From assembly GCF_009604375.1 (NCBI RefSeq), contig NZ_WEGH01000001.1, positions 930,001 to 994,000 on the forward strand: a DNA stretch of 64,000 nt, given 5' to 3'. The notes beneath the pieces were generated by a model, which had not been told where the DNA came from, did not search any database, and saw nothing but the letters and a program-made list of their open reading frames with translations. This DNA is from Actinomadura macrotermitis (GTDB lineage Bacteria > Actinomycetota > Actinomycetes > Streptosporangiales > Streptosporangiaceae). Made by a program: the position numbers and the translations under genes. Position 1 is the first letter of the stretch. Each line of letters begins with the position of its first letter. Shown in pieces: positions 1-64,000 of this stretch.

Positions 1-355
1 CGGCCTTGTCCTTGAGGGTGAGCGTGATGGCGATCGGCGCCTGGGGCAGGTCGCCGATCTGCGCCAGACCCGTCTTGCCACCGGTGGGGGTCATCTGCGC
101 GCTGCAGACCTCGCCCTTGCAGGGCTGGGGGACGGAATCCGTCGACGGGAGCAGCTCGACCTCGGAGGCGCGGCAGGTCGTACCCCAGCAGACCTGCATG
201 GCGGCCGTGGCGACCCTGGCCGCGTAGGGCGGCTCGATCCCCACGTTGACACCGCGCACGCCGGCCATCATGGTGCACTGCCGCCCCGCCTCGAAGGCCG
301 TGCTCCCGCAGGCCGTGAGGGCGGCGAGACAGGCCGCCACCGCGAAGACTCGCAT
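1..355 (-). CDS. Putative secreted lipoprotein, 3' end outside window
   Basis: The reading frame starts at the ATG at 355 and runs without a stop to base 1, so at least 118 residues are present and the C-terminus is missing. The first 16 residues form a short signal peptide ending in a lipobox (LTAC, Cys16), so the product should be lipid-anchored outside the membrane. The mature part has several further cysteines (in QCTMM, VCWGTTC, PCKGEVC), suggesting disulfides in an exported domain. I do not recognise the family. It is the gene downstream of dps on the same strand, separated from it by a terminator. Confidence 0.7.
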   Translation of the reverse strand, partial: MRVFAVAACLAALTACGSTAFEAGRQCTMMAGVRGVNVGIEPPYAARVATAAMQVCWGTTCRASEVELLPSTDSVPQPCKGEVCSAQMTPTGGKTGLAQIGDLPQAPIAITLTLKDKA

Positions 356-391
356 ATTCGGACCATAGCGAGAAAACAGCTCCACCGACGC

Positions 392-420
392 GAAAAGCCC
401 CGGCCTTGGGGGGCCGGGGC
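392..420 (-). terminator. Rho-independent terminator after dps
   Basis: Read on the minus strand, GCCCCGGCC, a short C-rich loop and GGCCGGGGC form a 9-bp stem followed by TTTTCG. It lies 15 bases past the dps stop codon and ahead of the lipoprotein start, so it should end dps transcription. It is one of few hairpins here with a short U-tract. Confidence 0.8.
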
Positions 421-434
421 GTTCGGTTCGCGGA

Positions 435-902
435 TCAGGTCTGGGCCTGGAACATCCAGTGCTGCTTCTCCAGCTCGGCCGTGATGCCGATGAGCAGGTC
501 CTGGGAGACCGGGTCCGGCTCGTCGGTGGCGGCGATGCGCTCCCGGAACCGGCCGATGATCTGCGCGAGCAGATCGGTCACCGCGGCCACGACCTTGTCG
601 TCGGCCAGATAGCCGGCCTCCAGCTGCGGCAGCTCGGACCGGTCGGCGACCGTGCGGGCGCGGCCGTCGGGGTTCACGCCGATGGCGATGGCGCGCTCGG
701 CCACCTCGTCCATCGACTGGCGGGCCAGGTCCACGACCTCGTCCAGATGCTCGTGCACGACCTTGAAGTTGCGGCCGGTGAGGTTCCAGTGCGCCTGCTT
801 GGCCAGCAGCGAGAGGTCGACCAGGTCGACCAGCGCCCCCTGCAGCGCCGTGCCGGCGGCCTTCTGGGCGGCCTCGTCGAGCGGGCTCTTGATCGTCGCC
901 AT
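435..902 (-). CDS. dps: Dps family DNA-protection / ferritin-like protein
   Basis: The product is 155 residues, the usual Dps length, and should form a four-helix bundle assembling into a dodecamer that oxidises and stores iron and shields DNA. The ferroxidase signature is visible: AKQAHWNLTG near residue 36, then HEHLDEVVDLARQSMDEVAERA around residues 50-70, supplying the His, Asp and Glu ligands of the inter-subunit site. A strong ribosome site (GGAAGGAG) precedes the ATG. It is monocistronic: a terminator follows it and it points away from clgR's far side. In this family expression is usually stress- or starvation-induced; no regulator site was identified. Confidence 0.93.
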   Translation of the reverse strand: MATIKSPLDEAAQKAAGTALQGALVDLVDLSLLAKQAHWNLTGRNFKVVHEHLDEVVDLARQSMDEVAERAIAIGVNPDGRARTVADRSELPQLEAGYLADDKVVAAVTDLLAQIIGRFRERIAATDEPDPVSQDLLIGITAELEKQHWMFQAQT

Positions 903-1026
903 GTCGGGGCTCCTTCCGCGCTGTGTCCGTTCGTTCCGTTACAACACGCAAGCGTCCCCGTTACTGCCCCGGATACGCGTGAGGCCGCCCACACCTCCCG
1001 TGGGGCGGCCACCGCATCGGACCCGG

Positions 1027-1383
1027 TCAGGCGGCCACCATGTCGGCGCGGAACTCGCCGGTGATCTCCTCGGGTGTGGCCGGAATGCTCTCGGACGTGA
1101 TGCGCTCGTGCTCGGGCGGCGCGCCCGCCATGACGGGCTCGTGCTGCAGCTCGGCGAGCGCCAGGGCGTCCGACACCTCACGAAGGACGTGGGACAGCGG
1201 CACCCCGAGCGCCTTGCAGATCGAAGCGAGCAGCTCCGACGACGCTTCCTTCTGCCCTCGTTCGACCTCGGAGAGGTAGCCGAGGGAAACCCGTGCCGCC
1301 GCGGAGACCTCGCGGAGGGTGCGTCCCTGGCGCAGCCGCAGCTGCCGCAGTACGTCACCGAGCAGCTGGCGAAGCAGGACCAT
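1027..1383 (-). CDS. clgR: ClgR-type XRE transcriptional activator of Clp protease genes
   Basis: The 118-residue protein has an N-terminal XRE helix-turn-helix (about residues 5-65) with the [21 protein letters not shown] segment typical of ClgR, and ends in VAA. In streptomycetes and corynebacteria ClgR activates clp and other stress genes, and a nonpolar C-terminus makes it a Clp substrate; the VAA end here fits. The ATG at 1383 was chosen over an in-frame upstream GTG/ATG because GAGGGAGG lies just before it. It follows cinA on the same strand, the usual actinobacterial order (cinA, clgR, then recA); recA itself is not in the window. Confidence 0.88.
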
Positions 1384-1469
1384 CGTCTCGCTCCCTCCCT
1401 CAGTTCGGACCATCTGCCGCTTCCACCGTACCCGCCCGGGCGGTGGCCGTGGCAGACCGTCGATTTCGT

Positions 1470-1482
1470 GTTCGCTCGGAAC
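1470..1482. promoter_or_regulatory. Candidate operator upstream of clgR
   Basis: An inverted repeat GTTC-N5-GAAC lies about 90 bp upstream of the clgR start, in the cinA-clgR gap. ClgR boxes use GTTCG/CGAAC-type half-sites, but with a longer spacing than here, so autoregulation is only a suggestion. Confidence 0.35.
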
Positions 1483-1500
1483 GTAACGCTGTAATCAGCC

Positions 1501-2772
1501 CTACTCTTCCCGATCTTCTTGAGCGTGCTGCGTTCCCGGCTGTCCGTCAAGTCCGAGCAGAGCACGTCGTAGCTGCTCAAGTGCGTGCACCACGGTCATC
1601 TGGCGGATCACCCCGCGCATCTCCGGACCGGTCCCGTTCACCGCGAGTTGCGGATCGGTCACGATCGGCTCACCATCGGGTCCGGCCAGCCCGATATAAA
1701 CGGTGCCGACCGGTTCGCCGTCCTGCGGCTCGGGGCCCGCGACACCGGTCACCGCGATGCCGTAGGTGGTGCCGAGCAGGCCGCGGACGCCGGCCGCCAT
1801 CGCCGCCGCCACGTCGGGGTGGACGGCGCCGTGCTCCTCCAGCAGCTCGGCGGGCACGCCGAGGAGCCGGTGCTTCTGCTCGGTCGCGTAGGTCACCACG
1901 CCGCCGGCGTAGGTGACCGAGGAGCCCGGCGCCCGGGTCAGCTCCGCGCCGATGAGGCCGCCCGTCAGCGACTCGGCGGTCGCGACGGTGGCGTCCCGGT
2001 CGATCAGCAGCCGGTGCACCACGGTGGCCAGGTCGTCGTCGCCGGCGCCGTAGACGGCGTCGCCGAGCAGCTCGCGGGCCTTGGCCTCGGCCTCGTCGAC
2101 GCGCCCCTCGGGCGCGGTGATGCGGACGCTCACGGTGCCGGGGTCGGGCAGGTAGGCCAGCCGCACGCCGTCCATGGCCTCCACGGGCGCCAGCGCGGTC
2201 GCGATGACCGACTCCCACACGCACGCCGTGCGCAGCGTCCGGCGGACGAGGCGGAGCGGCCCGGCGAGCTCGGGCAGCACCACCTCCTCCATGATGGCGC
2301 GCATCTCGTAGGGGACGCCGGGCAGCGCGTAGGCCACGCCGCCGGGCAGCTCGACCCGCAGTCCCGGCGCGCTGCCCGCGGAGTTGTCCAGCACCCGCGC
2401 GCCCTCGGGGACCTCGGCCATCCGCAGGGCCATCGGCTTCAGCTCCCGCCCGGACCTGTCGGCGCGCTCGCGCAGCCGCTTCTCCAGGGCCGGGTCGCGG
2501 ACGAGGGCGGCGCCCGCCGCCTTGGCGAGCGCGTCGCGGGTGAGGTCGTCGTAGGTGGGGCCGAGGCCGCCGGTGGTGATGACGGCGTCGGCGCGGCCGA
2601 GGGCCGCCTCGACCGCCTCCACGATGACGTCCAGTTCGTCGCCGACGACGACACTGCGGGTGACGTCCACGCCGTGGTCGGCCAGCCGCCGGCCGAGCCA
2701 GGCGGCGTTGCCGTTGACCGTGTCGCCGATGAGCAGTTCGTCCCCGATGGTGAGCAGTTCGACCCGCATCAC
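1501..2772 (-). CDS. cinA: CinA family protein: molybdopterin-binding domain plus nicotinamide-nucleotide amidase
   Basis: The 423-residue product has the full CinA architecture. The N-terminal MoaB/MogA-like domain (about residues 1-170) carries LLIGDTVNGNAAWLG and TGGLGPTYDD; the C-terminal CinA domain (about 255-415) carries AESLTGGLIGAELTRAPGSS and VTGVAGPEP. The C-terminal domain deamidates nicotinamide mononucleotide in the pyridine-nucleotide salvage cycle; the N-terminal part can act as an ADP-ribose pyrophosphatase in homologs. It follows pgsA in the conserved order although the STAS, YndJ and DUF1990 genes are inserted between. The start is ATG at 2772. Confidence 0.92.
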   Translation of the reverse strand: MMRVELLTIGDELLIGDTVNGNAAWLGRRLADHGVDVTRSVVVGDELDVIVEAVEAALGRADAVITTGGLGPTYDDLTRDALAKAAGAALVRDPALEKRLRERADRSGRELKPMALRMAEVPEGARVLDNSAGSAPGLRVELPGGVAYALPGVPYEMRAIMEEVVLPELAGPLRLVRRTLRTACVWESVIATALAPVEAMDGVRLAYLPDPGTVSVRITAPEGRVDEAEAKARELLGDAVYGAGDDDLATVVHRLLIDRDATVATAESLTGGLIGAELTRAPGSSVTYAGGVVTYATEQKHRLLGVPAELLEEHGAVHPDVAAAMAAGVRGLLGTTYGIAVTGVAGPEPQDGEPVGTVYIGLAGPDGEPIVTDPQLAVNGTGPEMRGVIRQMTVVHALEQLRRALLGLDGQPGTQHAQEDREE

Positions 2773-3167
2773 GTCCGCCTCCCGTTCGTCGTGCCTGCCA
2801 GACGGAATGCCTGCCTGACGAATTTACCGGGGACGGACGCGATGCTCCTGCTGGTGGGCCGGTGCGGCGGGCTCACTGCGGTCGATCGTCGCCTACAGCA
2901 GCGTCCGGCCTCCGCGCAGTGTGTCCGAGGTCGGGTGCAGTCTCGGCCTGCGCGCGGGCCGGCAGCGCCCCGCCGACCCGATGAGGCCGGACTCGGGCCA
3001 CTGAGAAGCGCGAAGCGACCGGTCCGCAGAGCGCATAAAGCCTTTCAGCCTGCTCTCTGGAAAAGAGTTGTCCTATAGCAACCGATGAGGGGATCACTCG
3101 ACGATGGACAGGGACGCTCGGGAACACAGCGAAAGCGCACATCACCGAGAATCCACAGGTACTCGCC
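2773..3167. other. Gene-free stretch upstream of cinA
   Basis: No reading frame on either strand has convincing codon use here, and the part from about 3030 onward is visibly richer in A+T than its surroundings. The cinA promoter should lie at the left end. I see no tRNA, strong hairpin or operator. It could be the remains of a decayed gene. Confidence 0.4.
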
Positions 3168-3299
3168 CTAGGGCCGTGACCGCAGACCGGGTTGGTAGTG
3201 CTGCCGCATGACCAGCGGCACCACTTCGCTATAGCGTTCGGCCAACCTCGGAAAACGCTTTTCGCCTTCCACCGCGGCACTTTCGGAAAGGGCGGTCAT
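3168..3299 (-). CDS. Possible small protein, 43 residues
   Basis: A short frame starts at the ATG at 3299 (an upstream ATG at 3314 would add five residues) with GGAG four to five bases before it. The product is charged and probably helical (SESAAVEGEKRFPRLAERY) and I do not recognise it. It lies just downstream of the DUF1990 gene on the same strand, so it could be cotranscribed. The only support is the ribosome site and plausible amino-acid composition; it may be spurious. Confidence 0.3.
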   Translation of the reverse strand: MTALSESAAVEGEKRFPRLAERYSEVVPLVMRQHYQPGLRSRP

Positions 3300-3331
3300 G
3301 AGACTCCGCACCATGCCGGGATCGCCGGCGC

Positions 3332-3847
3332 CTACTTCTGACGCGCCAGTCTCCGCAGGACGGCTCCGCAACGACGCGCGTAGGCCCGCTGCAGGAAGGG
3401 GACCAGCGGGCCCGCGAGCCGGGCCAGGCGTGACGCGGGGACGCTGAAGGCGGTGACGGTCAGCCACACCTCCCCCTCGTCGTCCATGTGGACGACGAAC
3501 GACTCCTCGCCGCGCTCGGGGTGACCCGGAAGGGTCCCGTACGCCCACCCGGCCCGCTTCTCCTCCTCCTGCGTCCAGATGATGCGGCAGGGCGCCCAGA
3601 GGCGGAGCGGGCCGATCCCGAGGCCGATCACGACGCCGACGCCCGGCGCCGCCCGCCGGGCGGTCGCCTTCACCACGACGGGGATGGCCCGGTGCATCCA
3701 GAACTCCATCAGGGCGTCGGCGGCGTCGGCCATGACGTCCGGCCCCTCGCCGATCAGCGTGCGCACCCGCATGTGGCCGTATCCGGCGGGCAGGTCGAGC
3801 GTCCTGGTCGCCCCGACCTGCTCGTAGGTGAAGTCCTGCGTGGTCAT
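3332..3847 (-). CDS. DUF1990 family protein
   Basis: The 171-residue product matches the DUF1990 family: YEQVGATRTL near the N-terminus, then a core with VVIGLGIGPLRLWAPCRI and a TLPGHPERGEESFVV segment typical of these small beta-rich proteins of unknown chemistry. There is no signal peptide or membrane segment. The start at 3847 overlaps the stop of the YndJ gene as ATGA, so the two are translationally coupled. YndJ and DUF1990 are known to occur as neighbours or fusions, which supports both calls and a shared function. Confidence 0.85.
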   Translation of the reverse strand: MTTQDFTYEQVGATRTLDLPAGYGHMRVRTLIGEGPDVMADAADALMEFWMHRAIPVVVKATARRAAPGVGVVIGLGIGPLRLWAPCRIIWTQEEEKRAGWAYGTLPGHPERGEESFVVHMDDEGEVWLTVTAFSVPASRLARLAGPLVPFLQRAYARRCGAVLRRLARQK

Positions 3848-4638
3848 CCCTGTCCCCTTTGTAGACGGCGCCATGCCAGCATGCCGCAGAGCCCGAACCC
3901 GAACGCGTTGCCGGCCCCGTGCGTCGCCGCCATCCAGGCCAGCGACGGATGGGGCAGGCCGGAGGCCTCGCCGAGCGCCCAGCTGAGCGCCAGCGTCATC
4001 GTGGCGGCCAGCACCGCGGCCGACACGAGCAGCAGCGCCCGGGTGACCCGGTCGTCCGGCCGCACGTCGCGCCAGGTGATCCAGCCGACCAGCCACATCC
4101 CGGCCGACAGCACGACCGCTCCCGCGAACTCGACCCACTCACCGGTGAAGTACCCCGCGAGCACCAGCAGGGTCCCGGCCGGGACGGTCGCCGCCGCCGC
4201 GCCCCGGCCCCGGCGCGCCGTCCGCGCCACCAGGCCGGCCGTCAGCGCGGCGGCGAAGCCCGCGAAGTGGAAGTGCGCCACGGTGAGCGTGAGGATCTTC
4301 AGTGAGAAGCCGAACAGCGGGTGCCCGCCGCGCTCGGCCACCAGCGCGGTCGCCGCGATCACCGGCATGACCAGCGCGGTGGCGACCGCCGCCTCGGTCA
4401 CGCCGGCCCGCCGGTGGCGGCGCACCGCCTGCGCGGCCAGCACCAGGGCGGCGGCCGCGTAGCAGGCGGCGAGGGCGGTGGCCAGCGGGCCGCGCGGCAG
4501 CCAGAGCGAGACCGCGCCGGCGGCCGCACCCGGCCACCAGGCGTGCCGGACGGCCGGCGGGACGCCGGCCAGCCCGGTTCCGAGCGGGACGACCAGCAGC
4601 ATGCCGGTCATGACGATGACGTTCACCAGCACGCCCAT
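3844..4638 (-). CDS. YndJ-like multi-pass membrane protein
   Basis: The 264-residue protein is almost entirely hydrophobic, with about eight predicted membrane segments. It carries the YndJ signature around FSLKILTLTVAHFHFAGFAA, which puts two histidines in a membrane helix, and a later ATHGAGNAFGFG motif. Function is unknown; the intramembrane histidines could bind metal or haem, but that is only a guess. It is the first gene of a two-gene operon with DUF1990. GGAGG lies just upstream of the ATG. Two GAAC-NN-GTTC palindromes precede it, suggesting tight repression by a TetR-type protein not encoded nearby. Confidence 0.85.
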   Translation of the reverse strand: MGVLVNVIVMTGMLLVVPLGTGLAGVPPAVRHAWWPGAAAGAVSLWLPRGPLATALAACYAAAALVLAAQAVRRHRRAGVTEAAVATALVMPVIAATALVAERGGHPLFGFSLKILTLTVAHFHFAGFAAALTAGLVARTARRGRGAAAATVPAGTLLVLAGYFTGEWVEFAGAVVLSAGMWLVGWITWRDVRPDDRVTRALLLVSAAVLAATMTLALSWALGEASGLPHPSLAWMAATHGAGNAFGFGLCGMLAWRRLQRGQG

Positions 4639-4652
4639 CGGGCCTCCTAGAT

Positions 4653-4697
4653 TTGAACCCGTTCAAGAGTGAGCCTAGCGTAACCTGAACGCGTTCA
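4653..4697. promoter_or_regulatory. Twin palindromic operator upstream of the yndJ-DUF1990 operon
   Basis: Two near-identical palindromes occur: TTGAACCCGTTCAA at 4653-4666 and CTGAACGCGTTCAA at 4685-4698. Both have the core GAAC-NN-GTTC. Their centres are 32 bp apart, about three helical turns, so two dimers would bind the same DNA face. Minus-strand -10-like TAGGCT/TACGCT hexamers lie between them, so occupancy should block the operon promoter. The pattern is typical of TetR-family operators. Confidence 0.65.
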
Positions 4698-4789
4698 AAA
4701 ACACGGAGAGTACTTCCAGCGGCCGGAACGGGACTATTGTCGTCCTGCAAGCGCCGCCGCCACTGCGGGACGCCCTCCGGAGGAGCCGC

Positions 4790-5158
4790 ATGACCCAGCT
4801 GCACATCACCGTCCGCGCCGTGGGCGGTGTCACCGTCATCGCGCTGGCCGGCGAGCTGGACCTGACCGTGAGCGGCCAGGTCGATGACGCGGTGCGCGCC
4901 GCGCAGCAGGACGCCGACCACCCGCACCTGGTCCTGGACCTGTCCCACCTGCGGTTCATGGACTCGGCGGGCCTGACCGTCACGATGCAGGCCTACCGGC
5001 GCGCGGCGGCGAACCGCACCTACTTCGCGCTCACCGGGCTGAGCCCGGGGACGCGGCGCGTGCTGGAGATCTCCGGGCTGGACGGGTACTTCACGATCCA
5101 CCCGACCCTGGCCGAGGCCCTCACCGCCGCCCCGGACGGCGCCGCCTCGTTGCCCTAG
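4790..5158 (+). CDS. STAS-domain anti-sigma factor antagonist
   Basis: The 122-residue protein is a single STAS domain of the SpoIIAA/RsbV type. The motif LRFMDSAGL contains the conserved Ser59 that a partner anti-sigma kinase would phosphorylate, releasing or trapping a sigma factor by partner switching. GGAGGAGCC precedes the ATG. No anti-sigma kinase or sigma-factor gene is adjacent, so its partner is elsewhere. It is the only plus-strand gene among minus-strand neighbours and converges on pgsA, so it is probably transcribed alone. Confidence 0.9.
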   Translation: MTQLHITVRAVGGVTVIALAGELDLTVSGQVDDAVRAAQQDADHPHLVLDLSHLRFMDSAGLTVTMQAYRRAAANRTYFALTGLSPGTRRVLEISGLDGYFTIHPTLAEALTAAPDGAASLP

Positions 5159-5198
5159 GGAAGCCGTCCCGGGGAAAGGGGGGCCTGGCCGGCGGCGC

Positions 5199-5795
5199 TC
5201 ATGCCGCCCGGGCCTCGCTGCGCATCCGCCACGCCTGCACGAGGTAGTCCACGCCCGTGACGACGGTGACGACGACCGCCGCCGCCATCAGCGGCCAGCG
5301 GATCAGGTCCAGCGGCCCGGGCAGGATGTAGAACCCGATCGCCAGGATCTGCAGCATCGTCTTCAGCTTGCCGCCCTTGCTCGCCGGGATCACCCCGTAG
5401 CGGATGACGACGAAGCGCAGCAGGGTGATGCCGATCTCGCGGACCAGGATCACCGCGGGCACCCACCACCACAGCTCGCCGAGGACGGCCAGGCTGATCA
5501 GCGCCGCGCCGGTGAGGGCCTTGTCGGCGATCGGGTCGGCGATCTTGCCGAAGTCGGTGACCCAGCCGTACTTGCGCGCCAGATCACCGTCGATCTTGTC
5601 GGTCACCGAGGCGGCCGCGAAGACCGCGAACGCCGCCAGGCGCCAGCCGGTGCCGTCCAGGAACAGCAGCCACACGAACAGCGGGACGAGCGCGATGCGC
5701 AGCATCGTCAGCAGGTTGGCGATGTTGTAGACGCTCGGCGGCGTGCCGAGCGGCTCGGGCGTGCCCGCCACCGGGTCCGGGGCGCCGGCGATCAT
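5199..5795 (-). CDS. pgsA: CDP-diacylglycerol--glycerol-3-phosphate 3-phosphatidyltransferase
   Basis: The 198-residue integral membrane enzyme makes phosphatidylglycerophosphate, the first committed step to phosphatidylglycerol and cardiolipin. The CDP-alcohol phosphotransferase signature is intact: DKIDGDLAR, eight residues, then GKIADPIAD. About five membrane helices are visible. The ATG at 5795 overlaps the rimO stop (ATGA), and the rimO-pgsA-cinA order is conserved in actinobacteria. Some actinobacterial homologs make phosphatidylinositol phosphate instead, but the rimO context supports PgsA. Confidence 0.9.
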
Positions 5796-7204
5796 GCGGG
5801 ATCCGCCACGAGGTCCACGCCGTCGCTGTCCACGACCACCACCGGGACGAACGAGCCGATGGCCAGGCCCTCGCCGCGCACCAGGACGGTGCCGTCGACC
5901 TCGGGGGCCTGGTGCTCCGCGCGGCCCTCGTACTGGCCGTTCTCGGTCTTCTCCTCGACCAGGACCGTCAGCCCGGTGCCGATGCGGTCCTCGGCGCGCT
6001 GGGCCGTCAGCTCCTCGGCGAGCGCCGACAGCTCCTCGACGCGGCGGGCGATCTCGCCCGGGTCGACCTTGCCGGGCAGGTTCGCGGCCTCGGTGCCGTC
6101 CTCGTCGGAGTAGCCGAACACCCCGATCGCGTCCATCCGGGCGCCGGTGAGGAACTCGGCCAGCTCCTCGAAGTCATCCTCGGACTCCCCCGGGAAGCCG
6201 ACGATGAAGTTGGACCGCACGCCCGCCTCCGGCGCCTGCGCGCGGATCTGCTCCAGCAGCTCCAGGAACCGCTCGCGGTCGCCGAAGCGGCGCATGGAGC
6301 GCAGCACCGGGCCGCTGGCGTGCTGGAACGACAGGTCGAAGTAGGGCACGACGCCGGGCGTCGAGCAGATCGCCTCGATCAGCCCCGGGCGCAGCTCGGC
6401 CGGCTGCAGGTAGCTGACCCGGACCCGCTCGATGCCCTCGACGGCGGCCAACCGCGGCAGCAGCTTCTCCAGGGCGCGCAGGTCGCCCAGGTCCTTGCCG
6501 TAGGAGGTGGAGTTCTCGCTGACCAGCACCAGCTCGCGCACGTCGTGCCCGGCGAGCCAGCGGGCCTCCTCCAGCACCTCCGCCGGCGGCCGCGACACGT
6601 ACGCGCCGCGGAAGGCGGGGATGGCGCAGAACGTGCAGCGCCGGTCGCAGCCCGAGGCGAGCTTCAGCGGCGCGACCGGGCCGCCGCCGAGGCGGCGCCG
6701 CAGCACCCGGGGGCCGCTCGCGGGCGCCAGTCCCTCGGGCAGCTCGTCGCCGTGGCCGGGGACCGCCACCGCGGCGGCGGAGGCGTGCCGCTCCACCGGG
6801 CTGATCGGCAGCAGCGTGCGGCGGTCGCGCGGGGTGTGCGCCGCGTGCCGGCGGCCCGCCATCACGTCGTCCAGGCGCGCGCCGATGTCGGTGTAGTCGT
6901 CGAAGCCGAGCACCGCGTCGGCCTCGGGCAGCGACTCGGCCAGCTCGGCGCCGTAGCGCTCGGCCATGCACCCGGCGGCGACCACCTTGGCGCCGGAGTC
7001 GTGCGCGGCCAGCAGCGTGTCGATGGAGTCCTTCTTGGCCGCGTCGATGAAGCCGCAGGTGTTCACCACGACCACGTCGGCGCCCTCGGCGGATTCGGCC
7101 AGATCCCATCCGGCGCCCTCCATGCGGGCGGCGAGCTCTTCGGAGTCGACCTCGTTGCGGGCGCATCCGAGCGTGACGAGGTTGACCTTGCGGCGAGTGG
7201 ACAT
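5792..7204 (-). CDS. rimO: Ribosomal protein S12 methylthiotransferase RimO
   Basis: This radical-SAM enzyme methylthiolates a conserved Asp of ribosomal protein S12. The N-terminal UPF0004 domain has the three cluster-binding cysteines ([22 protein letters not shown]). The radical-SAM core has [11 protein letters not shown] (CxxxCxxC), and a C-terminal TRAM domain follows. The ATG at 7204 is preferred to an upstream in-frame GTG/ATG because it begins directly at the conserved [13 protein letters not shown] sequence. An insertion of about 40 residues rich in Ala, Arg and Gly separates the first domain from the radical-SAM core. It is coupled to pgsA by an ATGA overlap. Confidence 0.93.
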
Positions 7205-7300
7205 GTCCCTAAGGTAGTGGGCGCGGGCCGCTGGACGGACCACCGGGCGAGGTTGCGCGCGAAGTCGCCGGGGCCGCCGCAGGCGCCCGGGGCGGGGCCA

Positions 7301-8035
7301 TCAGGCCTCCTCGGGCCCGCGCGGGGTGAAGGCCAGGCGCAGCGACTCGCCGCGGTGCCCCGGCGTGCCGAGGTCCTTGCCGTTGACGGTGAGCCGCAGG
7401 CCGCCGCCGCTGCCGATCACGATCGTGATCTTCTTCTTGGCCGTCCAGTCCTTGCTGCCGCCCTTGTCGATCACGCCGGTGAACAGCTGCTTGCCCTTGT
7501 CCCCGCGCACGTTCACCCACGTGCCGCGGCGCGCCTTGACCTGCAGCGTGACCTCCTTGCGGGGCGCCGGCGAGGTCGGGGCGGCGGACGGCCGCGCGGA
7601 CGGAGAGGCCGGCGGGGCGACCGCGACCTGCTGGGCGGTGTGGTGCTCGCCCCGGTCGCCGGCGACCAGCTGGACCACCCCGATCGCCACCAGCATCACC
7701 AGCGCGAGCCCCATCGCGGCGCTCCAGTTCGCGGTCCGGCGCTCGTGGAAGACCACCGGCCGCTCGGGCTCGAACGCCCGCGCGGCCGACAGCGGCTGCG
7801 GGGCGCCGCCGTGCGCGTCGTCGTAGGCGCGCACCAGCGGCTCGGGGTCGACGCCGACGACCCGGGCGATGCTGCGGATGTGGCCGCGGGCGTAGAAGTC
7901 GCCCCCGCAGGCGGTGAAGTCGTCGTGCTCGATGCCGCGGATCACGGTCTCCCGGATCCGGGTCCGCAAGCTCACCTGGGTGATCGTGAGACCCGCCCGA
8001 TGACGCTCGTCCGCCAAGGTCTCACCGATGCTCAC
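7301..8035 (-). CDS. RodZ-like membrane-anchored helix-turn-helix protein
   Basis: The 244-residue product has a cytoplasmic HTH_25 domain (residues 1-75, ITQVSLRTRIRETVIRGIE), a linker, one membrane segment (AAMGLALVMLVAIGVVQLV) and an extracytoplasmic DUF4115-type domain. This is the RodZ architecture; RodZ links the morphogenetic machinery to the envelope, although in coccoid or mycelial actinobacteria the role is less clear. The GTG at 8035 was chosen because GGAGGGAGG lies five bases upstream and the encoded sequence begins at the HTH. The ftsK-rodZ-rimO-pgsA order is typical of actinobacteria. Confidence 0.85.
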   Translation of the reverse strand: MSIGETLADERHRAGLTITQVSLRTRIRETVIRGIEHDDFTACGGDFYARGHIRSIARVVGVDPEPLVRAYDDAHGGAPQPLSAARAFEPERPVVFHERRTANWSAAMGLALVMLVAIGVVQLVAGDRGEHHTAQQVAVAPPASPSARPSAAPTSPAPRKEVTLQVKARRGTWVNVRGDKGKQLFTGVIDKGGSKDWTAKKKITIVIGSGGGLRLTVNGKDLGTPGHRGESLRLAFTPRGPEEA

Positions 8036-8200
8036 GCGAGCCTCCCTCCAACGCTGCGGCCACCTCAGTCTAGAAACGGGAATGCCCGCCCAGCGAGCGG
8101 CAACACGCTCGAAACAGGGCAAGATTTCGCATCATTCCGGCCATGCCAGACCGGACACCCGCCGGGTCGCCGGCCCGCTGCGCCATGATCGGGATATCGC

Positions 8201-10816
8201 TCAGCCGCCGCGCAGCTCCGCCAGGACGCCCGGCAGGTCGTCGGGCTTGGCCAGCACGTCGCGCGCCTTGGAGCCCTCGCTCGGCCCGACGATGTTCCGG
8301 CTCTCCATCAGGTCCATCAGCCGGCCCGCCTTGGCGAACCCGACCCGCAGCTTGCGCTGGAGCATCGAGGTGGACCCGAACTGGGTGCTGACGACCAGCT
8401 CGATCGCCTGCACCAGCAGGTCCATGTCGTCGCCGATGTCCTCGTCGATCTCCTTCTTCGGCGCGGCGGACTCGGTGACCTCCGGGCGGTAGCTCGCCTC
8501 CATCTGCGTCTTGCAGTGGTCGACGATCGCGTGGATCTCCTTCTCGGAGACGTAGGCGTTCTGCAGCCGCATCGGCTTGCTGGCGCCCATCGGCAGGAAC
8601 AGCGCGTCGCCCTGCCCGACCAGCTTCTCGGCGCCGGGCTGGTCCAGGATGACGCGGCTGTCGGCCAGCGAGGAGGTCGCGAACGCCAGCCGGGACGGCA
8701 CGTTGGCCTTGATCAGGCCGGTCACCACGTCGACCGAGGGGCGCTGGGTGGCCAGCACCAGGTGGATGCCGGCGGCGCGGGCGAGCTGGGTGATGCGCAC
8801 GACCGAGTCCTCGACGTCGCGCGGGGCGACCATCATCAGGTCGGCCAGCTCGTCCACGATGACCAGCAGGTAGGGGTAGGGCTGGTAGACGCGCTCGCTG
8901 CCGGGCGGCGGGGTGAGCCGGCCCGCCGCGACCGCCTTGTTGAAGTCGTCGATGTGCCGGAAGCCGGACGCGGCCAGGTCGTCGTAGCGGCGGTCCATCT
9001 CGCCGACCACCCACTCCAGGGCCTCGGCGGCCTTCTTGGGGTTGGTGATGATCGGCGAGATCAGGTGCGGGATGCCCTGGTACATGGTGAGCTCGACCCG
9101 CTTGGGGTCGACCAGGATCATCCGGACCTCGTCGGGGGTGGCCCGCATCAGCACCGAGGTGATCAGCCCGTTGATGCAGGTGGACTTGCCCGCGCCGGTG
9201 GCGCCCGCGATGAGGATGTGCGGCATCTTGGCCAGGTTGGCCACCACCGTGCGGCCCTCGACGTCCTTGCCGAGGCCGACGATCATCGGGTGGTGCTCGG
9301 TGGTCGCGGCGGGCGAGCGCAGCACGTCGCCGAGGCTGACGATGTCCTTGTCGACGTTGGGGATCTCCACCCCGATCGCGGACTTGCCGGGGATCGGGGA
9401 GATGATCCGCACCTCGGGGCTCTTCACCGCGTAGGCGATGTTGCGGGCCAGCGCGGTGATCTTCTCGACCTTGACGGCCGGGCCGAGCTCGATCTCGTAG
9501 CGGGTGATCGTCGGGCCCCGGGTGAACCCGGTGACCTGGGCGTCGATGTTGAACTGCTCCAGCACGCCGGTCAGGGCGTTGACGACGATGTCGTTGGCCT
9601 TGGTGCGCGGCTTGGCGACGCTGCCGGGCCGCAGGTTCGCCGGGTCGGGCAGCTCGTAGACCTCGCCCGACGACGACAGCGGCAGCTGCTCGCTGCGGCG
9701 CGGCGCGGGCGTCGGGTCGGGGACCTCGGCGGGCGCGGGGGCCGGCGGTTCGGGTTCGGGGTCGGGCTCGGCGGGCGGCGGCGGGGTGTCGGCCTCGAAC
9801 GGGTCCAGGTCGAAGATGTCGTCGGCCAGGTCGCGCTGCGGCCTGCCGTCCTTCTTCGGCTCGGGCTCCAGCAGCGGGGTGTCGTAGGGCTTGGAGTGCT
9901 CGCCGATCCCGCCCTCGTCCTCGGCGGCGGGCTCCTCGTCGTCGTCGCCCTTCTTGCGGCGGCGGCGCTTCGGCCTGTCCTCCTCGCCGGGGTCGGCCTC
10001 GTCCTGGTGGGGGCGGCCCTGCAGCGTCGCCAGGTTCCACAGCTCCACGGCCCGGTCGGGCACCCGCGCGATCGGCGTCGCGGTGATCACCAGCAGCCCG
10101 AAGAAGGCCAGCAGGATCAGCAGCGGCACCGCGACCCAGCCGCTCAGCGCGGCGTTCAGCGGCGCGCCGACCAGCCAGCCGATCACGCCGCCGCCGCCGC
10201 GCACGCCCGCCATGTCCTTGGCCGGCGTGGGGCCGCCCGAGCCGATGTGGATGATGCCGAGCACGCCGACGGCCAGCGCCGAGATGCCGATGGCGACCCG
10301 GCCGGTCTCCTCGTTGTGCTCGGGGTGGCGCAGCGTGCGCCAGGCGAGGGCGGCCAGCAGCACCGGCAGGCCCATCGCCAGCACCCCGATGCCGCCGCGC
10401 ACCACCTGCTCCAGCGCCTTGGTGAGCACGCCCTCGGGCTTCCACCAGGTGACCGAGGCCAGCACGATCGCGCCGCCGAGCAGCGCGAGGCCGAGGCCGT
10501 CGCGCTGGTGCTCGGCGTCCAGGTTGCGGGCGCCGCGGCCGTAGGCGCGGAACACCGACCCGACCGTGACCGCGGACAGGTGGTAGAGCTTGAAGATCAG
10601 TTTGAAGAACCCGACGACGAGCTGGCCGAACGGGTCGGGCCGCTGGGGCTGGCGGGAGGCGGGCGCGCGCTTGGCGCCGCCCCTGCCCCCGCCCGCGGCG
10701 GTGCCGCCGCTGCGGGGCTTGCGGGGCGCCGGGGGTTTGCCGGCGGCCGGCTTGCGGGCCGGGCTGGCCCCGGTACGCGAGGAGGACTTCGCTCCCCCGG
10801 ACGCACGTGTGGCCAT
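8201..10816 (-). CDS. ftsK: FtsK/SpoIIIE DNA translocase
   Basis: This septal DNA pump clears chromosomes from the division plane. Counting from an upstream in-frame TTG at 10834, residues 10-65 are a basic tail, 70-260 hold the membrane helices, 270-385 are an acidic and proline-rich linker, and the RecA-like motor follows. Walker A is GATGAGKST (544-552) and Walker B is VIVDELADLMM. The C-terminal winged-helix gamma domain, which reads KOPS sites in FtsK, starts near residue 803. The true start is uncertain (ATG 10822 or 10816). A TACTCT -10-like hexamer just upstream suggests a leaderless message from ATG 10816. Confidence 0.92.
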   Translation of the reverse strand: MATRASGGAKSSSRTGASPARKPAAGKPPAPRKPRSGGTAAGGGRGGAKRAPASRQPQRPDPFGQLVVGFFKLIFKLYHLSAVTVGSVFRAYGRGARNLDAEHQRDGLGLALLGGAIVLASVTWWKPEGVLTKALEQVVRGGIGVLAMGLPVLLAALAWRTLRHPEHNEETGRVAIGISALAVGVLGIIHIGSGGPTPAKDMAGVRGGGGVIGWLVGAPLNAALSGWVAVPLLILLAFFGLLVITATPIARVPDRAVELWNLATLQGRPHQDEADPGEEDRPKRRRRKKGDDDEEPAAEDEGGIGEHSKPYDTPLLEPEPKKDGRPQRDLADDIFDLDPFEADTPPPPAEPDPEPEPPAPAPAEVPDPTPAPRRSEQLPLSSSGEVYELPDPANLRPGSVAKPRTKANDIVVNALTGVLEQFNIDAQVTGFTRGPTITRYEIELGPAVKVEKITALARNIAYAVKSPEVRIISPIPGKSAIGVEIPNVDKDIVSLGDVLRSPAATTEHHPMIVGLGKDVEGRTVVANLAKMPHILIAGATGAGKSTCINGLITSVLMRATPDEVRMILVDPKRVELTMYQGIPHLISPIITNPKKAAEALEWVVGEMDRRYDDLAASGFRHIDDFNKAVAAGRLTPPPGSERVYQPYPYLLVIVDELADLMMVAPRDVEDSVVRITQLARAAGIHLVLATQRPSVDVVTGLIKANVPSRLAFATSSLADSRVILDQPGAEKLVGQGDALFLPMGASKPMRLQNAYVSEKEIHAIVDHCKTQMEASYRPEVTESAAPKKEIDEDIGDDMDLLVQAIELVVSTQFGSTSMLQRKLRVGFAKAGRLMDLMESRNIVGPSEGSKARDVLAKPDDLPGVLAELRGG

Positions 10817-10859
10817 GGTCATGAGAGTAACCAAGGACCCCGGCGGTTCCCGGGAGGTT

Positions 10860-10891
10860 CGTCCCGGGCGTGTCGGCGCACGCCCGGGACG
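10860..10891 (-). terminator. Hairpin terminator after rnj
   Basis: A perfect 13-bp stem (CGTCCCGGGCGTG, loop TCGGCG, CACGCCCGGGACG) lies 13 bases past the rnj stop codon and before ftsK. It has no U-tract, which is common for actinobacterial terminators. It should separate the dapA-rnj unit from ftsK. Confidence 0.7.
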
Positions 10892-10903
10892 GACCGGGGC
10901 CGG

Positions 10904-12592
10904 CTAGACCTCCACGACCACCGGGATGATCATCGGGCGGCGACGGTAGTTGTCGGCCACCCACTTGCCGGTGGTGCGGCGGATGATCTGGTTGAGCTGG
11001 TGCTCGTCGTTGATGCCGTTGCCGGCCGCCTCCTGCAGCGCCGCCTCGATCTTGCCGATGACCTCGTTGAAGTCCTGGTTGAGGATGCCGGCGCCGCGGG
11101 CGTGGATCTCCGGGCCCGCCACGACCTTGCCGGAGCTGGAGTCGATGCCGACCACGACCGAGACGAAGCCCTCCTCGCCGAGGATGCGGCGGTCCTTCAG
11201 GGAGTGCTCGGTGACCTCGCCGACCGAGGCGCCGTCCACGTAGACGTAGCCGGCCGGCACCGCGCCGACGATCTTGGCCTGGCCGTCGATCAGGTCGACG
11301 ACCACGCCGTCCTCGGCGATGACGATGTTCTCCTCGGGCACGCCGGTCAGCGCGGCGAGCTTGGCGTGCGCCCGCAGGTGCCGCCATTCGCCGTGGATCG
11401 GCATGAAGTTGCCCGGCTTGGTCATGTTGAGCACGTACAGCAGCTCGCCGGCCGAGGCGTGCCCCGACACGTGCACCAGGGCGTTGCCCTTGTGCACGAT
11501 GCGCGCGCCCCAGCGGGTCAGGCCGTTGATGACGCGGTTGACCGCGTTCTCGTTGCCCGGGATCAGCGAGGACGCCAGCATGACCGTGTCGCGGTCGGTG
11601 ATGCGGATCTGCTGGTGGTCGCGGTTGGCCATCCGCGACAGCGCCGACATCGGCTCGCCCTGCGAGCCGGTGCAGACCAGGACGAGCCTGTCGGGCGGGA
11701 CGTCGTCCAGCTCCTTCGGCTCGACCATGATGCCCTCGGGCACGCTCAGGTAGCCGAGCTCGCGCGCCACGCCCATGTTGCGCACCATCGAGCGGCCGAC
11801 GAAGCACACCTTGCGGCCGTTGGCCACGGCCGCGTCGAGCACCTGCTGGACGCGGTGGATGTGCGAGGCGAAGCAGGCCACGATGAGCCGCTCCTTCGCC
11901 GTGCGGAACACCTCGTCGATGACCGGGCCGATGTTGCGCTCGCTGGTGACGAACCCGGGGACCTCGGCGTTGGTCGAGTCCGACATCAGCAGGTCGATGC
12001 CCTCGGCGCCGAGGCGCGCGAAGCCGGGCAGGTCGGTCAGCCGGCCGTCCAGCGGCAGCTGGTCCATCTTGAAGTCGCCGGTCGCCAGCACCAGCCCGGC
12101 GGGCGTGCGGATGGCGACCGCGAGCGCGTCGGGGATGGAGTGGTTGACCGACAGGAACTCGATGTCGAACGGCCCGAACGAGCGGTGCTCGCCCTCGACG
12201 ACCACGTCGGTGACCGGCCTGATGCGGTGCTCGGTGAGCTTGGCCTCCAGGAGCGCCAGCGTCAGCTTCGACCCGACCAGCGGGATGTCGCGGCGCTCGC
12301 GCAGCAGGTAGGGCACGGCCCCGATGTGGTCCTCGTGGCCGTGCGTGAGGATGACGGCCTCGATGTCGTCCAGCCGGTCCCTGATGTACTCGAAGTCGGG
12401 CAGGATCAGGTCGATGCCCGGCTGCTCGGTTTCAGGGAACAGGACGCCGCAGTCGACGACGAGCAGGCGGCCGCCGTACTCGAACACCGTCATGTTGCGC
12501 CCGATCTCGCCGAGGCCGCCGAGCGCGACGATGCGCAGGCCGCCTTCGGGCAGGGCGGGCGGACGGGAAAGCTCCGGGTGAGGGTGGCTCAC
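10904..12592 (-). CDS. rnj: Ribonuclease J
   Basis: The 562-residue metallo-beta-lactamase/beta-CASP nuclease combines endo- and 5'-exonuclease activity in RNA maturation and decay. The zinc motif HGHEDH is at residues 84-89, with DSTN and SGHASAGEL beta-CASP motifs further on and a C-terminal domain. Its ATG overlaps the dapA stop (ATGA), so dapA and rnj are one translational unit, the conserved arrangement in actinobacteria. It probably cooperates in RNA turnover with PNPase (pnp, also in this window). Confidence 0.95.
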   Translation of the reverse strand: MSHPHPELSRPPALPEGGLRIVALGGLGEIGRNMTVFEYGGRLLVVDCGVLFPETEQPGIDLILPDFEYIRDRLDDIEAVILTHGHEDHIGAVPYLLRERRDIPLVGSKLTLALLEAKLTEHRIRPVTDVVVEGEHRSFGPFDIEFLSVNHSIPDALAVAIRTPAGLVLATGDFKMDQLPLDGRLTDLPGFARLGAEGIDLLMSDSTNAEVPGFVTSERNIGPVIDEVFRTAKERLIVACFASHIHRVQQVLDAAVANGRKVCFVGRSMVRNMGVARELGYLSVPEGIMVEPKELDDVPPDRLVLVCTGSQGEPMSALSRMANRDHQQIRITDRDTVMLASSLIPGNENAVNRVINGLTRWGARIVHKGNALVHVSGHASAGELLYVLNMTKPGNFMPIHGEWRHLRAHAKLAALTGVPEENIVIAEDGVVVDLIDGQAKIVGAVPAGYVYVDGASVGEVTEHSLKDRRILGEEGFVSVVVGIDSSSGKVVAGPEIHARGAGILNQDFNEVIGKIEAALQEAAGNGINDEHQLNQIIRRTTGKWVADNYRRRPMIIPVVVEV

Positions 12593-13527
12593 CTATCGAC
12601 CTCCGGGATACTTGCCTCCGGCACTTTGACTCCCCCTATCGTGAGGTCTTCTCGCAGGCGCGCCGCGAACTCCGGCGAGGCCTCCACCAGCGGGGAGCGC
12701 AGAGCGCCCCCGCCCGGCAGGCCCAGCAGGTTCAGCGCGGCCTTGACGGCGATGGCGCCCTGCGTACGGGTCATGATGGCGGTGACCACCGGCAGCAGGC
12801 GCCGGTGGATCCGCAGCGCCCGCGCCTGGTCACCGGCACGGTGTGCGTCGATCATCTCATGGAGGTCGGCGCCGACGACATGGCCGACCACGCTGACGAA
12901 CCCGGCGGCGCCGACCGACAGCCACGGCAGGTTCAGGTTGTCGTCCCCGGAGTAGAACACCAGGCCCGTCTCGGCCATCACCTTGGACGAGCCGAACAGG
13001 TCGCCCTTGGCGTCCTTGACCGCGAGGATGCGCGGGTGCTCCGCCAGGCGCGCCAGGGTGCCCGACTCGATCGGCACCCCGGCGCGGCCGGGGATGTCGT
13101 AGAGCATGGTGGGCAGCCCGGTCGCGTCGGCGACGGCGGTGAAGTGCCGTACCAGCCCCTCCTGCGGGGGCTTGTTGTAGTACGGGGTGACCACGAGCAG
13201 GCCGTGCGCGCCGGCCGCCTCGGCCTCGCGCGCGAGTTTCAGGCTGTGCTCGGTGTCGTTGGTCCCGGCACCGGCGACGACGACGGCGCGGTCGCCGACG
13301 GCCTCGGTCACCGCGCGCACCAGGCGCTGTTTCTCGGCGTCGCTCGTCGTCGGCGACTCACCGGTGGTGCCGTTGACGACGAGGCCGTCGTGGCGCTGCT
13401 CTTCGACCAGGTAGGTCGCCAGGCGCGCCGCCGCCTCGTAGTCGACGCCGCCGTCCGGCCCGAACGGGGTGACCATCGCGGTCAGCATCCGTCCGAACGG
13501 GGCGTCCTCAGTAGTGCTGGGTGCCAT
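12589..13527 (-). CDS. dapA: 4-hydroxy-tetrahydrodipicolinate synthase
   Basis: DapA condenses pyruvate with aspartate semialdehyde in the lysine/diaminopimelate pathway. The 312-residue TIM barrel shows NGTTGES (residues 52-58), the catalytic tyrosine in MLYDIPGRAG (Tyr143) and the Schiff-base lysine in LAVKDAKGD (Lys171). The ATG at 13527 is chosen because conserved sequence begins shortly after it; the long in-frame upstream extension has low-complexity composition. It overlaps rnj by ATGA. dapB lies about 12 kb away on the same strand, separated by an accessory block. Confidence 0.95.
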   Translation of the reverse strand: MAPSTTEDAPFGRMLTAMVTPFGPDGGVDYEAAARLATYLVEEQRHDGLVVNGTTGESPTTSDAEKQRLVRAVTEAVGDRAVVVAGAGTNDTEHSLKLAREAEAAGAHGLLVVTPYYNKPPQEGLVRHFTAVADATGLPTMLYDIPGRAGVPIESGTLARLAEHPRILAVKDAKGDLFGSSKVMAETGLVFYSGDDNLNLPWLSVGAAGFVSVVGHVVGADLHEMIDAHRAGDQARALRIHRRLLPVVTAIMTRTQGAIAVKAALNLLGLPGGGALRSPLVEASPEFAARLREDLTIGGVKVPEASIPEVDR

Positions 13528-13650
13528 GCATCGAACGGTACCGTTCCGGCCGGTCGGGTTGGACCCGCAGGTCCCTTCCAGTGTGTCCGGGACCCGGGCG
13601 GCGGCGCCGCGGGCGCCGTGGGGAAGCGGGGGGACGGGCGGGGGAAAGGG

Positions 13651-13690
13651 GAAGCCGCGTCCACGCTCGGGGGTACGCGGACGCGGCTTC
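13651..13690 (-). terminator. Hairpin after the 69-residue protein gene
   Basis: GAAGCCGCGTCC (13651-13662) and GGACGCGGCTTC (13679-13690) form a perfect 12-bp stem with a 16-base loop. It lies downstream of the small gene ending at 13777 and upstream of dapA. A pyrimidine run follows on the minus strand, so it probably terminates or attenuates read-through into dapA. Confidence 0.6.
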
Positions 13691-13713
13691 CACCTCCACA
13701 TCGTGGCAGGCAA

Positions 13714-13771
13714 ATGCCGCGTTACGGGGTCACTCCGGCCTTGTGCTGGATTCAGTCCGATAACGCGGCAT
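13714..13771. repeat. 11-bp inverted repeat with 36-bp loop
   Basis: ATGCCGCGTTA (13714-13724) and TAACGCGGCAT (13761-13771) are perfect inverted copies lying immediately past the stop of the 69-residue protein gene. They could fold as an RNA stem or be two protein-binding half-sites. A second hairpin follows at 13651-13690, so the two structures are stacked in tandem. Confidence 0.6.
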
Positions 13772-13776
13772 GACGG

Positions 13777-13986
13777 TCAGCCGTTCCGTTCGGCGCGGGT
13801 GAGCTCTTCGAGGCGAACGCGCAGCTCGTCGATGTACAGGGTGCGCACCAGTTCGTTGCCCCGCACCGCCCACCAGTGCCCCGAGCCGCCCCGGCCGATC
13901 CGCCATCCGCTGAACTCGGTCGTGAGCTCGCGCAGGGGGTCGGCGGGACGGTCGGTCCGGCGCCACGCGGTCTGCTGAATGCCCAT
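13777..13986 (-). CDS. Small conserved-looking hypothetical protein, 69 residues
   Basis: The product begins MGIQQTAWRRTD and contains SGWRIGRGGSGHWWAVRG and DELRVRLEELTRAE. The aromatic/glycine core followed by a short helix looks like a compact folded domain. There is no signal peptide or membrane segment. GGGGACC lies upstream of the ATG. Codon use matches neighbouring genes and two hairpins follow the stop, supporting a real gene. I do not recognise the family; small proteins of this kind in actinomycetes usually lack an assigned function. Confidence 0.65.
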   Translation of the reverse strand: MGIQQTAWRRTDRPADPLRELTTEFSGWRIGRGGSGHWWAVRGNELVRTLYIDELRVRLEELTRAERNG

Positions 13987-14120
13987 CGGCTGGTCCCCAC
14001 TTCCCTTACCATCCGCCAGTGGAGTGCTACGGACCGCTCCCTACCCCGTCGGACCGCCGCTATCCCAGCCCCCCTGACCAGGGCATACGCGGGAAAAAGG
14101 AACGTTACACGGGGGGTTTC

Positions 14121-15167
14121 CTAACGGCCAAAGTAATCTGACCCCGGCGGTAGCCAATTTGCCCGGTATCGCTGCCAATCAGCCGAATCGGTGGTCCAGT
14201 CGGCATAGATCCCGACGCCGTAGGGACGGACCGGCGGGCGGTCCAGCGCGTCCACCCCGCGCCGCACCCCGCGCAGCGCGCCGGGCAGGTCCTCGGCCCA
14301 GTCCATCAGCGGCCGGTAGGTGGGCACCCCCATGAACACCGTGGTGCGGTCGCCGATGAGCCGCAGCGTCCGCTCGGTGTGCGCGGCGAAGTGCAGGCCG
14401 ACCAGCGACCTGGTGGGCAGCGACACGTCGTAGGTCATGATCGCGACCTGGTCGGCGCGGTCGGCGAGCGCGCGCAGGAAGTCCTCGGTCGGGCGGGGCG
14501 GGTAGTGCACCGTGCCGGTGCGCGGGATCAGCGCCTTGTAGACGGGCTGGGCGGCGTCCACCAGGGTCGGCTGCTCCACCGCCACCGACAGCAGCCGCCC
14601 GCGCGCCCTGGTGAGCTCGCGGGTGCGGTCCAGCAGCGTCAGGTACGCCCGGTCGTCGGGGTAGACCGGCTCGAAGTCGTAGTGGATGCCGGCGAAGCCG
14701 AGGTCAAGGAAGATCTTGTCGGTGGCCAGCACCCGCTCGCGCACCGCCGGATCGTCCAGGTCGGTGACGCCGACGCCGTCCACGGTCCTGATCTGCCCGA
14801 GGTAGGCCTGGGCGCGCACGCCCGGCGCGTGCCGGCGCACCGCCTCGATCAGCTTGGCGGCGTTGCGGTACTTGGCGGGCGGCACGGTGCCGTCCGCCTC
14901 GAACGGACCGGCGTGGAAGAACACGTCGGTGATGCGGTTGCGCTTCAGCAGCGCGCCGAGGTCGCGGTACTCGGCCTCGGTGTGCGGCTCCCCGACCCAC
15001 TGGTGCCGCGCCCACAGCGCGTTCGTGCCGGTCCCCCGCGCGGACGGCGGCTGCTGCCACCACACCCAGGACCCGGCGAAGACCAGCGCCACCAGGCCGG
15101 CCAGGTACGCCGCCGCCCAGCCCGTCCATCGCAAAGCTCTCCGCATCATCCGGCAATGATCGTGCAT
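14121..15167 (-). CDS. Membrane-anchored GH18-like TIM-barrel protein
   Basis: The 348-residue product has one N-terminal membrane anchor (WAAAYLAGLVALVFAGSWVWW) and an extracytoplasmic domain. The sequence LGFAGIHYDFEPV around residue 160 resembles the glycoside hydrolase 18 catalytic strand, where the last acidic residue (Glu) is the acid/base. AIMTYDVSLPT and GVGIYADWTT resemble later barrel strands. It may therefore cleave a polysaccharide or be a binding relative. The start is unclear: the ATG at 15167 has no ribosome site, and ATGs at 15149 and 15146 also fit. It follows the EamA gene by 49 bases. Confidence 0.65.
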   Translation of the reverse strand: MHDHCRMMRRALRWTGWAAAYLAGLVALVFAGSWVWWQQPPSARGTGTNALWARHQWVGEPHTEAEYRDLGALLKRNRITDVFFHAGPFEADGTVPPAKYRNAAKLIEAVRRHAPGVRAQAYLGQIRTVDGVGVTDLDDPAVRERVLATDKIFLDLGFAGIHYDFEPVYPDDRAYLTLLDRTRELTRARGRLLSVAVEQPTLVDAAQPVYKALIPRTGTVHYPPRPTEDFLRALADRADQVAIMTYDVSLPTRSLVGLHFAAHTERTLRLIGDRTTVFMGVPTYRPLMDWAEDLPGALRGVRRGVDALDRPPVRPYGVGIYADWTTDSADWQRYRANWLPPGSDYFGR

Positions 15168-15216
15168 GGCCGGGCGGCCCGGCGTCCGCCGGCGGAGGGA
15201 TGTCCGGCCTCGCGGA

Positions 15217-16176
15217 TCACGGCGCCGGGACGCGCTCCTTCGTCTCTTTCGCGACGGGGACCAGGGGCGCGACCGGGCCGCGGACCCGCGTGCGCTGGGT
15301 GAGCGCGACGCAGACCAGCACGCCGACGGCGGCGAGCGCGGTGCCGGCGTCGACGTGCTCGCCGAGCAGCATCGCCGACCAGGCGAGGGTGAGCAGCGGC
15401 TGGGCGAGCTGCACCTGGCTGGCGCGGGCGATGCCGGCCCGGGCCAGGCCCTCGTACCAGGCGAAGAAGCCGAGGAACGCCGAGAACAGCGCGACGTAGG
15501 CGAAGCCCGCGGTGCTGCGGGCCGTCCACTGCGGCCCGGTGGTGGCCAGCAGCCAGAGCGTGACCGGGACGGTGACCGGCGCGGAGAGCAGCAGCGTCCA
15601 GGAGATCACCTGCCAGCCGGGCATCGCGCGGGCGAGCCGGCCGCCCTCGGTGTAGCCGGCGGCGGCGGCGAGCAGCGCGCCGACCAGCAGCCCGTCGGCG
15701 GTGGAGAAGCGGCCGCCGCCGCGGACCAGCACGTAGCCGGTGACGCAGACGGCGCCCGCGGCGGCGGCGAGCCAGAACATGCGCGAGGGGCGCTCGCCGG
15801 CGCGCAGCACCGCGCAGACGGCGGTGGCGGCGGGCAGCAGGCCGATGACGACGGCCGAGTGCGCCGCCGAGGCGCCCCGGTCCAGGGCGAGCGTGGTCAG
15901 CAGCGGGAATCCGAAGATCACCCCGGCGGACGCGACCAGCAGGCCGGGCCACTGGTCCCGGCGCGGCAGCGGGGCGCGGACGGCCGCGAGCGCGAGCGCG
16001 GCGAACGGCACCACGGCGGCGGCGCGGCCGATGCCGATCAGGTAGGGGTTCAGCCCCTCCAGCGCGTAGACGGTGCCGATGAAGGTGAAGGAGTAGATCA
16101 GCACACCGAGCGCGGCGAGCCCGAGGCCGCCGCGCGCTACCGTCCGGACTGCAGTAGCGCTACTGTTATCTCTCAT
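15217..16176 (-). CDS. EamA/DMT family transporter
   Basis: The 319-residue protein has about ten membrane helices in two EamA repeats (GLNPYLIGIGRAAAVVPFAAL in the first, QVQLAQPLLTLAWSAMLLGE in the second), the pattern of RhaT/YdcZ-type metabolite exporters. Its ATG overlaps, on the opposite strand, the ATG of a MocR regulator, so the two almost certainly form a regulator-target pair. MocR proteins commonly control vitamin B6 or amino-acid-related transport; the substrate is unknown. Its promoter must lie inside the MocR coding region. Confidence 0.88.
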   Translation of the reverse strand: MRDNSSATAVRTVARGGLGLAALGVLIYSFTFIGTVYALEGLNPYLIGIGRAAAVVPFAALALAAVRAPLPRRDQWPGLLVASAGVIFGFPLLTTLALDRGASAAHSAVVIGLLPAATAVCAVLRAGERPSRMFWLAAAAGAVCVTGYVLVRGGGRFSTADGLLVGALLAAAAGYTEGGRLARAMPGWQVISWTLLLSAPVTVPVTLWLLATTGPQWTARSTAGFAYVALFSAFLGFFAWYEGLARAGIARASQVQLAQPLLTLAWSAMLLGEHVDAGTALAAVGVLVCVALTQRTRVRGPVAPLVPVAKETKERVPAP

Positions 16177-16192
16177 GCATCAGGATAGCAGT
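16152..16192. promoter_or_regulatory. Candidate MocR operator across the overlapping start codons
   Basis: CAGTAGCGCTACTG (16152-16165) is a perfect 14-bp palindrome. ACTGTTATC (16162-16170) and GATAGCAGT (16184-16192) form an imperfect inverted repeat (8 of 9) centred on the ATGCAT that contains both start codons. One regulator bound here could control both divergent genes. Confidence 0.6.
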
Positions 16193-17572
16193 GCGGGGTC
16201 TCTCGCCGACAGGCTGCGGGCCGAGGTGCACCGGATGCGGCCCGGCGAGCGGCTGCCGTCCAGCCGGGCGCTGATGGAGCGGCACAAGGTCAGCCCGGTC
16301 ACGGTGACCCGGGCGCTCGGGCTGCTGGCCGCCGAGGGCCTGGTGGTGACCCGGCCCGGCGCCGGCGCGTTCGCCGCCGAGCGGCCCGCGCCCGCGCCCG
16401 AGCCCGCCGACCTCGGCTGGCAGGCGGTCGCGCTCGGCCACCGCGCGGTGGACGCGAGCGGGGTGTCCTGGCTGCTCACCCCGCCGCCCGAGGGCACGAT
16501 CGCGCTGAGCGGCGGCTACCTGCACCCCTCGCTGCAGCCCCGGCAGGCGCTCGCCGGGGCGGCGGCGCGCGCCGCGCGGCGCCCGGACGCCTGGGACCTG
16601 CCGCCGCTCAGCGGGCTCGCCGAGCTGCGCACCTGGTTCGCCCGCACGGCCGGGGGCGCGGCCGGCCCCGCCGACGTGGTGCTCACCGGCGGCGGCCAGC
16701 AGTCGCTGACCACGGTGCTCACCGCACTGCTACCGCCGGGATCACCGCTGCTGGTGGAGTCGCCGACCTACCTCGGCGTGCTGGCGATCGCGCGGGCCTG
16801 CGGGCTGCAGCCGGTGCCGGTCCCGATCGACCAGGAGGGGCTGCGGCCCGACCTGCTCGCCGAGGCGTTCGCGATGACCGGCGCCCGCGTGGTGTGCTGC
16901 CAGCCGACCTTCCACAACCCCACCGGCGCGCTGATGGGCGCCGAGCGGCGGGCCCGGGTGCTGGCGGTCGCGCGCGCCGCCGGGGCGTTCGTGATCGAGG
17001 ACGACTTCGCCCGCCACCTGGCCATCGAGCCCGTCCCGCCGCCGCTCGCCGCGCTGGACGGCGACGGCCGGGTGGTGCACATCGCCTCGCTCACCAAGGT
17101 CACCGCGCCGAGCCTGCGGCTGGCCGCGGTGATCGCGCGCGGCCCGGTGGGCGAGCGGATCCGCGCCACCCAGCTGGTGACCGACTTCTTCCCGGCCCGG
17201 CCGCTCCAGGAGACCGTGCTGGAGCTGGTCAGCTCCCCGGCCTGGCCGCGGCACCTGCGGACGGTGCGCACCGCGCTGAAGTCGCGGCGCGACGCCCTGC
17301 GGGACGCGCTCGCGCGGGAGCTGCCGGAGCTGGGCGTGTCCCGCCCGGCGGGCGGCATGCACCTGTGGGCCCGGCTGCCGGACGGCACCGACGACGTGGC
17401 GCTCGCCGAGGCGGCCCTGCGCGCCGGGGTGCTGGTCAGCGCGGGCCGCATGTTCTTCCCCGCCGAGCCCCCGGCGCCGCACCTGCGGATCAGCTACGGC
17501 AACGCGGCGTCCGAGGCCGAGCTCGCCGAGGGCGTGCGGCGGCTCGCGCCCCTGATCCGGCGAGCCGCCTGA
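16175..17572 (+). CDS. MocR/GntR family PLP-dependent transcriptional regulator
   Basis: The 465-residue protein fuses an N-terminal GntR winged helix (residues 5-70, PGERLPSSRALMERHKVSPV) to a fold-type I aminotransferase-like domain (about 110-465). The PLP lysine lies in IASLTKVTAPSLRLA, and the preceding acidic motif is VIEDDFARHL. MocR proteins usually sense PLP or an amino compound rather than transaminate. No ribosome site precedes the ATG, so the mRNA may be leaderless. A later ATG (codon 21) would remove part of the first DNA-binding helix. It is divergent from its probable target, the EamA transporter. Confidence 0.88.
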   Translation: MHQDSSAGSLADRLRAEVHRMRPGERLPSSRALMERHKVSPVTVTRALGLLAAEGLVVTRPGAGAFAAERPAPAPEPADLGWQAVALGHRAVDASGVSWLLTPPPEGTIALSGGYLHPSLQPRQALAGAAARAARRPDAWDLPPLSGLAELRTWFARTAGGAAGPADVVLTGGGQQSLTTVLTALLPPGSPLLVESPTYLGVLAIARACGLQPVPVPIDQEGLRPDLLAEAFAMTGARVVCCQPTFHNPTGALMGAERRARVLAVARAAGAFVIEDDFARHLAIEPVPPPLAALDGDGRVVHIASLTKVTAPSLRLAAVIARGPVGERIRATQLVTDFFPARPLQETVLELVSSPAWPRHLRTVRTALKSRRDALRDALARELPELGVSRPAGGMHLWARLPDGTDDVALAEAALRAGVLVSAGRMFFPAEPPAPHLRISYGNAASEAELAEGVRRLAPLIRRAA

Positions 17573-17601
17573 ACCACCGGCCGTCTGAACCACCGGCCGC
17601 C
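17565..17601. repeat. 16-bp tandem repeat between convergent genes
   Basis: CCGCCTGAACCACCGG (17565-17580) is followed directly by CCGTCTGAACCACCGG (17581-17596), one mismatch, and a partial third unit CCGCCTGG. The first copy includes the stop codon of the MocR gene. It looks like a recent slippage duplication. Confidence 0.7.
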
Positions 17602-17604
17602 TGG

Positions 17605-17970
17605 TCAGGAGGCGGTGCAGAGGCAGAACTCGTTGCCCTCGGGGTCGCGCCAGACCTGGAAGGGCTTGTCCGGGTTGTTGCCCATCGGCTCGCCCAGCGG
17701 CGTGGCGCCGAGCTCGCGCGCCCGCTCCCCCGCCGCGCGGACGTCGAGGACGTCGAAGTCCAGGTGGAGCCGGTTCTTGCTCTTCTTGCCCTCGGGGACC
17801 CGCTGGAAGGACAGCGTCGCCCCGCCCGGGTGCAGGGGCTCCAGGTCGAGCCAGTCCTCCTCGCGGGAGGTGACCTTCATCCCGAGCAGCCCGCCCCAGA
17901 AGGCGGCCATCACCTCCAGGTCCGCGCAGTCGAACACGACGCCGTTGAGCTTGGGCGGTGCGGTCGTCAT
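17605..17970 (-). CDS. VOC family (glyoxalase/bleomycin-resistance fold) protein
   Basis: The 121-residue protein is a two-module VOC fold: LNGVVFDCADLEVMAAFWGGLLGM in the first half (only part conserved) and LHLDFDVLDVRAAGERARELGA then DPEGNEFCL in the second. Such proteins bind metal through His/Glu residues and act as isomerases, dioxygenases or antibiotic-binding proteins; the specific role is unknown. The ATG at 17970 has AGGGAAGGGA before it, so the upstream GTG/ATG in frame is rejected. It is divergent from the CGNR gene and may share control with it. Confidence 0.85.
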   Translation of the reverse strand: MTTAPPKLNGVVFDCADLEVMAAFWGGLLGMKVTSREEDWLDLEPLHPGGATLSFQRVPEGKKSKNRLHLDFDVLDVRAAGERARELGATPLGEPMGNNPDKPFQVWRDPEGNEFCLCTAS

Positions 17971-18094
17971 CGGGTTCCCTTCCCTCGGTTTCGACACCGG
18001 CTAAACCGTAACGCCGGTGTTCTCCGGCGCGCAACCGGCCAACACGGAATACCGGTGTCAGCTTGGTAAGGTGCAGGTGAGGGCGGGAGAGTCG

Positions 18095-18625
18095 ATGATC
18101 GAGACCGAGGCGGCACTGCTGCTGCGCGACTTCGTGAACACGCTCGACGTCGAGGTCGCCGCCGACGAGATCGCCACACCCGGCCGACTGGCCGACTGGC
18201 TGGCCGGGCGCGGGCTCGTCCCCGCCGGGACCACGGCGGCGGCCGGCGACCTGGCCCGCGCGGTGACGCTGCGCGAAGGACTGCGCGCCGCGATGCTCGG
18301 GCACCACGGGCCCGCGCCCGCCGAGCTGCCCGCCGGCCTGGCCGAGGCCCTCGCCGCCCTGCCGCTGCGCGTCGTGCTGACCGGCGAGCGCCCCGCGCTG
18401 GCGCCGCTCGCCACCGGGGCGGGCGCCGGGCTGGCCCGGATCGCCGCCGCCATCGTGGACTCCGCCGCCGACGGGAGCTGGCCGCGCCTGAAGGTCTGCC
18501 AGGAGGGCACCTGCGCCTGGGCGTTCCTGGACACCTCCAAGAACCGCTCCCGCACCTGGTGCTCCATGCGGGTCTGCGGCAACCGCACCAAGACCCGCGC
18601 CTACCGCGCCCGCCAGAAGACCTAG
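18095..18625 (+). CDS. CGNR zinc-finger (ABATE) regulatory protein
   Basis: The 176-residue protein has an N-terminal ABATE stress domain (LLRDFVNTLDVE) and a C-terminal CGNR zinc finger. The finger shows CQEGTCAWAFLDTSKN, WCSMRVCGNR and TKTRAYRAR, with four cysteines for zinc and a basic tail for nucleic acid. Members are presumed transcription factors linked to stress or detoxification, and the divergent VOC gene is a plausible target. The ATG at 18095 follows GGCGGGAGA. A hairpin overlaps its stop codon. Confidence 0.88.
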   Translation: MIETEAALLLRDFVNTLDVEVAADEIATPGRLADWLAGRGLVPAGTTAAAGDLARAVTLREGLRAAMLGHHGPAPAELPAGLAEALAALPLRVVLTGERPALAPLATGAGAGLARIAAAIVDSAADGSWPRLKVCQEGTCAWAFLDTSKNRSRTWCSMRVCGNRTKTRAYRARQKT

Positions 18626-18645
18626 GGTGGGTGCCCACCCCTAGG
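18621..18645 (+). terminator. Hairpin overlapping the CGNR stop codon
   Basis: CCTAGGGTGGG and CCCACCCCTAGG pair with one bulged C and a two- to three-base loop. The structure covers the CGNR stop (TAG) and ends just before the ribosome site of the acetyltransferase gene. It could terminate, or hold the next gene under translational control. Confidence 0.5.
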
Positions 18646-18662
18646 AGAGGACGTGGGAGGCC

Positions 18663-19229
18663 ATGGCCGATGCAGGCGTACGGCCCGCCCGGCGCGCGGA
18701 CGCCGCCGCCGTCGCCGACATCCAGGTGCGGGCCTGGCGGCAGGGCTACCGCGACCTGCTGCCCGCCGCCGCGCTGGAGCAGGTGACCAGCGACGACGCC
18801 CGCGCCGCGTGGCGGGAGCGCTGGACCGAGGCGGTCGCCGCCCCGCCGAGCCCCCGGCACCGGCTGCTGGTCGCGGTCGCCAACGACCTGGTGGTCGGGT
18901 TCGCCGCGCACGGCCCGGCCGAGGACCCCGGCGACGACCCGGCCGTCACCGCCGAGCTGCTGACCCTGCTGGTCGACCCGCTGCACACCCGCGCCGGGCA
19001 CGGCAGCCGGCTGCTCGCGGCCACCGTCGACCTGCTGCGCGAGGACGGCACCGAGACGTTGGTCACCTGGGCGTTCGAGGGCGACCGGGTGCTGCGCGGG
19101 TTCCTCGGGACGGCGGGGTGGGCGCCGGACGGCACCGCGCGCGACCTGGACATGGGCGAGCCGGTTCGGCAGATCCGGCTGCACACCGATATCACCACGG
19201 GCATCACCACGGGGGACGCCGGGAGCTGA
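18663..19229 (+). CDS. GNAT family N-acetyltransferase
   Basis: The 188-residue protein is a single GNAT domain that would transfer acetyl from acetyl-CoA to an amine. The N-terminal RRADAAAVADIQVRAWRQGY is typical of the family, and the acetyl-CoA loop is in VDPLHTRAGHGSRLLAAT (R/Q-x-x-G-x-G/A variant RAGHGS). Then follows LVTWAFEGDRVLRGFLGTAGW. The substrate is unknown. GGGAGG precedes the ATG. It follows the CGNR gene by 37 bases on the same strand and precedes an MFS exporter. Confidence 0.88.
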   Translation: MADAGVRPARRADAAAVADIQVRAWRQGYRDLLPAAALEQVTSDDARAAWRERWTEAVAAPPSPRHRLLVAVANDLVVGFAAHGPAEDPGDDPAVTAELLTLLVDPLHTRAGHGSRLLAATVDLLREDGTETLVTWAFEGDRVLRGFLGTAGWAPDGTARDLDMGEPVRQIRLHTDITTGITTGDAGS

Positions 19230-19279
19230 AGGGCGGGGCCGGTGAGGGGCATCGGCCACCCGGGCCTACTGTTGAGGAC

Positions 19280-20923
19280 GTGCCCGAGACCACCTCTCTG
19301 ACGCCGCCGCACGCCCGCGCGGCGGCCGCCGCGTCCGGCCGGCGCCGCTGGCTCGCCGTGGTCGTCATCAGCCTCGGCGTCTCGCTGATCATCGTGGACG
19401 CCACCATCGTCGGCGTGCTGCTCCCGCGGATCGTCACGGGGCTGGACCTCACCACCACCGACGCCGAGTGGGCCACCTCGGTCTACTCGCTGGTGTTCGC
19501 CGCGCTGCTCATCCCGTTCGGCCGGGCCGGCGACCTGTTCGGCCGCCGCCGCATGTTCGTCCTCGGCGCGGCGGTGTTCACCCTCGCCAGCCTCGGCGTC
19601 GCGGCCGCGCAGGGCAGCACGTCCCTGATCGGCGCGCGCGCCCTGCAGGGCGTCGGCGCCTCGATGGTGCTGCCGGCCGCGCTGTCCACCCTGAACGGCA
19701 TGTTCACCGGGCGGGAGCGGGCGGCGGCGTTCGGCGTCTGGGGCGCGATGATCAGCGGCATGGCCGCGCTCGGCCCGCTGCTCGGCGGCGCGGTCGCGAC
19801 CGGCGGCGGCTGGCGCTGGGCGTTCGGGATCAACCTGCCGCTCGGCGCGCTGCTCATCGCCGCGGCGCTGGCGCTGCTGCCCGAGACCCGGCAGGCCGGG
19901 GCGGGCGGGCCGCGCGGGATCGACTGGGCCGGCGCGGTGCTGTCGGCCCTCGGCCTCGGCATGCTCGTGTGCGGGCTGATCGAGGGCCAGACCTACGGGT
20001 GGTGGGCGCCGACCCGCGCGCAGTCGATCGCCGGGCTGTCCCCGGTGCCGGTCATCCTGGCCATCGGGGTGCTGCTCGTCGCCGCGCTGGTGGTGGTGGA
20101 GCGGGCGCGCGCGGCGGCGGGCAAGGCGGTCATGCTCGACCTGGCGCTGTTCCGCATCCCTAACTTCCGGCACGGCAACCTGGCCTCCGCGCTGATCAAC
20201 GTCGGCGAGCTCGGCCTGGTGTTCGTGCTGCCGCTGTTCCTGCTCGGCGTGCACGGCACGTCCCCGATCCAGATCAGCGTCGCGATCCTGCCGCTGGCGG
20301 TCGGCGCGTTCCTGTCCGGCGGGTACGCCGGCAGGCTCGCCGCCAAGCGCGGCGCGCACCGGGTCGTGCAGATCGGCATGGTGCTGGAGGTGCTGGCCGT
20401 CCTCGGCCTCGCCTTCGCGGTGTCGGCGACCACCACCGGCTTCGGCGTCGCGCCCTGGATGCTCGTTTACGGCGTCGGCCTCGGCCTCACCTCGGCGCAG
20501 CTCACCAACGTGTCGCTGGCCGACGTGCCGCCCGCGCAGGCCGGGCAGGCGTCCGGCACCCAGTCCACCGCCCGGCAGGTCGGCGCGGCGCTCGGCATCG
20601 CGCTGATCGGGACGGTGTTCGCCACCAGCCTCGGGCACACCATGGCGGGCCGGCTGGCGGACGCCGGGCTGCCGCCCGAGCGGAGCGCCGCCGTCGCGCA
20701 CGAGCTGCGCGAGAGCGCCGGGACCTACGCCCGCGAGCTGCACACCGCGCCGGGCCGGGCCGCCGAGGCCCACGCCGCCGACGAGAGCCTCGCGGTCGCC
20801 ACCCGGCGCGGCGCGCTCGTCATCGCGGCGATCCTCGCCGGCGGGCTGGTGCTGTCGCTGCGGCTCCGCCCGGCCGCCCCGCGCCCGAGCAGTGATCGCC
20901 GTCCGGAAGAATCGAAGCGCTAG
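19280..20923 (+). CDS. DHA2-family MFS drug exporter (EmrB/QacA type)
   Basis: The 547-residue protein has about fourteen membrane helices, as expected for the DHA2 branch of proton-coupled drug exporters. Motif C-like sequence lies in ISGMAALGPLLGGAVA; motif A is FGRAGDLFGRRRMF; the acidic residue in SLIIVDATIVGVLLP is the usual helix-1 proton site. The GTG at 19280 follows TTGAGGAC and begins VPETTSLTPP; the frame is open upstream but lacks coding character. Substrate is unknown. It may be cotranscribed with the acetyltransferase 50 bases upstream. Confidence 0.88.
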   Translation: MPETTSLTPPHARAAAAASGRRRWLAVVVISLGVSLIIVDATIVGVLLPRIVTGLDLTTTDAEWATSVYSLVFAALLIPFGRAGDLFGRRRMFVLGAAVFTLASLGVAAAQGSTSLIGARALQGVGASMVLPAALSTLNGMFTGRERAAAFGVWGAMISGMAALGPLLGGAVATGGGWRWAFGINLPLGALLIAAALALLPETRQAGAGGPRGIDWAGAVLSALGLGMLVCGLIEGQTYGWWAPTRAQSIAGLSPVPVILAIGVLLVAALVVVERARAAAGKAVMLDLALFRIPNFRHGNLASALINVGELGLVFVLPLFLLGVHGTSPIQISVAILPLAVGAFLSGGYAGRLAAKRGAHRVVQIGMVLEVLAVLGLAFAVSATTTGFGVAPWMLVYGVGLGLTSAQLTNVSLADVPPAQAGQASGTQSTARQVGAALGIALIGTVFATSLGHTMAGRLADAGLPPERSAAVAHELRESAGTYARELHTAPGRAAEAHAADESLAVATRRGALVIAAILAGGLVLSLRLRPAAPRPSSDRRPEESKR

Positions 20924-20958
20924 AGCTCCCTGTCGCCCCAGAGAACGAACGGTAACCA

Positions 20959-21825
20959 GTGGCCACGCTTTCCCAATGGGTCGCCGGATCCCGGCCCCGC
21001 ACCCTGCCCACCTCGCTCGTGCCGGTCGTCGTCGGCACCGGCGTCGCGATCGGCGCGGACCACGCGGTCTGGTGGCGCGCCCTGCTCGCCGCGTTCGTCG
21101 CGCTCGTCCTGCAGATCGGCGTGAACTTCTCCAACGACTACAGCGACGGCGTGCGCGGCACCGACGAGGAGCGCGTCGGGCCGCTCCGGCTGGTCGGGTC
21201 CAAGGTGGCCCGGCCCAAGCAGGTGCTCGCCGCCGCGCTCGGCTCGTTCGCGCTCGCCGCGGTGGCGGGCCTGGTGCTGGCCGCGGTCACCTCGTGGTGG
21301 CTGCTGCTGGTCGGCGCGCTCGCGATCGTCGCCGCCTGGTTCTACACCGGCGGCAAGACCCCCTACGGCTACCGGGCGCTCGGCGAGATCTCGGTGTTCG
21401 TGTTCTTCGGCCTGGTCGCGGTCGTCGGCACCGTGTACGTGCAGGTCGAGCGCGTCCCGGGGGTGGCGTGGGCGGCGGCGGTGCCGATCGGCCTGCTCGC
21501 CTGCGGGCTGCTGGTGGTCAACAACCTGCGCGACATCCCGACCGACCGGGTCGCGGGCAAGCGCACCCTCGCGGTGGTGCTCGGCGACCGGTGGACGCGC
21601 ATCCTGTACGCGGCCTGCACCGCGCTGCCGTTCATGTTCGTGCTCGCGCTCGCCGCCGTGCACCCGTGGGCGCTGCTCGCGCTGCTGGCGGCGCCGCTGT
21701 CGGTGCCGCCCACGCAGAAGGTGCTGCAGGGCGCGAACGGCCCGTTCCTCATCCCGGTGCTGGGCGAGACGGCCCGGCTGCAGATCGCCTACGGGGTGCT
21801 GCTGGCCGTCGGCCTCGCGCTCTGA
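20959..21825 (+). CDS. menA: 1,4-dihydroxy-2-naphthoate polyprenyltransferase
   Basis: MenA joins the naphthoate head group to the polyprenyl chain in menaquinone synthesis, in the membrane. The 288-residue UbiA-family protein shows the first aspartate motif in NFSNDYSDGVRGTDEERVG and the second in NNLRDIPTDRVAGKRT, with eight to nine helices. The start is GTG (GTGGCCACGCTT). No other men gene is in the window, so it is detached from the pathway. Its 3' end overlaps the convergent membrane-protein gene by 37 bases. Confidence 0.93.
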   Translation: MATLSQWVAGSRPRTLPTSLVPVVVGTGVAIGADHAVWWRALLAAFVALVLQIGVNFSNDYSDGVRGTDEERVGPLRLVGSKVARPKQVLAAALGSFALAAVAGLVLAAVTSWWLLLVGALAIVAAWFYTGGKTPYGYRALGEISVFVFFGLVAVVGTVYVQVERVPGVAWAAAVPIGLLACGLLVVNNLRDIPTDRVAGKRTLAVVLGDRWTRILYAACTALPFMFVLALAAVHPWALLALLAAPLSVPPTQKVLQGANGPFLIPVLGETARLQIAYGVLLAVGLAL

Positions 21826-22775
21826 CGCTCGGCCAGGAAGAACGCCCCGGCCAGGCCGGTGACCAGGCCGCCGAGCACGCCGCACAGCAGCGCCAGGCCG
21901 GTGAGCGGGGTGGACCGGGCGTCCAGGAAGTCCGGCGTCCCGACCGTGATGATCAGCATGTACAGCGACCAGGCGAACGTGGCGCCCGCCCCGGTCCAGG
22001 CGGCCAGGACCGGGACGTACAGCCGGCCGCCCCGGCGGTGCACGATCGCCAGCAGCCCGGCGGCGCCGGCGAGGGCCAGCAGGCCGTAGGCGCCCGCCAC
22101 GGTCCGCTGGGTGATGTTCATGCCCTCGCCCGCCGGCTGCCCCGCTGTGCCGCCACAGGCCCACACGAGCTGCAGCGCGGCGTAGGCCAGGGTGGGCACG
22201 GCGGCCGCGTGCGCGAGGAAGGCCTGCACGGCGTGGGTCGCGCCCCGGGGGACGTCGGCGGTGCGCAGGGCGAAGACGTCCGCCCAGCGGAGGCGGGCGT
22301 ACGGCACGAACGCCGTCAGCAGGCCGAGGCCCTGGCAGGTGAAGCCGCCGTAGACCATGGCGTACACCCAGCCCTGCAGGCCGCCGGCCGAGCCGCGCAC
22401 CGGGGCCGTCCCGTCGATCAGCGCCTGCAGCACCGTGCCGAGCGGCACGCCGAGGACGATCGGGGCGAGCAGGCCGGTGCCGAACCAGATCGGCACGACC
22501 ACCAGCCAGGCCGGCAGGCGCCGCCCCCAGGCGAAGGTGAAGGCGAGCGCGGCGCCGACGGCGACGGCGTCCATGCCCATCGTGACCGCGTTGCCGACCG
22601 CGAGCGCGGAGCCGCGCGCGGCCGCGGCGTCGTTCCAGCCGACCGTGGAACCCGACAGCCAGGCGATCTTCAGGACGAGGTAGGGCACGCAGGCGGCGAT
22701 CGTCGCCGCGCAGACGGCGACGCGGAACCGGCCGGGCCCGGCGCTCCCGAGCGGGGTGAAGACGGTCGTGGTCAT
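21789..22775 (-). CDS. Multi-pass membrane protein of unknown function
   Basis: The 328-residue product starts MTTTVFTPLG and has about nine predicted membrane helices (examples VAVCAATIAACVPYLVLKIAW and LALLCGVLGGLVTGLAGAFF). No transport or enzyme signature is evident, and I do not recognise the family. The ATG at 22775 is the first start that gives normal codon use; the frame is open far upstream into ung on the other frame, which is shadow. Its last 37 bases overlap menA tail to tail, so the two transcripts would be mutually antisense at their ends. Confidence 0.7.
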   Translation of the reverse strand: MTTTVFTPLGSAGPGRFRVAVCAATIAACVPYLVLKIAWLSGSTVGWNDAAAARGSALAVGNAVTMGMDAVAVGAALAFTFAWGRRLPAWLVVVPIWFGTGLLAPIVLGVPLGTVLQALIDGTAPVRGSAGGLQGWVYAMVYGGFTCQGLGLLTAFVPYARLRWADVFALRTADVPRGATHAVQAFLAHAAAVPTLAYAALQLVWACGGTAGQPAGEGMNITQRTVAGAYGLLALAGAAGLLAIVHRRGGRLYVPVLAAWTGAGATFAWSLYMLIITVGTPDFLDARSTPLTGLALLCGVLGGLVTGLAGAFFLAERQSARPTASSTP

Positions 22776-22827
22776 GCCGCCAAGGCTCGCGCGGGCGCCC
22801 GCCAAGGCACCTCCCGCCGGCCGGTGA

Positions 22828-22855
22828 ACCGCCTCCCCCGCGCGGGGGAGGCGGT
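22828..22855 (-). terminator. Hairpin terminator after ung
   Basis: ACCGCCTCCCCC and GGGGGAGGCGGT form a perfect 12-bp stem with loop GCGC, nine bases past the ung stop. It separates ung from the membrane-protein gene on the same strand. Confidence 0.8.
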
Positions 22856-22864
22856 CCGTAGGGG

Positions 22865-23551
22865 TCACTCCGCCGCGGTCGACCAGTCGATCTCGGGCTC
22901 GCCGGCGTCGGCGAGGGCCTTGTTGACCGCGCTGAACGGCTTGGTGCCGAAGAACTTCTTGGCGCTCAGCGGGCTCGGGTGCGCCGACTCGATCACGGTG
23001 TGCTGGACCCCGGTGATCAGCCGGGCCTTCTTGCGCGCGTAGGCGCCCCACAGCACGAACACCACCCGGTCGGACTTGTCGTTCAGCGCCCGGATCGCGG
23101 CGTCGGTGAAGTCCTCCCAGCCCTTGTTCGCGTGCGACCCGGCGTCGCCGGCGCGGACCGTCAGCACCGCGTTCAGCAGCAGCACGCCCTGGTCGGCCCA
23201 CGGGGTGAGGTCGCCGCTCGGGTTGACCGGCGTCTCCAGGTCGGCCGCCATCTCCTTGTAGATGTTGCGCAGCGACGGCGGGATGCGCACGCCCTCGCGC
23301 ACGCTGAAGCTCAGCCCGTGCGCCTGCCCCGGCCCGTGGTAGGGGTCCTGGCCGAGGATCAGCACCCGGGCCTTGTCGTACGGGCAGTGCCGGAAGGCGT
23401 TGAACAGATCCTCCTGCGGCGGGTACACCGTCTGCTCCGCGTACTCCCGGGCGACGAAGTCGCCGAGAGCGGCGGTGGCGGACGGGTCGAGAAGAGGTTC
23501 GAGCCGTTCCCGCCAGTCGGCGGGGAGCAGCTCCATCAGGTCGAGGGCCAT
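22865..23551 (-). CDS. ung: Uracil-DNA glycosylase, family 1
   Basis: The 228-residue enzyme removes uracil from DNA in base excision repair. The catalytic water-activating loop GQDPYHGPGQAHGLSFS and the minor-groove intercalation loop HPSPLSAKKF, with its catalytic histidine, are intact; LLLNAVLTV is the uracil-binding strand. The ATG at 23551 (MALDLMELLP) is preferred to an in-frame codon at 23581. It is divergent from modA with an 82-bp intergenic region, and a strong terminator follows. Confidence 0.95.
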   Translation of the reverse strand: MALDLMELLPADWRERLEPLLDPSATAALGDFVAREYAEQTVYPPQEDLFNAFRHCPYDKARVLILGQDPYHGPGQAHGLSFSVREGVRIPPSLRNIYKEMAADLETPVNPSGDLTPWADQGVLLLNAVLTVRAGDAGSHANKGWEDFTDAAIRALNDKSDRVVFVLWGAYARKKARLITGVQHTVIESAHPSPLSAKKFFGTKPFSAVNKALADAGEPEIDWSTAAE

Positions 23552-23619
23552 GCGGGAAACCCTAGTCAATGGCACTGACACGCCAGGCCCGAATCACCGG
23601 TCCGAAAAGGTCCCGACCC

Positions 23620-23633
23620 TAAGATGACGTCAT
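23620..23633 (+). promoter_or_regulatory. Candidate -10 and palindrome at the modA start
   Basis: TAAGAT (23620-23625) fits a -10 hexamer only eight bases before the modA ATG, so the message is probably leaderless. The perfect palindrome ATGACGTCAT (23624-23633) overlaps the hexamer and abuts the start codon, so a bound regulator would block initiation. No clear -35 was found. Confidence 0.5.
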
Positions 23634-24416
23634 ATGCCCGACTCCCCCCGGTGGCGGCGCGGCGTCGCGTCCGCCGTGCTCGTCCTGCTCGGCCTCGGCG
23701 CGTCCGCGCAGGGCTGCGGCGGCTCCCCCGCGCCCGTGACGCTGACCGTGCTGGCCGCCTCGTCGCTGACCGAGGCGATGGGCGAGCTCGGCGCCGCCTA
23801 CGGCCGGTCCCATCCGCGGGTGCGGGTGCGCGCCGAGTTCGGCGGCTCGCAGGAGATGGCGGACCGGCTCGCCGACCGGCAGCGCGCCGACGTGCTGGTG
23901 ACCGCCGACGACGCGGCCATGGACAAGGCCGCCGACTACCTGACCGGGCGCCGCCGGGTCGTCGCGCACAACTCGCTGACGATCGCGGTGCAGCCCGGCA
24001 ACCCGCAGCGGATCCGGGGCCTGGCGAGCCTGGCCCGCCCCGGCCTGCGGATCGCGGTCGGCGCGGCGGCCGTCCCGGTCGGCCGCTACACCCGGCAGGT
24101 CTTCGCCAAGGCGGGGCTCGGGGTGCACTGGTCGTCGGAGGAGATCAGCGCCCGCGCGGTGCTGGACCGGGTCCGCGCGGGCGAGGCCGACGCCGGCCTG
24201 GTCTACATCACCGACCTGCGCTCGGCGGGCGCGGCGGCGGCCAGCGTCGCGATCCCGGCCGAGCAGAACGTCACCGCGACCTATCCGGCGTCGGTGGTGA
24301 AGGACACCGCGCACGAGGACGAGGCCAAGGCGTTCGTGGCGTGGCTGGCCTCCCCCGAGGCGGCCCGGCTGTTCAACCGGTGCGGGTTCGCCACGCCGGT
24401 CGCACCGCAGCGGTGA
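23634..24416 (+). CDS. modA: Molybdate ABC transporter substrate-binding lipoprotein
   Basis: The 260-residue protein is a ModA-type periplasmic-binding fold. Residues 1-28 are a lipoprotein signal ending near Cys28 (ASAQGC); VLAASSLTEAM is the oxyanion-binding first loop, SQEMADRLADRQRADVLVTAD follows in part, and VGRYTRQVF and AGLVYITDL are later ModA motifs. It would bind molybdate or tungstate outside the cell for a ModBC permease. No modB or modC gene is adjacent; downstream is a convergent gene only four bases away. The transporter partner must be elsewhere, or this is an orphan receptor. Confidence 0.88.
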   Translation: MPDSPRWRRGVASAVLVLLGLGASAQGCGGSPAPVTLTVLAASSLTEAMGELGAAYGRSHPRVRVRAEFGGSQEMADRLADRQRADVLVTADDAAMDKAADYLTGRRRVVAHNSLTIAVQPGNPQRIRGLASLARPGLRIAVGAAAVPVGRYTRQVFAKAGLGVHWSSEEISARAVLDRVRAGEADAGLVYITDLRSAGAAAASVAIPAEQNVTATYPASVVKDTAHEDEAKAFVAWLASPEAARLFNRCGFATPVAPQR

Positions 24417-24420
24417 GCCC

Positions 24421-25269
24421 TCAGGCCAGACGGGGCAGGCCGATCGGGTTGGGGAAGGGCAGGTCGCCGGAGTCGGCGACGGCCTGCGCCAGCGGCTTCA
24501 GCGCCGCGTACAGGCCCGCGGGGTCGTCCAGGACCCGGTAGGGCGGGGCGGCCAGGCGGTCGGTGCGCTCCTCGATCTCGTCGCGCAGGGCGCGTCCCTG
24601 CTCGGTGGCCTCGCCTTCGGCGTCCAGCAGGCCGCGCTCGACGAGGGCGTCCTTGGCCGCGTCCCACTCCTCGCCGGACCAGCCACGGCTCTCCTGCAGC
24701 CACTGCGCGGGCGTGCCCTTGACCGCGGCGGCGAGCAGGTTGGCCTGCGGGCCGTCCAGCCCCTCGGCGGTCAGGACGGCGACGTGCCCGTCGCCCCGGT
24801 GCTCGCGCAGGGACGTGGTCGCCTGCCAGAGCGCGGCGACCGGGTCGGCGGGCGCCGCCACCTCCCGGTTGGCGGCGAACAGCGGCCGGCCGGTCGCGTC
24901 GGCGGCCTCCACCACCCGCGCCAGCTGCGGCGTCGCCCGCTCGGCCACCTGCTCGGCGGCATCCGTCATCCGGCGCAGCGCCATCGCGGCGCCCTCGGCG
25001 CGGGCCTCCAGGATGGACTCGGGGGCGGCGAACGCCCACGCGTCCGGGATCGCGCGCCGGACCCGGCCGGGGTGGAAGCCGTGGAACGTCGCGGTGATCA
25101 CGCCGGGCGCCACCGCGCCCATCGGGGCGCCGCGGCTGCCGAAGTAGCCCATCCAGTACCCGCGCAGGCCGACGGCCTTGTTGGCGGCGATCGACTCGGG
25201 CGAGAAGTAGGTGACGACGTGGATCGGCTCGATCGCCGTCCACAGGGTCCGGGCATAGGAAGCGTCCAT
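24421..25269 (-). CDS. SCO6745-type MarR-like hypothetical protein
   Basis: The 282-residue protein begins MDASYARTLWTAIEPIHVVTYFSPE and has HGFHPGRVRRAIPDAW near residue 65 and a C-terminal winged-helix-like part (WDAAKDALVERGLLDAEGE, then EQGRALRDEIEERTD). It matches an actinobacterial family typified by Streptomyces SCO6745, with no established function; the C-terminal part resembles MarR-type DNA-binding domains. There is no signal peptide. It converges on modA with a four-base gap and follows the transglutaminase gene's strand but is separately placed downstream. Confidence 0.75.
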   Translation of the reverse strand: MDASYARTLWTAIEPIHVVTYFSPESIAANKAVGLRGYWMGYFGSRGAPMGAVAPGVITATFHGFHPGRVRRAIPDAWAFAAPESILEARAEGAAMALRRMTDAAEQVAERATPQLARVVEAADATGRPLFAANREVAAPADPVAALWQATTSLREHRGDGHVAVLTAEGLDGPQANLLAAAVKGTPAQWLQESRGWSGEEWDAAKDALVERGLLDAEGEATEQGRALRDEIEERTDRLAAPPYRVLDDPAGLYAALKPLAQAVADSGDLPFPNPIGLPRLA

Positions 25270-25294
25270 GCCCGCATCCTCTCAGGCGACCGGC

Positions 25295-25894
25295 CTACAG
25301 GGCCGAGGGGAGTTGTCCCTTTTCGACCATCGCCAGGGCATCGGTGTGGGTCTGCAGGGCCTCCAGGACGGCCGGGTGCGGGAACGCGTGCACCGTCGGG
25401 TAGTCGACCTCCCCCGCCGCCGGGTCGGGCACGTAGGCCAGCCGGTCCTCGTCGGCCGAGAAGTGCACGTCGATGCCGGGCTTGTTGCCGCGCGGGTCGA
25501 GCCGGACCCAGCGGTCATCGATCAGGGCCGCGACCAGGCCGTGCACGAAGAAGCCGTCGCCCGAGCGGAGCCGCTGGTAGCACAGGCCCGCCTGGACGCC
25601 GCCCGCGCGCAGCAGGGCGGTGTAGGCGTGGGACTTGGCGTAGCAGAAGCCCGTCTTCTGCTCCAGGACGTCCGAGGCCCGCCAGGTGACGCGGCGGTCG
25701 CACACGTCCATGCAGTGCCCCACCTCGTCGCGGACGTACTCGAAGGCCGCGCGGGCGTAGGCGACGTCGTCGCCCTCGCGCAGCGCGGCGGCGACCGACT
25801 GGACGAGCGGGTGCTCGACGTCGATCGCCTCGTCGGCGGCGAGGTAGTCCCAGGGCTCGGCGTCGAACTCCAGCACGAGCCGCGGCGCGCTCAC
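25295..25894 (-). CDS. Transglutaminase-like cysteine protease-fold protein
   Basis: The 199-residue protein has the transglutaminase core. The catalytic Cys is in TGFCYAKSHAYTALLRAGG, His in FFVHGLVAAL and Asp in WVRLDPRGNK, a complete triad in the usual order. Bacterial members can be peptidases, amidases or crosslinkers; substrate is unknown. It lacks a signal peptide. The GTG at 25894 overlaps the dapB stop as GTGA, so it is translationally coupled to a diaminopimelate-pathway gene. That coupling suggests, but does not show, a role tied to peptidoglycan peptide metabolism. Confidence 0.82.
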   Translation of the reverse strand: MSAPRLVLEFDAEPWDYLAADEAIDVEHPLVQSVAAALREGDDVAYARAAFEYVRDEVGHCMDVCDRRVTWRASDVLEQKTGFCYAKSHAYTALLRAGGVQAGLCYQRLRSGDGFFVHGLVAALIDDRWVRLDPRGNKPGIDVHFSADEDRLAYVPDPAAGEVDYPTVHAFPHPAVLEALQTHTDALAMVEKGQLPSAL

Positions 25895-26631
25895 AGGCCG
25901 AGCAGCGACTCGATGCCGACCGTGAGCCGGTCGGGCAGATCGGCGACCTTGCGGACGCCGAGCAGCACGCCCGGCATGAACGACTCGCGGTTCATCGAGT
26001 CGTGCCGGAGCGTGAAGATCTCGCCGTGCCCGCCGAGGATGACCTCCTGGTGCGCGATCGCGCCCGCCATCCGGATCGCGTGCACCCGCACGCCCCCGAC
26101 GTCGGTGCCGCGGGCGCCGTCCAGCTCGGTGGTGGTCGCGTCCGGGGACGGCCCGGTGCCCGCCTCGGCGCGGGCGGCCGCGATCAGCTCGGCGGTGCGG
26201 TAGGCGGTGCCGCTCGGCGCGTCCAGCTTGTTCGGGTGGTGGGTCTCCACCACCTCGACCGAGTCGAAGAACGGCGCGGCCTTCTGCGCGAAGTGCATCA
26301 TCAGCACCGCGCCGACGCCGAAGTTCGGCGCGATCAGCACGTTGCCGCCGGGGTTCGCCGCCTGCCAGCCGCGCACGGTGTCCAGCCGGGCCGGGTCGAA
26401 GCCGCTGGTGCCGACGACGGCGTGCAGGCCGTGCTCGACGCACCAGCGCAGGTTGTCCATGACCACGCCGGGGTTGGTGAAGTCGACCACGGCCTCGGCG
26501 CCGGTCAGCGCCGCCAGGTCGTCGCCCTGGTCGACGGCCGCGACCAGCTCCATGTCCGCGGCGCCCTCGACGGCCCGGCACACCTCGGCGCCCATCCGGC
26601 CCCGCGCGCCCAGCACCCCGACTTTGATCAC
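25891..26631 (-). CDS. dapB: 4-hydroxy-tetrahydrodipicolinate reductase
   Basis: DapB reduces the DapA product with NAD(P)H in the lysine/diaminopimelate pathway. The 246-residue protein has the nucleotide-binding GARGRMG at residues 8-14 and the substrate signature ETHHPNKLDAPSGTA around residue 130, with the catalytic His-His and Lys. It is in the middle of a minus-strand run after the M16 peptidase and holin-like genes, as often in actinobacteria, and its stop overlaps the transglutaminase-like start. Confidence 0.95.
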   Translation of the reverse strand: MIKVGVLGARGRMGAEVCRAVEGAADMELVAAVDQGDDLAALTGAEAVVDFTNPGVVMDNLRWCVEHGLHAVVGTSGFDPARLDTVRGWQAANPGGNVLIAPNFGVGAVLMMHFAQKAAPFFDSVEVVETHHPNKLDAPSGTAYRTAELIAAARAEAGTGPSPDATTTELDGARGTDVGGVRVHAIRMAGAIAHQEVILGGHGEIFTLRHDSMNRESFMPGVLLGVRKVADLPDRLTVGIESLLGL

Positions 26632-26691
26632 GTTCTCCTCCAGGTTCGGCTCGCGGACGAGCCTATCGCGGGGGTGATCGCCGCCCGTGCC

Positions 26692-27066
26692 TCAGTCCTC
26701 GTCGCCGACGAACAGGTTGAGCAGCCAGCTCACCACCCCGATGATGATCGCGCCCCAGAAGGCCGGCCAGAACCACTCCACGTGGAACGGCAGGTTCATC
26801 TTGTCCGCCAGCCAGCTGGTCAGCATCAGCAGCGCGGCGTTGACGACCAGGGCGAACAGGCCGAGGGTCAGCACGTAGAACGCGCACCCGAAGACCTTGA
26901 TGATCGGTTTGAGCACCGCGTTGACGATGCCGAAGATGACCGCCACGGCGAGCAGGGTCAGCGCGCGCTTCCCCCAGCTGCCGGCGGTCACGGAGATGCC
27001 GTCGACGAGCGCGGTCGCCGCCCACAGGGCGACCGCGGAGATGACGACCCGGATGAGGATCTTCAT
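26692..27066 (-). CDS. Phage-holin-4_2 (YvlD-like) membrane protein
   Basis: The 124-residue protein has four membrane helices with short loops: ISAVALWAATALVDGISV, LLAVAVIFGIVNAVLKPIIK, FYVLTLGLFALVVNAALLML and GAIIIGVVSWLLNLF. It ends in a short acidic tail (GDED). The pattern and the KPIIKVFG segment match the Phage_holin_4_2 family, widespread chromosomal proteins that are not known to be lytic. The role is unknown. It lies between the M16 peptidase and dapB on the same strand. Confidence 0.85.
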   Translation of the reverse strand: MKILIRVVISAVALWAATALVDGISVTAGSWGKRALTLLAVAVIFGIVNAVLKPIIKVFGCAFYVLTLGLFALVVNAALLMLTSWLADKMNLPFHVEWFWPAFWGAIIIGVVSWLLNLFVGDED

Positions 27067-27112
27067 GCCCGGCCTCTACCCGAGCCGTCACCTCGTGTAA
27101 CGGATCAGGCGC

Positions 27113-28438
27113 CTAGAGCGAGAAGTCGCGGTCGCCGAACGGGCCGATGACCGTGAGCGCCTGCGGCTGCGTCAGCACGTCCTGCGCGACCGCCAGGACG
27201 TCGTCCAGGGTGACGGCCTCGATCCGGGCGAGCAGGTCGTCCACCGCCAGCAGCGACTCGTAGACGAGCTCGCTCTTGCCGATGCGGCTCATCCGCGAGC
27301 CGGTGTCCTCCAGGCCGAGCACCATGCCGCCGCGCAGCTGGCCCTTGCCGCGCTCCAGCTCCTCGGCGGTGAGGCCGTCCTCGGCGGCGCGGGCGATCTC
27401 CTCGCGGCAGATCTGCAGCACCTCGTCGGCCTTGCCGGGCTGGCAGCCCGCGTAGACGCCGAACGTGCCGGTGTCGGCGTACTGGGCGGTGTAGCTGTAC
27501 ACCGAGTACGCCAGGCCGCGCTTCTCCCGGATCTCCTGGAACAGCCGCGACGACATGCCCCCGCCGAGCGCGGCGTTCAGCACCCCGAGCGCGAAGCGGC
27601 GGTCGTCGGTGCGCGCCACGCCGAGGCCGCCGAGCACGATGTGCGCCTGCTCGGTGTCCTTGTCCAGCACCCGCACCGTCGGCGTGCCCGGCCAGGTCTC
27701 GCCGCCGAGCCGGGGCGCGGCGGGCCGGTCGTCGCCGGTCAGGTGCGCCGCGAACGCCTGCTGCGTCAGCCGGACGACCTCGTCGTGGTCGACGTTGCCG
27801 GCGGCCGACACCACCAGGTTCGGCGGCCGGTAGTGCTCGCGGTAGTAGCCGTGCACCCGGTCCCGGGTCAGCGCGTTGATCGACTCGATCGTGCCCAGGA
27901 TCGGGCGGCCGATCGGGACGTCGCCGTACAGCGCGAGGGAGAACTCGTCGTGCACCAGGTCGCTCGGGTCGTCGTCGCGCATGTGGATCTCTTCGAGGAT
28001 CACCCCGCGCTCGGCCTCGACGTCCTCGGGCAGGTTCAGCGAGTCGGCCACCATGTCCGACACCACGTCCACCGCGAGCGGCAGGTCCGAGTCCAGCACC
28101 CGCGCGTAGTAGCAGGTGTACTCCTTGGCGGTGAAGGCGTTCAGGTCGCCGCCGACCGCGTCCATCGCCGCCGAGATCTGCAGCGCGGTGCGCCGCTCGG
28201 TGCCCTTGAACAGCACGTGCTCCAGGTAGTGGCTGGCGCCCGCGTCGGCCGGCGACTCGTCGCGCGACCCGACGCCCGCCCAGATGCCGAACGCCGCCGA
28301 GCGCACCGTCGGCATCGTCTCGGTGATCACCCGGAGCCCGCCCGGCAGCACGGTGCGGCGGACGACGCCGGCGCCGTCGGTGCCGGGGTGGATGGTGTGC
28401 GTGGTACCGGGCTCCTGCGCCCGGGCGGGGAGGGTCAC
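27113..28438 (-). CDS. M16 family zinc metallopeptidase
   Basis: The 441-residue protein resembles processing-peptidase beta subunits. The inverted zinc motif HYLEH (HxxEH) is at residues 70-74, and the distal Glu ligand is in ERGVILEEIH about 76 residues later, so the site looks active. A second, inactive M16 domain with the RGLAYSVYSYTAQYADTG segment completes the chamber. No signal peptide is seen. The start is GTG at 28438. It follows pnp on the same strand after a strong terminator; pnp-M16-dapB synteny is conserved in actinobacteria. Confidence 0.92.
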   Translation of the reverse strand: MTLPARAQEPGTTHTIHPGTDGAGVVRRTVLPGGLRVITETMPTVRSAAFGIWAGVGSRDESPADAGASHYLEHVLFKGTERRTALQISAAMDAVGGDLNAFTAKEYTCYYARVLDSDLPLAVDVVSDMVADSLNLPEDVEAERGVILEEIHMRDDDPSDLVHDEFSLALYGDVPIGRPILGTIESINALTRDRVHGYYREHYRPPNLVVSAAGNVDHDEVVRLTQQAFAAHLTGDDRPAAPRLGGETWPGTPTVRVLDKDTEQAHIVLGGLGVARTDDRRFALGVLNAALGGGMSSRLFQEIREKRGLAYSVYSYTAQYADTGTFGVYAGCQPGKADEVLQICREEIARAAEDGLTAEELERGKGQLRGGMVLGLEDTGSRMSRIGKSELVYESLLAVDDLLARIEAVTLDDVLAVAQDVLTQPQALTVIGPFGDRDFSL

Positions 28439-28474
28439 GGAGGACTCGCAATCACGGTCGGTGGAAGAGACGGG

Positions 28475-28509
28475 CCGGCCGGCCCGCCCGGGAAGGGCGG
28501 GCCGGCCGG
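28475..28509 (-). terminator. Strong hairpin terminator after pnp
   Basis: Perfect 15-bp arms (CCGGCCGGCCCGCCC and GGGCGGGCCGGCCGG) flank a five-base loop, 36 bases past the pnp stop. There is no U-tract. It should separate pnp from the M16 peptidase gene. Confidence 0.8.
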
Positions 28510-28544
28510 TGTCGAACGCCAGTTTTGAAACTGCGGGGCGGCGG

Positions 28545-30884
28545 TCAGGAGTTGCGGCCGCTGTCCTCGCCGGGACGGCGGGTCCGGCGGCGGCGCGGCG
28601 CGCGCCGCTCCTCGCCGTCGCCCTCGGCGGCCGGGGCCTCGGCGGCGGCGGTGTCGTCGCCGCCGGCCTCGCCCTTGTCCGCCTTCTCCGCGGCCTCGCG
28701 GTCCACGACCTCGACCGGGACCAGCGACAGCTTGCCGCGCTGGTCGATCTCGGTGACCTCGACCTGGATCTTGGAGCCGACGCTGATGACGTCCTCGACG
28801 TTCTCGATCCGGGCGCCGCCGTGCAGCTTGCGGATCTGCGAGACGTGCAGCAGGCCGTCCTTGCCGGGCAGCAGCGACACGAACGCGCCGAACGTGGTCG
28901 TCTTGACCACGGTGCCGAGGTAGCGCTCGCCGATCTCGGGCATGTGCGGGTTGGCGATCGCGTTGATCGCCTGCCGCGCGGCCTCGGCGGACGTGCCGTC
29001 GGTGGCGCCGACGTAGATGGTGCCGTCGTCCTCGATGGTGATGTCGGCGCCGGTCTCGTCCTGGATCGAGTTGATCATCTTGCCCTTCGGGCCGATGACC
29101 TCGCCGATCTTGTCGACCGGGACCTTGATGGTGATGATCCGCGGCGCGAGCAGGCTCATCTCGGCCGGGGCCTCGATCGCCTCGCCCATCACGTCCAGGA
29201 TCGCCAGCCGGGCGCCCTTGGCCTGCCGCAGCGCGGCGGCCAGCACCGAGGCGGGGATGCCGTCGAGCTTGGTGTCCAGCTGCAGCGCGGTGATGACGTC
29301 GCGGGTGCCGGCGACCTTGAAGTCCATGTCGCCGAACGCGTCCTCGGCGCCCAGGATGTCGGTCAGCGTGACGTACTCGCCGCCCTCGTGGATGAGGCCC
29401 ATGGCGATGCCGGCCACCATCTGCTTCAGCGGCACGCCCGCGTCCAGCAGCGACATGGTGGACGCGCAGACCGAGCCCATCGAGGTGGAGCCGTTGGAGC
29501 CGAGCGCCTCCGACACCTGCCGGATCGCGTAGGGGAACTCCTCGCGGGTCGGCAGCACCGGGATCAGGGCGCGCTCGGCGAGCGCGCCGTGGCCGATCTC
29601 GCGGCGCTTCGGCGAACCGACGCGGCCGGTCTCACCGGTGGAGTAGGGCGGGAAGTTGTAGTTGTGCATGTAGCGCTTGGTGCGCTCGGGGTTCAGCGTG
29701 TCGATCATCTGCTCCATGCGGAGCATGTTCAGCGTGGTCACGCCGAGGATCTGGGTCTCGCCCCGCTCGAACAGCGCCGAGCCGTGCACCCGCGGCACCA
29801 CGTGCGCCTCGGCGGTCAGCTGGCGGATGTCCTTCGGGCCGCGGCCGTCGATGCGCACGCCGTCGCGGATGACCCGCTCGCGGATGAGCTTCTTGGTGAC
29901 GGCCTTGAAGGCGCCGGAGATCTCCTTCTCGCGGCCCTCGAAGTCGGCGCCGAGCTTGTCCAGCACGCCGGCCTTCAGCTCGTCCAGCCGGCCCTCGCGC
30001 TCCTGCTTGCCGGCGATGGTCAGCGCCTCGGCCAGCTCGGTGGAGACGGCGGCGGTGACGGCCTCCAGCACGTCGTCCTGGTAGTCCAGGAAGACCGGGT
30101 ACTCGGCGGTCGGCTTGGCCGCGACGGCGGCCAGGTCCGACTGCGCCTTGCACAGGACCTTGATGAACGGCTTGGCCGCCTCCAGGCCCTCGGCGATGGT
30201 CTCCTCGGTCGGCGCGACCGCGCCCTCGGCGACCAGCCGCAGGGTGTCGCGGGTCGACTCGGCCTCGACCATCATGATCGCGACGTCGCCGTCGGCCAGC
30301 ACCCGGCCGGCCACCACCATGTCGAAGGTGGCGCGCTCGAGCTCGGGGTGGGTCGGGAAGCCGATCCACTGGCCGTCGATCAGCGCCACGCGCACGCCGC
30401 CGATCGGGCCCGAGAAGGGCAGCCCGGCCAGCTGGGTGGACATCGAGGCGGCGTTGATGGCGACCACGTCGTACAGGTGGTCGGGGTGCAGCGCCATGAT
30501 CGTCTCGACGACCTGGATCTCGTTGCGCAGGCCCTTGGTGAAGGACGGGCGCAGCGGGCGGTCGATCAGGCGGCAGGTGAGGATGGCGTCCTCGGAGGGA
30601 CGGCCCTCGCGGCGGAAGAACGAGCCGGGGATGCGCCCGGCGGCGTACATCCGCTCCTCGACGTCCACGGTGAGGGGGAAGAAGTCCAGGTTGTCCTTGG
30701 GCTTCTTGGAGGCGGTGGTGGCCGACAGCACCATCGTCTCGTCGTCGAGGTAGGCGACGGCCGAGCCGGCCGCCTGGCGGGCCAGCCGGCCCGTCTCGAA
30801 GCGGATCGTCCGGGTGCCGAACGAGCCGTTGTCGATCACTGCTTCGGTGCTGTGCGCACCGTCGATGCGCGGGGCATCAGTCAC
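28545..30884 (-). CDS. pnp: Polyribonucleotide nucleotidyltransferase (PNPase)
   Basis: The 779-residue enzyme degrades RNA 3' to 5' with phosphate and can add tails. Order: two RNase PH domains (about residues 15-240 and 330-560) with an all-alpha linker, a KH domain ([19 protein letters not shown]) near 600 and an S1 domain ([21 protein letters not shown]) near 655, then an acidic/basic low-complexity tail ending [12 protein letters not shown]. In streptomycetes this enzyme is also the main poly(A)-like polymerase. The start is GTG with CTGGAGG five bases before it. It is transcribed after rpsO; a hairpin lies between. Confidence 0.96.
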
Positions 30885-31093
30885 GGGAACCTCCAGGTTC
30901 GGGTGTGTCCCCCGCGGCCGTTTCCCGTGGCTTTCTCGCAGTGCCGGTCTTCGATCGAAGCAGCCGGATCCGCCCGGATCCGGGAGCCACTACCGAGGAC
31001 CGGCCGCACCAACGGTGTCCGCGGGGGTCGGTCGGGTTCTTCAGTTGACCGGCCGCGCGCGGTCAGGGGTGACCGGGGGCCGGAGAACGCAGC

Positions 31094-31121
31094 GGGGAGC
31101 GGCCCCGATGGGCCGCTCCCC
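31094..31121 (-). terminator. Hairpin after rpsO
   Basis: GGGGAGCGGCCC and GGGCCGCTCCCC form a perfect 12-bp stem with a four-base loop, seven bases past the rpsO stop and about 210 bp before pnp. It can act as terminator or as an RNA processing barrier in the rpsO-pnp transcript. Confidence 0.8.
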
Positions 31122-31127
31122 CGCGTA

Positions 31128-31397
31128 CTAGCGCCGCAGCCCGAGGCGCTCGATGAGCGCGCGGTAGCGGTTGATGTCCTTGTTGGACAGGTACTTCAGG
31201 AGCCGGCGACGACGGCCGACCAGCAGCAGCAGGCCGCGGCGGCTGTGGTGGTCGTGCTTGTGCTCCTTGAGGTGCTCGGTCAGATCGTTGATCCGCCGGG
31301 TCAGGAGCGCGACCTGGACCTCCGGCGAACCGGTGTCACCCTCAGTGGTCGCGTACTCAGCGATGATCTTGTTCTTGGTGGCGGTGTCGAGCGACAC
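31128..31397 (-). CDS. rpsO: 30S ribosomal protein S15
   Basis: The 89-residue protein binds 16S rRNA in the platform of the small subunit. It has the family's normal length and signatures: [19 protein letters not shown], then [20 protein letters not shown] and the C-terminal [20 protein letters not shown] (parts). It sits upstream of pnp on the same strand, the order conserved from Escherichia to actinobacteria. In several bacteria S15 represses its own mRNA; no such leader could be recognised here. Confidence 0.97.
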
Positions 31398-31596
31398 GTG
31401 GCTCCTTCAGCAGGGTCGTCACCCGCAGATCCCGGCCCGCAGGCTCTGGGTCCGCATGGTGCGTAGGCAAATACGGCGGGCCGCATGAGGGTGCAGCCTG
31501 CCAGACCGGGCGTTTGCCCGGCGACTATTCACCGTACCATGCCCGAAAGTCCCGCGGTCACGGAGCGGCACGCACCGTGATCATGGGGTGGGGGCG

Positions 31597-32541
31597 TCAG
31601 CCGAGCAGCTCGCGGGCCCGGGCCACGTCCCGGTGCATCTCCTCGATGAGCGCCTCGATCGAGTCGAACTTCAGCGTGTCGCGGATGCGGTCCGTGAAGT
31701 CGACCGCCATGTGCTCGCCGTACAGGTCCAGATCGTCACGGTCCAGCGCGTACGCCTCGACGGTCCGCTCCCCCGGACCCTCGAAGGTCGGGTTGGTGCC
31801 GATGGAGATCGCGGCGGGCCAGCTGAAGCCGGGGTAGCGGTCGGAGTCGCAGACCAGTCGGCCCGCGTACACCCCGTCGGCCGGGATCGCGGTGTGCGGC
31901 AGCGTCTCCAGGTTCGCGGTCGGGAAGCCGAGCGCGCGGCCGCGCTGGTGCCCGCGCACCACCACGCCCTCCACCCGGTGCGGGCGGCCGAGCGCCGTGG
32001 CGGCGTCCTCGACCGCGCCGGCGTCGAGCCGGCCGCGGATGTAGGTGGAGGAGATGGTGTCGCCGTCGGCGACCAGCGGCATGCCCTCGGCGGTGAAGTC
32101 GTACTTGCCGCCGAGCTCCTTCAGCAGCGCCACGTCGCCCTTGGCCTTGTGGCCGAACCGGAAGTCCTCGCCGACGATCACGTGCGCCGCGTGCAGCCGG
32201 TCGGCCAGCACCGAGCGGACGAACTCGTCCGGCGGCACCTTGGACAGCTCCAGCGTGAACGGCACCACCACGACGGCGTCGGTGCCGAGGCCCTCCAGCA
32301 GCTCGATGCGGCGGCGGGTGCTGGTCAGCAGCGGCGGGTGGGTGCCGGGGCGGACCACCTCGTCGGGATGCGGGTCGAAGGTGATGACGACCGAGCGCAG
32401 CCCACGTTCGGCCGCCTGGTCCGCGGCGGCGCGCACGATGCGCTGGTGGCCGCGGTGCACGCCGTCGAACACGCCGATGGTGACGACCGATCTGCCCCAG
32501 TCCGCGGGGACCTCTTCAAGGCCGTGCCAGCGCCGCACCAT
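31597..32541 (-). CDS. ribF: Bifunctional riboflavin kinase / FAD synthetase
   Basis: RibF converts riboflavin to FMN and then FAD. In the 314-residue product the N-terminal adenylyltransferase domain has GVFDGVHRGHQ (the HxGH-type nucleotidylate site), VVVPFTLELS and VIVGEDFRFG; the C-terminal kinase domain has GRALGFPTANL, ADGVYAG and SIGTNPTF with its PTAN-type motif. It lies between truB and rpsO in the conserved minus-strand run, separated from truB by a plus-strand nuclease-like gene. No FMN riboswitch is visible upstream. Confidence 0.96.
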   Translation of the reverse strand: MVRRWHGLEEVPADWGRSVVTIGVFDGVHRGHQRIVRAAADQAAERGLRSVVITFDPHPDEVVRPGTHPPLLTSTRRRIELLEGLGTDAVVVVPFTLELSKVPPDEFVRSVLADRLHAAHVIVGEDFRFGHKAKGDVALLKELGGKYDFTAEGMPLVADGDTISSTYIRGRLDAGAVEDAATALGRPHRVEGVVVRGHQRGRALGFPTANLETLPHTAIPADGVYAGRLVCDSDRYPGFSWPAAISIGTNPTFEGPGERTVEAYALDRDDLDLYGEHMAVDFTDRIRDTLKFDSIEALIEEMHRDVARARELLG

Positions 32542-32725
32542 GCTCTCCCTGCGTCGGACCTTGCCGGTGTGTGTCGTCCTAGGGTGCCATGCGCGGCGAT
32601 GTGCGCCGACCGAGGGGTCGGCCCGCGCGCGCCGCGCCCGGCCACCCGGAGTCTACTCGCCGGTAGCCCGCCGGCGGCGGACGCCCGGGAGCGGGCACCG
32701 CCCGGGCACCGGTAGCGTCGGGCCG

Positions 32726-33670
32726 ATGACCGCACAGACCGAGGTCCGCACGGGGCGGGGCCGCCCGGGCGCCGGCCCCGGCCGCGCCCGGCCCCGGGGC
32801 GTGGCCGTCGCCCTGCTCGCCCTGCCGGTCGCGGCGCTGCTGGCCGGGCACCGGCTCGTGCCCGGCGAGGCGGGGACCCTGCTGGACACCGCGCTCCCCT
32901 GGCTCGGCCTGCCGCTGCTCCCGCTCGCCCTGATCGCCCTGGTGCGCCGCGCCTGGACGGGCCTCGGCGCCACGGCCGCGGCCGCCGCCGTCTGGGCCGC
33001 GCTGTTCGGCACCGCGTTCGTGCCGTCGGGGAGCGGCCCCTACGACCTGCGCGCGATGAGCCAGAACATGTACGCGGGCAACACCGAACCGGCGGCCACC
33101 ACGGCGCGGCTGCTCGCCGACCGGCCCGACGTGCTCGCCCTGGAGGAGATGCGCCAGGGCGCCGCCACGCGGAAGCTGGACGCCGCCTACCCGCACCACG
33201 TGGTGAAGGGGACGGTCGGGCTGTGGAGCCGCTTCCCCGTCTCCGGCGCCCGGATCGTGGACCTGGACATCGGCTGGCCGCGCGCGCTCCGCGCCACCCT
33301 CACCACCCCGCGCGGGCCGCTCACCGTGTACGTGGCGCACCTCGGCTCGGCCCGCCCCGGCCAGACCCGCAAGCGCGACATCACGATGGACCACCTCGCC
33401 GCGGCCGTGCGCGCCGACCGGTCCGGGCGCGTCCTGCTGCTCGGCGACCTCAACACCGCGGCCACCGACCGCAAGCTCGGCGCGCTCGTGCCCGGCCTGC
33501 GCGAGGCGCAGCGGGCCGCCGGGACCGGCCTCGGGTTCACCTGGCCGGCCTCGTTCCCGGTGACGCGGCCCGACCACATCCTGTACCGGGGCCTGCGGCC
33601 GGTGCACGCCGCGGCCGTCCGCACGCCCGGCAGCGACCACCGGGCCGTACGCGCCGACTTCCGGTTCTGA
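32726..33670 (+). CDS. Membrane-anchored endonuclease/exonuclease/phosphatase-fold protein
   Basis: The 314-residue product has about three N-terminal membrane helices (residues 27-105) followed by an EEP domain outside the membrane. Catalytic motifs are present: SQNMYAGN, LALEEM, YVAHLGS, LLGDLNT and GSDHRAV. Substrates in this superfamily range from DNA and RNA to phosphodiesters and lipids, so the exact target is open. TAGCGT eight bases before the ATG and no clear ribosome site suggest a leaderless message. It is the only plus-strand gene in the 25-42 kb block and looks inserted between truB and ribF. Confidence 0.82.
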   Translation: MTAQTEVRTGRGRPGAGPGRARPRGVAVALLALPVAALLAGHRLVPGEAGTLLDTALPWLGLPLLPLALIALVRRAWTGLGATAAAAAVWAALFGTAFVPSGSGPYDLRAMSQNMYAGNTEPAATTARLLADRPDVLALEEMRQGAATRKLDAAYPHHVVKGTVGLWSRFPVSGARIVDLDIGWPRALRATLTTPRGPLTVYVAHLGSARPGQTRKRDITMDHLAAAVRADRSGRVLLLGDLNTAATDRKLGALVPGLREAQRAAGTGLGFTWPASFPVTRPDHILYRGLRPVHAAAVRTPGSDHRAVRADFRF

Positions 33671-33686
33671 GGGTCTCCGGGCCGGG

Positions 33687-34556
33687 TCAGGACACGAAGA
33701 CCGCGAGCGGCTTGGCGACCTTGCCCTGCTCCTCCACCAGCGACAGCAGGGTCCCGTCGGGCGCGAACACCCCGATGGGGCCCGGCCCGAGGCCGGCCGC
33801 GGGCAGCCGCCCGCCGTGCATGACCTTGCGGGCGTCCTCCTCGGTCACGTCGCGGCGCGGGAACGCCGCCGCGACCGCGTCGCCGATCGGCAGGATCGCC
33901 ATCTCCTCGGCGAGCTGCTCCAGCGTGCGCGCCATGGTGAGGTCGTAGGGGCCGACGCGGGTGCGGCGCAGGTACGTCAGGTGCCCGCCGCAGCCGAGAT
34001 CGGCGCCGAGGTCGCGGGCGAGCGCGCGGATGTAGGTGCCCGACGAGCAGGCGATCGAGGCGTCCACGTCGACCAGGTCGCCGTGCCGGCGCACCGCGGT
34101 GACGGTGAACTCCGGCACCGTGACCGGGCGCTCCTTCAGCTCGACCTGCTCGCCCTTGCGGGCCGACTTGTAGGCCCGCTCCCCGTTCACCTTGATCGCG
34201 CTGACCTGCGGCGGCGTCTGCATGATCGGGCCGGTCAGCTTCGCGATCCCGGCGGCCAGCGCCTCGTCGGTCACCCCGGCGGCGGACGCGGACGCGGTGA
34301 TCTCGCCCTCGGCGTCGTCGGTGTTGGTGGACTGCCCGAGCCGGATCGTGGCGTCGTACCCCTTCTCGGTCAGCGCCAGATGGCCGAGCAGCCGGGTCGC
34401 CTTCTCCACCCCGATCACCAGCACGCCGGTCGCCATCGGGTCGAGCGTGCCCGCGTGCCCGACGCGGCGCGTCCCGGCGAGGCGCCGCATCTTCGCCACC
34501 ACGTCGTGGGACGTCCAGTCGGCGGGCTTGTCCACGATGACGAGTCCTGAGTTCAC
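33687..34556 (-). CDS. truB: tRNA pseudouridine(55) synthase
   Basis: TruB makes pseudouridine-55 in the T-loop of tRNAs. The 289-residue protein has the catalytic aspartate in GHAGTLDPMATGVL, IVDKPADWTSHDVV at the N-terminus, and the YIRALARDLG segment. A C-terminal TruB_C extension follows, as in other actinobacteria. The GTG at 34556 overlaps the DHH-protein stop (GTGA), so translation is coupled in the rbfA-nrnA-truB run. Confidence 0.95.
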   Translation of the reverse strand: MNSGLVIVDKPADWTSHDVVAKMRRLAGTRRVGHAGTLDPMATGVLVIGVEKATRLLGHLALTEKGYDATIRLGQSTNTDDAEGEITASASAAGVTDEALAAGIAKLTGPIMQTPPQVSAIKVNGERAYKSARKGEQVELKERPVTVPEFTVTAVRRHGDLVDVDASIACSSGTYIRALARDLGADLGCGGHLTYLRRTRVGPYDLTMARTLEQLAEEMAILPIGDAVAAAFPRRDVTEEDARKVMHGGRLPAAGLGPGPIGVFAPDGTLLSLVEEQGKVAKPLAVFVS

Positions 34557-35668
34557 AGATCCTGCTCCGGGTGTCGGGTGTTCGGCTCGCGGCCGGCCTG
34601 CCGCAGCGCGGCGCGCAGCCGGTCGATGATGTCGTCCGGCTCGCCGCCGGTGGTGAACGCGGCGGCGCCGGCGTGCCCGCCGCCGCCGAGCCCGGCGCAG
34701 GCGCGGCCGACGTCCACCTCGCCCTTGGACCGGGTGGACACGTACCACTCGCCCTCGTCGGTCTCCTTCAGCACGACGGCGACCTCGGCCTCGTCGGTGC
34801 GGCGCAGCTGGTCGATGACGCCCTCCAGCTGGTCGTAGGGGACGTCGCGGGCGACCCGGTCGGCGCGGCCGATCGTCGTCCACACCAGGCCGTGGCCGCC
34901 CGCCGCGTCGCGCTCCAGCCGGGCCCGCGACAGCGCCCCGGCCAGCACCTGCAGGTAGCCGAACGGCGCGCGGTCCCACAGCTCGCGGCTGACCGCCTCG
35001 GGCCGCACCCCGACCTCCAGCAGCCGCCCCGCCAGGTCGTGCACCTGCGGGGTGGTGCAGGGGTACTTGAACGAGCCGGTGTCGCTGGCCAGCCCGGCGT
35101 ACAGGCCCTGCGCAATGGTGCCGGTGAGCGGCACGCCGAGGCGGCGGATCAGCTCGTCCACCAGCACCGCCGTCGCCGCCGCCTGCCCGTCGACCAGGCG
35201 CACCGTGCCGAACTCGGCGCCGGACGCGTGGTGGTCCACCACGATCAGCGCGGCCGCCGCGGCGGCCGGCCCGGCCAGCGAGCCGAGCCGGTCCGGGCCC
35301 GCGCAGTCCAGCACGATCATCAGCCCCGGCGCGGCGGGCAGCCGGCCCGGCTCGACCAGCATCTCCTGGCCGGGCAGGAAGCGCAGGCTCGCCGGGACGG
35401 TGAACGGCTCGCCGAACGAGGCCAGGCAGCGCTTGCCGAGGCCGCGCAGGGCCTCGGCGAGCGCCAGCATCGAGCCGAGCGCGTCGCCGTCGGGGACGAC
35501 GTGGCAGGCCAGGCAGACCTCGTCGGCCGCGCCGATCAGGCGCACCGCCCGGTCCCAGTCCAGGCCGGTCCAGCGCGCCTCCCCGCCGGCGGGGTCACCG
35601 GCGGGGACGGGGCCCGGGGCACGGCCGGCGCCGCGGGGCGGGGCGCCGGCCGGGTACCGCCCCGTCAC
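34553..35668 (-). CDS. nrnA: DHH-family nanoRNase / pAp phosphatase (NrnA-like)
   Basis: The 371-residue protein has a DHH domain with the metal-binding aspartates in [24 protein letters not shown] and [12 protein letters not shown], and a C-terminal DHHA1 domain with [11 protein letters not shown]. NrnA homologs degrade short oligoribonucleotides and dephosphorylate pAp; mycobacterial versions also act on cyclic dinucleotides. It has a proline/glycine-rich N-terminal tail of about 30 residues. It overlaps rbfA and truB by four bases each, tying it to ribosome and tRNA maturation genes. Confidence 0.92.
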
Positions 35669-36147
35669 GAGGACCGGGACCCGGCGGCGTCCTCGTCGTC
35701 GTCGCCGTCGTCGGCCGCGTCGTCGTCCTCGTCGTCGACGCGGTAGGGGTTGGCGTCCCCGGCGGGCGCGGCGCCCTGCGCCGCCTTGGCGACCGCGGCG
35801 TCCTGCGCGCGGGCCTTGGCGAGCAGGTCGTCGATGTGCGCCACGTTCTCCATCACCTCGTCCAGCACGAAGGTCAGCGAGGGGGTGTGCCGCACCCCGG
35901 TCTTACGCCCGACCTCCGAGCGGATCACGCCCTTGGCGCTCTCCAGCGCCGCGGCGCTCTCCACACGCTCGGCCTCCGACCCGTACACCGTGTAGTAGAC
36001 GGTGGCGTCCCGCAGGTCGTTGGTGATGCGGGTGTCGGTCACGGTCACGAAGCCGAGCCTGGGGTCCTTGATCCGGCGCTCCAGCATCTCGGCGACGATC
36101 TGCTGGATGCGGTCGGCGAGCTTGCGAGCCCGGGCAGCGTCCACCAT
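35665..36147 (-). CDS. rbfA: 30S ribosome-binding factor RbfA
   Basis: RbfA assists late maturation of the small subunit. The 160-residue protein has a type II KH-like core, with [21 protein letters not shown] at the N-terminus and [14 protein letters not shown] near residue 95. It continues into a strongly acidic tail ([16 protein letters not shown]) that is longer than in enterobacteria. It follows ylxP and precedes nrnA (ATGA overlap). Confidence 0.95.
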
Positions 36148-36180
36148 GACGCACTCCTTCTCTATCGTTCTCGCGAGGCG

Positions 36181-36486
36181 CTAGTCCTCGTCGTTGAAGA
36201 GCCGCTGCCGCGCGGACAGCAGCTCGATCTCCGGTCGACCGGCCACCAGCCGCTCGCACCGCTCCAGCACGTGGGTGCAGTTGGCGGCGGTCGCCGACAC
36301 CACCGCCACGCCGATCTGCGCCCTGCGGTGCAGATCGTTGTCCCCGGTCTCGGCCACCGCGACCGCCGGGAAGTGCTTCTGCACCTCGGCGATGACGGGG
36401 CGGACCACGGCCCGCTTCTGCTTGAGCGAGTGCACGTCGCCCAGCAGCAGGTCCAGTGTCAGCGCGCCGACGAACAGGTCGATCAC
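36181..36486 (-). CDS. ylxP: YlxP/DUF503 family protein
   Basis: The 101-residue protein matches DUF503: FVGALTLDLLLGDVHSLKQKR at the N-terminus (conserved in part) and a FPAVAVAETGDNDLHRRA segment. Family members sit between infB and rbfA in Gram-positive bacteria and are thought to act in ribosome assembly or RNA binding. The start is GTG at 36486, and the context with infB and rbfA supports the call. Confidence 0.93.
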   Translation of the reverse strand: MIDLFVGALTLDLLLGDVHSLKQKRAVVRPVIAEVQKHFPAVAVAETGDNDLHRRAQIGVAVVSATAANCTHVLERCERLVAGRPEIELLSARQRLFNDED

Positions 36487-36526
36487 CTCGGTCTTCGTTT
36501 AGGGGTTGAACGGCCCCGGGGCGACA

Positions 36527-36600
36527 GGGTGTTCCCCCGGCGGGGGGGCCAAGGCGCGCGGGGCCTGCGACACGCCTTGGCGTTGGGGTGTTCCCCCGGG
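36527..36600. repeat. Direct and inverted repeats between infB and ylxP
   Basis: GGGTGTTCCCCCGG occurs twice, at 36527-36540 and 36586-36599. Between them CCAAGGCG (36549-36556) and CGCCTTGG (36573-36580) form an inverted repeat. With the adjacent 16-bp hairpin, the whole spacer is structured. Confidence 0.7.
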
Positions 36601-36605
36601 AACGG

Positions 36606-36645
36606 GACATGACGCCAGGTTAGAAGATCAACCTGGCGTCATGTC
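36606..36645 (-). terminator. 16-bp hairpin after infB
   Basis: GACATGACGCCAGGTT (36606-36621) and AACCTGGCGTCATGTC (36630-36645) form a perfect 16-bp stem with an eight-base loop, 27 bases past the infB stop. No U-tract follows. It may terminate, attenuate or mark a processing site within the infB-ylxP-rbfA transcript. Confidence 0.75.
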
Positions 36646-36671
36646 ACTGCTTTACCGTGCGGCTACGCGCG

Positions 36672-39600
36672 TCAGGCGCGGGGCTTCTCCCGCATCTCGA
36701 AGCACTCCACGACATCGCCGATCTTGATGTCGTTGTAGCCGACGCCGATACCGCACTCGAAGCCCTCGCGGACCTCGGTCGCGTCGTCCTTGAAGCGGCG
36801 CAGCGACGACACCGTGAGGTTGTCGGCGATGACCACACCGTCGCGGACCAGGCGGGCCTTGGCGTTGCGCTGGATGATCCCGGAGGTGACCATCGAACCG
36901 GCGACGTTGCCGATCTTGGGCACCTTGAAGAGCTCCCGGACCTCGGCGGTGCCGAGCTGGGCCTCTTCGAACTCGGGCTTCAGCATGCCCTTGAGGGCCG
37001 CCTCGACCTCCTCGATCGCCTGGTAGATGACCGAGTAGTAGCGGATGTCGACGCCCTCGCGGTCGGCGACCGCCTGGGCGTTGCGCTCGGGCCGGACGTT
37101 GAAGCCGATGATGACCGCGCCCTCGGACGCCACCGCGAGGTTGACGTCGTTCTGCGTGATCGCACCGACACCGCGGCGGATGACCCGCAGGCTGACCTCG
37201 TCGCCCACGTCGATCTTGAGGAGCGAGTCCTCCAGCGCCTCCACCGAACCGGACACGTCGCCCTTGAGGATGAGCAGCAGCTCGTCCCGCTCGCCCCGCT
37301 CCAGGTCCTTGAACAGCTCTTCCAGCGAGCTGGACTTGCGGCTCTTGAGCAGGTCGGCGTTGCGCTTGCGCGCGGTCCGCTTGTCGGCGATCTGGCGGGC
37401 GATCCGGTCGTCCTCGACGACCAGGAAGTTGTCGCCGGCGCCGGGCACGGCCGTGAGGCCGAGCACCTGGACCGGACGCGACGGTCCCGCCTCCTCGACG
37501 AGGTTGCCGTTCTCGTCGTGCATCGCCCGGACGCGGCCGTGGGCCACGCCGCACACGATGGAGTCGCCGACCCGCAGCGTGCCGCGCTGCACCAGCACGG
37601 TCGCCACGGCGCCCCGGCCCTTGTCCAGGTGCGCCTCGATGGCGGAACCCTGGGCGGGCATGTCGGGGTTGGCCACCAGCTCCAGCTCGGCGTCGGCGGT
37701 CAGCACGATCGACTCCAGCAGGCCGTCGATGTTGATGCCCTGGCGGGCCGACACGTCGACGAACTGGGTGGTGCCACCGAACTCCTCGGCCACCAGGCCG
37801 TACTCGGTGAGCTGGGCGCGCACCCGCTGCGGGTCCGCCCCCTCCTTGTCGATCTTGTTGACCGCGACCACGATCGGCACGCCGGCCGCGGTCGCGTGGT
37901 CGATCGCCTCGGTCGTCTGCGGCTTGACGCCGTCGTCGGCCGCGACCACCAGCACCACCAGGTCGGTGGTGTCGGCGCCACGGGCACGCATGGCGGAGAA
38001 CGCCTCGTGACCCGGGGTGTCGATGAAGGTGATCTTGCGGTCCTCGCCGTCGACGACGGTCTCGACCTGGTAGGCACCGATGTGCTGGGTGATGCCGCCG
38101 GCCTCGCCGGCCACCACGTTGGCGTTGCGGATGGCGTCCAGCAGCCGGGTCTTACCGTGGTCGACGTGACCCATGACGGTCACCACCGGCGGACGGGGCT
38201 GGAGGTTCTCCTCGTCGCCGTCGTCCTCGCCGTACTCGATGTCGAACTGCTCGAGCAGCGCGCGGTCCTCGTCCTCGGGGCTGACGACCTGGACGTCGAA
38301 GTCCAGCTCGGCGCCGAGGAGCTGCAGGTCGTCGGTGTCGACCGACTGCGTCGCGGTGACCATCTTGCCGAGGTGCATCATGATCGCGACGAGCGACGCC
38401 GGGTTGGCGCCGATCTTCTCGGCGAAGTCGGTCAGCGTGGCGCCCTGCGGCAGGCGGATCATCCTGCCGTTGCCGCGCGGGGCGCTGACGCCACCGGCGG
38501 CGGGAGCCTGCATGTTCTCGAACTCTTGACGACGCGCCCGCTTGGACTTGCGGGCACGCCCCGGACGACCGCCGGGACGGCCGAAGGCGCCCTGCGTGCC
38601 GCCACGGCCGCGCGGGCCGCCGCCACCGGGACGGGGGCCGAAGCCACCGCCGGGACGACCGCCGCCACCGCCGGGACCGCCGCCCGCGCGGGGGCCGCCG
38701 AAGCCGCCACCGCCGCCGGGACGACCGCCGCCACCGGGACGACCGCCACCGCCGCCGCCACCCGGACGGCCACCGCCGCCGCCGGGACGGCCGCCGGGGC
38801 CGCCGCCACGCGCGGGAGAGCTGGCCGGCCGCGAGGACGGCATGCTCATCGGGCTCGGACGGGGACCGCCGGCACCGCCGCCGCCACCGGGACGGGGCGG
38901 CATCGAGCCGCCGCCCGGACGCGGGCCGCCGGGACGCGGGCCACCGGGACCGGCGGGCGCGCCGGGACGCGGACCGCCCGGACGCTCGCCGCCACGGGGA
39001 CGGTCGTCACGCGCGGGACGCTCGTCGCCCGGACGCGGGCCGGGACGCGGGCCCGGCTTGGGCGCCTGGCCCATGCCGGTGTTGGTCGAGCTGAACGGGT
39101 TGTTGCCCGGGCGCGGCGCGCCGGGACGACCGCCGCCACCGCCGCCGCCCTGACGGGGCGTCGGACGCGGGCCGGGCTTCGGCGCGCGCGGGCCCGGCTT
39201 CGGGCCTGCGGGCGCGCCGGGGCCGCCGGCGGCCGGGGCACTCGGCGCGCTCGGGGCACTCGGCGCGCGGGTCTGCGCGGCGGGCGCCGCCGGGGTCACC
39301 GGCTGGCTCGGCGCGGGCGGCACGGGGCCGGGACGCGGTCCCGGACGCGGGCCGGACGCGGGGGCCGGCTGGCTCGGCGCGGGCGCCACCGGAGCGGCGG
39401 GCGCGGCCGGAGCCGCGGGCTTGCTCGGCGCCGGCGGGCGCGGGCCGGGCTTCGGGCCCGGGCCGGCCGGACCGGGGCGGGCGCCCTCGGTGCCGGACGA
39501 GGCCGGAGCCGGACGCGGCCCCGGACGCGGGCCGGGGCCCGGCTTCTTCGATGCACCCGGCTTGGCGCCGGGCTTACCTGACGAACTGTTGAAGGCTTCT

Positions 39601-39740
39601 GTGAGCCGGCGGACGACCGGAGCCTCGATCGTCGAGGACGCCGACCGTACGAACTCGCCCATTTCGGTGAGCTTGGCCATGACGACCTTGCTCTCTACCC
39701 CGAACTCCTTGGCGAGCTCATATACGCGGACCTTGGCCAC
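36672..39740 (-). CDS. infB: Translation initiation factor IF-2
   Basis: IF-2 is the GTPase that places initiator tRNA on the ribosome. The 1022-residue protein has an N-terminal IF2_N domain ([18 protein letters not shown]), an unusually long low-complexity segment (about residues 45-410) of Pro-Gly-Arg-Ala repeats, and a second IF2_N (about 445-490). The G domain has [21 protein letters not shown] and NKID, followed by domains II-IV. The GTG at 39740 is chosen because GGGAG lies before it and it matches the usual N-terminus. It is in the nusA-ylxR-infB order. Confidence 0.96.
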
Positions 39741-39864
39741 TGCACTCCCTACTCGGTCCGGGGGTGCGGCCACCGGACCGTCGTTAACTTGCCGTACTCA
39801 TCGCGGCGTGCTCATCGAGCGCTCATAGCAATCTCGACCTGCTTCCGACTAGACGTCGCTACCG

Positions 39865-40188
39865 TTATGCATCCTGCTGCTGCGCGGCCTGTCCCGCAAG
39901 CCGGTCCCGAAGCGCACCGGAGTCGAGCGGTCCCGCCAGGCGAAAGGCCCGTGGGAACGCCCGGCGTCGCTCGGCGAGCTCGAGACATCCCAGGTCGGGG
40001 TGCACATGGGCCCCCCTTCCCGGCAGCCGCCCGCGGTCGTCGGGGACGATGACGCCCTCGACCACCACAAGGCGCAGCAGGTCGGACTTGGCCGTGCGGA
40101 CCCGGCAACCCACACAAGTGCGCAGCGGGGCCACGAGGCCACGTGAATCGAGTCTACCGCGCCGAAGCGTCGGCGTGACCTGTCGCAT
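39865..40188 (-). CDS. ylxR: YlxR/DUF448 nucleic-acid-binding protein
   Basis: The 107-residue protein has the DUF448 core: LRTCVGCRVR, with two cysteines, then GRLPGRGAHVHPDLGCLELA and AFPRAFR. YlxR sits between nusA and infB in most Gram-positive bacteria. It binds RNA; a role in modulating RNase P has been proposed for homologs. The first ten residues (MRQVTPTLRR) are a weakly conserved extension, so a later start is possible. Confidence 0.92.
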   Translation of the reverse strand: MRQVTPTLRRGRLDSRGLVAPLRTCVGCRVRTAKSDLLRLVVVEGVIVPDDRGRLPGRGAHVHPDLGCLELAERRRAFPRAFRLAGPLDSGALRDRLAGQAAQQQDA

Positions 40189-40232
40189 GCTCTCCTGACG
40201 TTCTTGCTCGGGTTCGGGCGGCCTCGTACCGG

Positions 40233-41312
40233 TCAGGCGGGGGTGCCCTGACCCGTGTTCGGACGGGCCGCGTTCTGCTGACCGCGGTTCCGCTCGCCCG
40301 TGCCCGGCCGGCCCGTGCCCGGCTGACCCGTGCTCTCCTCGCCCTGCTGCTCGGTGTCGGCGCGGATGTCGATCCGCCAGCCGGTGAGCCGGGCGGCGAG
40401 CCGGGCGTTCTGCCCCTCCTTGCCGATGGCCAGGGAGAGCTGGTAGTCCGGCACGATCACCCGGGCGACGCGCGCGTCGGCGTCGACCACCTCGACCGCG
40501 GTGACCCGGGCCGGCGACAGCGCGTTGCCGACGAACTCGGCCGGGTCCTCGGAGAAGTCGACGATGTCGATCTTCTCGCCGTGCAACTCGGCCATCACGT
40601 TGCGCACCCGGCTGCCGAGCGGGCCGATGCAGGCGCCCTTGGCGTTCACGCCGGGCTTGCGCGAGCGCACCGCGATCTTGGTGCGGTGGCCGGCCTCGCG
40701 GGCGATCGCGGAGATCTCCACGGTGCCGTCGGCGATCTCGGGCACCTCCAGCGCGAACAGCTTGCGGACCAGGTTGGGGTGGGTGCGCGACAGCTGCACC
40801 GACGGGCCGCGGTGACCCTTGCGGACCTGCACCACGTAGGCGCGCAGCCGCTCGCCGTGCTCGTAGCGCTCGCCCGGCACCTGCTCCTGCGGCTGCAGGA
40901 CGGCCTCGATCTTGCCGAGGTCGACCAGCACGTTCCGCGGGTCGTTGCCCTGCTGGATGATGCCGGAGACGATGTCGCCCTCGCGGCCGGCGTACTCGCC
41001 GAAGGTCAGCTCGTCCTCGGCGTCGCGCAGCTTCTGCAGGATGACCTGCTTGGCGGTGGTCGCGGCGATACGGCTGAACCCCTCGGGGGTGTCGTCGTAT
41101 TCCCGGAGGGGGTTGCCCTCCTCGTCGGTCTCGGTCGCCAGCACCGTGACGTGGCCGCTCTTGCGGTCCAGCTCGACGCGCGCCCGGCCGGCCGCGCCCT
41201 CGGTCCGGTGGTAGGCGATCAGCAGTGCGTCTTCGATGGCCTTGATCGCAACCTCGAGCGAGATGTCCTTCTCGCTCTCCAGCGTGCGCAGGGCCGTCAT
41301 GTCGATGTCCAC
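40233..41312 (-). CDS. nusA: Transcription termination/antitermination factor NusA
   Basis: NusA binds RNA polymerase and modulates pausing, termination and antitermination. The 359-residue protein has the N-terminal polymerase-binding domain ([16 protein letters not shown]), an S1 domain ([18 protein letters not shown]) and two KH domains ([18 protein letters not shown], and [20 protein letters not shown]). Its C-terminus is a Gly-Gln-Asn-rich tail ([12 protein letters not shown]) and it lacks the acidic repeats of enterobacterial NusA, normal for actinobacteria. rimP precedes it by 13 bases. Confidence 0.96.
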
Positions 41313-41325
41313 GAGGCTCCCCCCT

Positions 41326-42015
41326 CTATTCCGGCTCGGCCGGAGAACGCGTTACGTCGGGCCGTCCGGCGGAGCCGCCGGCGCCGCCGGCCCCGGGGCC
41401 CGCGGGCCCGGCCGGCTCGTCCGCGTCGTCGTCGCTCACGTCGTCGTCCATGTCATCGGGCCGGCGGAACTCCACCTGCACCCGGCCGCGCAGCAGCTCG
41501 CCGGGCGCGAAACGGCGCCGGGCGGTGGTGGCGGCCTTGGCCGACCCCTTGCCCTTCGGCTTGGTGACGACGTCCAGCTCGACCCCTTCGTCGTCGGCCG
41601 CGAGGATGCGGCCCTCGACCTGCCCGCCTTCGGCCAGCTCGGCCACCACCAGGCGGCCGGCGGCGCGGCGCCAGTGCCGCGGTTCGGTGAGGGGGCGGTC
41701 CACGCCCGGCGAGGTCACTTCCAGCACGTACGGCGCCGTTCCCATCACCGCCGAGGCGTCCAGGAGCTCCGAGGCCGTCTGGCTGAGCTCGGCGACGTCG
41801 TCGAGGCTGACCCCGCCGTCGCCGTCCACCACGATCTTGACCAGGCGGCGGCGGCCGGCCGGCCGGACGTCGACCTCTTCCAGGTCGAAGCCGGCCGCGG
41901 CGACCGCGGGCTCCAGCAGCCGGGTCAGCTCGGCGAGCGCGTCGTCCCGGGTGGGCCGGGACGCGCCGCCGTCGCGGCCCCGCTGAGCGTGGCCACCGTC
42001 GGACTCGACGCTCAT
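41326..42015 (-). CDS. rimP: Ribosome maturation factor RimP
   Basis: RimP is needed for small-subunit assembly. The 229-residue protein has the N-terminal alpha/beta domain ([20 protein letters not shown]) and the C-terminal SH3-like domain, with [20 protein letters not shown]. The acidic C-terminal tail ([15 protein letters not shown]) is longer than usual. The message starts here: the ATG has a strong GAGGAGG site, and upstream lies a divergent region shared with the ferritin-like genes. It is the first gene of the rimP-nusA-ylxR-infB operon. Confidence 0.95.
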
Positions 42016-42200
42016 GGGACCTCCTCATGTTGTGCTGTGGCCATCGTGTGCCGGTTGGCCCTTCAAGACTATCGACAGCCGGACACCTCAGCGGTCTTTC
42101 GGACAGCTCACCGGCGTGCCGGGTATGGAATGCTTGGACGGGCCCGCCGCGCGGACCGCCGCCGGGGCGCTCACACCACCGTTCGGCGAGGAGAACACGC

Positions 42201-42719
42201 GTGCTTCAGGCCCGGACCGAGGTCCCGCGCCGGCCGGTGCTCGGCGCCGCGCTGCTCGGGGCGGGCGCGCTCGCCCTGCCGCTGCTCGGCGGCTGCCGGG
42301 CCGCGGCCGCCCGCCCGGCCGGGGACCGCGCCGAGCTGCGGGTGCTGGCCGGCGCGATCGCCGCCGAGCAGGACCTGATCGCGTTGTACGAGGCGGTGCG
42401 CGGCGCGCACGCGCCGCTGGCCCGGCGCCTGGATCCGGCGCTCGCGCACCATCGGGAGCATCTGGCGGTGCTGCGCCGCCACTACCTGCCCGGCACGGGC
42501 CATCGCGCGTACGAGGGCGGCGAGATCCCGCCGCCGCGCGGGCGGCCGGCCCCGGCGACGGCCGCGCAGGCGCTGGCCGCGCTCCGCCGGGCCGAGAGCG
42601 GCGCGGCGGCCGCGCGAGTGGCCGACGTCACCACGGCCGGGCCCGGGCTGGCCCAGCTGCTGGCGAGCATCGGCGCCTGCGAGGCCGGGCACGCCGCGGC
42701 GCTGGAGGGGGCGTCGTGA
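42201..42719 (+). CDS. Ferritin-like lipoprotein
   Basis: The 172-residue product starts at GTG 42201 after GAGGAGA. Residues 1-33 are a lipoprotein signal with a twin arginine (RRPVLGAALL) and lipobox LLGGC. The mature part is helical, with two spaced E/H segments (AGAIAAEQDLIALYEAV and LAHHREHLAVLRRHY) typical of ferritin-like bundles, and a later EAGHAAALEG helix. It may bind metal at the cell surface. Its stop overlaps the next start (GTGA), so it is coupled to a second ferritin-like protein. Confidence 0.75.
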   Translation: MLQARTEVPRRPVLGAALLGAGALALPLLGGCRAAAARPAGDRAELRVLAGAIAAEQDLIALYEAVRGAHAPLARRLDPALAHHREHLAVLRRHYLPGTGHRAYEGGEIPPPRGRPAPATAAQALAALRRAESGAAAARVADVTTAGPGLAQLLASIGACEAGHAAALEGAS

Positions 42720-43180
42720 GTTCCCTGGCGGAGGCGCTGCAGGAGGCGCTGCAGGCCGAGCACGCGGCGGTGTACGGGTACGGGGTGCTCGGCGCCCGCC
42801 TGCGCGACCCGCTGCGCACGACGGCGCGGACGCTGTGGGACGCCCACCGGACGGCGCGGGACGAGCTGGCCGCCCGCGTCGGCGCGCTCGGGGCCCGTCC
42901 CGAGGCCGCCGCGCCCGCCTACCGGCTGCCGGTGCGGGTCGACTCGGCGCGCTCGGCCGCGCAGCTCGCCGCCGCGCTGGAGGACGCCCTCGTCACCGCG
43001 TACGCGGGCCTGGCGGGCGTGCCCGATCCCCGGACGCGGCAGGCGGCCGCGCAGAAGATGCAGCAGGCGATCGCGCGGGCGGTGGCCTGGCGCGGGCACG
43101 CGGGCGCGCCCGCCGCGGGCCCCGCCTTCCCCGGCCTGCCGGCCGCGGCGCTGGCCCCCCGGCCGCGGCCGGGCGAGTGA
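42716..43180 (+). CDS. DUF4439 ferritin-like protein
   Basis: The 154-residue product, starting at GTG 42716, has helices with ALQEALQAEHAAVYGYGVLGA at the start and DAHRTARDELAARVGALG next, the EH-type residues of a DUF4439 ferritin-like bundle. It lacks a signal peptide. The preceding lipoprotein has a similar helical plan but a membrane anchor, so the pair looks like a surface and a cytoplasmic version of one domain. The function is unknown; iron, manganese or radical chemistry is possible. Confidence 0.8.
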   Translation: MSSLAEALQEALQAEHAAVYGYGVLGARLRDPLRTTARTLWDAHRTARDELAARVGALGARPEAAAPAYRLPVRVDSARSAAQLAAALEDALVTAYAGLAGVPDPRTRQAAAQKMQQAIARAVAWRGHAGAPAAGPAFPGLPAAALAPRPRPGE

Positions 43181-43258
43181 CCCCTGGGAACTTTGTACGC
43201 TTTTGGGGCGTAATTTACGGGGTAGGGAACTGGATTCACTCGGGGGAGGAAACCAGCG

Positions 43259-43471
43259 ATGACCGTCGATCAGAGCATGGGCCGGACCAGCCTGGACGAA
43301 CTGCGCGCGGCCTACCAGGCCCGCCTCGACCAGATCGCCGCCGAGCGCGACGAGGCGCTGCGGCAGGCCCGGCGGGCCCGCGCGGAGGCCGTCACGGCAC
43401 GCGCGGACCTGGCGACCATCAACACCAAGCTGCAGGAGCTGCTGAAGGTCGCCGGAATGCGCCCGGCCTGA
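43259..43471 (+). CDS. Small coiled-coil protein, 70 residues
   Basis: The product is one long charged helix, with AYQARLDQIAAERDEALRQA and ARAEAVTARADLATINTKLQ heptads, and no signal or membrane segment. GGGGAGGA precedes the ATG and a 15-bp hairpin follows the stop, so it is a real gene. I do not recognise it. Such short coiled coils often act as scaffold or polymerase partners, but nothing here shows this. Confidence 0.7.
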   Translation: MTVDQSMGRTSLDELRAAYQARLDQIAAERDEALRQARRARAEAVTARADLATINTKLQELLKVAGMRPA

Positions 43472-43475
43472 CGCA

Positions 43476-43508
43476 CCGGCCCGGCGCGGGTCCCCCGCGC
43501 CGGGCCGG
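43476..43508. terminator. Bidirectional hairpin between convergent genes
   Basis: CCGGCCCGGCGCGGG and CCCGCGCCGGGCCGG form a perfect 15-bp stem with a three-base loop. It lies between the coiled-coil gene and the HAD gene, which converge, and can serve both strands. Confidence 0.8.
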
Positions 43509-43511
43509 ACG

Positions 43512-44204
43512 TCAGGACGCCGACCAGCGGTCGATGTGCGGCAGCAGCTCGCCCAGGTCCTCGATGACCGCGTCGGGGACCGCCGTCTCCCACGCCGGGA
43601 CGCTGGCGTTCGGCACCAGCACCGCGCGCAGCCCGGCGGACTTGGCGCCGTGGATGTCGTCGTAGGGGCGGTCGCCGACGAACACGCAGGAGGCGGGGTC
43701 GTCCGCGCCGACGGCGTCCATCGCGGCGCGGAACGCCTCGGCGTGCGGCTTGGTCCAGGGGATCTCGCTGGAGTAGACGGCGCCGTCCAGCAGGTCCAGC
43801 ACGCCGTCCCGGTCGAAGATCCGCTCATGCCACTCGCGGGGCCAGGTGGTGTTGGACAGCACGCCGACCTTGATGCCGCGCTCGCGCAGGCCGCGCAGCA
43901 GCGGCGGCGCGGCCGGGTCGATGATGGTGTGCGGGGTCCACGCCTCGTACCAGGCGGCCAGCAGGGTCTGCGACGCCTCCACCCCGGCGATCTCGAAGAT
44001 CTCGTCCAGGGTGGCGCTGCGGTGCTCGCGGTGCGCCCGCCGCCACGTCTCCTCCTCGGCCGCGTGCAGCGCCCGCGCCGCCTGTTCCACCTTTTCTGAT
44101 GGCAGGTGGGCGCTGCAGAGCGCCTGCCACATCTCGCCCAGTTCAACGTCGTGCCATGGGGTCAGCGTGCCGCCCCAGTCGAAGATCACCGCATTGATGG
44201 CCAC
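43512..44204 (-). CDS. HAD-like hydrolase (subfamily IA)
   Basis: The 230-residue protein starts at GTG 44204 (VAINAVIFDWGGTL). It has HAD motif I as FDWGGT, motif II in VGVLSNTTWP, a Lys in WTKPHAEAFRAAMDAVGA and motif IV in VFVGDRPYDDIHGA. The second Asp of DxDxT is replaced by Gly, seen in a subgroup of HAD-IA proteins; that residue normally protonates the leaving group, so phosphatase activity may be low. TACCAT lies just upstream and no ribosome site does, so the message may be leaderless. Substrate unknown. Confidence 0.82.
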   Translation of the reverse strand: MAINAVIFDWGGTLTPWHDVELGEMWQALCSAHLPSEKVEQAARALHAAEEETWRRAHREHRSATLDEIFEIAGVEASQTLLAAWYEAWTPHTIIDPAAPPLLRGLRERGIKVGVLSNTTWPREWHERIFDRDGVLDLLDGAVYSSEIPWTKPHAEAFRAAMDAVGADDPASCVFVGDRPYDDIHGAKSAGLRAVLVPNASVPAWETAVPDAVIEDLGELLPHIDRWSAS

Positions 44205-44335
44205 GTCCGGATGGTAACCGCGGACGGCCCGGAGGCGATGTGCGGACGTGTGGCGGATCACTCCGGAGGGCGCGACCGGGGGCACTACGCTCGCTGCATA
44301 TATTCCCGACCTGTTTACTAGGTTTAGGAGCCCGC

Positions 44336-45883
44336 ATGCCCACCCCCCGGGCCCTCGCGACGGCGTTCGTCACGGGCGCCGCCACGTTCGGCCTCGCCCT
44401 GCCGGCCGCCGCCTCCCCCGTGCCCGACGGCCCCGGCCGCGGCCTCCTGCCCGCCTACATCGGCGCCCCGGCCGTCCCGCGCCCCCTGCCGGGCCGACCG
44501 GTGCCGGCCAACCCCCACCAGGGCCCGCCCGGCTGGTCCTCGATGCACGCCGACAGCTACGCCTCCGACACCTACCCCTTCAACGGCCCGCTCGGCCGCC
44601 GTCCCGAGGTGCGGTCCGAGGCCAAGGACGGCGGCCTGCCCGGCCTCTGCTCGACGGTCACCTTCGCCCGCCGGACCGGGCTGATCGTGGCGCAGTGCAC
44701 CCGCGGCCAGGACTTCACGCTCCGGCTCATCGACCCGAAGACCCTGAAGGACCTGGCGGCGTTCCCGCTGCCGCCGCGCCCCTCGACCGTGCGGGCGGTG
44801 GTGACCGGCGACCTGGACAAGGTGCTCACCGACACCTCCGGCGGCGCCTACTACTACCTGGACCCGCAGGACCGCGCCATCGTCGCCGACTCGGCCTTCC
44901 ACGTCCGCCGGTTCGCGCACGAGAAGGGCCCGGACGGCGCCTGGCGCTTCAAGGTCACCGACGACTGGGACCTCGGCGGCCGCCTCCCGCACGACTGCGC
45001 CACCTGGGCGGACCCGTGGCCGAAGGGCGAGTGCGACCCGATCACCGCGGTCGGCCCCGACTGGGGCGGGCGGATCTGGTGGATCACCCGCAACGGCCGG
45101 ATCGGCACCATCGACCCGAGAACGGGGGGTGTGCGAGGCGTCCGGCTGAAGGGCGAGGGCATCCAGAACTCCTTCGCCACCGCCGAGGACGGCGTCTCGA
45201 TCGTGTCCGACCACGCGCTGTACCGGATGCGGGCCGGCAAGGACGGCACGCCGCAGACCGTGTGGCGCCGGGCCTACGACCGGGGCACCGCCCGCAAACC
45301 CGGCCAGATCGACCAGGGCTCGGGCACCACGCCGACCTTCTTCGGCGACGGCTACGTGGCCATCACCGACAACGCCGACGACCGGATGCACGTGCTGGTG
45401 CTGCGGCGCGGCGACGGGCGCCCGGTCTGCAAGGTGCCGGTGTTCGGGCACGGGAAGAGCGCCAGCGACAACTCGCTGATCGGGTACGGCGACAGCCTGT
45501 TCGTGGAGAACAACTACGGCTACCGGAACTTCTTCGCGCTGCCGCCCGGCGGGTCGGTCGTGGGCGGCGTCAGCCGGGTGGACGTGACGGCCAAGGGCTG
45601 CCGGACCGCCTGGACGAGCAAGGAGCGCTCGCCGTCCACGGTCGCCAAGGCGTCGGTGACCGCCGGGCTGCTCTACCTCTACACCAAGGAGCCCCGCAAG
45701 GACCTCGTCGACGCCTGGTACCTGACCGCCGTCGACGCCCACAGCGGGCGCACCGTCTTCAAGGTGCTGACCGGTACCGGCAAGTGGTTCGACAACAACT
45801 GGGCCCCGATCACCCTCGGCCCGGACGGCACCGCCTACGTCGGCGTCGTGGGCGGGCTGGTCGCGGTGCGCGACCGCCCCTGA
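44336..45883 (+). CDS. Secreted protein of unknown function, beta-propeller-like
   Basis: The 515-residue product has a signal peptide (residues 1-30, cleavage after ALPAAAS) and AGGAG five bases before the ATG at 44336. The mature protein has a proline-rich linker, then a repeated pattern of beta strands with DxT/DxG turns (TGDLDKVLTDTSGGAYYYL, FFGDGYVAITDNADDRM), suggesting a propeller of the quinoprotein/WD type. Four or more cysteines may form disulfides. No catalytic motif was recognised. It stands alone; a short G+C hairpin follows the stop. Confidence 0.7.
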   Translation: MPTPRALATAFVTGAATFGLALPAAASPVPDGPGRGLLPAYIGAPAVPRPLPGRPVPANPHQGPPGWSSMHADSYASDTYPFNGPLGRRPEVRSEAKDGGLPGLCSTVTFARRTGLIVAQCTRGQDFTLRLIDPKTLKDLAAFPLPPRPSTVRAVVTGDLDKVLTDTSGGAYYYLDPQDRAIVADSAFHVRRFAHEKGPDGAWRFKVTDDWDLGGRLPHDCATWADPWPKGECDPITAVGPDWGGRIWWITRNGRIGTIDPRTGGVRGVRLKGEGIQNSFATAEDGVSIVSDHALYRMRAGKDGTPQTVWRRAYDRGTARKPGQIDQGSGTTPTFFGDGYVAITDNADDRMHVLVLRRGDGRPVCKVPVFGHGKSASDNSLIGYGDSLFVENNYGYRNFFALPPGGSVVGGVSRVDVTAKGCRTAWTSKERSPSTVAKASVTAGLLYLYTKEPRKDLVDAWYLTAVDAHSGRTVFKVLTGTGKWFDNNWAPITLGPDGTAYVGVVGGLVAVRDRP

Positions 45884-46008
45884 CGCTCCCCGGGGGAGCC
45901 CGCGCGGTGTGACTGCCGTCACCCCGCGCTTTCCCTCGCTGAAAAAGGGAATGGTCAAGACCGGGCATTGGTTGCCCCATGCAAGCGAGCTTGCGAGGTG
46001 ACCGGAAC

Positions 46009-47169
46009 ATGACCGAGGTGATCCAGGCACCCGCGCACATCCCGGCCCCGCCGGCGGAGCGGCCGCGCCGCTCCCGGCGGGGCCTGATCGTCCAGTGGGC
46101 GCTGCTGGCCGGCGTCATCGCGACGATCCCGCTGCTGCGCGACCAGCTCCCCGACCTCGGCACCGTCTGGACCGCCGCGCGCTCGGCCGACCCGACCTGG
46201 CTGCTGCTCGTGGTGCTCGCCGAGGCGGCCTCGATGGCCGCGTTCGCCCGGCTGCAGCGGCGGCTGCTGCGCGCCGGCGGGCTGCGCGTCTCGCGCCGCC
46301 GCGCGTTCGCGATCACCTACGCGGGCAACGCGCTGTCCACCTCACTGCCGGCCGGCCCGGCGGTGAGCGTGGTGTTCACCTTCCAGCAGTTCCGGCGCAG
46401 CGGCGCGACCGCCAGGCTCGCCACCGCCGTGATCATCGTCGGCGGGATCGTCACCAGCACCGCCTACACCGCGATCGGGCTGCTGGCGCTGCTGGCCGAC
46501 CCCTACGCGCGCGGCCCCGCGCTGACCGCGCTGGCCGGCCCCGCCGTCGCCGCCGCCGTGCTGCTGCTCGCGCTGCGCCGGCCCGCCCTGCGCGCCCGGA
46601 TCACCCGGCCGCTGCGCCGGCTCGCCCGCGCGATCACCGCGCACCCCAAGGTCGCGCCCTGGGCGCAGCGGCTGCGCGAGGGCATGGAGGTGCTGCGGCC
46701 GACCCGCCGCGACTGGGCGATGCTGGCGATCCTCGCCTCGCTGAACTGGCTGTTCGACATCCTCGCGCTGTTCGCGGCGGCGAGCGCGGTCGGCATCGAC
46801 GTCGCGCCGACCGGGGTGACGCTCGCCTACTTCGCCGCCCAGGCCGCGGGCAGCCTGCTGCCGCTGCTGCCCGGCGGCATCGGCGCCATCGAGAGCAGCA
46901 TGGCCGCCGGGCTGGTCGCCTTCGGCGCGACGCTCGCCCCGGCGGGCGCCGCCGTCGGCCTGTACCGGCTGTTCTCCTACTGGATGGTCGTCGCCGTCGG
47001 CTGGCTCGCCTGGCTCACGCTGCAGGAGGGCCCGCGCCTGTCCACCCGCACCCGCCGCTGGCTGACGGCGACCGGGCAGGGCGTGGTGGCCGGCTTCGGC
47101 TCGCTGGCGTTCCTCACGCCCTACAACGCCGTCCAGGCCCCCGCGCCCGCCGAGCCGCGCCACTCCTGA
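46009..47169 (+). CDS. UPF0104 / LPG-synthase-TM-like flippase-type membrane protein
   Basis: The 386-residue protein has about eight to nine membrane helices and the UPF0104 pattern: AGNALSTSLPAGPAVSVVFTF near residue 115, then AAQAAGSLLPLLPGGIGAIES and GLYRLFSYWMVVA. This domain is the flippase half of MprF and is found alone in many actinobacteria, where roles in glycolipid or prenol-linked transport are proposed. It lacks the synthase half. The ATG at 46009 follows GAGGTGA. No lipid-synthesis gene is adjacent. Confidence 0.85.
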   Translation: MTEVIQAPAHIPAPPAERPRRSRRGLIVQWALLAGVIATIPLLRDQLPDLGTVWTAARSADPTWLLLVVLAEAASMAAFARLQRRLLRAGGLRVSRRRAFAITYAGNALSTSLPAGPAVSVVFTFQQFRRSGATARLATAVIIVGGIVTSTAYTAIGLLALLADPYARGPALTALAGPAVAAAVLLLALRRPALRARITRPLRRLARAITAHPKVAPWAQRLREGMEVLRPTRRDWAMLAILASLNWLFDILALFAAASAVGIDVAPTGVTLAYFAAQAAGSLLPLLPGGIGAIESSMAAGLVAFGATLAPAGAAVGLYRLFSYWMVVAVGWLAWLTLQEGPRLSTRTRRWLTATGQGVVAGFGSLAFLTPYNAVQAPAPAEPRHS

Positions 47170-47224
47170 CCCGCCCCACCCGCCGCACCGCGACTTGTTG
47201 CCGTCATCGGCTGCTGCTAATCTC

Positions 47225-47240
47225 CCAAGCGAGCGCTTGG
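47225..47240. promoter_or_regulatory. KstR2-like operator upstream of the monooxygenase gene
   Basis: The palindrome CCAAGCGAGCGCTTGG lies 36 bp before the start of the luciferase-like gene. It contains a one-mismatch version of the KstR2-type core (CGAG-CG-CTTG here), and the same motif recurs twice 5.4 kb away. It probably overlaps the promoter, so a TetR-type repressor would block transcription. Confidence 0.75.
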
Positions 47241-47276
47241 TCATAATCGGCACAGCAGAGCACCACCGGAGGCTCG

Positions 47277-48344
47277 ATGACGTCCCTACGGGTCAGCCTT
47301 GGCTATGAACTCGAGGTCCGCGGGCGGTCCCGCGACGTGGAACGGCGCGCGTTCGAGAACGTCATGGACCAGGTCGTGCTGGCCGACGAGCTCGGCTTCG
47401 ACACCGCCTGGTTCGTCGAGCACCACTTCACCCGGGGCTTCTCCCACTCCTCGGCGCCCGACCTGGTGCTGGCCGGCATCTCGCAGCGCACGTCGCGCAT
47501 CCACCTCGGCCTCGGCGTGGTGCTGCTGCCGTTCCAGTCGCCGATCCGCACCGCCGAGCGCGTCGCCACACTGGACGTGATCAGCGGCGGCCGGGTCGAG
47601 TTCGGCACCGGGCGCGGCGCGTCCCCGCTGGAGTACCAGGCGTTCCAGCGGCCCTTCGAGCAGTCGCGCAAGCTGTGGGAGGAGTCGCTGGAGGCCGTCC
47701 TGGCGATCTGGAACGCCGACGGGCAGCCGGTCAGCCGGTCCGGCGAGTTCTTCGAGATCCCCGACGTGTCGGTCTACCCGCGGCCGGTGCAGGAGCCGCA
47801 CCCGCCGGTGTGGGTCGCCTCCACCTCGCTGGACGGCTACCTCGCCGCCGCCAAGCAGGGCTACAACCTGCTCGGCATGACGATGCTGAAGGGCCTGGAC
47901 GAGGTCGCCGAGGACATCGCCCAGTACAAGCAGTGCCTGGCCGACAACGGGTTCGACCCCGACAGCAGGCGGATCGCGCTGATGATCCCCTGGCATGTCG
48001 CGCCGACCCAGCAGGAGGCCGTCGACACCGCCGCCGACGCGGTGCTGTGGTACCTGCGGCGGCAGATCAACCTGGTCGCGCCGCCCGACTACACCGACGC
48101 CCGGCACGCCACCCACCGCGTCCTCGGCCAGCAGGCCGTCGGGATGCCGCCGGAGGAGGCGATGGCGGTCCTGCGCGACCAGACCATGGTCGTCATCGAC
48201 GACGTGGAGGGCTCGCGCAAGGCCGTCGAGCGCATCGCCGCCGCGGGCGCCACCGACCTCATCCTGCAGGCGCAGGTGGGCGGCCTGGCCCACGAGCACG
48301 TCTGCGAGTCGATGAAGCTGTTCATGCGGGAGGTCGCGCAGTGA
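47277..48344 (+). CDS. LLM-class flavin-dependent monooxygenase
   Basis: The 355-residue protein is a luciferase-like TIM barrel: LADELGFDTAWFVEHHF, VVLLPFQSPIRTAERVATLD and FGTGRGASPLEYQAF (a flavin-binding region), then PPVWVAS. Such enzymes oxidise substrates using reduced FMN or F420. The flavin reductase at 52.9 kb could supply FMNH2, making a two-component system; if F420-dependent, that reductase is not needed. GGAGG precedes the ATG. The stop overlaps the next start (GTGA), and a CAAGC-type operator is upstream. Confidence 0.85.
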   Translation: MTSLRVSLGYELEVRGRSRDVERRAFENVMDQVVLADELGFDTAWFVEHHFTRGFSHSSAPDLVLAGISQRTSRIHLGLGVVLLPFQSPIRTAERVATLDVISGGRVEFGTGRGASPLEYQAFQRPFEQSRKLWEESLEAVLAIWNADGQPVSRSGEFFEIPDVSVYPRPVQEPHPPVWVASTSLDGYLAAAKQGYNLLGMTMLKGLDEVAEDIAQYKQCLADNGFDPDSRRIALMIPWHVAPTQQEAVDTAADAVLWYLRRQINLVAPPDYTDARHATHRVLGQQAVGMPPEEAMAVLRDQTMVVIDDVEGSRKAVERIAAAGATDLILQAQVGGLAHEHVCESMKLFMREVAQ

Positions 48345-49393
48345 GCTGGCCGACCCGCGCCGCCTACCCCGGCGGCCGTTCCGCCGCCGGGCTGCTGGCG
48401 GTCTCCCCCGAAGGCGAACTGGTCGCGCCGCTGGCCCCGGCGGCGCGCGAACTGACCGCCGAGACGCTGCGCGCCGCCGGGATCGGCGAGCGCGACCGCG
48501 TGGTGGTCGCGCTGAACGACGACGGCGAGCCCGCCGGGTCGCTGATCGCGCAGGCCGCCGCGGACGTCGCGCAGGCCGCCGCATCGGTCGGCCCGCGCGG
48601 CCGGATGCGGCTGCACACCGCGCTGGAGGCGGTCGGCGCCACCGCCCTCGTCACCACCCCGACCGGGGCGATGGACCTCCTCGCGCGGCTGCACCTGGAG
48701 TTCCTGCTCGACCCGCTGGACCTGGAGCTGCGGCACATCCTGCTCGTCGGCGAGATCGCCTCGTCGAACAGCGCCCGCCAGCTCGCCACCGAGTTCGAGG
48801 CGTCGGTGCGCGAGGTGTACGCCGACCCGTTCACCGGGGCGCTGCTCGCGCAGCGCGGCCCGTCCGACGCGGCGCTGACCCCGGCGCGCGAGGGCCTGCT
48901 CGGGCTCGCGCCCGTCGGCAAGGACGCGCTGCTGGAGGCGCCCTACGACGCGGGCCTGGCCGAACTGGTCGTCACCGCGCCCTGGCACGGCGAGCCGCTG
49001 CGCACCGGGCACGCGGTCCGGCTCGCGGGCGGCGAGACGGGCGTGCCCGCGCCCGCGCACACCGTCGGCGAGCACGTGCTGGTCCGGGGCCGCTGGGTGT
49101 CGGTGCCCAAGATCTCCGCCGCGCTGGCCCGGATCGACGGCGTGGCCCGCTGGGACCTGCGGATCAGGCGCGAGGGCACCCTGGACGCCGCCGCGCTGCA
49201 CGTGTCGTTCAACCGCGGCACCCTCGTCAAGAACCCCATGTGGAAGGCGCGGATCGCGCAGGCGCTGTACGCGCTCACCCCGGTGGCGATCGAGGTGGTC
49301 GTCGAGCCCGAGGTCGCCGAGGAGCGCCGTCCCGGCACGGTGACCGACCAGCGCGGCCACCACCTCGGCCGCGACCGCGCCCAGCTGTCCTGA
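48341..49393 (+). CDS. Degenerate PaaK-like (phenylacetate-CoA ligase family) protein
   Basis: The 350-residue product starts at GTG 48341. Its middle (HILLVGEIASSNSARQLATE, then VREVYADPF) and C-terminus (VLVRGRWVSVPKISAALARI) align by eye with the core and lid of PaaK-like adenylate-forming enzymes. It is about 80-90 residues short. The ATP-binding P-loop (TSGSTG type) is absent, and the PaaK GAEPW and DIYGLSE motifs are replaced by GEIAS and EVYADPF. Ligase activity by the usual mechanism is therefore unlikely. A binding or allosteric role with the adjacent FadD-like ligase is inference. Confidence 0.65.
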   Translation: MSWPTRAAYPGGRSAAGLLAVSPEGELVAPLAPAARELTAETLRAAGIGERDRVVVALNDDGEPAGSLIAQAAADVAQAAASVGPRGRMRLHTALEAVGATALVTTPTGAMDLLARLHLEFLLDPLDLELRHILLVGEIASSNSARQLATEFEASVREVYADPFTGALLAQRGPSDAALTPAREGLLGLAPVGKDALLEAPYDAGLAELVVTAPWHGEPLRTGHAVRLAGGETGVPAPAHTVGEHVLVRGRWVSVPKISAALARIDGVARWDLRIRREGTLDAAALHVSFNRGTLVKNPMWKARIAQALYALTPVAIEVVVEPEVAEERRPGTVTDQRGHHLGRDRAQLS

Positions 49394-49406
49394 CGGAGGC
49401 GACGCG

Positions 49407-50987
49407 ATGGAGGTGCAGCCGGTCCCCGCATGGGGGACGATCCCGCGGATGCTGCGGGACCAGGCGTCCGGGCACCCGGACGTGGAGGTGGTCGTCGCCG
49501 GGCCGGTCCGGCTGACGCTCGCCGAGCTGGCGGCCCGGGCCGGGGAGGTGGCGCGGGCGCTGATCGCGCTCGGCGTCTCCCCCGGCGACCGGGTCGCGGT
49601 GTGGGGGCCGAACGACCCGGACTGGGTCGTCGCGGCCTACGGGATCTGGGACGCCGGCGCCGTCATCGCGCCGCTGTCCACCCGGTTCAAGGGGCTGGAG
49701 GCCGCCGGGCTGCTCCGCAAGACCGGCGCGAAGGTGCTGCTGGCCGCCGAGGGCTTCATGGGCGCCTCCTACCTGGAGATGATCGAGGACGCGGAGCTGC
49801 CCGATTTGCAGCACCGCGTCGTCCTCGGCGGCGGACCCGCCCCGTCCGGCGCGCTGGGCTGGGCGGACTTCCTGGCGGGCGGGGCGGCGGTCTCCGCCGG
49901 GGCGGCCGAGGAGCGCGCGCTCGGCGTCGGACGGGACGACCTCGCCTCGATCATGGCGACGTCCGGCACCACCGGCGCGCCGAAGGGCGTCATGCTGCAC
50001 CACTCCCAGCTGCTGCGCGGCTACTGGGACTGGGCCGAGCTGGTCACGCTGCGCGAGGGCGACCGCTATCCGATCATCGCGCCGTTCTCGCACGGCTTCG
50101 GGATCAACGCGGGGCTGCTGGCGTGCGTGCTGCGCCGCGCCACGATGATGCCGGTCGCGCTGTTCCGGCCCGAGGAGCTGATGGACCTCATCGAGCGCGA
50201 CCGGATCAGCGTCCTGGCGGGCGCGCCGCCGATGTTCTTCAAGATCCTGGACGAGCTCGAAGGACGGGACGTCTCCTCGCTGCGGGTGGCGATCTGCGGC
50301 GCCGCCGCGGTGCCGCCCGAGCTGATCCGCCGGCTGGTGGACCGGGTCGGCCTGGACCGGATGATCAACGCGTACGGGCTGATGGAGGGCACCGTGGTGT
50401 CGATGACCCGGGCCGGCGACCCGGTCGAGGTGATCGCCTCCTCCACCGGCCGCGCGGTGCCGGGGGTGTCGGTGCGGGTCGTCGGCGAGGACGGCAAGGA
50501 CCTGCCGCCGGGCGAGCCGGGCGAGATCCTGGTCGGCGGGTACGGGGTGATGCGCGGCTACTGGCGCGACCCCGAGCGCACCGCCGAGGCCGTGGACCCC
50601 GGCGGCTGGCTGCACACCGGCGACATCGGCACGCTCGACGACGCCGGGAACCTGGCCATCGTGGACCGCAAGAAGGAGATGTTCATCGTCTCGGGGTTCA
50701 ACGCCTACCCGGCCGAGATCGAGGGGCTGCTGCTGCGCTGCCCGCTGGTCGGCCAGGTCGCGGTGATCGGCGTCCCCGACGCCGAGGTGGGCGAGGTCGG
50801 CCGGGCCTACGTGGTGCCGCCGCCGGGAACCGCCGTGGACGCCGAGGGGATCATCGCCTGGGCCCGCGCGAACATGTCCAACTACAAGGTGCCGCGCCGG
50901 GTGGTCGCGCTGGACGCGCTGCCGGTGAACGCCAACGGGAAGATCGACAAGCCGGCCCTGCACGCCCTGGCGGCGGAGGAGGGCTGA
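49407..50987 (+). CDS. FadD3-like acyl-CoA ligase
   Basis: The 526-residue adenylate-forming enzyme would activate a carboxylic acid as its CoA thioester. All motifs are intact: P-loop TSGTTGAPKG (185-194), AYGLMEG, GWLHTGDIG, KEMFIVSGFNAYPAEIEG and the C-terminal catalytic lysine in NANGKIDK (Lys512). It resembles the FadD3 group, whose mycobacterial member activates the steroid C/D-ring acid HIP and belongs to the KstR2 regulon. Operators of that kind occur in this cluster. GGAGG precedes the ATG. Its stop abuts the convergent DUF35 gene with no base between. Confidence 0.85.
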   Translation: MEVQPVPAWGTIPRMLRDQASGHPDVEVVVAGPVRLTLAELAARAGEVARALIALGVSPGDRVAVWGPNDPDWVVAAYGIWDAGAVIAPLSTRFKGLEAAGLLRKTGAKVLLAAEGFMGASYLEMIEDAELPDLQHRVVLGGGPAPSGALGWADFLAGGAAVSAGAAEERALGVGRDDLASIMATSGTTGAPKGVMLHHSQLLRGYWDWAELVTLREGDRYPIIAPFSHGFGINAGLLACVLRRATMMPVALFRPEELMDLIERDRISVLAGAPPMFFKILDELEGRDVSSLRVAICGAAAVPPELIRRLVDRVGLDRMINAYGLMEGTVVSMTRAGDPVEVIASSTGRAVPGVSVRVVGEDGKDLPPGEPGEILVGGYGVMRGYWRDPERTAEAVDPGGWLHTGDIGTLDDAGNLAIVDRKKEMFIVSGFNAYPAEIEGLLLRCPLVGQVAVIGVPDAEVGEVGRAYVVPPPGTAVDAEGIIAWARANMSNYKVPRRVVALDALPVNANGKIDKPALHALAAEEG

Positions 50988-51392
50988 TCAGCGGCGGGGG
51001 CGCCACTGCACGACGGTGGCGCCCTCGTCATCATCCGCGAAGACCGCCTCGACGGGCAGCCCTTCGCGCAGCTCGGCGGCGTCGCCGTCCACCAGGTTCC
51101 CGTACATCAGCAGGTCGTCGCCGTCGTCCAGGCGCACCAGCAGCACCGGGAAGGGCACCAGCTCCGCCATCGGCCGCGCGAACACCTGGTGGTTGACGAT
51201 CCAGCTGTAGACGCGCCCGGTCCCGCGGGCGGGCACCCAGGTGTACTCCAGCGAGCGGCAGCGGTTGCAGACCGCCCGCGCCGGGAAGCGCGGCGTCCCG
51301 CAGCCCTCGCACCTCTGCACGGTCAGCTCGTGCCGCCGCACCGCCTCCCACCAGGGCGCGGAGTCGCGGTCTTCTTCGGGCTTGATGCTCAT
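50988..51392 (-). CDS. DUF35 OB-fold/zinc-ribbon protein, partner of the thiolase-fold aldolase
   Basis: The 134-residue protein has an N-terminal helix (WEAVRRHELTVQRC), a zinc ribbon with CEGCG and CNRC (two CxxC pairs) and an OB fold (GRVYSWIVNHQ, MYGNLVDG). DUF35 proteins bind CoA esters and pair with thiolase-fold enzymes; ChsH2's DUF35 domain pairs with the aldolase Ltp2 in steroid side-chain cleavage. The Ltp2-like gene lies 62 bases upstream on the same strand, so the pair should form one complex. It lacks a MaoC hydratase domain, unlike ChsH2. Confidence 0.85.
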   Translation of the reverse strand: MSIKPEEDRDSAPWWEAVRRHELTVQRCEGCGTPRFPARAVCNRCRSLEYTWVPARGTGRVYSWIVNHQVFARPMAELVPFPVLLVRLDDGDDLLMYGNLVDGDAAELREGLPVEAVFADDDEGATVVQWRPRR

Positions 51393-51454
51393 CGGCGAAG
51401 CCTCCTTGGCACGGCCGGGGGGCGTGGGGGGTCGTCCCCCCTCGGAAGACACGA

Positions 51455-52630
51455 TCATCGGTCGCTCCGCAGGACGAGGGCCGAGGTGCCGGCGAGGACG
51501 TAGCCGGGCTGGGCGGTGGACAGCGCGACCTCGGCGCCGGGCACCTGCCGGTCCCCCGCCGTGCCGCGCAGCTGGGACACGGCCTCGGCGACGTGGTTGA
51601 TGCCGTGCACGTACCCCTCCGACAGGAAGCCGCCGTGGGTGTTGACCGGCAGCGCGCCGTCCAGGGCGGTGGCGCCGGACTCCACGAACGGGCCGCCCTC
51701 CCCCTTGGCGCAGAAGCCGTAGTCCTCCAGCTGCACCAGCACCGAGTAGGTGAAGCAGTCGTACAGCTCGGCGACGTCGATGTCCTCCGGCCCGACGCCC
51801 GCCATGGCGTACAGGCGCGGCGCGATCCGGGCCGCCTCGGTGACGGTGAAGTCGGTGCCGGACGGGCCGCTCCCCGCGCCGGAGAAGAAGCTGTCGCCGC
51901 CGCCCCAGGCAGCCCCCGACACCAGCACGGGCGTGTGCCTCAGGTCGCGCGCGCGCTCGCGGGAGGTGACGACGACCGCGCACGCCCCGTCGGTCTCCAG
52001 GCAGCAGTCCAGTAGCCGCAGCGGCTCGGCTATCCAGCGGGACGCCAGGTAGTCGTCCAGGGTGATGGGGTCGCGCTTGAGCGCGCGCGCGTTCTTGACG
52101 GCGTTGGCGCGCTGGGTCACCGCGATGCGCCCGAGCTGCTCGTGCGTCGTGCCGTAGGCGTTCATGTGCGCGCGCGCGAACATGGCGAACTGCTGCGGCG
52201 GCGCGAAGTAGCCGTAGGGCGCCTGGTACTGCATGTCGAAGACGGGCGCCGGCGCGCGGCCGGTGCCGCCCATCCGGAACTCCGAGCGGGCGTTGATGGC
52301 GCGGTAGCAGACGACGGTCTCGGCGACGCCGGACGCGACCGCCATGGCCGCCTGCGCGATCACCGAGTGCGAGACGCTGCCGCCGCCGAACTGGTCCAGG
52401 TACCAGCGCACCTCGGGGACGCCGAGCGCGGGCGCGACCACCCAGGGCGGGGTGGAGTCGCCGACCCGGTGGGTGGCCAGGGCGTCCACGTCGTCCACGG
52501 TGAGGCCGGCGTCGTCCAGCGCGGCCAGGATCGCGCGCGCCGCGAGGGTGAGCGTGGAGACCCCCGAGTCCTTGCTGAAGCCGGTGTAGCCGACGCCGGC
52601 GATGGCCGTCCGGTCGCGGAACCCGCGCAC
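51455..52630 (-). CDS. Ltp2-like thiolase-fold aldolase / lipid-transfer protein
   Basis: The 391-residue protein starts at GTG 52630 after GGGGAGGG. It has a thiolase fold, but the catalytic Cys position is FGGGSVS (81-87), so it cannot be a normal thiolase. It closely resembles Ltp2, the retro-aldolase that removes propionyl-CoA from steroid side chains: SRWIAEPLRLLDCC, GFCAKGEGGPFVESG and LPVNTHGGFLSEGYVHGIN are shared patterns. Tyrosines in AELYDCFT (Tyr290) and EGYVHG (Tyr340) match the two proposed catalytic tyrosines. It is divergent from the flavin reductase across two operators. Confidence 0.85.
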   Translation of the reverse strand: MRGFRDRTAIAGVGYTGFSKDSGVSTLTLAARAILAALDDAGLTVDDVDALATHRVGDSTPPWVVAPALGVPEVRWYLDQFGGGSVSHSVIAQAAMAVASGVAETVVCYRAINARSEFRMGGTGRAPAPVFDMQYQAPYGYFAPPQQFAMFARAHMNAYGTTHEQLGRIAVTQRANAVKNARALKRDPITLDDYLASRWIAEPLRLLDCCLETDGACAVVVTSRERARDLRHTPVLVSGAAWGGGDSFFSGAGSGPSGTDFTVTEAARIAPRLYAMAGVGPEDIDVAELYDCFTYSVLVQLEDYGFCAKGEGGPFVESGATALDGALPVNTHGGFLSEGYVHGINHVAEAVSQLRGTAGDRQVPGAEVALSTAQPGYVLAGTSALVLRSDR

Positions 52631-52660
52631 GCACCCTCCCCTGTCCACAGCGAACGCTAC

Positions 52661-52678
52661 CGAAGCAAGCGCTTGGCC
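52661..52678. promoter_or_regulatory. KstR2-like operator before the aldolase gene
   Basis: CGAAGCAAGCGCTTGGCC contains CAAG-CG-CTTG, the exact core of the KstR2 motif (AnCAAGnnCTTGnT; one mismatch overall). It lies about 30 bp upstream of the aldolase start and probably overlaps its promoter. Confidence 0.75.
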
Positions 52679-52843
52679 AAGAGCTTATCCGCCTCCGGAC
52701 CGACCCGCTACCGGGACTTTGGACTGAAATAGGGCGATCCGCGCCACATCCGGCAATAACCGGGCGACCGGCGGGTTTAGATGACAGGCAGGGGCGCACG
52801 ACCCGAACGCGGCTTGACACCCGGTTCGGGGCCGCCCTATCGT

Positions 52844-52859
52844 CCAAGCAAGCGCTTGG
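52844..52859. promoter_or_regulatory. KstR2-like operator before the flavin reductase gene
   Basis: CCAAGCAAGCGCTTGG contains CAAG-CG-CTTG and lies 21 bp before the reductase ATG at 52881. It is near-identical to the sites at 47225 and 52661. A GGCTTGACA -35-like sequence lies just to its left, so it sits in the core promoter. Confidence 0.78.
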
Positions 52860-52880
52860 CTAAGAGAAGGGATCGGGTCC

Positions 52881-53507
52881 ATGGCCGACGGTGCCACCGC
52901 AGCAGCAGCCGCCATCGCGGGCGACCCGGCGGACCGACCCTCGGGCGGGCACGTGAGAACAGGACGCCGCATGTACCGATCGCCGAACGGCCCGGCCGCG
53001 GCCCCCGAGGCCGACGCCCGGGTGACCGACATCGACGGCGCCCGCTTCCGCTCGGTGCTCGGCCGCTTCGCGACCGGCGTGGTCGCGATCACCGGCATCG
53101 ACGCCGCCACCGGCCGCCCGACCGGGCTGGCCGCCAACTCCTTCACCTCGGTCTCGCTGGAGCCGCCGCTGGTGGCGTTCTGCGTGGCGCACACCAGCAG
53201 CACCTGGCCGCTGCTGCGCGACGCCGGCCGCCTGTGCATCAACATCCTCAGCGAGCCCCAGCTGGCCGTCTGCAAGCAGCTGGCCATCAAGGGCGGCGAC
53301 AAGTTCGCCGACATCTCCTGGTCGGGCTCGCCGGGCGGCAGCCCCGTCATCGAGGGCGCGCTCGCCTGGATCGAGGTCTCGGTCGAGCAGGAGCACGTCG
53401 CGGGCGACCACGTCATCGTGGTGGCGCGGGTGCACGACCTGGACAAGCACCACGAGGGCGAGCCGCTGCTGTTCTACAAGGGCGGCTACGGCCGCTTCGA
53501 CGGCTAG
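52881..53507 (+). CDS. HsaB-like flavin reductase
   Basis: The flavin reductase domain (FRSVLGRFATGVVAITG, then NSFTSVSLEPPLVAFC and NILSEPQ) supplies reduced FMN to a partner monooxygenase. It resembles HsaB, the reductase of steroid A-ring hydroxylation. The 208-residue form starts at ATG 52881 (GAAGGGA before it); an ATG at 52971, with AGGA before it, would give 178 residues and starts closer to the conserved domain. The stop codon overlaps the convergent ROK stop. The luciferase-like enzyme at 47.3 kb is the likely partner. Confidence 0.82.
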   Translation: MADGATAAAAAIAGDPADRPSGGHVRTGRRMYRSPNGPAAAPEADARVTDIDGARFRSVLGRFATGVVAITGIDAATGRPTGLAANSFTSVSLEPPLVAFCVAHTSSTWPLLRDAGRLCINILSEPQLAVCKQLAIKGGDKFADISWSGSPGGSPVIEGALAWIEVSVEQEHVAGDHVIVVARVHDLDKHHEGEPLLFYKGGYGRFDG

Positions 53508-54736
53508 CGCAGCGCGGTCTCGGCCGGGCCGCGCAGCCGCGCGAGCACCTGCACCGGGTCGGCCAGCACCTCGGCGAAGGCGTACTCGGCGGCGCCGACG
53601 AGGGTGACGTCGTCGCCGAGCTCGGCGGTGCGCAGCCGGACCCGCTCGCGGGGCGCGGCGAGCGCGCCGGTGGCGAGGACGCTGCGCACCTGCGCGGCCG
53701 ACCCGAGGTAGATGTCGCGCAGCGTACCGCCGAACACCACCATGCCGGGGTTGAAGATGTTGACCAGGTTGGCCACCCCGAAACCGAGCCAGGTGCCGAC
53801 CCGGTGCAGCGCGTCGCGGGCGACGATGTCGCCGCGGTCGGCGGCGTCGACGACGGCGCGCACCGCGTCGCGGCCGACCGGGCGGCCCGGCCCGTCGCGC
53901 TCGGCGTGCGCCAGCAGCGTCCGCTCCCCCACCTCGGTCTCCAGGCAGCCGCGCGACCCGCAGGCGCACGGGCGGCCGCCGGGGTTGACGACCATGTGGC
54001 CGATCTCGCCGCCGTAGCCCTCCTGGCCGCCGAGCAGCCGGCCGCCGACGATGATGCCGCCGCCGACGCCGACGTCGCCGTGCAGGTAGATCAGGTCGTC
54101 GCAGCCGACGCCCGCGCCGCGCTCGTGCTCGGCCAGCGCGCCGAGGTTGGCGTCGTTGCGGACCGCGACCGGGACGCCGAGGCCGAGCCGGCGGGCCAGC
54201 GCGTCGCCGAGCGAGAGCCCGTCCACGTCCAGGTTCGGCCCGAACATGATCATGTCGTCGGCGCGCCGGACGATGCCGGGGAAGGCCAGGGCCGCGCCGA
54301 CGCACACCGCGTCGCGGCCGGCCTTGCGCACCAGCGCGCGGGCCGCGCCGGCCAGGGCGCCGACCAGGTCGCCGGTGTCGAGCTCGCCGCGCGGCCGCTC
54401 GGTCTCGCGGCGGTCCAGGACCGTGCCGCCGAGGCCGACGCGGGCGACCGCGAGCCGGTCCACCGCGACGTCGAAGGCGAGCACGTACACCCGGGTCGAC
54501 TCGGGCTGCACCACCAGCGAGGGCCGCCCGGCGCGGCGGCCGGGGCGGCGCGGCAGCTCCTCGCGGACCAGGCCGGCCGCGGTGAGGTCGCTGGTCAGCG
54601 CCATGATGGTGCTGCGGTTCAGGCCGAGGGTCTCGGCGAGCGTGGCGCGCGAGGCCGGGCCGCGCAGGTGCACGAACCGCAGCAGCGTGCCGAGGTTGTG
54701 CCGGCGGATCTCCTCCTGCGACGGCCCGGCCTTCAT
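53504..54736 (-). CDS. ROK family transcriptional regulator (XylR/NagC type)
   Basis: The 410-residue protein has an N-terminal winged helix (residues 5-65, ASRATLAETLGLNRSTIMA) and a C-terminal ROK sugar-binding domain. The zinc site is CACGSRGCLETEV, and VRNDANLGALAEH holds the sugar-binding Asp. Such proteins repress sugar operons and release on binding the sugar. The ATG overlaps the stop of the adjacent ATPase gene (ATGA), placing the regulator last in the transport operon. Palindromes upstream of the operon (58.9 kb) are candidate targets. Confidence 0.9.
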   Translation of the reverse strand: MKAGPSQEEIRRHNLGTLLRFVHLRGPASRATLAETLGLNRSTIMALTSDLTAAGLVREELPRRPGRRAGRPSLVVQPESTRVYVLAFDVAVDRLAVARVGLGGTVLDRRETERPRGELDTGDLVGALAGAARALVRKAGRDAVCVGAALAFPGIVRRADDMIMFGPNLDVDGLSLGDALARRLGLGVPVAVRNDANLGALAEHERGAGVGCDDLIYLHGDVGVGGGIIVGGRLLGGQEGYGGEIGHMVVNPGGRPCACGSRGCLETEVGERTLLAHAERDGPGRPVGRDAVRAVVDAADRGDIVARDALHRVGTWLGFGVANLVNIFNPGMVVFGGTLRDIYLGSAAQVRSVLATGALAAPRERVRLRTAELGDDVTLVGAAEYAFAEVLADPVQVLARLRGPAETALR

Positions 54737-55485
54737 GCGCGCAGCCCGAGGTCGCCGCTGCGGCCGGAGGTGATCAGCTCGACGACCTGGCGGTGGGTGA
54801 CGTCGGCGGTGCGCACCTGGGCCGCCATCCGGCCGAGGTACAGGGCCGCGATCTGGTCCGAGACCGCGAACACGTCGTTCATGTTGTGCGAGATCAGCAC
54901 GACGGCCAGGCCCTTGTCGGCCAGCCGCCGCACCAGCTCCAGCACCTGCTGGGTCTGCGCGACGCCGAGCGCGGCGGCGGGCTCGTCCAGCACCACCACC
55001 CGGCTGTCCCACAGCACCGCGCGGGCGATCGCGACGGTCTGCCGCTGCCCGCCCGACAGGTCGCTGACCCGGCGCCGCACCGAGCCCATCGTGCGCACCG
55101 ACAGCGCGGCGAGCGTGCGGGCGGCCTGCTCCTCCATCGCGGCCTCGTCGAGCGCCAGGCCGTTGCTGCGCTCGCGGCCGAGGAACATGTTCTCGACGAT
55201 GTCGAGGTTCTCGCAGAGCGCCAGGTCCTGGTGGACGACCTCGATGCCGAGCCCGGCGGCGTCGCGGGGGCTGCCGAGGCGCACCGGGGTGCCCTCGAAG
55301 CGGTACTCGCCGGCGTCGGGCTGGTGCACGCCGCCGATGCACTTCACCAGCGTGGTCTTGCCGGCGCCGTTGTCGCCGACCAGCGCGGTCACCTCGCCGG
55401 GGCGGGCGGTGAAGTCGACGTCGTGCAGGACCTGGACCGGGCCGAAGCTCTTGTCGATGCCACGCAGGTCCAACAGGGGGGTCAC
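54733..55485 (-). CDS. Sugar ABC transporter ATP-binding protein 2
   Basis: The 250-residue single-domain ATPase starts at GTG 55485 with no clear ribosome site; TAACGT just upstream hints at a leaderless start. Motifs are Walker A GDNGAGKTT, signature LSGGQRQTVAIA and Walker B VVVLDEPAAALGV. XylG/RbsA-type ATPases usually fuse two such domains in about 500 residues; here they are separate genes. Its DEPAAALGV differs from DEPTAALGV in the first ATPase. It is probably the second half of a heterodimer. Confidence 0.85.
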   Translation of the reverse strand: MTPLLDLRGIDKSFGPVQVLHDVDFTARPGEVTALVGDNGAGKTTLVKCIGGVHQPDAGEYRFEGTPVRLGSPRDAAGLGIEVVHQDLALCENLDIVENMFLGRERSNGLALDEAAMEEQAARTLAALSVRTMGSVRRRVSDLSGGQRQTVAIARAVLWDSRVVVLDEPAAALGVAQTQQVLELVRRLADKGLAVVLISHNMNDVFAVSDQIAALYLGRMAAQVRTADVTHRQVVELITSGRSGDLGLRA

Positions 55486-55571
55486 GGGGCTGACGTTAGC
55501 AGCCCGCGGCGGGTGCGCAGGCGCCGGAACCGGGGGGCCGCAGACGCGGCCCCCCGGCCCGGCGGGGCGGT

Positions 55572-56867
55572 TCACCTGCCCGTCGCCGACCGCCGGCGGC
55601 TGGCGATGGCGTCGATGCTGGCGGCGAGCAGCAGCACGCCGCCGGTGATCAGGTAGTTGGCGTAGGCCTTGGTGCCGAGCAGGCCGAGGCCGTTGTCGAT
55701 GACGGCGATGACCAGGCCGCCCAGCACCGCGTCGCGGGCCCGGCCGCGCCCGCCGAACAGGCTGGTGCCGCCGATGACCGCGGCGCCGACGCCGAGCAGC
55801 AGCGTGTTGCCGCCGCCCGACTCGGTGGCGACCGAGTTCAGCCGGGACGCCGCCACCACGCCGCTGATCGCGGCGAGCGACGAGCCGATCATGAAGACCG
55901 ACACCCGGATCCGGGTGACGTTGATGCCGGCCCGGCGGGCCGCCTCGGCGTTGCCGCCGACGGCGTACACGTGCCGGCCGTAGGCGGTGCGGCCGAGCAG
56001 GAAGGTGGCGGCGATGAGCAGCACCGCGACCAGCGGCACGCCCCACGGCACGCCCGCCAGGGTGATCAGCGGGCTCGGCGCCCGGTCCAGGCTGAGCAGG
56101 TAGGTGCCGACCAGCAGCACCAGCGCGACGACGGCGACGCGGGCGGCCACGATCTGGACCGGCTTGGCGGCCAGGCCGCGGGTGCGCTGGCGGCGCCAGC
56201 GCAGGAACTGGGACGCGCCGTACCCGGCGGCGCAGACCACCGCGGCCGTCCAGCCGAGCCAGATCGGCATGTTCTTGTTGGCCAGCGCGACGATCACGTT
56301 GTCGTGCACCGGGACGGTGCCGCCCTCGCCGATCAGCTTCAGCGTCACGCCCTGCAGGCCGAGGAACAGCGCGAGGGTCACCACGAAGGAGGGGATCCGC
56401 AGCACCGCGACCAGCCAGCCGATGCTGGTGCCGATGACCAGGCCGGTGCCGATCGCCACCAGCACCGCCACGTACCAGGGCTGGCCCGCGTCCACGATCA
56501 GCTTGGCCATCACCGCGCCGCACACGCCGCTGGTGACGCCGGCCGACAGGTCGATCTCGCCGAGCAGCAGCACGAACACCAGGCCCATGGCCAGGATCGT
56601 GTAGGGCAGCGCCTGGGTGAACAGGTTGGCGACGTTGCCGGTGCTGAGGAAGGTGTCCGGGCGCAGCGCCGCGAACAGCGCGATCAGCCCGGCCAGGCCG
56701 AGGATCGCCGGGATCGCGCCGAGGTCGCCGGCGCGGACGCGGGCCCAGTAGTCGGCGACCGAGGAGCGCACGTCGTGCTCGCGCCGGTCGCTGGCGAAGT
56801 CGGAGTCCGCCAGTTTCACGGCGGGCTGCTTTCCCTTGGGGATGTCGGTGGACATCGAGGCCCCCAT
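55572..56867 (-). CDS. Sugar ABC transporter permease (XylH-like)
   Basis: The 431-residue protein has a hydrophilic N-terminus of about 50 residues and about ten membrane helices. The BPD_transp_2 motif is visible (LLLGEIDLSAGVTSGVCGAV near residue 115, and GGTSLFGGRGRARDAVLGGL), which marks ribose/xylose-type permeases. The ATG at 56867 shares one base with the stop of ATPase 1 (TGATG). With the binding lipoprotein and two ATPases it makes an importer. Xylose or another pentose is likely but unproven. Confidence 0.88.
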   Translation of the reverse strand: MGASMSTDIPKGKQPAVKLADSDFASDRREHDVRSSVADYWARVRAGDLGAIPAILGLAGLIALFAALRPDTFLSTGNVANLFTQALPYTILAMGLVFVLLLGEIDLSAGVTSGVCGAVMAKLIVDAGQPWYVAVLVAIGTGLVIGTSIGWLVAVLRIPSFVVTLALFLGLQGVTLKLIGEGGTVPVHDNVIVALANKNMPIWLGWTAAVVCAAGYGASQFLRWRRQRTRGLAAKPVQIVAARVAVVALVLLVGTYLLSLDRAPSPLITLAGVPWGVPLVAVLLIAATFLLGRTAYGRHVYAVGGNAEAARRAGINVTRIRVSVFMIGSSLAAISGVVAASRLNSVATESGGGNTLLLGVGAAVIGGTSLFGGRGRARDAVLGGLVIAVIDNGLGLLGTKAYANYLITGGVLLLAASIDAIASRRRSATGR

Positions 56868-57667
56868 CAGATGTTCTCGGCGGCGGTCGCCGGTGCCAGG
56901 CCGAGGTCGCCCGAGCGCCCGGCGGTGATGAGCTCCACGACCTGGCCGTGGGTGACGTCGGTGCGCCGCACCTGCGCGGCGACCCGGCCGAGGTACAGCG
57001 CGGTGATCTCGTCGGCGACCTCGAACACGTCGTTCATGTTGTGCGAGATGAGCACCACCGCGTGCCCGGTGTCGGCCAGACGGCGGACCAGGTCCAGGAC
57101 CTGGCGGGTCTGCGCGACGCCGAGCGCGGCGGTCGGCTCGTCCAGGATGACGACCTTGGACTCCCACAGGGCCGCCTTGGCGATCGCGACGGTCTGCCGC
57201 TGCCCGCCCGACAGGCTGGCCACCTGCTGGCGCACCGACTTCACGGTGCGCACCGACAGCCGCGCGAGGGTCTCCCGCGCGGCCTCCTCCATGGAGTCCT
57301 CGTCCAGCACCAGGCCGCGGCGGCGCTCGCGGCCGAGGAACATGTTCTGCACGATGTCGAGATTGTCGGCCAGCGCGAGGTCCTGGTAAACCACCTCGAT
57401 GCCGAGGGCCGCGGCGTCCCGGGGACTGCCGATCTGCACCTGGCGGCCGTCGAACTCGATCGTGCCCGAGTCGATCGGGTGGATGCCGGCGATGCACTTG
57501 ATGAGGGTGGACTTGCCCGCGCCGTTGTCGCCGACGAGGGCGGTCACCTCCCCCAGGCGCAGGGTGAGGTCCACGTCGTGCAGGACGTGGACGGGGCCGA
57601 AGCTCTTGTTGAGCCCGGTCAGGCGCAGCACGGGTTCGCCGGTGCCTGCGGTGCCTGGATCTGCCAC
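56867..57667 (-). CDS. Sugar ABC transporter ATP-binding protein 1
   Basis: The 266-residue protein is a single ABC domain with Walker A GDNGAGKST (46-54), signature LSGGQRQTVAIAK, Walker B VVILDEPTAALGV and H-loop VVLISHNMND. It is 60-65% like ATPase 2 by eye, with the same architecture. The two lie either side of the permease gene. Gene order (lipoprotein, ATPase 1, permease, ATPase 2, ROK) suggests a duplication. The 84-bp gap to the lipoprotein contains a strong hairpin. Confidence 0.88.
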   Translation of the reverse strand: MADPGTAGTGEPVLRLTGLNKSFGPVHVLHDVDLTLRLGEVTALVGDNGAGKSTLIKCIAGIHPIDSGTIEFDGRQVQIGSPRDAAALGIEVVYQDLALADNLDIVQNMFLGRERRRGLVLDEDSMEEAARETLARLSVRTVKSVRQQVASLSGGQRQTVAIAKAALWESKVVILDEPTAALGVAQTRQVLDLVRRLADTGHAVVLISHNMNDVFEVADEITALYLGRVAAQVRRTDVTHGQVVELITAGRSGDLGLAPATAAENI

Positions 57668-57697
57668 GGTGGTTTCCTTCCGGAGGGCCGCGCGGCC

Positions 57698-57732
57698 CGT
57701 GGCGGGTCCCCCAGCGGTGGGGACCCGCCACG
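57698..57732 (-). terminator. Hairpin between binding-protein and ATPase genes
   Basis: CGTGGCGGGTCCCC and GGGGACCCGCCACG form a perfect 14-bp stem with a seven-base loop in the gap after the lipoprotein stop. Its position suits attenuation or RNA stabilisation, giving more binding protein than membrane components. Confidence 0.75.
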
Positions 57733-57751
57733 AGGGGTCAGCGGTGGGACG

Positions 57752-58843
57752 TCACTTGATGCCGGCGGCGGAGCACTTGGCCGCGTAGGCGCCCTTGCAC
57801 AGGTCGTCCTTCTTCACGAACCCGTCGTCCACGACCTGCTTGACGCCGTCCTTGAAGACCGGGATCGGGCTGAGCAGCACCGAGGGGACGTCGCGGTTGC
57901 CGGTGGCGTCCTTGGTGGTGCCGTTGGTCGCGCCCTTCTCGCCCTTCAGCAGGCCGACGGCGAGCTTGGCGGCGGCGTCGGCCTCCTGCTTGACCGGCTT
58001 GTAGACCGTCATGCACTGGGTGCCGTCGAGGATGTTCTGCAGGCCCTGCAGGCTGGCGTCCTGACCGGTGACCGGGACCTTGCCGGCGAGGGAGTTCTTC
58101 TTCAGGATCGACACCGCCGAGTTGCCGACGCCGTCGTTGGCGGCGAGCACGCCGTCGATCTTGCCGCCCTGCTGGGTCAGCATCTGCTCGAAGATGGTGG
58201 CGGCCTTCTGGTTGTCCCAGTCGGGCACGGCCTGCTCGGCGACCTTCTTGTAGGTGGAGACCTTGTCCAGCACGCTGTGCGCGCCCTGGGCGAACAGGGT
58301 CGCGTTGTTGTCGGTCGGCGCGCCGTTCAGGTAGACGATGTTGGCGGCCTTGTCGCCCAGGCACTTCTGCAGGCCCTTGCCGAGCTCCTCGCCGACCTTG
58401 GTGTTGTCGAAGGAGACGTAGTAGTCCGACACGCCGCCGAGGGTGAGGCGGTCGTAGTCGATGGTCTTGACGCCCTGCGCCTGCGCCTTGCGCTGCACGG
58501 CGGCGGCGGAGTTGGAGTCCAGGCCGTCCACGATCAGCACGGTGACGCCGCCGGTGATCATCTGGTCGGCGATGGTCTGGAAGCGCTGGGTCGAGCCCTC
58601 GGCGTTCTGGATGTCGTACTGCACACCCGCCGCCTTGAAGGACTGCTCCAGGTAGGGGCGGTCGAAGCTCTCGTAGCGGACCGAGGACTTGGTGTCGGGC
58701 AGGATCACGCCGACCTTGCCCTTGATCGCGCCGCCCGAGGCCGAGCCGCCCTTGTCCTTGCCGGAGTCGTCGCCGCCACAGGCGGTGAGCGACAGGGCGG
58801 CGGCGGCCGCCACGGCGGTGAGACCGAGGATCCCCTTGCGCAT
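57752..58843 (-). CDS. Sugar ABC transporter substrate-binding lipoprotein (XylF-like)
   Basis: The 363-residue product has a lipoprotein signal (Cys22 in LTACGG) and a two-lobed Peripla_BP_4 fold: VGVILPDTKSSVRYES, VLIVDGLDSNSAAAVQRKAQ, ILAANDGVGNSAV-like (VLAANDGVGN) and PVTGQDASLQGLQNILDGTQ, motifs of xylose- and ribose-type binding proteins. It is the first gene of the operon. AAAGGA precedes the ATG. The ligand is a sugar, probably a pentose, by family resemblance. Confidence 0.9.
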   Translation of the reverse strand: MRKGILGLTAVAAAAALSLTACGGDDSGKDKGGSASGGAIKGKVGVILPDTKSSVRYESFDRPYLEQSFKAAGVQYDIQNAEGSTQRFQTIADQMITGGVTVLIVDGLDSNSAAAVQRKAQAQGVKTIDYDRLTLGGVSDYYVSFDNTKVGEELGKGLQKCLGDKAANIVYLNGAPTDNNATLFAQGAHSVLDKVSTYKKVAEQAVPDWDNQKAATIFEQMLTQQGGKIDGVLAANDGVGNSAVSILKKNSLAGKVPVTGQDASLQGLQNILDGTQCMTVYKPVKQEADAAAKLAVGLLKGEKGATNGTTKDATGNRDVPSVLLSPIPVFKDGVKQVVDDGFVKKDDLCKGAYAAKCSAAGIK

Positions 58844-58919
58844 GGCCGGGTCCTTTCTGGGATGACGATCGCCGTGACCGGGGTCACACGTTCAACGGCG
58901 TGAATGTTGTGCCCCGCAA

Positions 58920-58947
58920 CTTATGTCGCCTCCACCTCGGTCGCCAA
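58920..58947 (-). promoter_or_regulatory. Candidate promoter of the sugar operon
   Basis: On the minus strand, TTGGCG (-35, 58942-58947) and CATAAG (-10, 58920-58925) are 16 bases apart, about 76 bp upstream of the binding-protein ATG. The GTGAATGTTG element lies just downstream, where a bound repressor would block elongation. Confidence 0.4.
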
Positions 58948-58968
58948 CCCCTCTGCCCCACCTATTTG

Positions 58969-58984
58969 TTGTTAGCCGTAACAA
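58969..58984. promoter_or_regulatory. Candidate ROK-type operator
   Basis: TTGTTAGCCGTAACAA is a perfect palindrome (TTGTTA-N4-TAACAA) upstream of the candidate -35. ROK regulators often use A/T-ended palindromes of this size. It is a good candidate site for the ROK protein encoded last in this operon. Confidence 0.5.
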
Positions 58985-59174
58985 TCCAGTAACACGCTCT
59001 TCACCTGCGGGAAGATCAAAAGTCATGGACCGGGCGGGCGACGGCCGCGCGGACGTGCCCGAACGCACGGCGGGCTCATATGTTCACGGCCTCAACATTC
59101 ACCGGCGCGCGGGGCGGGAGATCGCCCGGCGCGGGGCGCGGCGGCGGGCGCGGGCGGGGCCGGGCCCGCCGTGA

Positions 59175-59215
59175 TCATGCAGTCGGGGGCCGGGATGTCC
59201 GGTCCGGCTGCATGA
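59175..59215 (-). terminator. Hairpin after the 98-residue protein gene
   Basis: TCATGCAG and CTGCATGA, extended inward by CGG/CCG with one mismatch, form a long stem ten bases past the stop of the small gene. No U-tract follows. It probably terminates that gene. Confidence 0.6.
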
Positions 59216-59224
59216 CCACGCCGC

Positions 59225-59521
59225 TCAGTGGACGGCGAGCACCCGCACGACCAGGTCGGCCGCGCCGGCGACGTCCGCCGCGGGCGCGACGCGCTCGGCC
59301 CACGACCACCAGTACCACCACCCGTCCGCGCCCTCCTCCGCGAGGATGTTCTCCGCGAGGGCGGACGCGTCCGGGTTCGTCACGTGCAGGCTGGGCGCCT
59401 GGCCGCGGGGCTGGGTGACGCGCACCCGCATGCCCCGCCGCGCCAGCTCGGCGCCGAGCTCCTCCAGATATTCGATCCGCGACTTCACCAGCGCGGCCGT
59501 TCCCGTATCGTCAGGCGTCAT
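59225..59521 (-). CDS. Small hypothetical protein with aromatic cluster
   Basis: The 98-residue product starts at ATG 59521 with GGAG eight bases upstream. It has a helix (SRIEYLEELGAELARRGM), a strand-rich part (RVRVTQPRGQAPSLHVTN), and an unusual aromatic run WWYWWSWAERV. This looks like a compact alpha/beta domain. It has no signal peptide, and codon use and a terminator-like hairpin support a real gene. I do not recognise the family. Confidence 0.7.
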   Translation of the reverse strand: MTPDDTGTAALVKSRIEYLEELGAELARRGMRVRVTQPRGQAPSLHVTNPDASALAENILAEEGADGWWYWWSWAERVAPAADVAGAADLVVRVLAVH

Positions 59522-59710
59522 CCTTGTCGCTCCAGTGGATTCCGCGTGGCCCGACGAGGACACACCTTCCTCTGTCGCATCCCCGCGCGCAAGCACTTCG
59601 GGCAGGTCAGCGCGGCGCGGGCCGGGCGCCCGGCCGGACCGGGACGCCCGTCCGTGATCTCTGGGACGGCATCCGGGATATCTTGCACCCCAGACGTAGG
59701 AGCGGGACGG

Positions 59711-60376
59711 ATGGGGACGTTGATGATCATGAACTCGGGAGCGACCCCGGAGTGGACCCGGCCCGACATGCCGCTGCCCGCCCGGCCCGCGCAGCCCGCC
59801 GCGCCCCCGCCCGCGACGCTGGCCATGCCCGCGCCGCTGCCCGAGCGCGAGCCCGAGCCCGCGCCCGCGCCGGTCTCGGGGAACTGGCACCGCTTCCACT
59901 ACCCCGTCGCGGTCTTCCTGGTCGCCTTCGCGGTGACCGCGCTCGCCGTCACCGCCGCCCGCTGGTCCGGCCACCGGGCCGACATGGCCGGGTACGCCGG
60001 CGCGGGCCTGGCGCTGCCGGCGCTCGGCGCCGTCAAGGCCGTGCAGCTGCTGCTCCTGCTCACCGGCCTGTGCGCGCTGCTGAGCCGCCGCGACGTGTGG
60101 CTGCTGCCGACGCTGTTCGGCTGGCTGGCGGGCTTCGGCGTGTTCGCCGTGCTCGACGTCGTCAAGGGCAGGATGCTGCCGCTGGCCGAGCACGGCGTCT
60201 ACGCGGCGGTGTTCGCGGCGCTGCTCGCGGTGTCCTACACGCTCAGCGTCAAGGCGCGGGTCGGCGGCCCGGCGGGCGGCCAGGGCGGGCAGGGCCCGCG
60301 CCCGTCCGGCCTCAGCCGCACGCAGGAGTTCGCGCTGTCGGCGGCGAACCGCTGGCAGCGCGCGCCCCAGGGCTGA
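59711..60376 (+). CDS. Small multi-pass membrane protein of unknown function
   Basis: The 221-residue product starts at ATG 59711 with AGGAG before it. An N-terminal cytoplasmic tail of about 60 residues is rich in proline and glutamate (EREPEPAPAP). Four to five hydrophobic helices follow (residues 65-180, such as AVFLVAFAVTALAVTAARW), and the C-terminal tail is positively charged. No family was recognised. It stands alone, with no clear link to its neighbours. Confidence 0.65.
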   Translation: MGTLMIMNSGATPEWTRPDMPLPARPAQPAAPPPATLAMPAPLPEREPEPAPAPVSGNWHRFHYPVAVFLVAFAVTALAVTAARWSGHRADMAGYAGAGLALPALGAVKAVQLLLLLTGLCALLSRRDVWLLPTLFGWLAGFGVFAVLDVVKGRMLPLAEHGVYAAVFAALLAVSYTLSVKARVGGPAGGQGGQGPRPSGLSRTQEFALSAANRWQRAPQG

Positions 60377-60401
60377 GCGGCGGGCCGGGCGGGGACGCGG
60401 G

Positions 60402-61469
60402 TCAGGGCAGCACGACTATCTTGGCGTCGGCGTCGGGGCGGGACAGGTCGGCGAACGCGCCCGCGACGCCGTCCAGCCCGACCGTCCGGGTGATGATCGA
60501 CCCGGCGTCGATGCGGCCCTCGGCGATGTCGTGCAGCGTCGCCCCGTATTCGGCCGGGTAGGCGCCGAAGCTGCCGCGCAGGGTGAGCTCCTTGCTGACC
60601 GCGACGCCCGGCTCGATCCGGTCGGCCTGCATGCACACGCCGACGACCATGACGGTCGCGCCCGCCGGCGCGCCCTCGATGACCTGGCCGAGGATGCCGG
60701 GCACGCCGACGCACTCGAAGATGACCGCGCCGCGCACCCCGACGCCGAGCACCTCGGCGGCGATCCGCTCGACGGTGCTGGCCGCGATGCCGAGGTCGGC
60801 CCACCGGTCGTAGGGGGAGGCGACGGCCGGGTCGATCAGCTCGTCCGCGCCGAGCCCCTCGGCGAGCGCGCGCCGCGCGGGCGAGAAGTCCACCGCCAGC
60901 ACCGGCCCGTGCCCGCGCGCCTTCAGCGCCGCCACGACGCCGAGCCCGATCGGGCCGAGGCCGAGCACGACGGCGACGTCGCCGGGGTCGATCCCGCTGC
61001 GGTTCACCGCCCGGGTGGCCACCGAGAACGGCTCGGTGATCGCGGCGATCTTGGGGTCCAGCCCGTTCGGCACCGCCATCACCAGGCCCTCGTTCAAGAT
61101 CATGTATTCGCCGTAGCCGCCGGGGAACATCGGCGCGTAGCCGATGATGCCGGCGCCCTGCGGGCCGATCCCGATCGGCGGGCCGCACACCGCGGTGCCG
61201 ATCGGCAGGGTGCGCTGGGTGTTCGGGCCGTAGTCGACGATCTCGCCGCAGAACTCGTGGCCGAACACCAGCCCGTCGCGCGGGTCGTAGGGGGTGCCGC
61301 CCGAGCGCCGGGTGGTCTCCATGAAGGCGTCGGGGTCCGACAGCGCGTGCAGGTCCGAGCCGCAGATGCCGCAGGCCAGCGTGCGCACCAGGATCTGGCC
61401 GTCCAGCGGCACCGGGTCGGGCACCTCGGTCACGATCATCGTGGCGTCCTTGGTCAACGCGGCGCGCAT
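60402..61469 (-). CDS. Zinc-binding alcohol dehydrogenase (MDR family)
   Basis: The 355-residue protein begins at ATG 61469 (GGAGA before it). It has the catalytic zinc site (CGICGSDLH, GHEFCGEIVDYG), an NAD(P)-binding Rossmann fold (VLGLGPIGLGVVAAL) and a C-terminal catalytic end. The four-Cys structural zinc lobe of horse-liver-type enzymes is missing: the region reads AVCGPPIGIGPQGAG. It resembles actinobacterial threonine/sorbitol-type dehydrogenases, but the substrate is unknown. It is convergent to the membrane protein and divergent from the M14 peptidase. Confidence 0.85.
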   Translation of the reverse strand: MRAALTKDATMIVTEVPDPVPLDGQILVRTLACGICGSDLHALSDPDAFMETTRRSGGTPYDPRDGLVFGHEFCGEIVDYGPNTQRTLPIGTAVCGPPIGIGPQGAGIIGYAPMFPGGYGEYMILNEGLVMAVPNGLDPKIAAITEPFSVATRAVNRSGIDPGDVAVVLGLGPIGLGVVAALKARGHGPVLAVDFSPARRALAEGLGADELIDPAVASPYDRWADLGIAASTVERIAAEVLGVGVRGAVIFECVGVPGILGQVIEGAPAGATVMVVGVCMQADRIEPGVAVSKELTLRGSFGAYPAEYGATLHDIAEGRIDAGSIITRTVGLDGVAGAFADLSRPDADAKIVVLP

Positions 61470-61636
61470 GGGGGTCTCCAACCGTCAGGTGATGCTGCTC
61501 ACCCGAACCGAACCACGTCGCGCGGCCGAATACCACCGTCCGATGGCGTCAACGCGCCGAAAAGATCAATTTCTACGGGCTTATTGTTAAATGTTGCCGT
61601 TGGTGAGTGTTTTCGCCGGTGCGAGTTTTGTGGATC

Positions 61637-64000
61637 ATGAGAGCCCGGAATCTGGCGTGGTCACTGGTGCTGGCCACGTCGCTGACGGCTCCGGTGTCCC
61701 TGGCCACCGCCGCCGTCGCCGCACCGCCCGCCACCTGCGATCCGACGCAGACGACCCCCGTCTACCGGGGCAAGGTCCCCTCCCCGAAGCAGACCCTCGG
61801 CATCGAGCTCGGCGACCGGCAGGTCACCGCCGCCGAATCCGACAAGTACCTGGAGGCGGTCGCGGCCGCCAGCGAGCGCGTCGTCTCCGGCACGCTCGCC
61901 ACGACCGCGCAGGGCCGCCCGCTCAAGTACGCCATCGCGGGCCGCCCCGGACTGCTCACCCGCGCCGGGCTGGCCAAGGTGCGCGGCGAGGCCGCGCTGC
62001 TGCGCGACCCGCGCACCCCCGCCAAGCTCGCCGAAGCCCTCGCCGCGAAGGGCGTGCCGATCCTGTGGGTCAGCGGGAACGTGCACGGCGACGAGCCGAG
62101 CGGCACCGACGCGGCGCTGAAGGTGCTGCGCGACCTCGGCGACCGGTCCGACTGCGCGGCGACGCGGATCCTGGACAACGCCCTGGTGGTGGTCCTGCCG
62201 ACGCAGAACCCCGACGGCCGCGAGGCCGAGACCCGGCAGAACGCCTACGGGTTCGACATGAACCGCGACTGGTTCGCCCGCACCCAGCCCGAGACCGACG
62301 GCAAGCTGGCGATGCTGAACCAGTACCCGCCGGCGCTGTACATCGACGCGCACGAGATGGGCGGGACGTCGTACTTCTTCCCGCCGAACGCCGACCCGAT
62401 CTACCACGAGACGCCCGAGCAGGCCGTCGGCTGGATCAACGACATCTACGGCGCCTCGATGGCGGCCGAGTTCAACCGGCAGGGCATCGACTTCTTCAAC
62501 CGCGACACCTACGACCTGTTCTACCAGGGGTACGGCGACACGGTCCCGACCACCGCGTTCTTCGCGGCCGGGATGACCTACGAGAAGGGCGGCGACAGCC
62601 CCTACCCCGAGCGGGTCAAGGAGCAGTACCTCACCCAGTGGGTGTCGCTGTCGGCGGCCGCGTCCAACCGGCACAAGATCCTGACGCAGTGGCACCGGAT
62701 GGCCGTGGACGCCTACGCGCAGGGCAAGGCCGGGAAGCTGGAGCCCAACCAGATCTACAACCCGCCGAACCAGATCGACCGGCAGGTCCCCGACCGCGCG
62801 GTGCGGCACTACTTCCTGCGCGACGAGCCCGCCAAGCGCGCCGAGGTCCGCGTCGTCGTGCGGCGGCTGCAGCGCATGGGCGTCAAGGTCGAGCGGCTGA
62901 CCCGGCCGCTCGCCGTGCCCGACTACAAGGAGTACGGCCGCCCCGAGGGCAGGGCGACGCTGCCCGCCGGGACGTACTGGATCACCATGGCCCAGCAGCA
63001 GAAGCACTGGATCCAGGCCATGCTGAACGAGGACTCCTACACCCCGTTCCCCTACTTCTACGACGTGACGGCGTGGAGCATGCCGCTCCTGCAGAACGTG
63101 GCGGGCGGGTCGTCCGGCGCCGAGCTGCGGCCGCACGCGCAGCCGGTCCGGGCGCTGCCCGCGCCGCGCCCGGGGCACCACGGCAAGGCCCCCAAGATCG
63201 CCGTGCTGCAGTTGTCGGCGACCTCGTCGGCCGCGCGCCAGTCGACCGGCTGGCTGCGGCACCGCCTGGACCGCGAATGGAAGCTGCCGTTCACGCTGCT
63301 GTCCCCGGCGGACGTCGCGGCGGGCAGGCTCGCGGGCGCGCAGGTGCTACTCGCCCCGGACGGCCCGGCGGCGGGCGCCTACACCGCGCTCGGTGACGCC
63401 GGCCGCGCCGCGCTGCAGAAATGGGCCAACGACGGCGGCCGCTACGTCGGCTGGCAGGGCGGCACCGAGCTCGCGGCGCGGCTCGGCCTCACCACCACGA
63501 CGCTGAGCGACCCGACGTCCGACGTGCCCGGCACGATGTTCCGCGTCAAGGTCGACGGCCGCAGCCCCCTCGCGCGGGGCGTCGGCCCGGCCGCGTGGCA
63601 GTTCTACTCCTACGACGTGGTCATGAGGCAGGCCGACCCGGCCAAGGTCGCGGTCGCCTATCCGGCGGCGGGCTCGCCGGACTGGTTCGTGTCCGGGTTC
63701 GAGCGCGGCTCGGCCGAGCTCGGCGGGACGGCGGCGGTCACCGACGAGGCCGTCGGCAAGGGCCGCACGGTGCTGTTCGGCGGCGAGCCGAACTTCCGGG
63801 CGTTCAGCGACGGCACCGCCAAGCTGCTGTACAACGCCGTCCTCGGCCCGGACCCGCAGGCGCGCGCGTCGGCGATGGCGGCGCCCGCGCCGGCGGCCGC
63901 CGCCGCCAGGCAGGCGGCGGCGCTGCCGCAGTTCGAGTCGCCGATCCGGGTGTCGGTGAAGGCCGCCGACGCCGCGAAGGCCGCCGCGGTGCTGCGATCG
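61637..64000 (+). CDS. Secreted M14-family zinc carboxypeptidase, 3' end outside window
   Basis: The reading frame runs from ATG 61637 to the window end (788 residues so far). A signal peptide (about residues 1-29) is followed by the M14 domain. Zinc ligands lie in GNVHGDEPSG (His150, Glu153) and DAHEMGG (His239); DMNRDW and TYEKGG (Glu316) complete the catalytic set. The enzyme should cleave C-terminal residues outside the cell. The region from about residue 480 onward has repeated beta-like domains (NDGGRYVGWQGGTELAARL), probably for substrate or wall binding. There is no clear ribosome site. Confidence 0.85.
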   Translation, partial: MRARNLAWSLVLATSLTAPVSLATAAVAAPPATCDPTQTTPVYRGKVPSPKQTLGIELGDRQVTAAESDKYLEAVAAASERVVSGTLATTAQGRPLKYAIAGRPGLLTRAGLAKVRGEAALLRDPRTPAKLAEALAAKGVPILWVSGNVHGDEPSGTDAALKVLRDLGDRSDCAATRILDNALVVVLPTQNPDGREAETRQNAYGFDMNRDWFARTQPETDGKLAMLNQYPPALYIDAHEMGGTSYFFPPNADPIYHETPEQAVGWINDIYGASMAAEFNRQGIDFFNRDTYDLFYQGYGDTVPTTAFFAAGMTYEKGGDSPYPERVKEQYLTQWVSLSAAASNRHKILTQWHRMAVDAYAQGKAGKLEPNQIYNPPNQIDRQVPDRAVRHYFLRDEPAKRAEVRVVVRRLQRMGVKVERLTRPLAVPDYKEYGRPEGRATLPAGTYWITMAQQQKHWIQAMLNEDSYTPFPYFYDVTAWSMPLLQNVAGGSSGAELRPHAQPVRALPAPRPGHHGKAPKIAVLQLSATSSAARQSTGWLRHRLDREWKLPFTLLSPADVAAGRLAGAQVLLAPDGPAAGAYTALGDAGRAALQKWANDGGRYVGWQGGTELAARLGLTTTTLSDPTSDVPGTMFRVKVDGRSPLARGVGPAAWQFYSYDVVMRQADPAKVAVAYPAAGSPDWFVSGFERGSAELGGTAAVTDEAVGKGRTVLFGGEPNFRAFSDGTAKLLYNAVLGPDPQARASAMAAPAPAAAAARQAAALPQFESPIRVSVKAADAAKAAAVLRS

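Follow-up and report, generated by a model that had tools for sequence, protein, structure and literature searches.

Three near-identical palindromes, read directly in the genome of Actinomadura macrotermitis, lie ahead of three small operons that together comprise six genes (Table 1). By sequence these palindromes are conserved KstR2-type boxes; the chances are about even that a TetR-family protein encoded nearby (TetR-A) is their reader and that the module they precede would be an HsaA-free entrance to the HIP pathway. The stretch of DNA analysed, referred to here as the window, spans 64,000 nucleotides of contig NZ_WEGH01000001.1. Direct reading bore out the original prediction with respect both to the three sites and to their distances from the LLM, Ltp2-like and flavin-reductase starts, the middle distance (about 30 bp) applying to an Ltp2-like start at 52630. 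That start was preferred to the earliest possible one, at 52648 and 12 bp from Box 2, because in the longer frame most ortholog matches start only at residues 5-12.

Table 1. Palindromic boxes and associated genes of the A. macrotermitis cluster (positions are those of the window)
Feature	Position	Strand	Remarks
Box 1, CCAAGCGAGCGCTTGG	47225..47240	.	One mismatch in inner CAAGCGCTTG; 36 bp before LLM ATG (47277)
Box 2, CGAAGCAAGCGCTTGG	52661..52676	.	30 bp before Ltp2-like start 52630
Box 3, CCAAGCAAGCGCTTGG	52844..52859	.	21 bp before flavin-reductase ATG (52881)
LLM-A, luciferase-like flavin monooxygenase (predicted)	47277..48344	+	Pfam PF00296, 191.5 bits
PaaK-fold protein without ATP-binding loop	48341..49393	+	Predicted fold similar to PaaK1 2y27
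FadD3-like (FadD3L) acyl-CoA ligase (predicted HIP-CoA-type synthetase)	49407..50987	+	NCBIfam NF005801
DUF35 partner (ChsH2-type zinc ribbon and OB fold)	50988..51392	-	PF12172, PF01796
Ltp2-like (Ltp2L), predicted retro-aldolase	51455..52630 (ORF start maybe 52648)	-	PF22691
FlvR, HsaB-like flavin reductase (predicted LLM-A partner)	52881..53507	+	PF01613

An origin of the palindromes by chance was rejected on the basis of their longer form and their conservation, the bare 10-mer core carrying no case by itself. The core, CAAGCGCTTG, has seven exact copies in the genome compared with ten for the reversed control, indicating no enrichment (the expectation was 3.0, from a third-order Markov model with 284 kb as training sequence), while with up to one mismatch it has 37 matches in the window, a number above that in shuffles but made up mostly of sites that are not box-like. 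The 14-mer AAGCRAGCGCTTGG was similarly not enriched when up to two mismatches were permitted, with 81 genome matches versus 96 for the control. Conversely, exact AAGCRAGCGCTTGG is present in six genome copies versus 0.047 expected, and the 15-mer CAAGCRAGCGCTTGG occurs 37 times in ten relatives, with no copies of its reversed control. Conservation was counted in 47 of 78 related loci, the 31 left out being more remote relatives from which the box pattern is absent altogether; 81 of the 84 exact CAAGCGCTTG cores in these 47 loci fall within 700 bp of an LLM, Ltp2-like or flavin-reductase start. The genome scan envisaged in the original prediction favoured the palindrome in its exact 14-mer form but not as a bare core.

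Of the 47 loci, 45 have the core ahead of the Ltp2-like gene, the exceptions being two MAGs, one from Deltaproteobacteria and one from an unclassified bacterium; it was found upstream of FlvR in 45 of 45. It also precedes the LLM gene in 19 of the 22 loci with enough upstream sequence, a figure that leaves aside eight further loci cut by the locus end; the three misses are all from Nocardiopsis. Alignment of both orientations of 75 distinct sites gave the consensus AnCAAGCGCTTGnT, which matches the 14-bp KstR2 box, AnCAAGnnCTTGnT, of PMC3068626; the published KstR2 operator used for comparison was AAGCAAGNNCTTGCTT. This match, in combination with a KstR2-family TetR encoded in the same genome, supports the earlier description of the boxes as KstR2-like. 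Further boxes in the genome precede LLM, CaiB, dioxygenase and ligase genes, named partly by eye. A role for the box as a general switch of LLM genes was rejected, only a few of the genome's 33 LLM genes (at E 1e-10 or better) being boxed, as was involvement of a GntR-like gene that recurs near the cluster in 23 loci, which neighbours a gene identified by eye as CutC-like and shows no connection with the box.

The regulator had been predicted to lie outside the window and was indeed located there, the gene for TetR-A, a KstR2-family TetR, starting 7.0 kb past the window end. The best PDB matches of TetR-A, at 195-200 bits, are 2ibd (E 2.5e-58, 47.6% identity) and the KstR2 structures 4w1u (E 9e-57, 46.6% identity) and 4w97, and the recognition stretch ATTVRDIA..AGILSGSLYHHF is common to TetR-A and KstR2. 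The ligand-site pattern RDT.W...RW, the R-W-R residues of which we take to be ligand contacts of the KstR2 HIP-CoA site, was found in 28 of 29 TetR-A sequences, with one unmatched; its last Arg is replaced by N, G or S in all six sequences of a second group, TetR-B. Of the 150 genomes, 93 encode TetR-A (at least 250 bits), among them every one of the 34 Ltp2L genomes (hypergeometric 5e-9), and in 28 of the 34 it shares a contig with Ltp2L at a distance of 4.1-40.5 kb, the two being on different contigs in the remaining six. Since TetR-A occurs in 93 genomes and LLM in just 36, TetR-A has further roles. The expectation that a TetR gene would have the same site in its own promoter held for 18 of 29 related loci, in which an exact core lies within 200 bp upstream of TetR-A, but failed for the other 11, among them the window's genome, where the promoter has only a 3-mismatch copy of the box.

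On this evidence TetR-A is likely to bind the three boxes. That their reader is instead a different TetR whose palindrome is similar is improbable: scoring covered 150 TetR domains of the genome, out of 376 first-look candidates, and a second KstR2-family TetR (TetR-B) is encoded at C1:94543, but TetR-A is linked to the cluster, co-inherited with it and preceded by the same box in the 18 loci just mentioned. TetR-B itself was rejected as reader of the three boxes because both its box and its recognition stretch differ. In the window's genome, fadE30-ipdF-tetR-B-fadA6 and echA20-ipdABC are arranged beside TetR-B, with a different box before fadE30, and in the tree the KstR2 chains join the six TetR-B (support 100), with the 29 TetR-A outside, on a root that is unreliable (outgroup branch 7.8). 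As TetR-B is adjacent to HIP-type genes with another box, and groups with KstR2, TetR-A may not control these genes here.

Two Nonomuraea genomes carry the same box ahead of HIP-type genes, which ties the cluster to the catabolism of steroid rings C and D (HIP). In one of these (G122) the box shows no mismatches before fadA6/tetR-A, two before echA20-ipdABC and 0-1 before FlvR-fadE30-ipdF and Ltp2L-DUF35, and it also precedes LLM-PaaK-FadD3L; boxes are found before the same gene sets in the other (G100). FadE30, IpdF, FadA6, EchA20, IpdB and IpdC were named by gene order, domains and our own judgement, only IpdA being matched to a solved structure. Within the window's genome, the FadD3-like gene is the only member of the HIP set (fadD3, fadE30, ipdF, fadA6, echA20, ipdABC) under this box. 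The KstR2 regulon of Mycobacterium and Rhodococcus is comparable in that its box lies near starts, often divergent ones, and in having a KstR2-family TetR and a FadD3-like ligase, with the resemblance extending in the two Nonomuraea genomes to FadE30, IpdF, FadA6, EchA20 and IpdABC (as read) under the same box. However, LLM, the flavin reductase, the PaaK-fold protein and the Ltp2-like/DUF35 pair are absent from the published gene table, as far as the consulted portion of that source extends, and the window's genome has two KstR2-type TetRs with differing boxes.

The distribution of the module was examined in 150 genomes of the family. In each genome the searches scored no more than the 11-19 highest-ranked first-look candidates, and rings A/B were judged by HsaA alone. 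LLM-A orthologs were identified in 36 genomes, the window's own included, and all 36 have IpdA, the type of gene that opens steroid ring C, compared with 71 of 150 overall (4e-15). Of the 71 IpdA genomes, LLM alone occurs in 35 and HsaA alone in 34, while one has both and one neither, an alternation with a Fisher value of 6e-18, uncorrected for kinship; conversely, nine of 44 HsaA genomes are without IpdA. HsaA was not found over the cut-off among the best candidates scored in 35 of the 36 LLM genomes (the best score to the HsaA model in the window's genome was 285.6 bits, below the 450 cut-off), nor was an LLM-A ortholog detected at E 1e-100 in the 34 HsaA-only IpdA genomes. Since IpdA is present in 36 of 36 LLM genomes and HsaA was found in only one of these, the module is likely to represent a different steroid entrance. 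Replacement of the ring openers EchA20/IpdAB by LLM was rejected on the same presence of IpdA in every LLM genome, and is countered also by the echA20-ipdABC-like operon in the window's genome.

The alternation is, nevertheless, confounded by kinship, 30 of the 35 IpdA-bearing genera being uniformly LLM or uniformly HsaA. This uniformity, the invariable presence of IpdA with LLM and the boxes that precede HIP-type genes in both G100 and G122 would all be accommodated if the module were an accessory of HIP catabolism, acting for example on HIP variants or late intermediates, with the HsaA alternation mirroring lineages that keep A/B catabolism. Such a role is considered rather unlikely, given that the 34 HsaA-only IpdA genomes lack LLM-A at the E 1e-100 threshold, indicating that LLM-A is dispensable for the HIP pathway, and that LLM-only and HsaA-only genomes both occur, in separate species, within three genera.

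The predicted enzymes resemble known steroid-catabolic proteins while departing from them in specific features. FlvR scored 178.5 bits to the NCBIfam HsaB model NF045630, below the cut-off of 230, and the cluster is like HsaAB in that an HsaB-like reductase accompanies an oxygenase in a context linked to HIP; the oxygenase, however, is of LLM type and not of HsaA type. HsaA has an acyl-CoA-dehydrogenase-like fold. The Ltp2-like protein had been put forward as an aldolase, and its relationship to Ltp2 was upheld (303.8 bits to TcLtp2 6ok1), but it is a distinct paralog. Against the NCBIfam model PRK07855 (lipid-transfer protein), which has a cut-off of 469, it scored 409.3 bits, whereas a true Ltp2 encoded at C1:1487282 in this genome reached 683.2 bits (and 602.5 bits to TcLtp2). 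Ltp2 has the motif YDHF, with Tyr294 as base and Tyr344 as acid, according to PMC12329534. All 47 Ltp2-like orthologs have YDCF in place of YDHF, closer to the YDCY of Sal and the YDCF of SLP, yet all 47 retain the equivalent of Tyr344, the second Tyr shared with TcLtp2. The pairing of a thiolase-like protein bearing a catalytic Tyr with a DUF35 partner bearing a C4 zinc finger (C-x2-C-x10-C-x2-C in 42 of 42 orthologs) is that of the steroid side-chain aldolases Ltp2-ChsH2 and Sal-Shy; the six-gene cluster differs in having no MaoC hydratase. The window's genome also contains a true-Ltp2 operon with a MaoC/ChsH2-type DUF35 fusion, together with a steroid-22-oyl-CoA synthetase-like ligase and a KstR-like TetR, the last two both below their family cut-offs.

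At E 0.001, neither Pfam nor NCBIfam yielded a family for the PaaK-fold protein. Its structural model (pLDDT 81) nevertheless resembles PaaK1 2y27 (E 6.7e-15), with a TM score of up to 0.76 to 4r1l, and ATP-loop patterns, even when loosened, were found in none of 33 sequences. The protein earlier described as a degenerate PaaK has the predicted fold but not the loop. The FadD3-like ligase is a match to the FadD3 family, as had been supposed, but at 599.1 bits falls under the cut-off of 657.

A non-steroid substrate for these enzymes, such as a terpenoid or other alicyclic acid, with the KstR2-type regulator and Ipd ring-opening set borrowed, appears unlikely. The failure of HsaA to exceed its cut-off in 35 of 36 LLM genomes would fit such a substrate, as would the additional boxes noted above at LLM, CaiB, dioxygenase and ligase genes, for which we know of no steroid role. 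Conversely, the genome has the true-Ltp2 operon with its MaoC/ChsH2-type fusion and, albeit under family cut-offs, the synthetase-like ligase and KstR-like TetR.

Under the preferred reading of a steroid entrance to the HIP pathway, TetR-A would repress the module via the three boxes, and its release would switch the module on. The releasing ligand may be HIP-CoA or a similar ring-D CoA ester, as suggested by retention of both the KstR2 recognition stretch and the R-W-R ligand residues. LLM-A and FlvR would form a two-component flavin monooxygenase oxidising a steroid- or perhydroindane-type substrate, FadD3L would form the CoA ester of that substrate, and Ltp2L with DUF35 would perform a retro-aldol cut, the PaaK-fold protein perhaps serving as a non-adenylating partner. 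The product would enter the FadE30/IpdF/IpdC/EchA20/IpdAB/FadA6 sequence. It is conceivable, though held with less than even confidence, that Streptosporangiales have in this way a second, undescribed C/D-ring route, in which HsaA-dependent A/B opening gives way to LLM and an HsaB-like reductase, joined by a Sal-like aldolase pair and a PaaK-fold helper, all under the control of a rewired KstR2-family repressor.

Among the open-licence papers listed, none dealt with this cluster or with KstR2 in the genera concerned, and the portion of the main text of PMC4810484 consulted makes no mention of Actinomadura, Streptosporangi-, Nonomuraea or Nocardiopsis. The system provides a test case for the re-use of a repressor and its box, with two KstR2-type proteins and two boxes serving one pathway, while an aldolase with a hybrid active site and an LLM oxygenase could serve in the making of steroid building blocks. 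To our knowledge, aerobic steroid degraders that reach HIP have been described as passing through HsaA-type ring A hydroxylation. If the proposal is true, the presence of this gene set in the place of HsaA in 35 of 71 IpdA genomes would amount to a second solution to a central step in steroid mineralisation.

Direct reading of the window bore out the positions originally noted for the three palindromes, which precede the genes for an LLM monooxygenase (LLM-A), an Ltp2-like protein (Ltp2L) and a flavin reductase (FlvR), and which are aligned on GCTTGG in the table. The expectation that a whole-genome scan would tie the palindrome to these promoters stood for the exact 14-mer AAGCRAGCGCTTGG, which is enriched (six genome copies vs 0.047 expected), with three of its six copies forming the trio. 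It failed for the short core CAAGCGCTTG (7 copies vs 10 for the control) and for the longer form with up to two mismatches (81 matches vs 96), neither of which was enriched in the 8.53 Mb genome.

Boxes of the window's genome and associated loci on its contigs C1 and C8
Feature	Position	Setting
Box 1 (exact 14-mer copy)	window 47225-47240	CCAAGCGAGCGCTTGG; before LLM-A
Box 2 (exact 14-mer copy)	window 52661-52676	CGAAGCAAGCGCTTGG; before Ltp2L
Box 3 (exact 14-mer copy)	window 52844-52859	CCAAGCAAGCGCTTGG; before FlvR
Exact 14-mer copy		upstream of second LLM gene (1020275)
Exact 14-mer copy	within C1:2497821-2500702	between LLM and CaiB-like gene (2499548/2499671)
Exact 14-mer copy		310 bp upstream of riboflavin synthase
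Further box	C8:400703-402471	between phytanoyl-CoA-dioxygenase-like gene (named by eye) and LLM gene
TetR-A gene	C1:1001003-1001668	start 7.0 kb past window end
TetR-B gene	C1:94543-95166 (L283:9543-10166)	flanked by putative fadE30-ipdF and fadA6 genes
echA20-ipdABC-like operon	C1:81554-84976	window's genome

The boxes beside the CaiB-like gene and on C8 may extend the regulon, or else belong to a sister regulator. A second boxed group (C1:1013802-1029499) holds another Ltp2-like gene, a second LLM gene (LLM-B) with an acyl-CoA ligase, and a DUF35-like gene beside VOC- and ligase-like genes; its boxes lie upstream of the Ltp2-like gene and LLM-B, with weaker ones before 1025762/1026445 and 1027178.

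A contig scan with the Ltp2-like protein as query gave at least 78 loci, of which 47 were used, from Actinomadura, Nonomuraea, Streptosporangium, Nocardiopsis and related genera, together with two loci from MAGs (one Deltaproteobacteria, one unclassified); the box pattern was absent from the remaining 31 of the 78 listed, which are remote relatives. Within locus reach, the order LLM, PaaK-like, FadD3-like ligase (FadD3L) / DUF35, Ltp2L / FlvR is kept in most of the 47, part of which have genes inserted between DUF35 and FadD3L. Across these loci (918 kb), 81 of 84 exact cores fall within 700 bp of an LLM, Ltp2L or FlvR start, and a core was found upstream of Ltp2L in 45/47 loci, FlvR in 45/45 and LLM in 19 of 22 judgeable. 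A 15-mer box occurs 37 times in ten relatives, vs 0 for the reversed control; the neighbours of the 30 copies extracted as loci are LLM-A (7), Ltp2L/FlvR (11), LLM-B (7), another LLM (2), a CaiB-like gene (1) and no recognised gene (2). Downstream of the cluster, Actinomadura loci (window 53504-61481) carry a ROK regulator, sugar ABC transporter genes and a dehydrogenase-like gene, where other genera have fadE30- and ipdF-like genes after FlvR. Ltp2-like relatives of 69-71% identity, with no adjoining box, are present on MAG contigs (L113, L117, L126 and L127) whose labels read Deltaproteobacteria, unclassified bacterium, Acidimicrobiia and Myxococcota, and likely reflect spread between phyla.

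Aligning 75 distinct sites in both orientations (150 sequences) gives the consensus AnCAAGCGCTTGnT, in which CAAGCGCTTG is flanked by A at position -2 and T at position +11 in 65%. The published KstR2 box is AnCAAGnnCTTGnT, with gel shifts (PMC3068626), and AAGCAAGNNCTTGCTT is given for the KstR2 operator (PMC8228715). Relative to the longer operator, the left half of boxes 2 and 3 is identical in every letter, and that of box 1 has one change.

The genome encodes two KstR2-family TetR proteins. TetR-A, whose closest solved structures are 2ibd and KstR2, has orthologs of at least 250 bits in 93 of 150 family genomes (106 at E 1e-40), including all 34 with Ltp2L of at least 600 bits (hypergeometric 5e-9); the two genes share a contig in 28 of these, 4.1 to 40.5 kb apart, and lie on different contigs in six. 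The original prediction looked for a TetR gene with the same site in its own promoter: 29 of 30 TetR-A loci were read, and an exact core lies within 200 bp upstream of TetR-A in 18/29, but in the window's own genome only a copy with 3 mismatches is present there. With up to 4 mismatches to the 16-mer allowed, 26/29 have a site and three have none. From these sequence patterns, TetR-A is very probably the regulator of the boxes. Where the LLM module is absent, TetR-A lies near Dabb-like, flavodoxin-like and SDR genes, named by eye (L287, L288, L289, L290, L291, L300).

The gene arrangement around TetR-B is the M. tuberculosis order given in PMC5380842; such names (fadE30, ipdF, fadA6, echA20 and similar) follow gene order, domains and the reader's judgement, except for IpdA, the ring-C opener (E 2.8e-94 to 6co6). 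TetR-B clusters with KstR2 at support 100 in a tree of unreliable rooting, but its adjoining promoters carry another box, CTACCAAACGATTGTTAG and variants, and its recognition stretch differs from that of TetR-A. At the ligand site, 6/6 TetR-B lack the final Arg, while the R-W-R pattern is retained in 28/29 TetR-A. Of the two KstR2-type proteins, the nearer to KstR2 by descent is therefore not the nearer by DNA reading; the box does not follow descent here.

The connection to steroid C/D-ring catabolism (HIP) comes from two Nonomuraea genomes (G100 and G122), in which TetR-B was not found at E 1e-40 among the best 19 candidates per genome. In G122, TetR-A boxes precede fadA6/tetR-A (0 mismatches), echA20-ipdABC (2), FlvR-fadE30-ipdF and Ltp2L-DUF35 (0-1), and also LLM-PaaK-FadD3L; G100 has the box at the same gene sets, fadA6/tetR-A included. 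Since HIP-type and cluster genes share the box, the cluster belongs to a HIP-type regulon there; on sequence grounds, the box, the regulator and the tie to HIP all have good support.

Ltp2L scores 303.8 bits against TcLtp2, vs 602.5 for another, true Ltp2 of the same genome. The latter lies in an Igr-like operon (L354:15282-16445 to L355:2428; C1:1487282-1494428) with a 424 aa MaoC/ChsH2-type DUF35 fusion, two acyl-CoA dehydrogenase-like genes (one by eye), a steroid-22-oyl-CoA synthetase-like ligase and a KstR-like TetR. The motif YDCF and the Tyr344 equivalent are conserved in 47/47 Ltp2L; because, in PMC12329534, Tyr is the base in TcLtp2 and CtSal and Cys the acid in CtSal, Ltp2L is more likely a retro-aldolase than a thiolase. 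A C4 zinc finger is conserved in 42/42 DUF35 orthologs. The PaaK-like protein has a PaaK fold in its predicted structure (pLDDT 81; 2y27, E 6.7e-15), and its ATP loop was found in 0/33 sequences. FlvR is nearest to HsaB, below the HsaB cut-off. LLM-A fell under the cut-off for all of the best 25 of 30 matched NCBIfam models, and its nearest solved relative scores 107.8 bits.

Among the same 150 genomes, including the window's own, LLM-A is present in 36, IpdA in 71 and HsaA, above its model cut-off, in 44. All 36 LLM genomes have IpdA; two (G001, G028) have no full Ltp2L match of 600 bits. The 71 IpdA genomes comprise 35 with LLM-A only, 34 with HsaA only, one with both (G028) and one with neither (G010) (Fisher 6e-18, kinship ignored); nine HsaA genomes have no IpdA. 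By genus, 14 are all LLM, 16 all HsaA, three have both kinds in separate species, one has both in one genome and one neither. In a ten-genome set, the best HsaA score in eight cluster-bearing genomes was at most 312.7 bits, with no match at E 1e-20 in three of them, vs >600 bits in the two genomes without the cluster. Given this distribution, and since the window's genome holds true genes for side-chain and C/D-ring catabolism but no HsaA above the cut-off, there is roughly an even chance that the LLM module would serve as an alternative, HsaA-free entrance to the HIP pathway.
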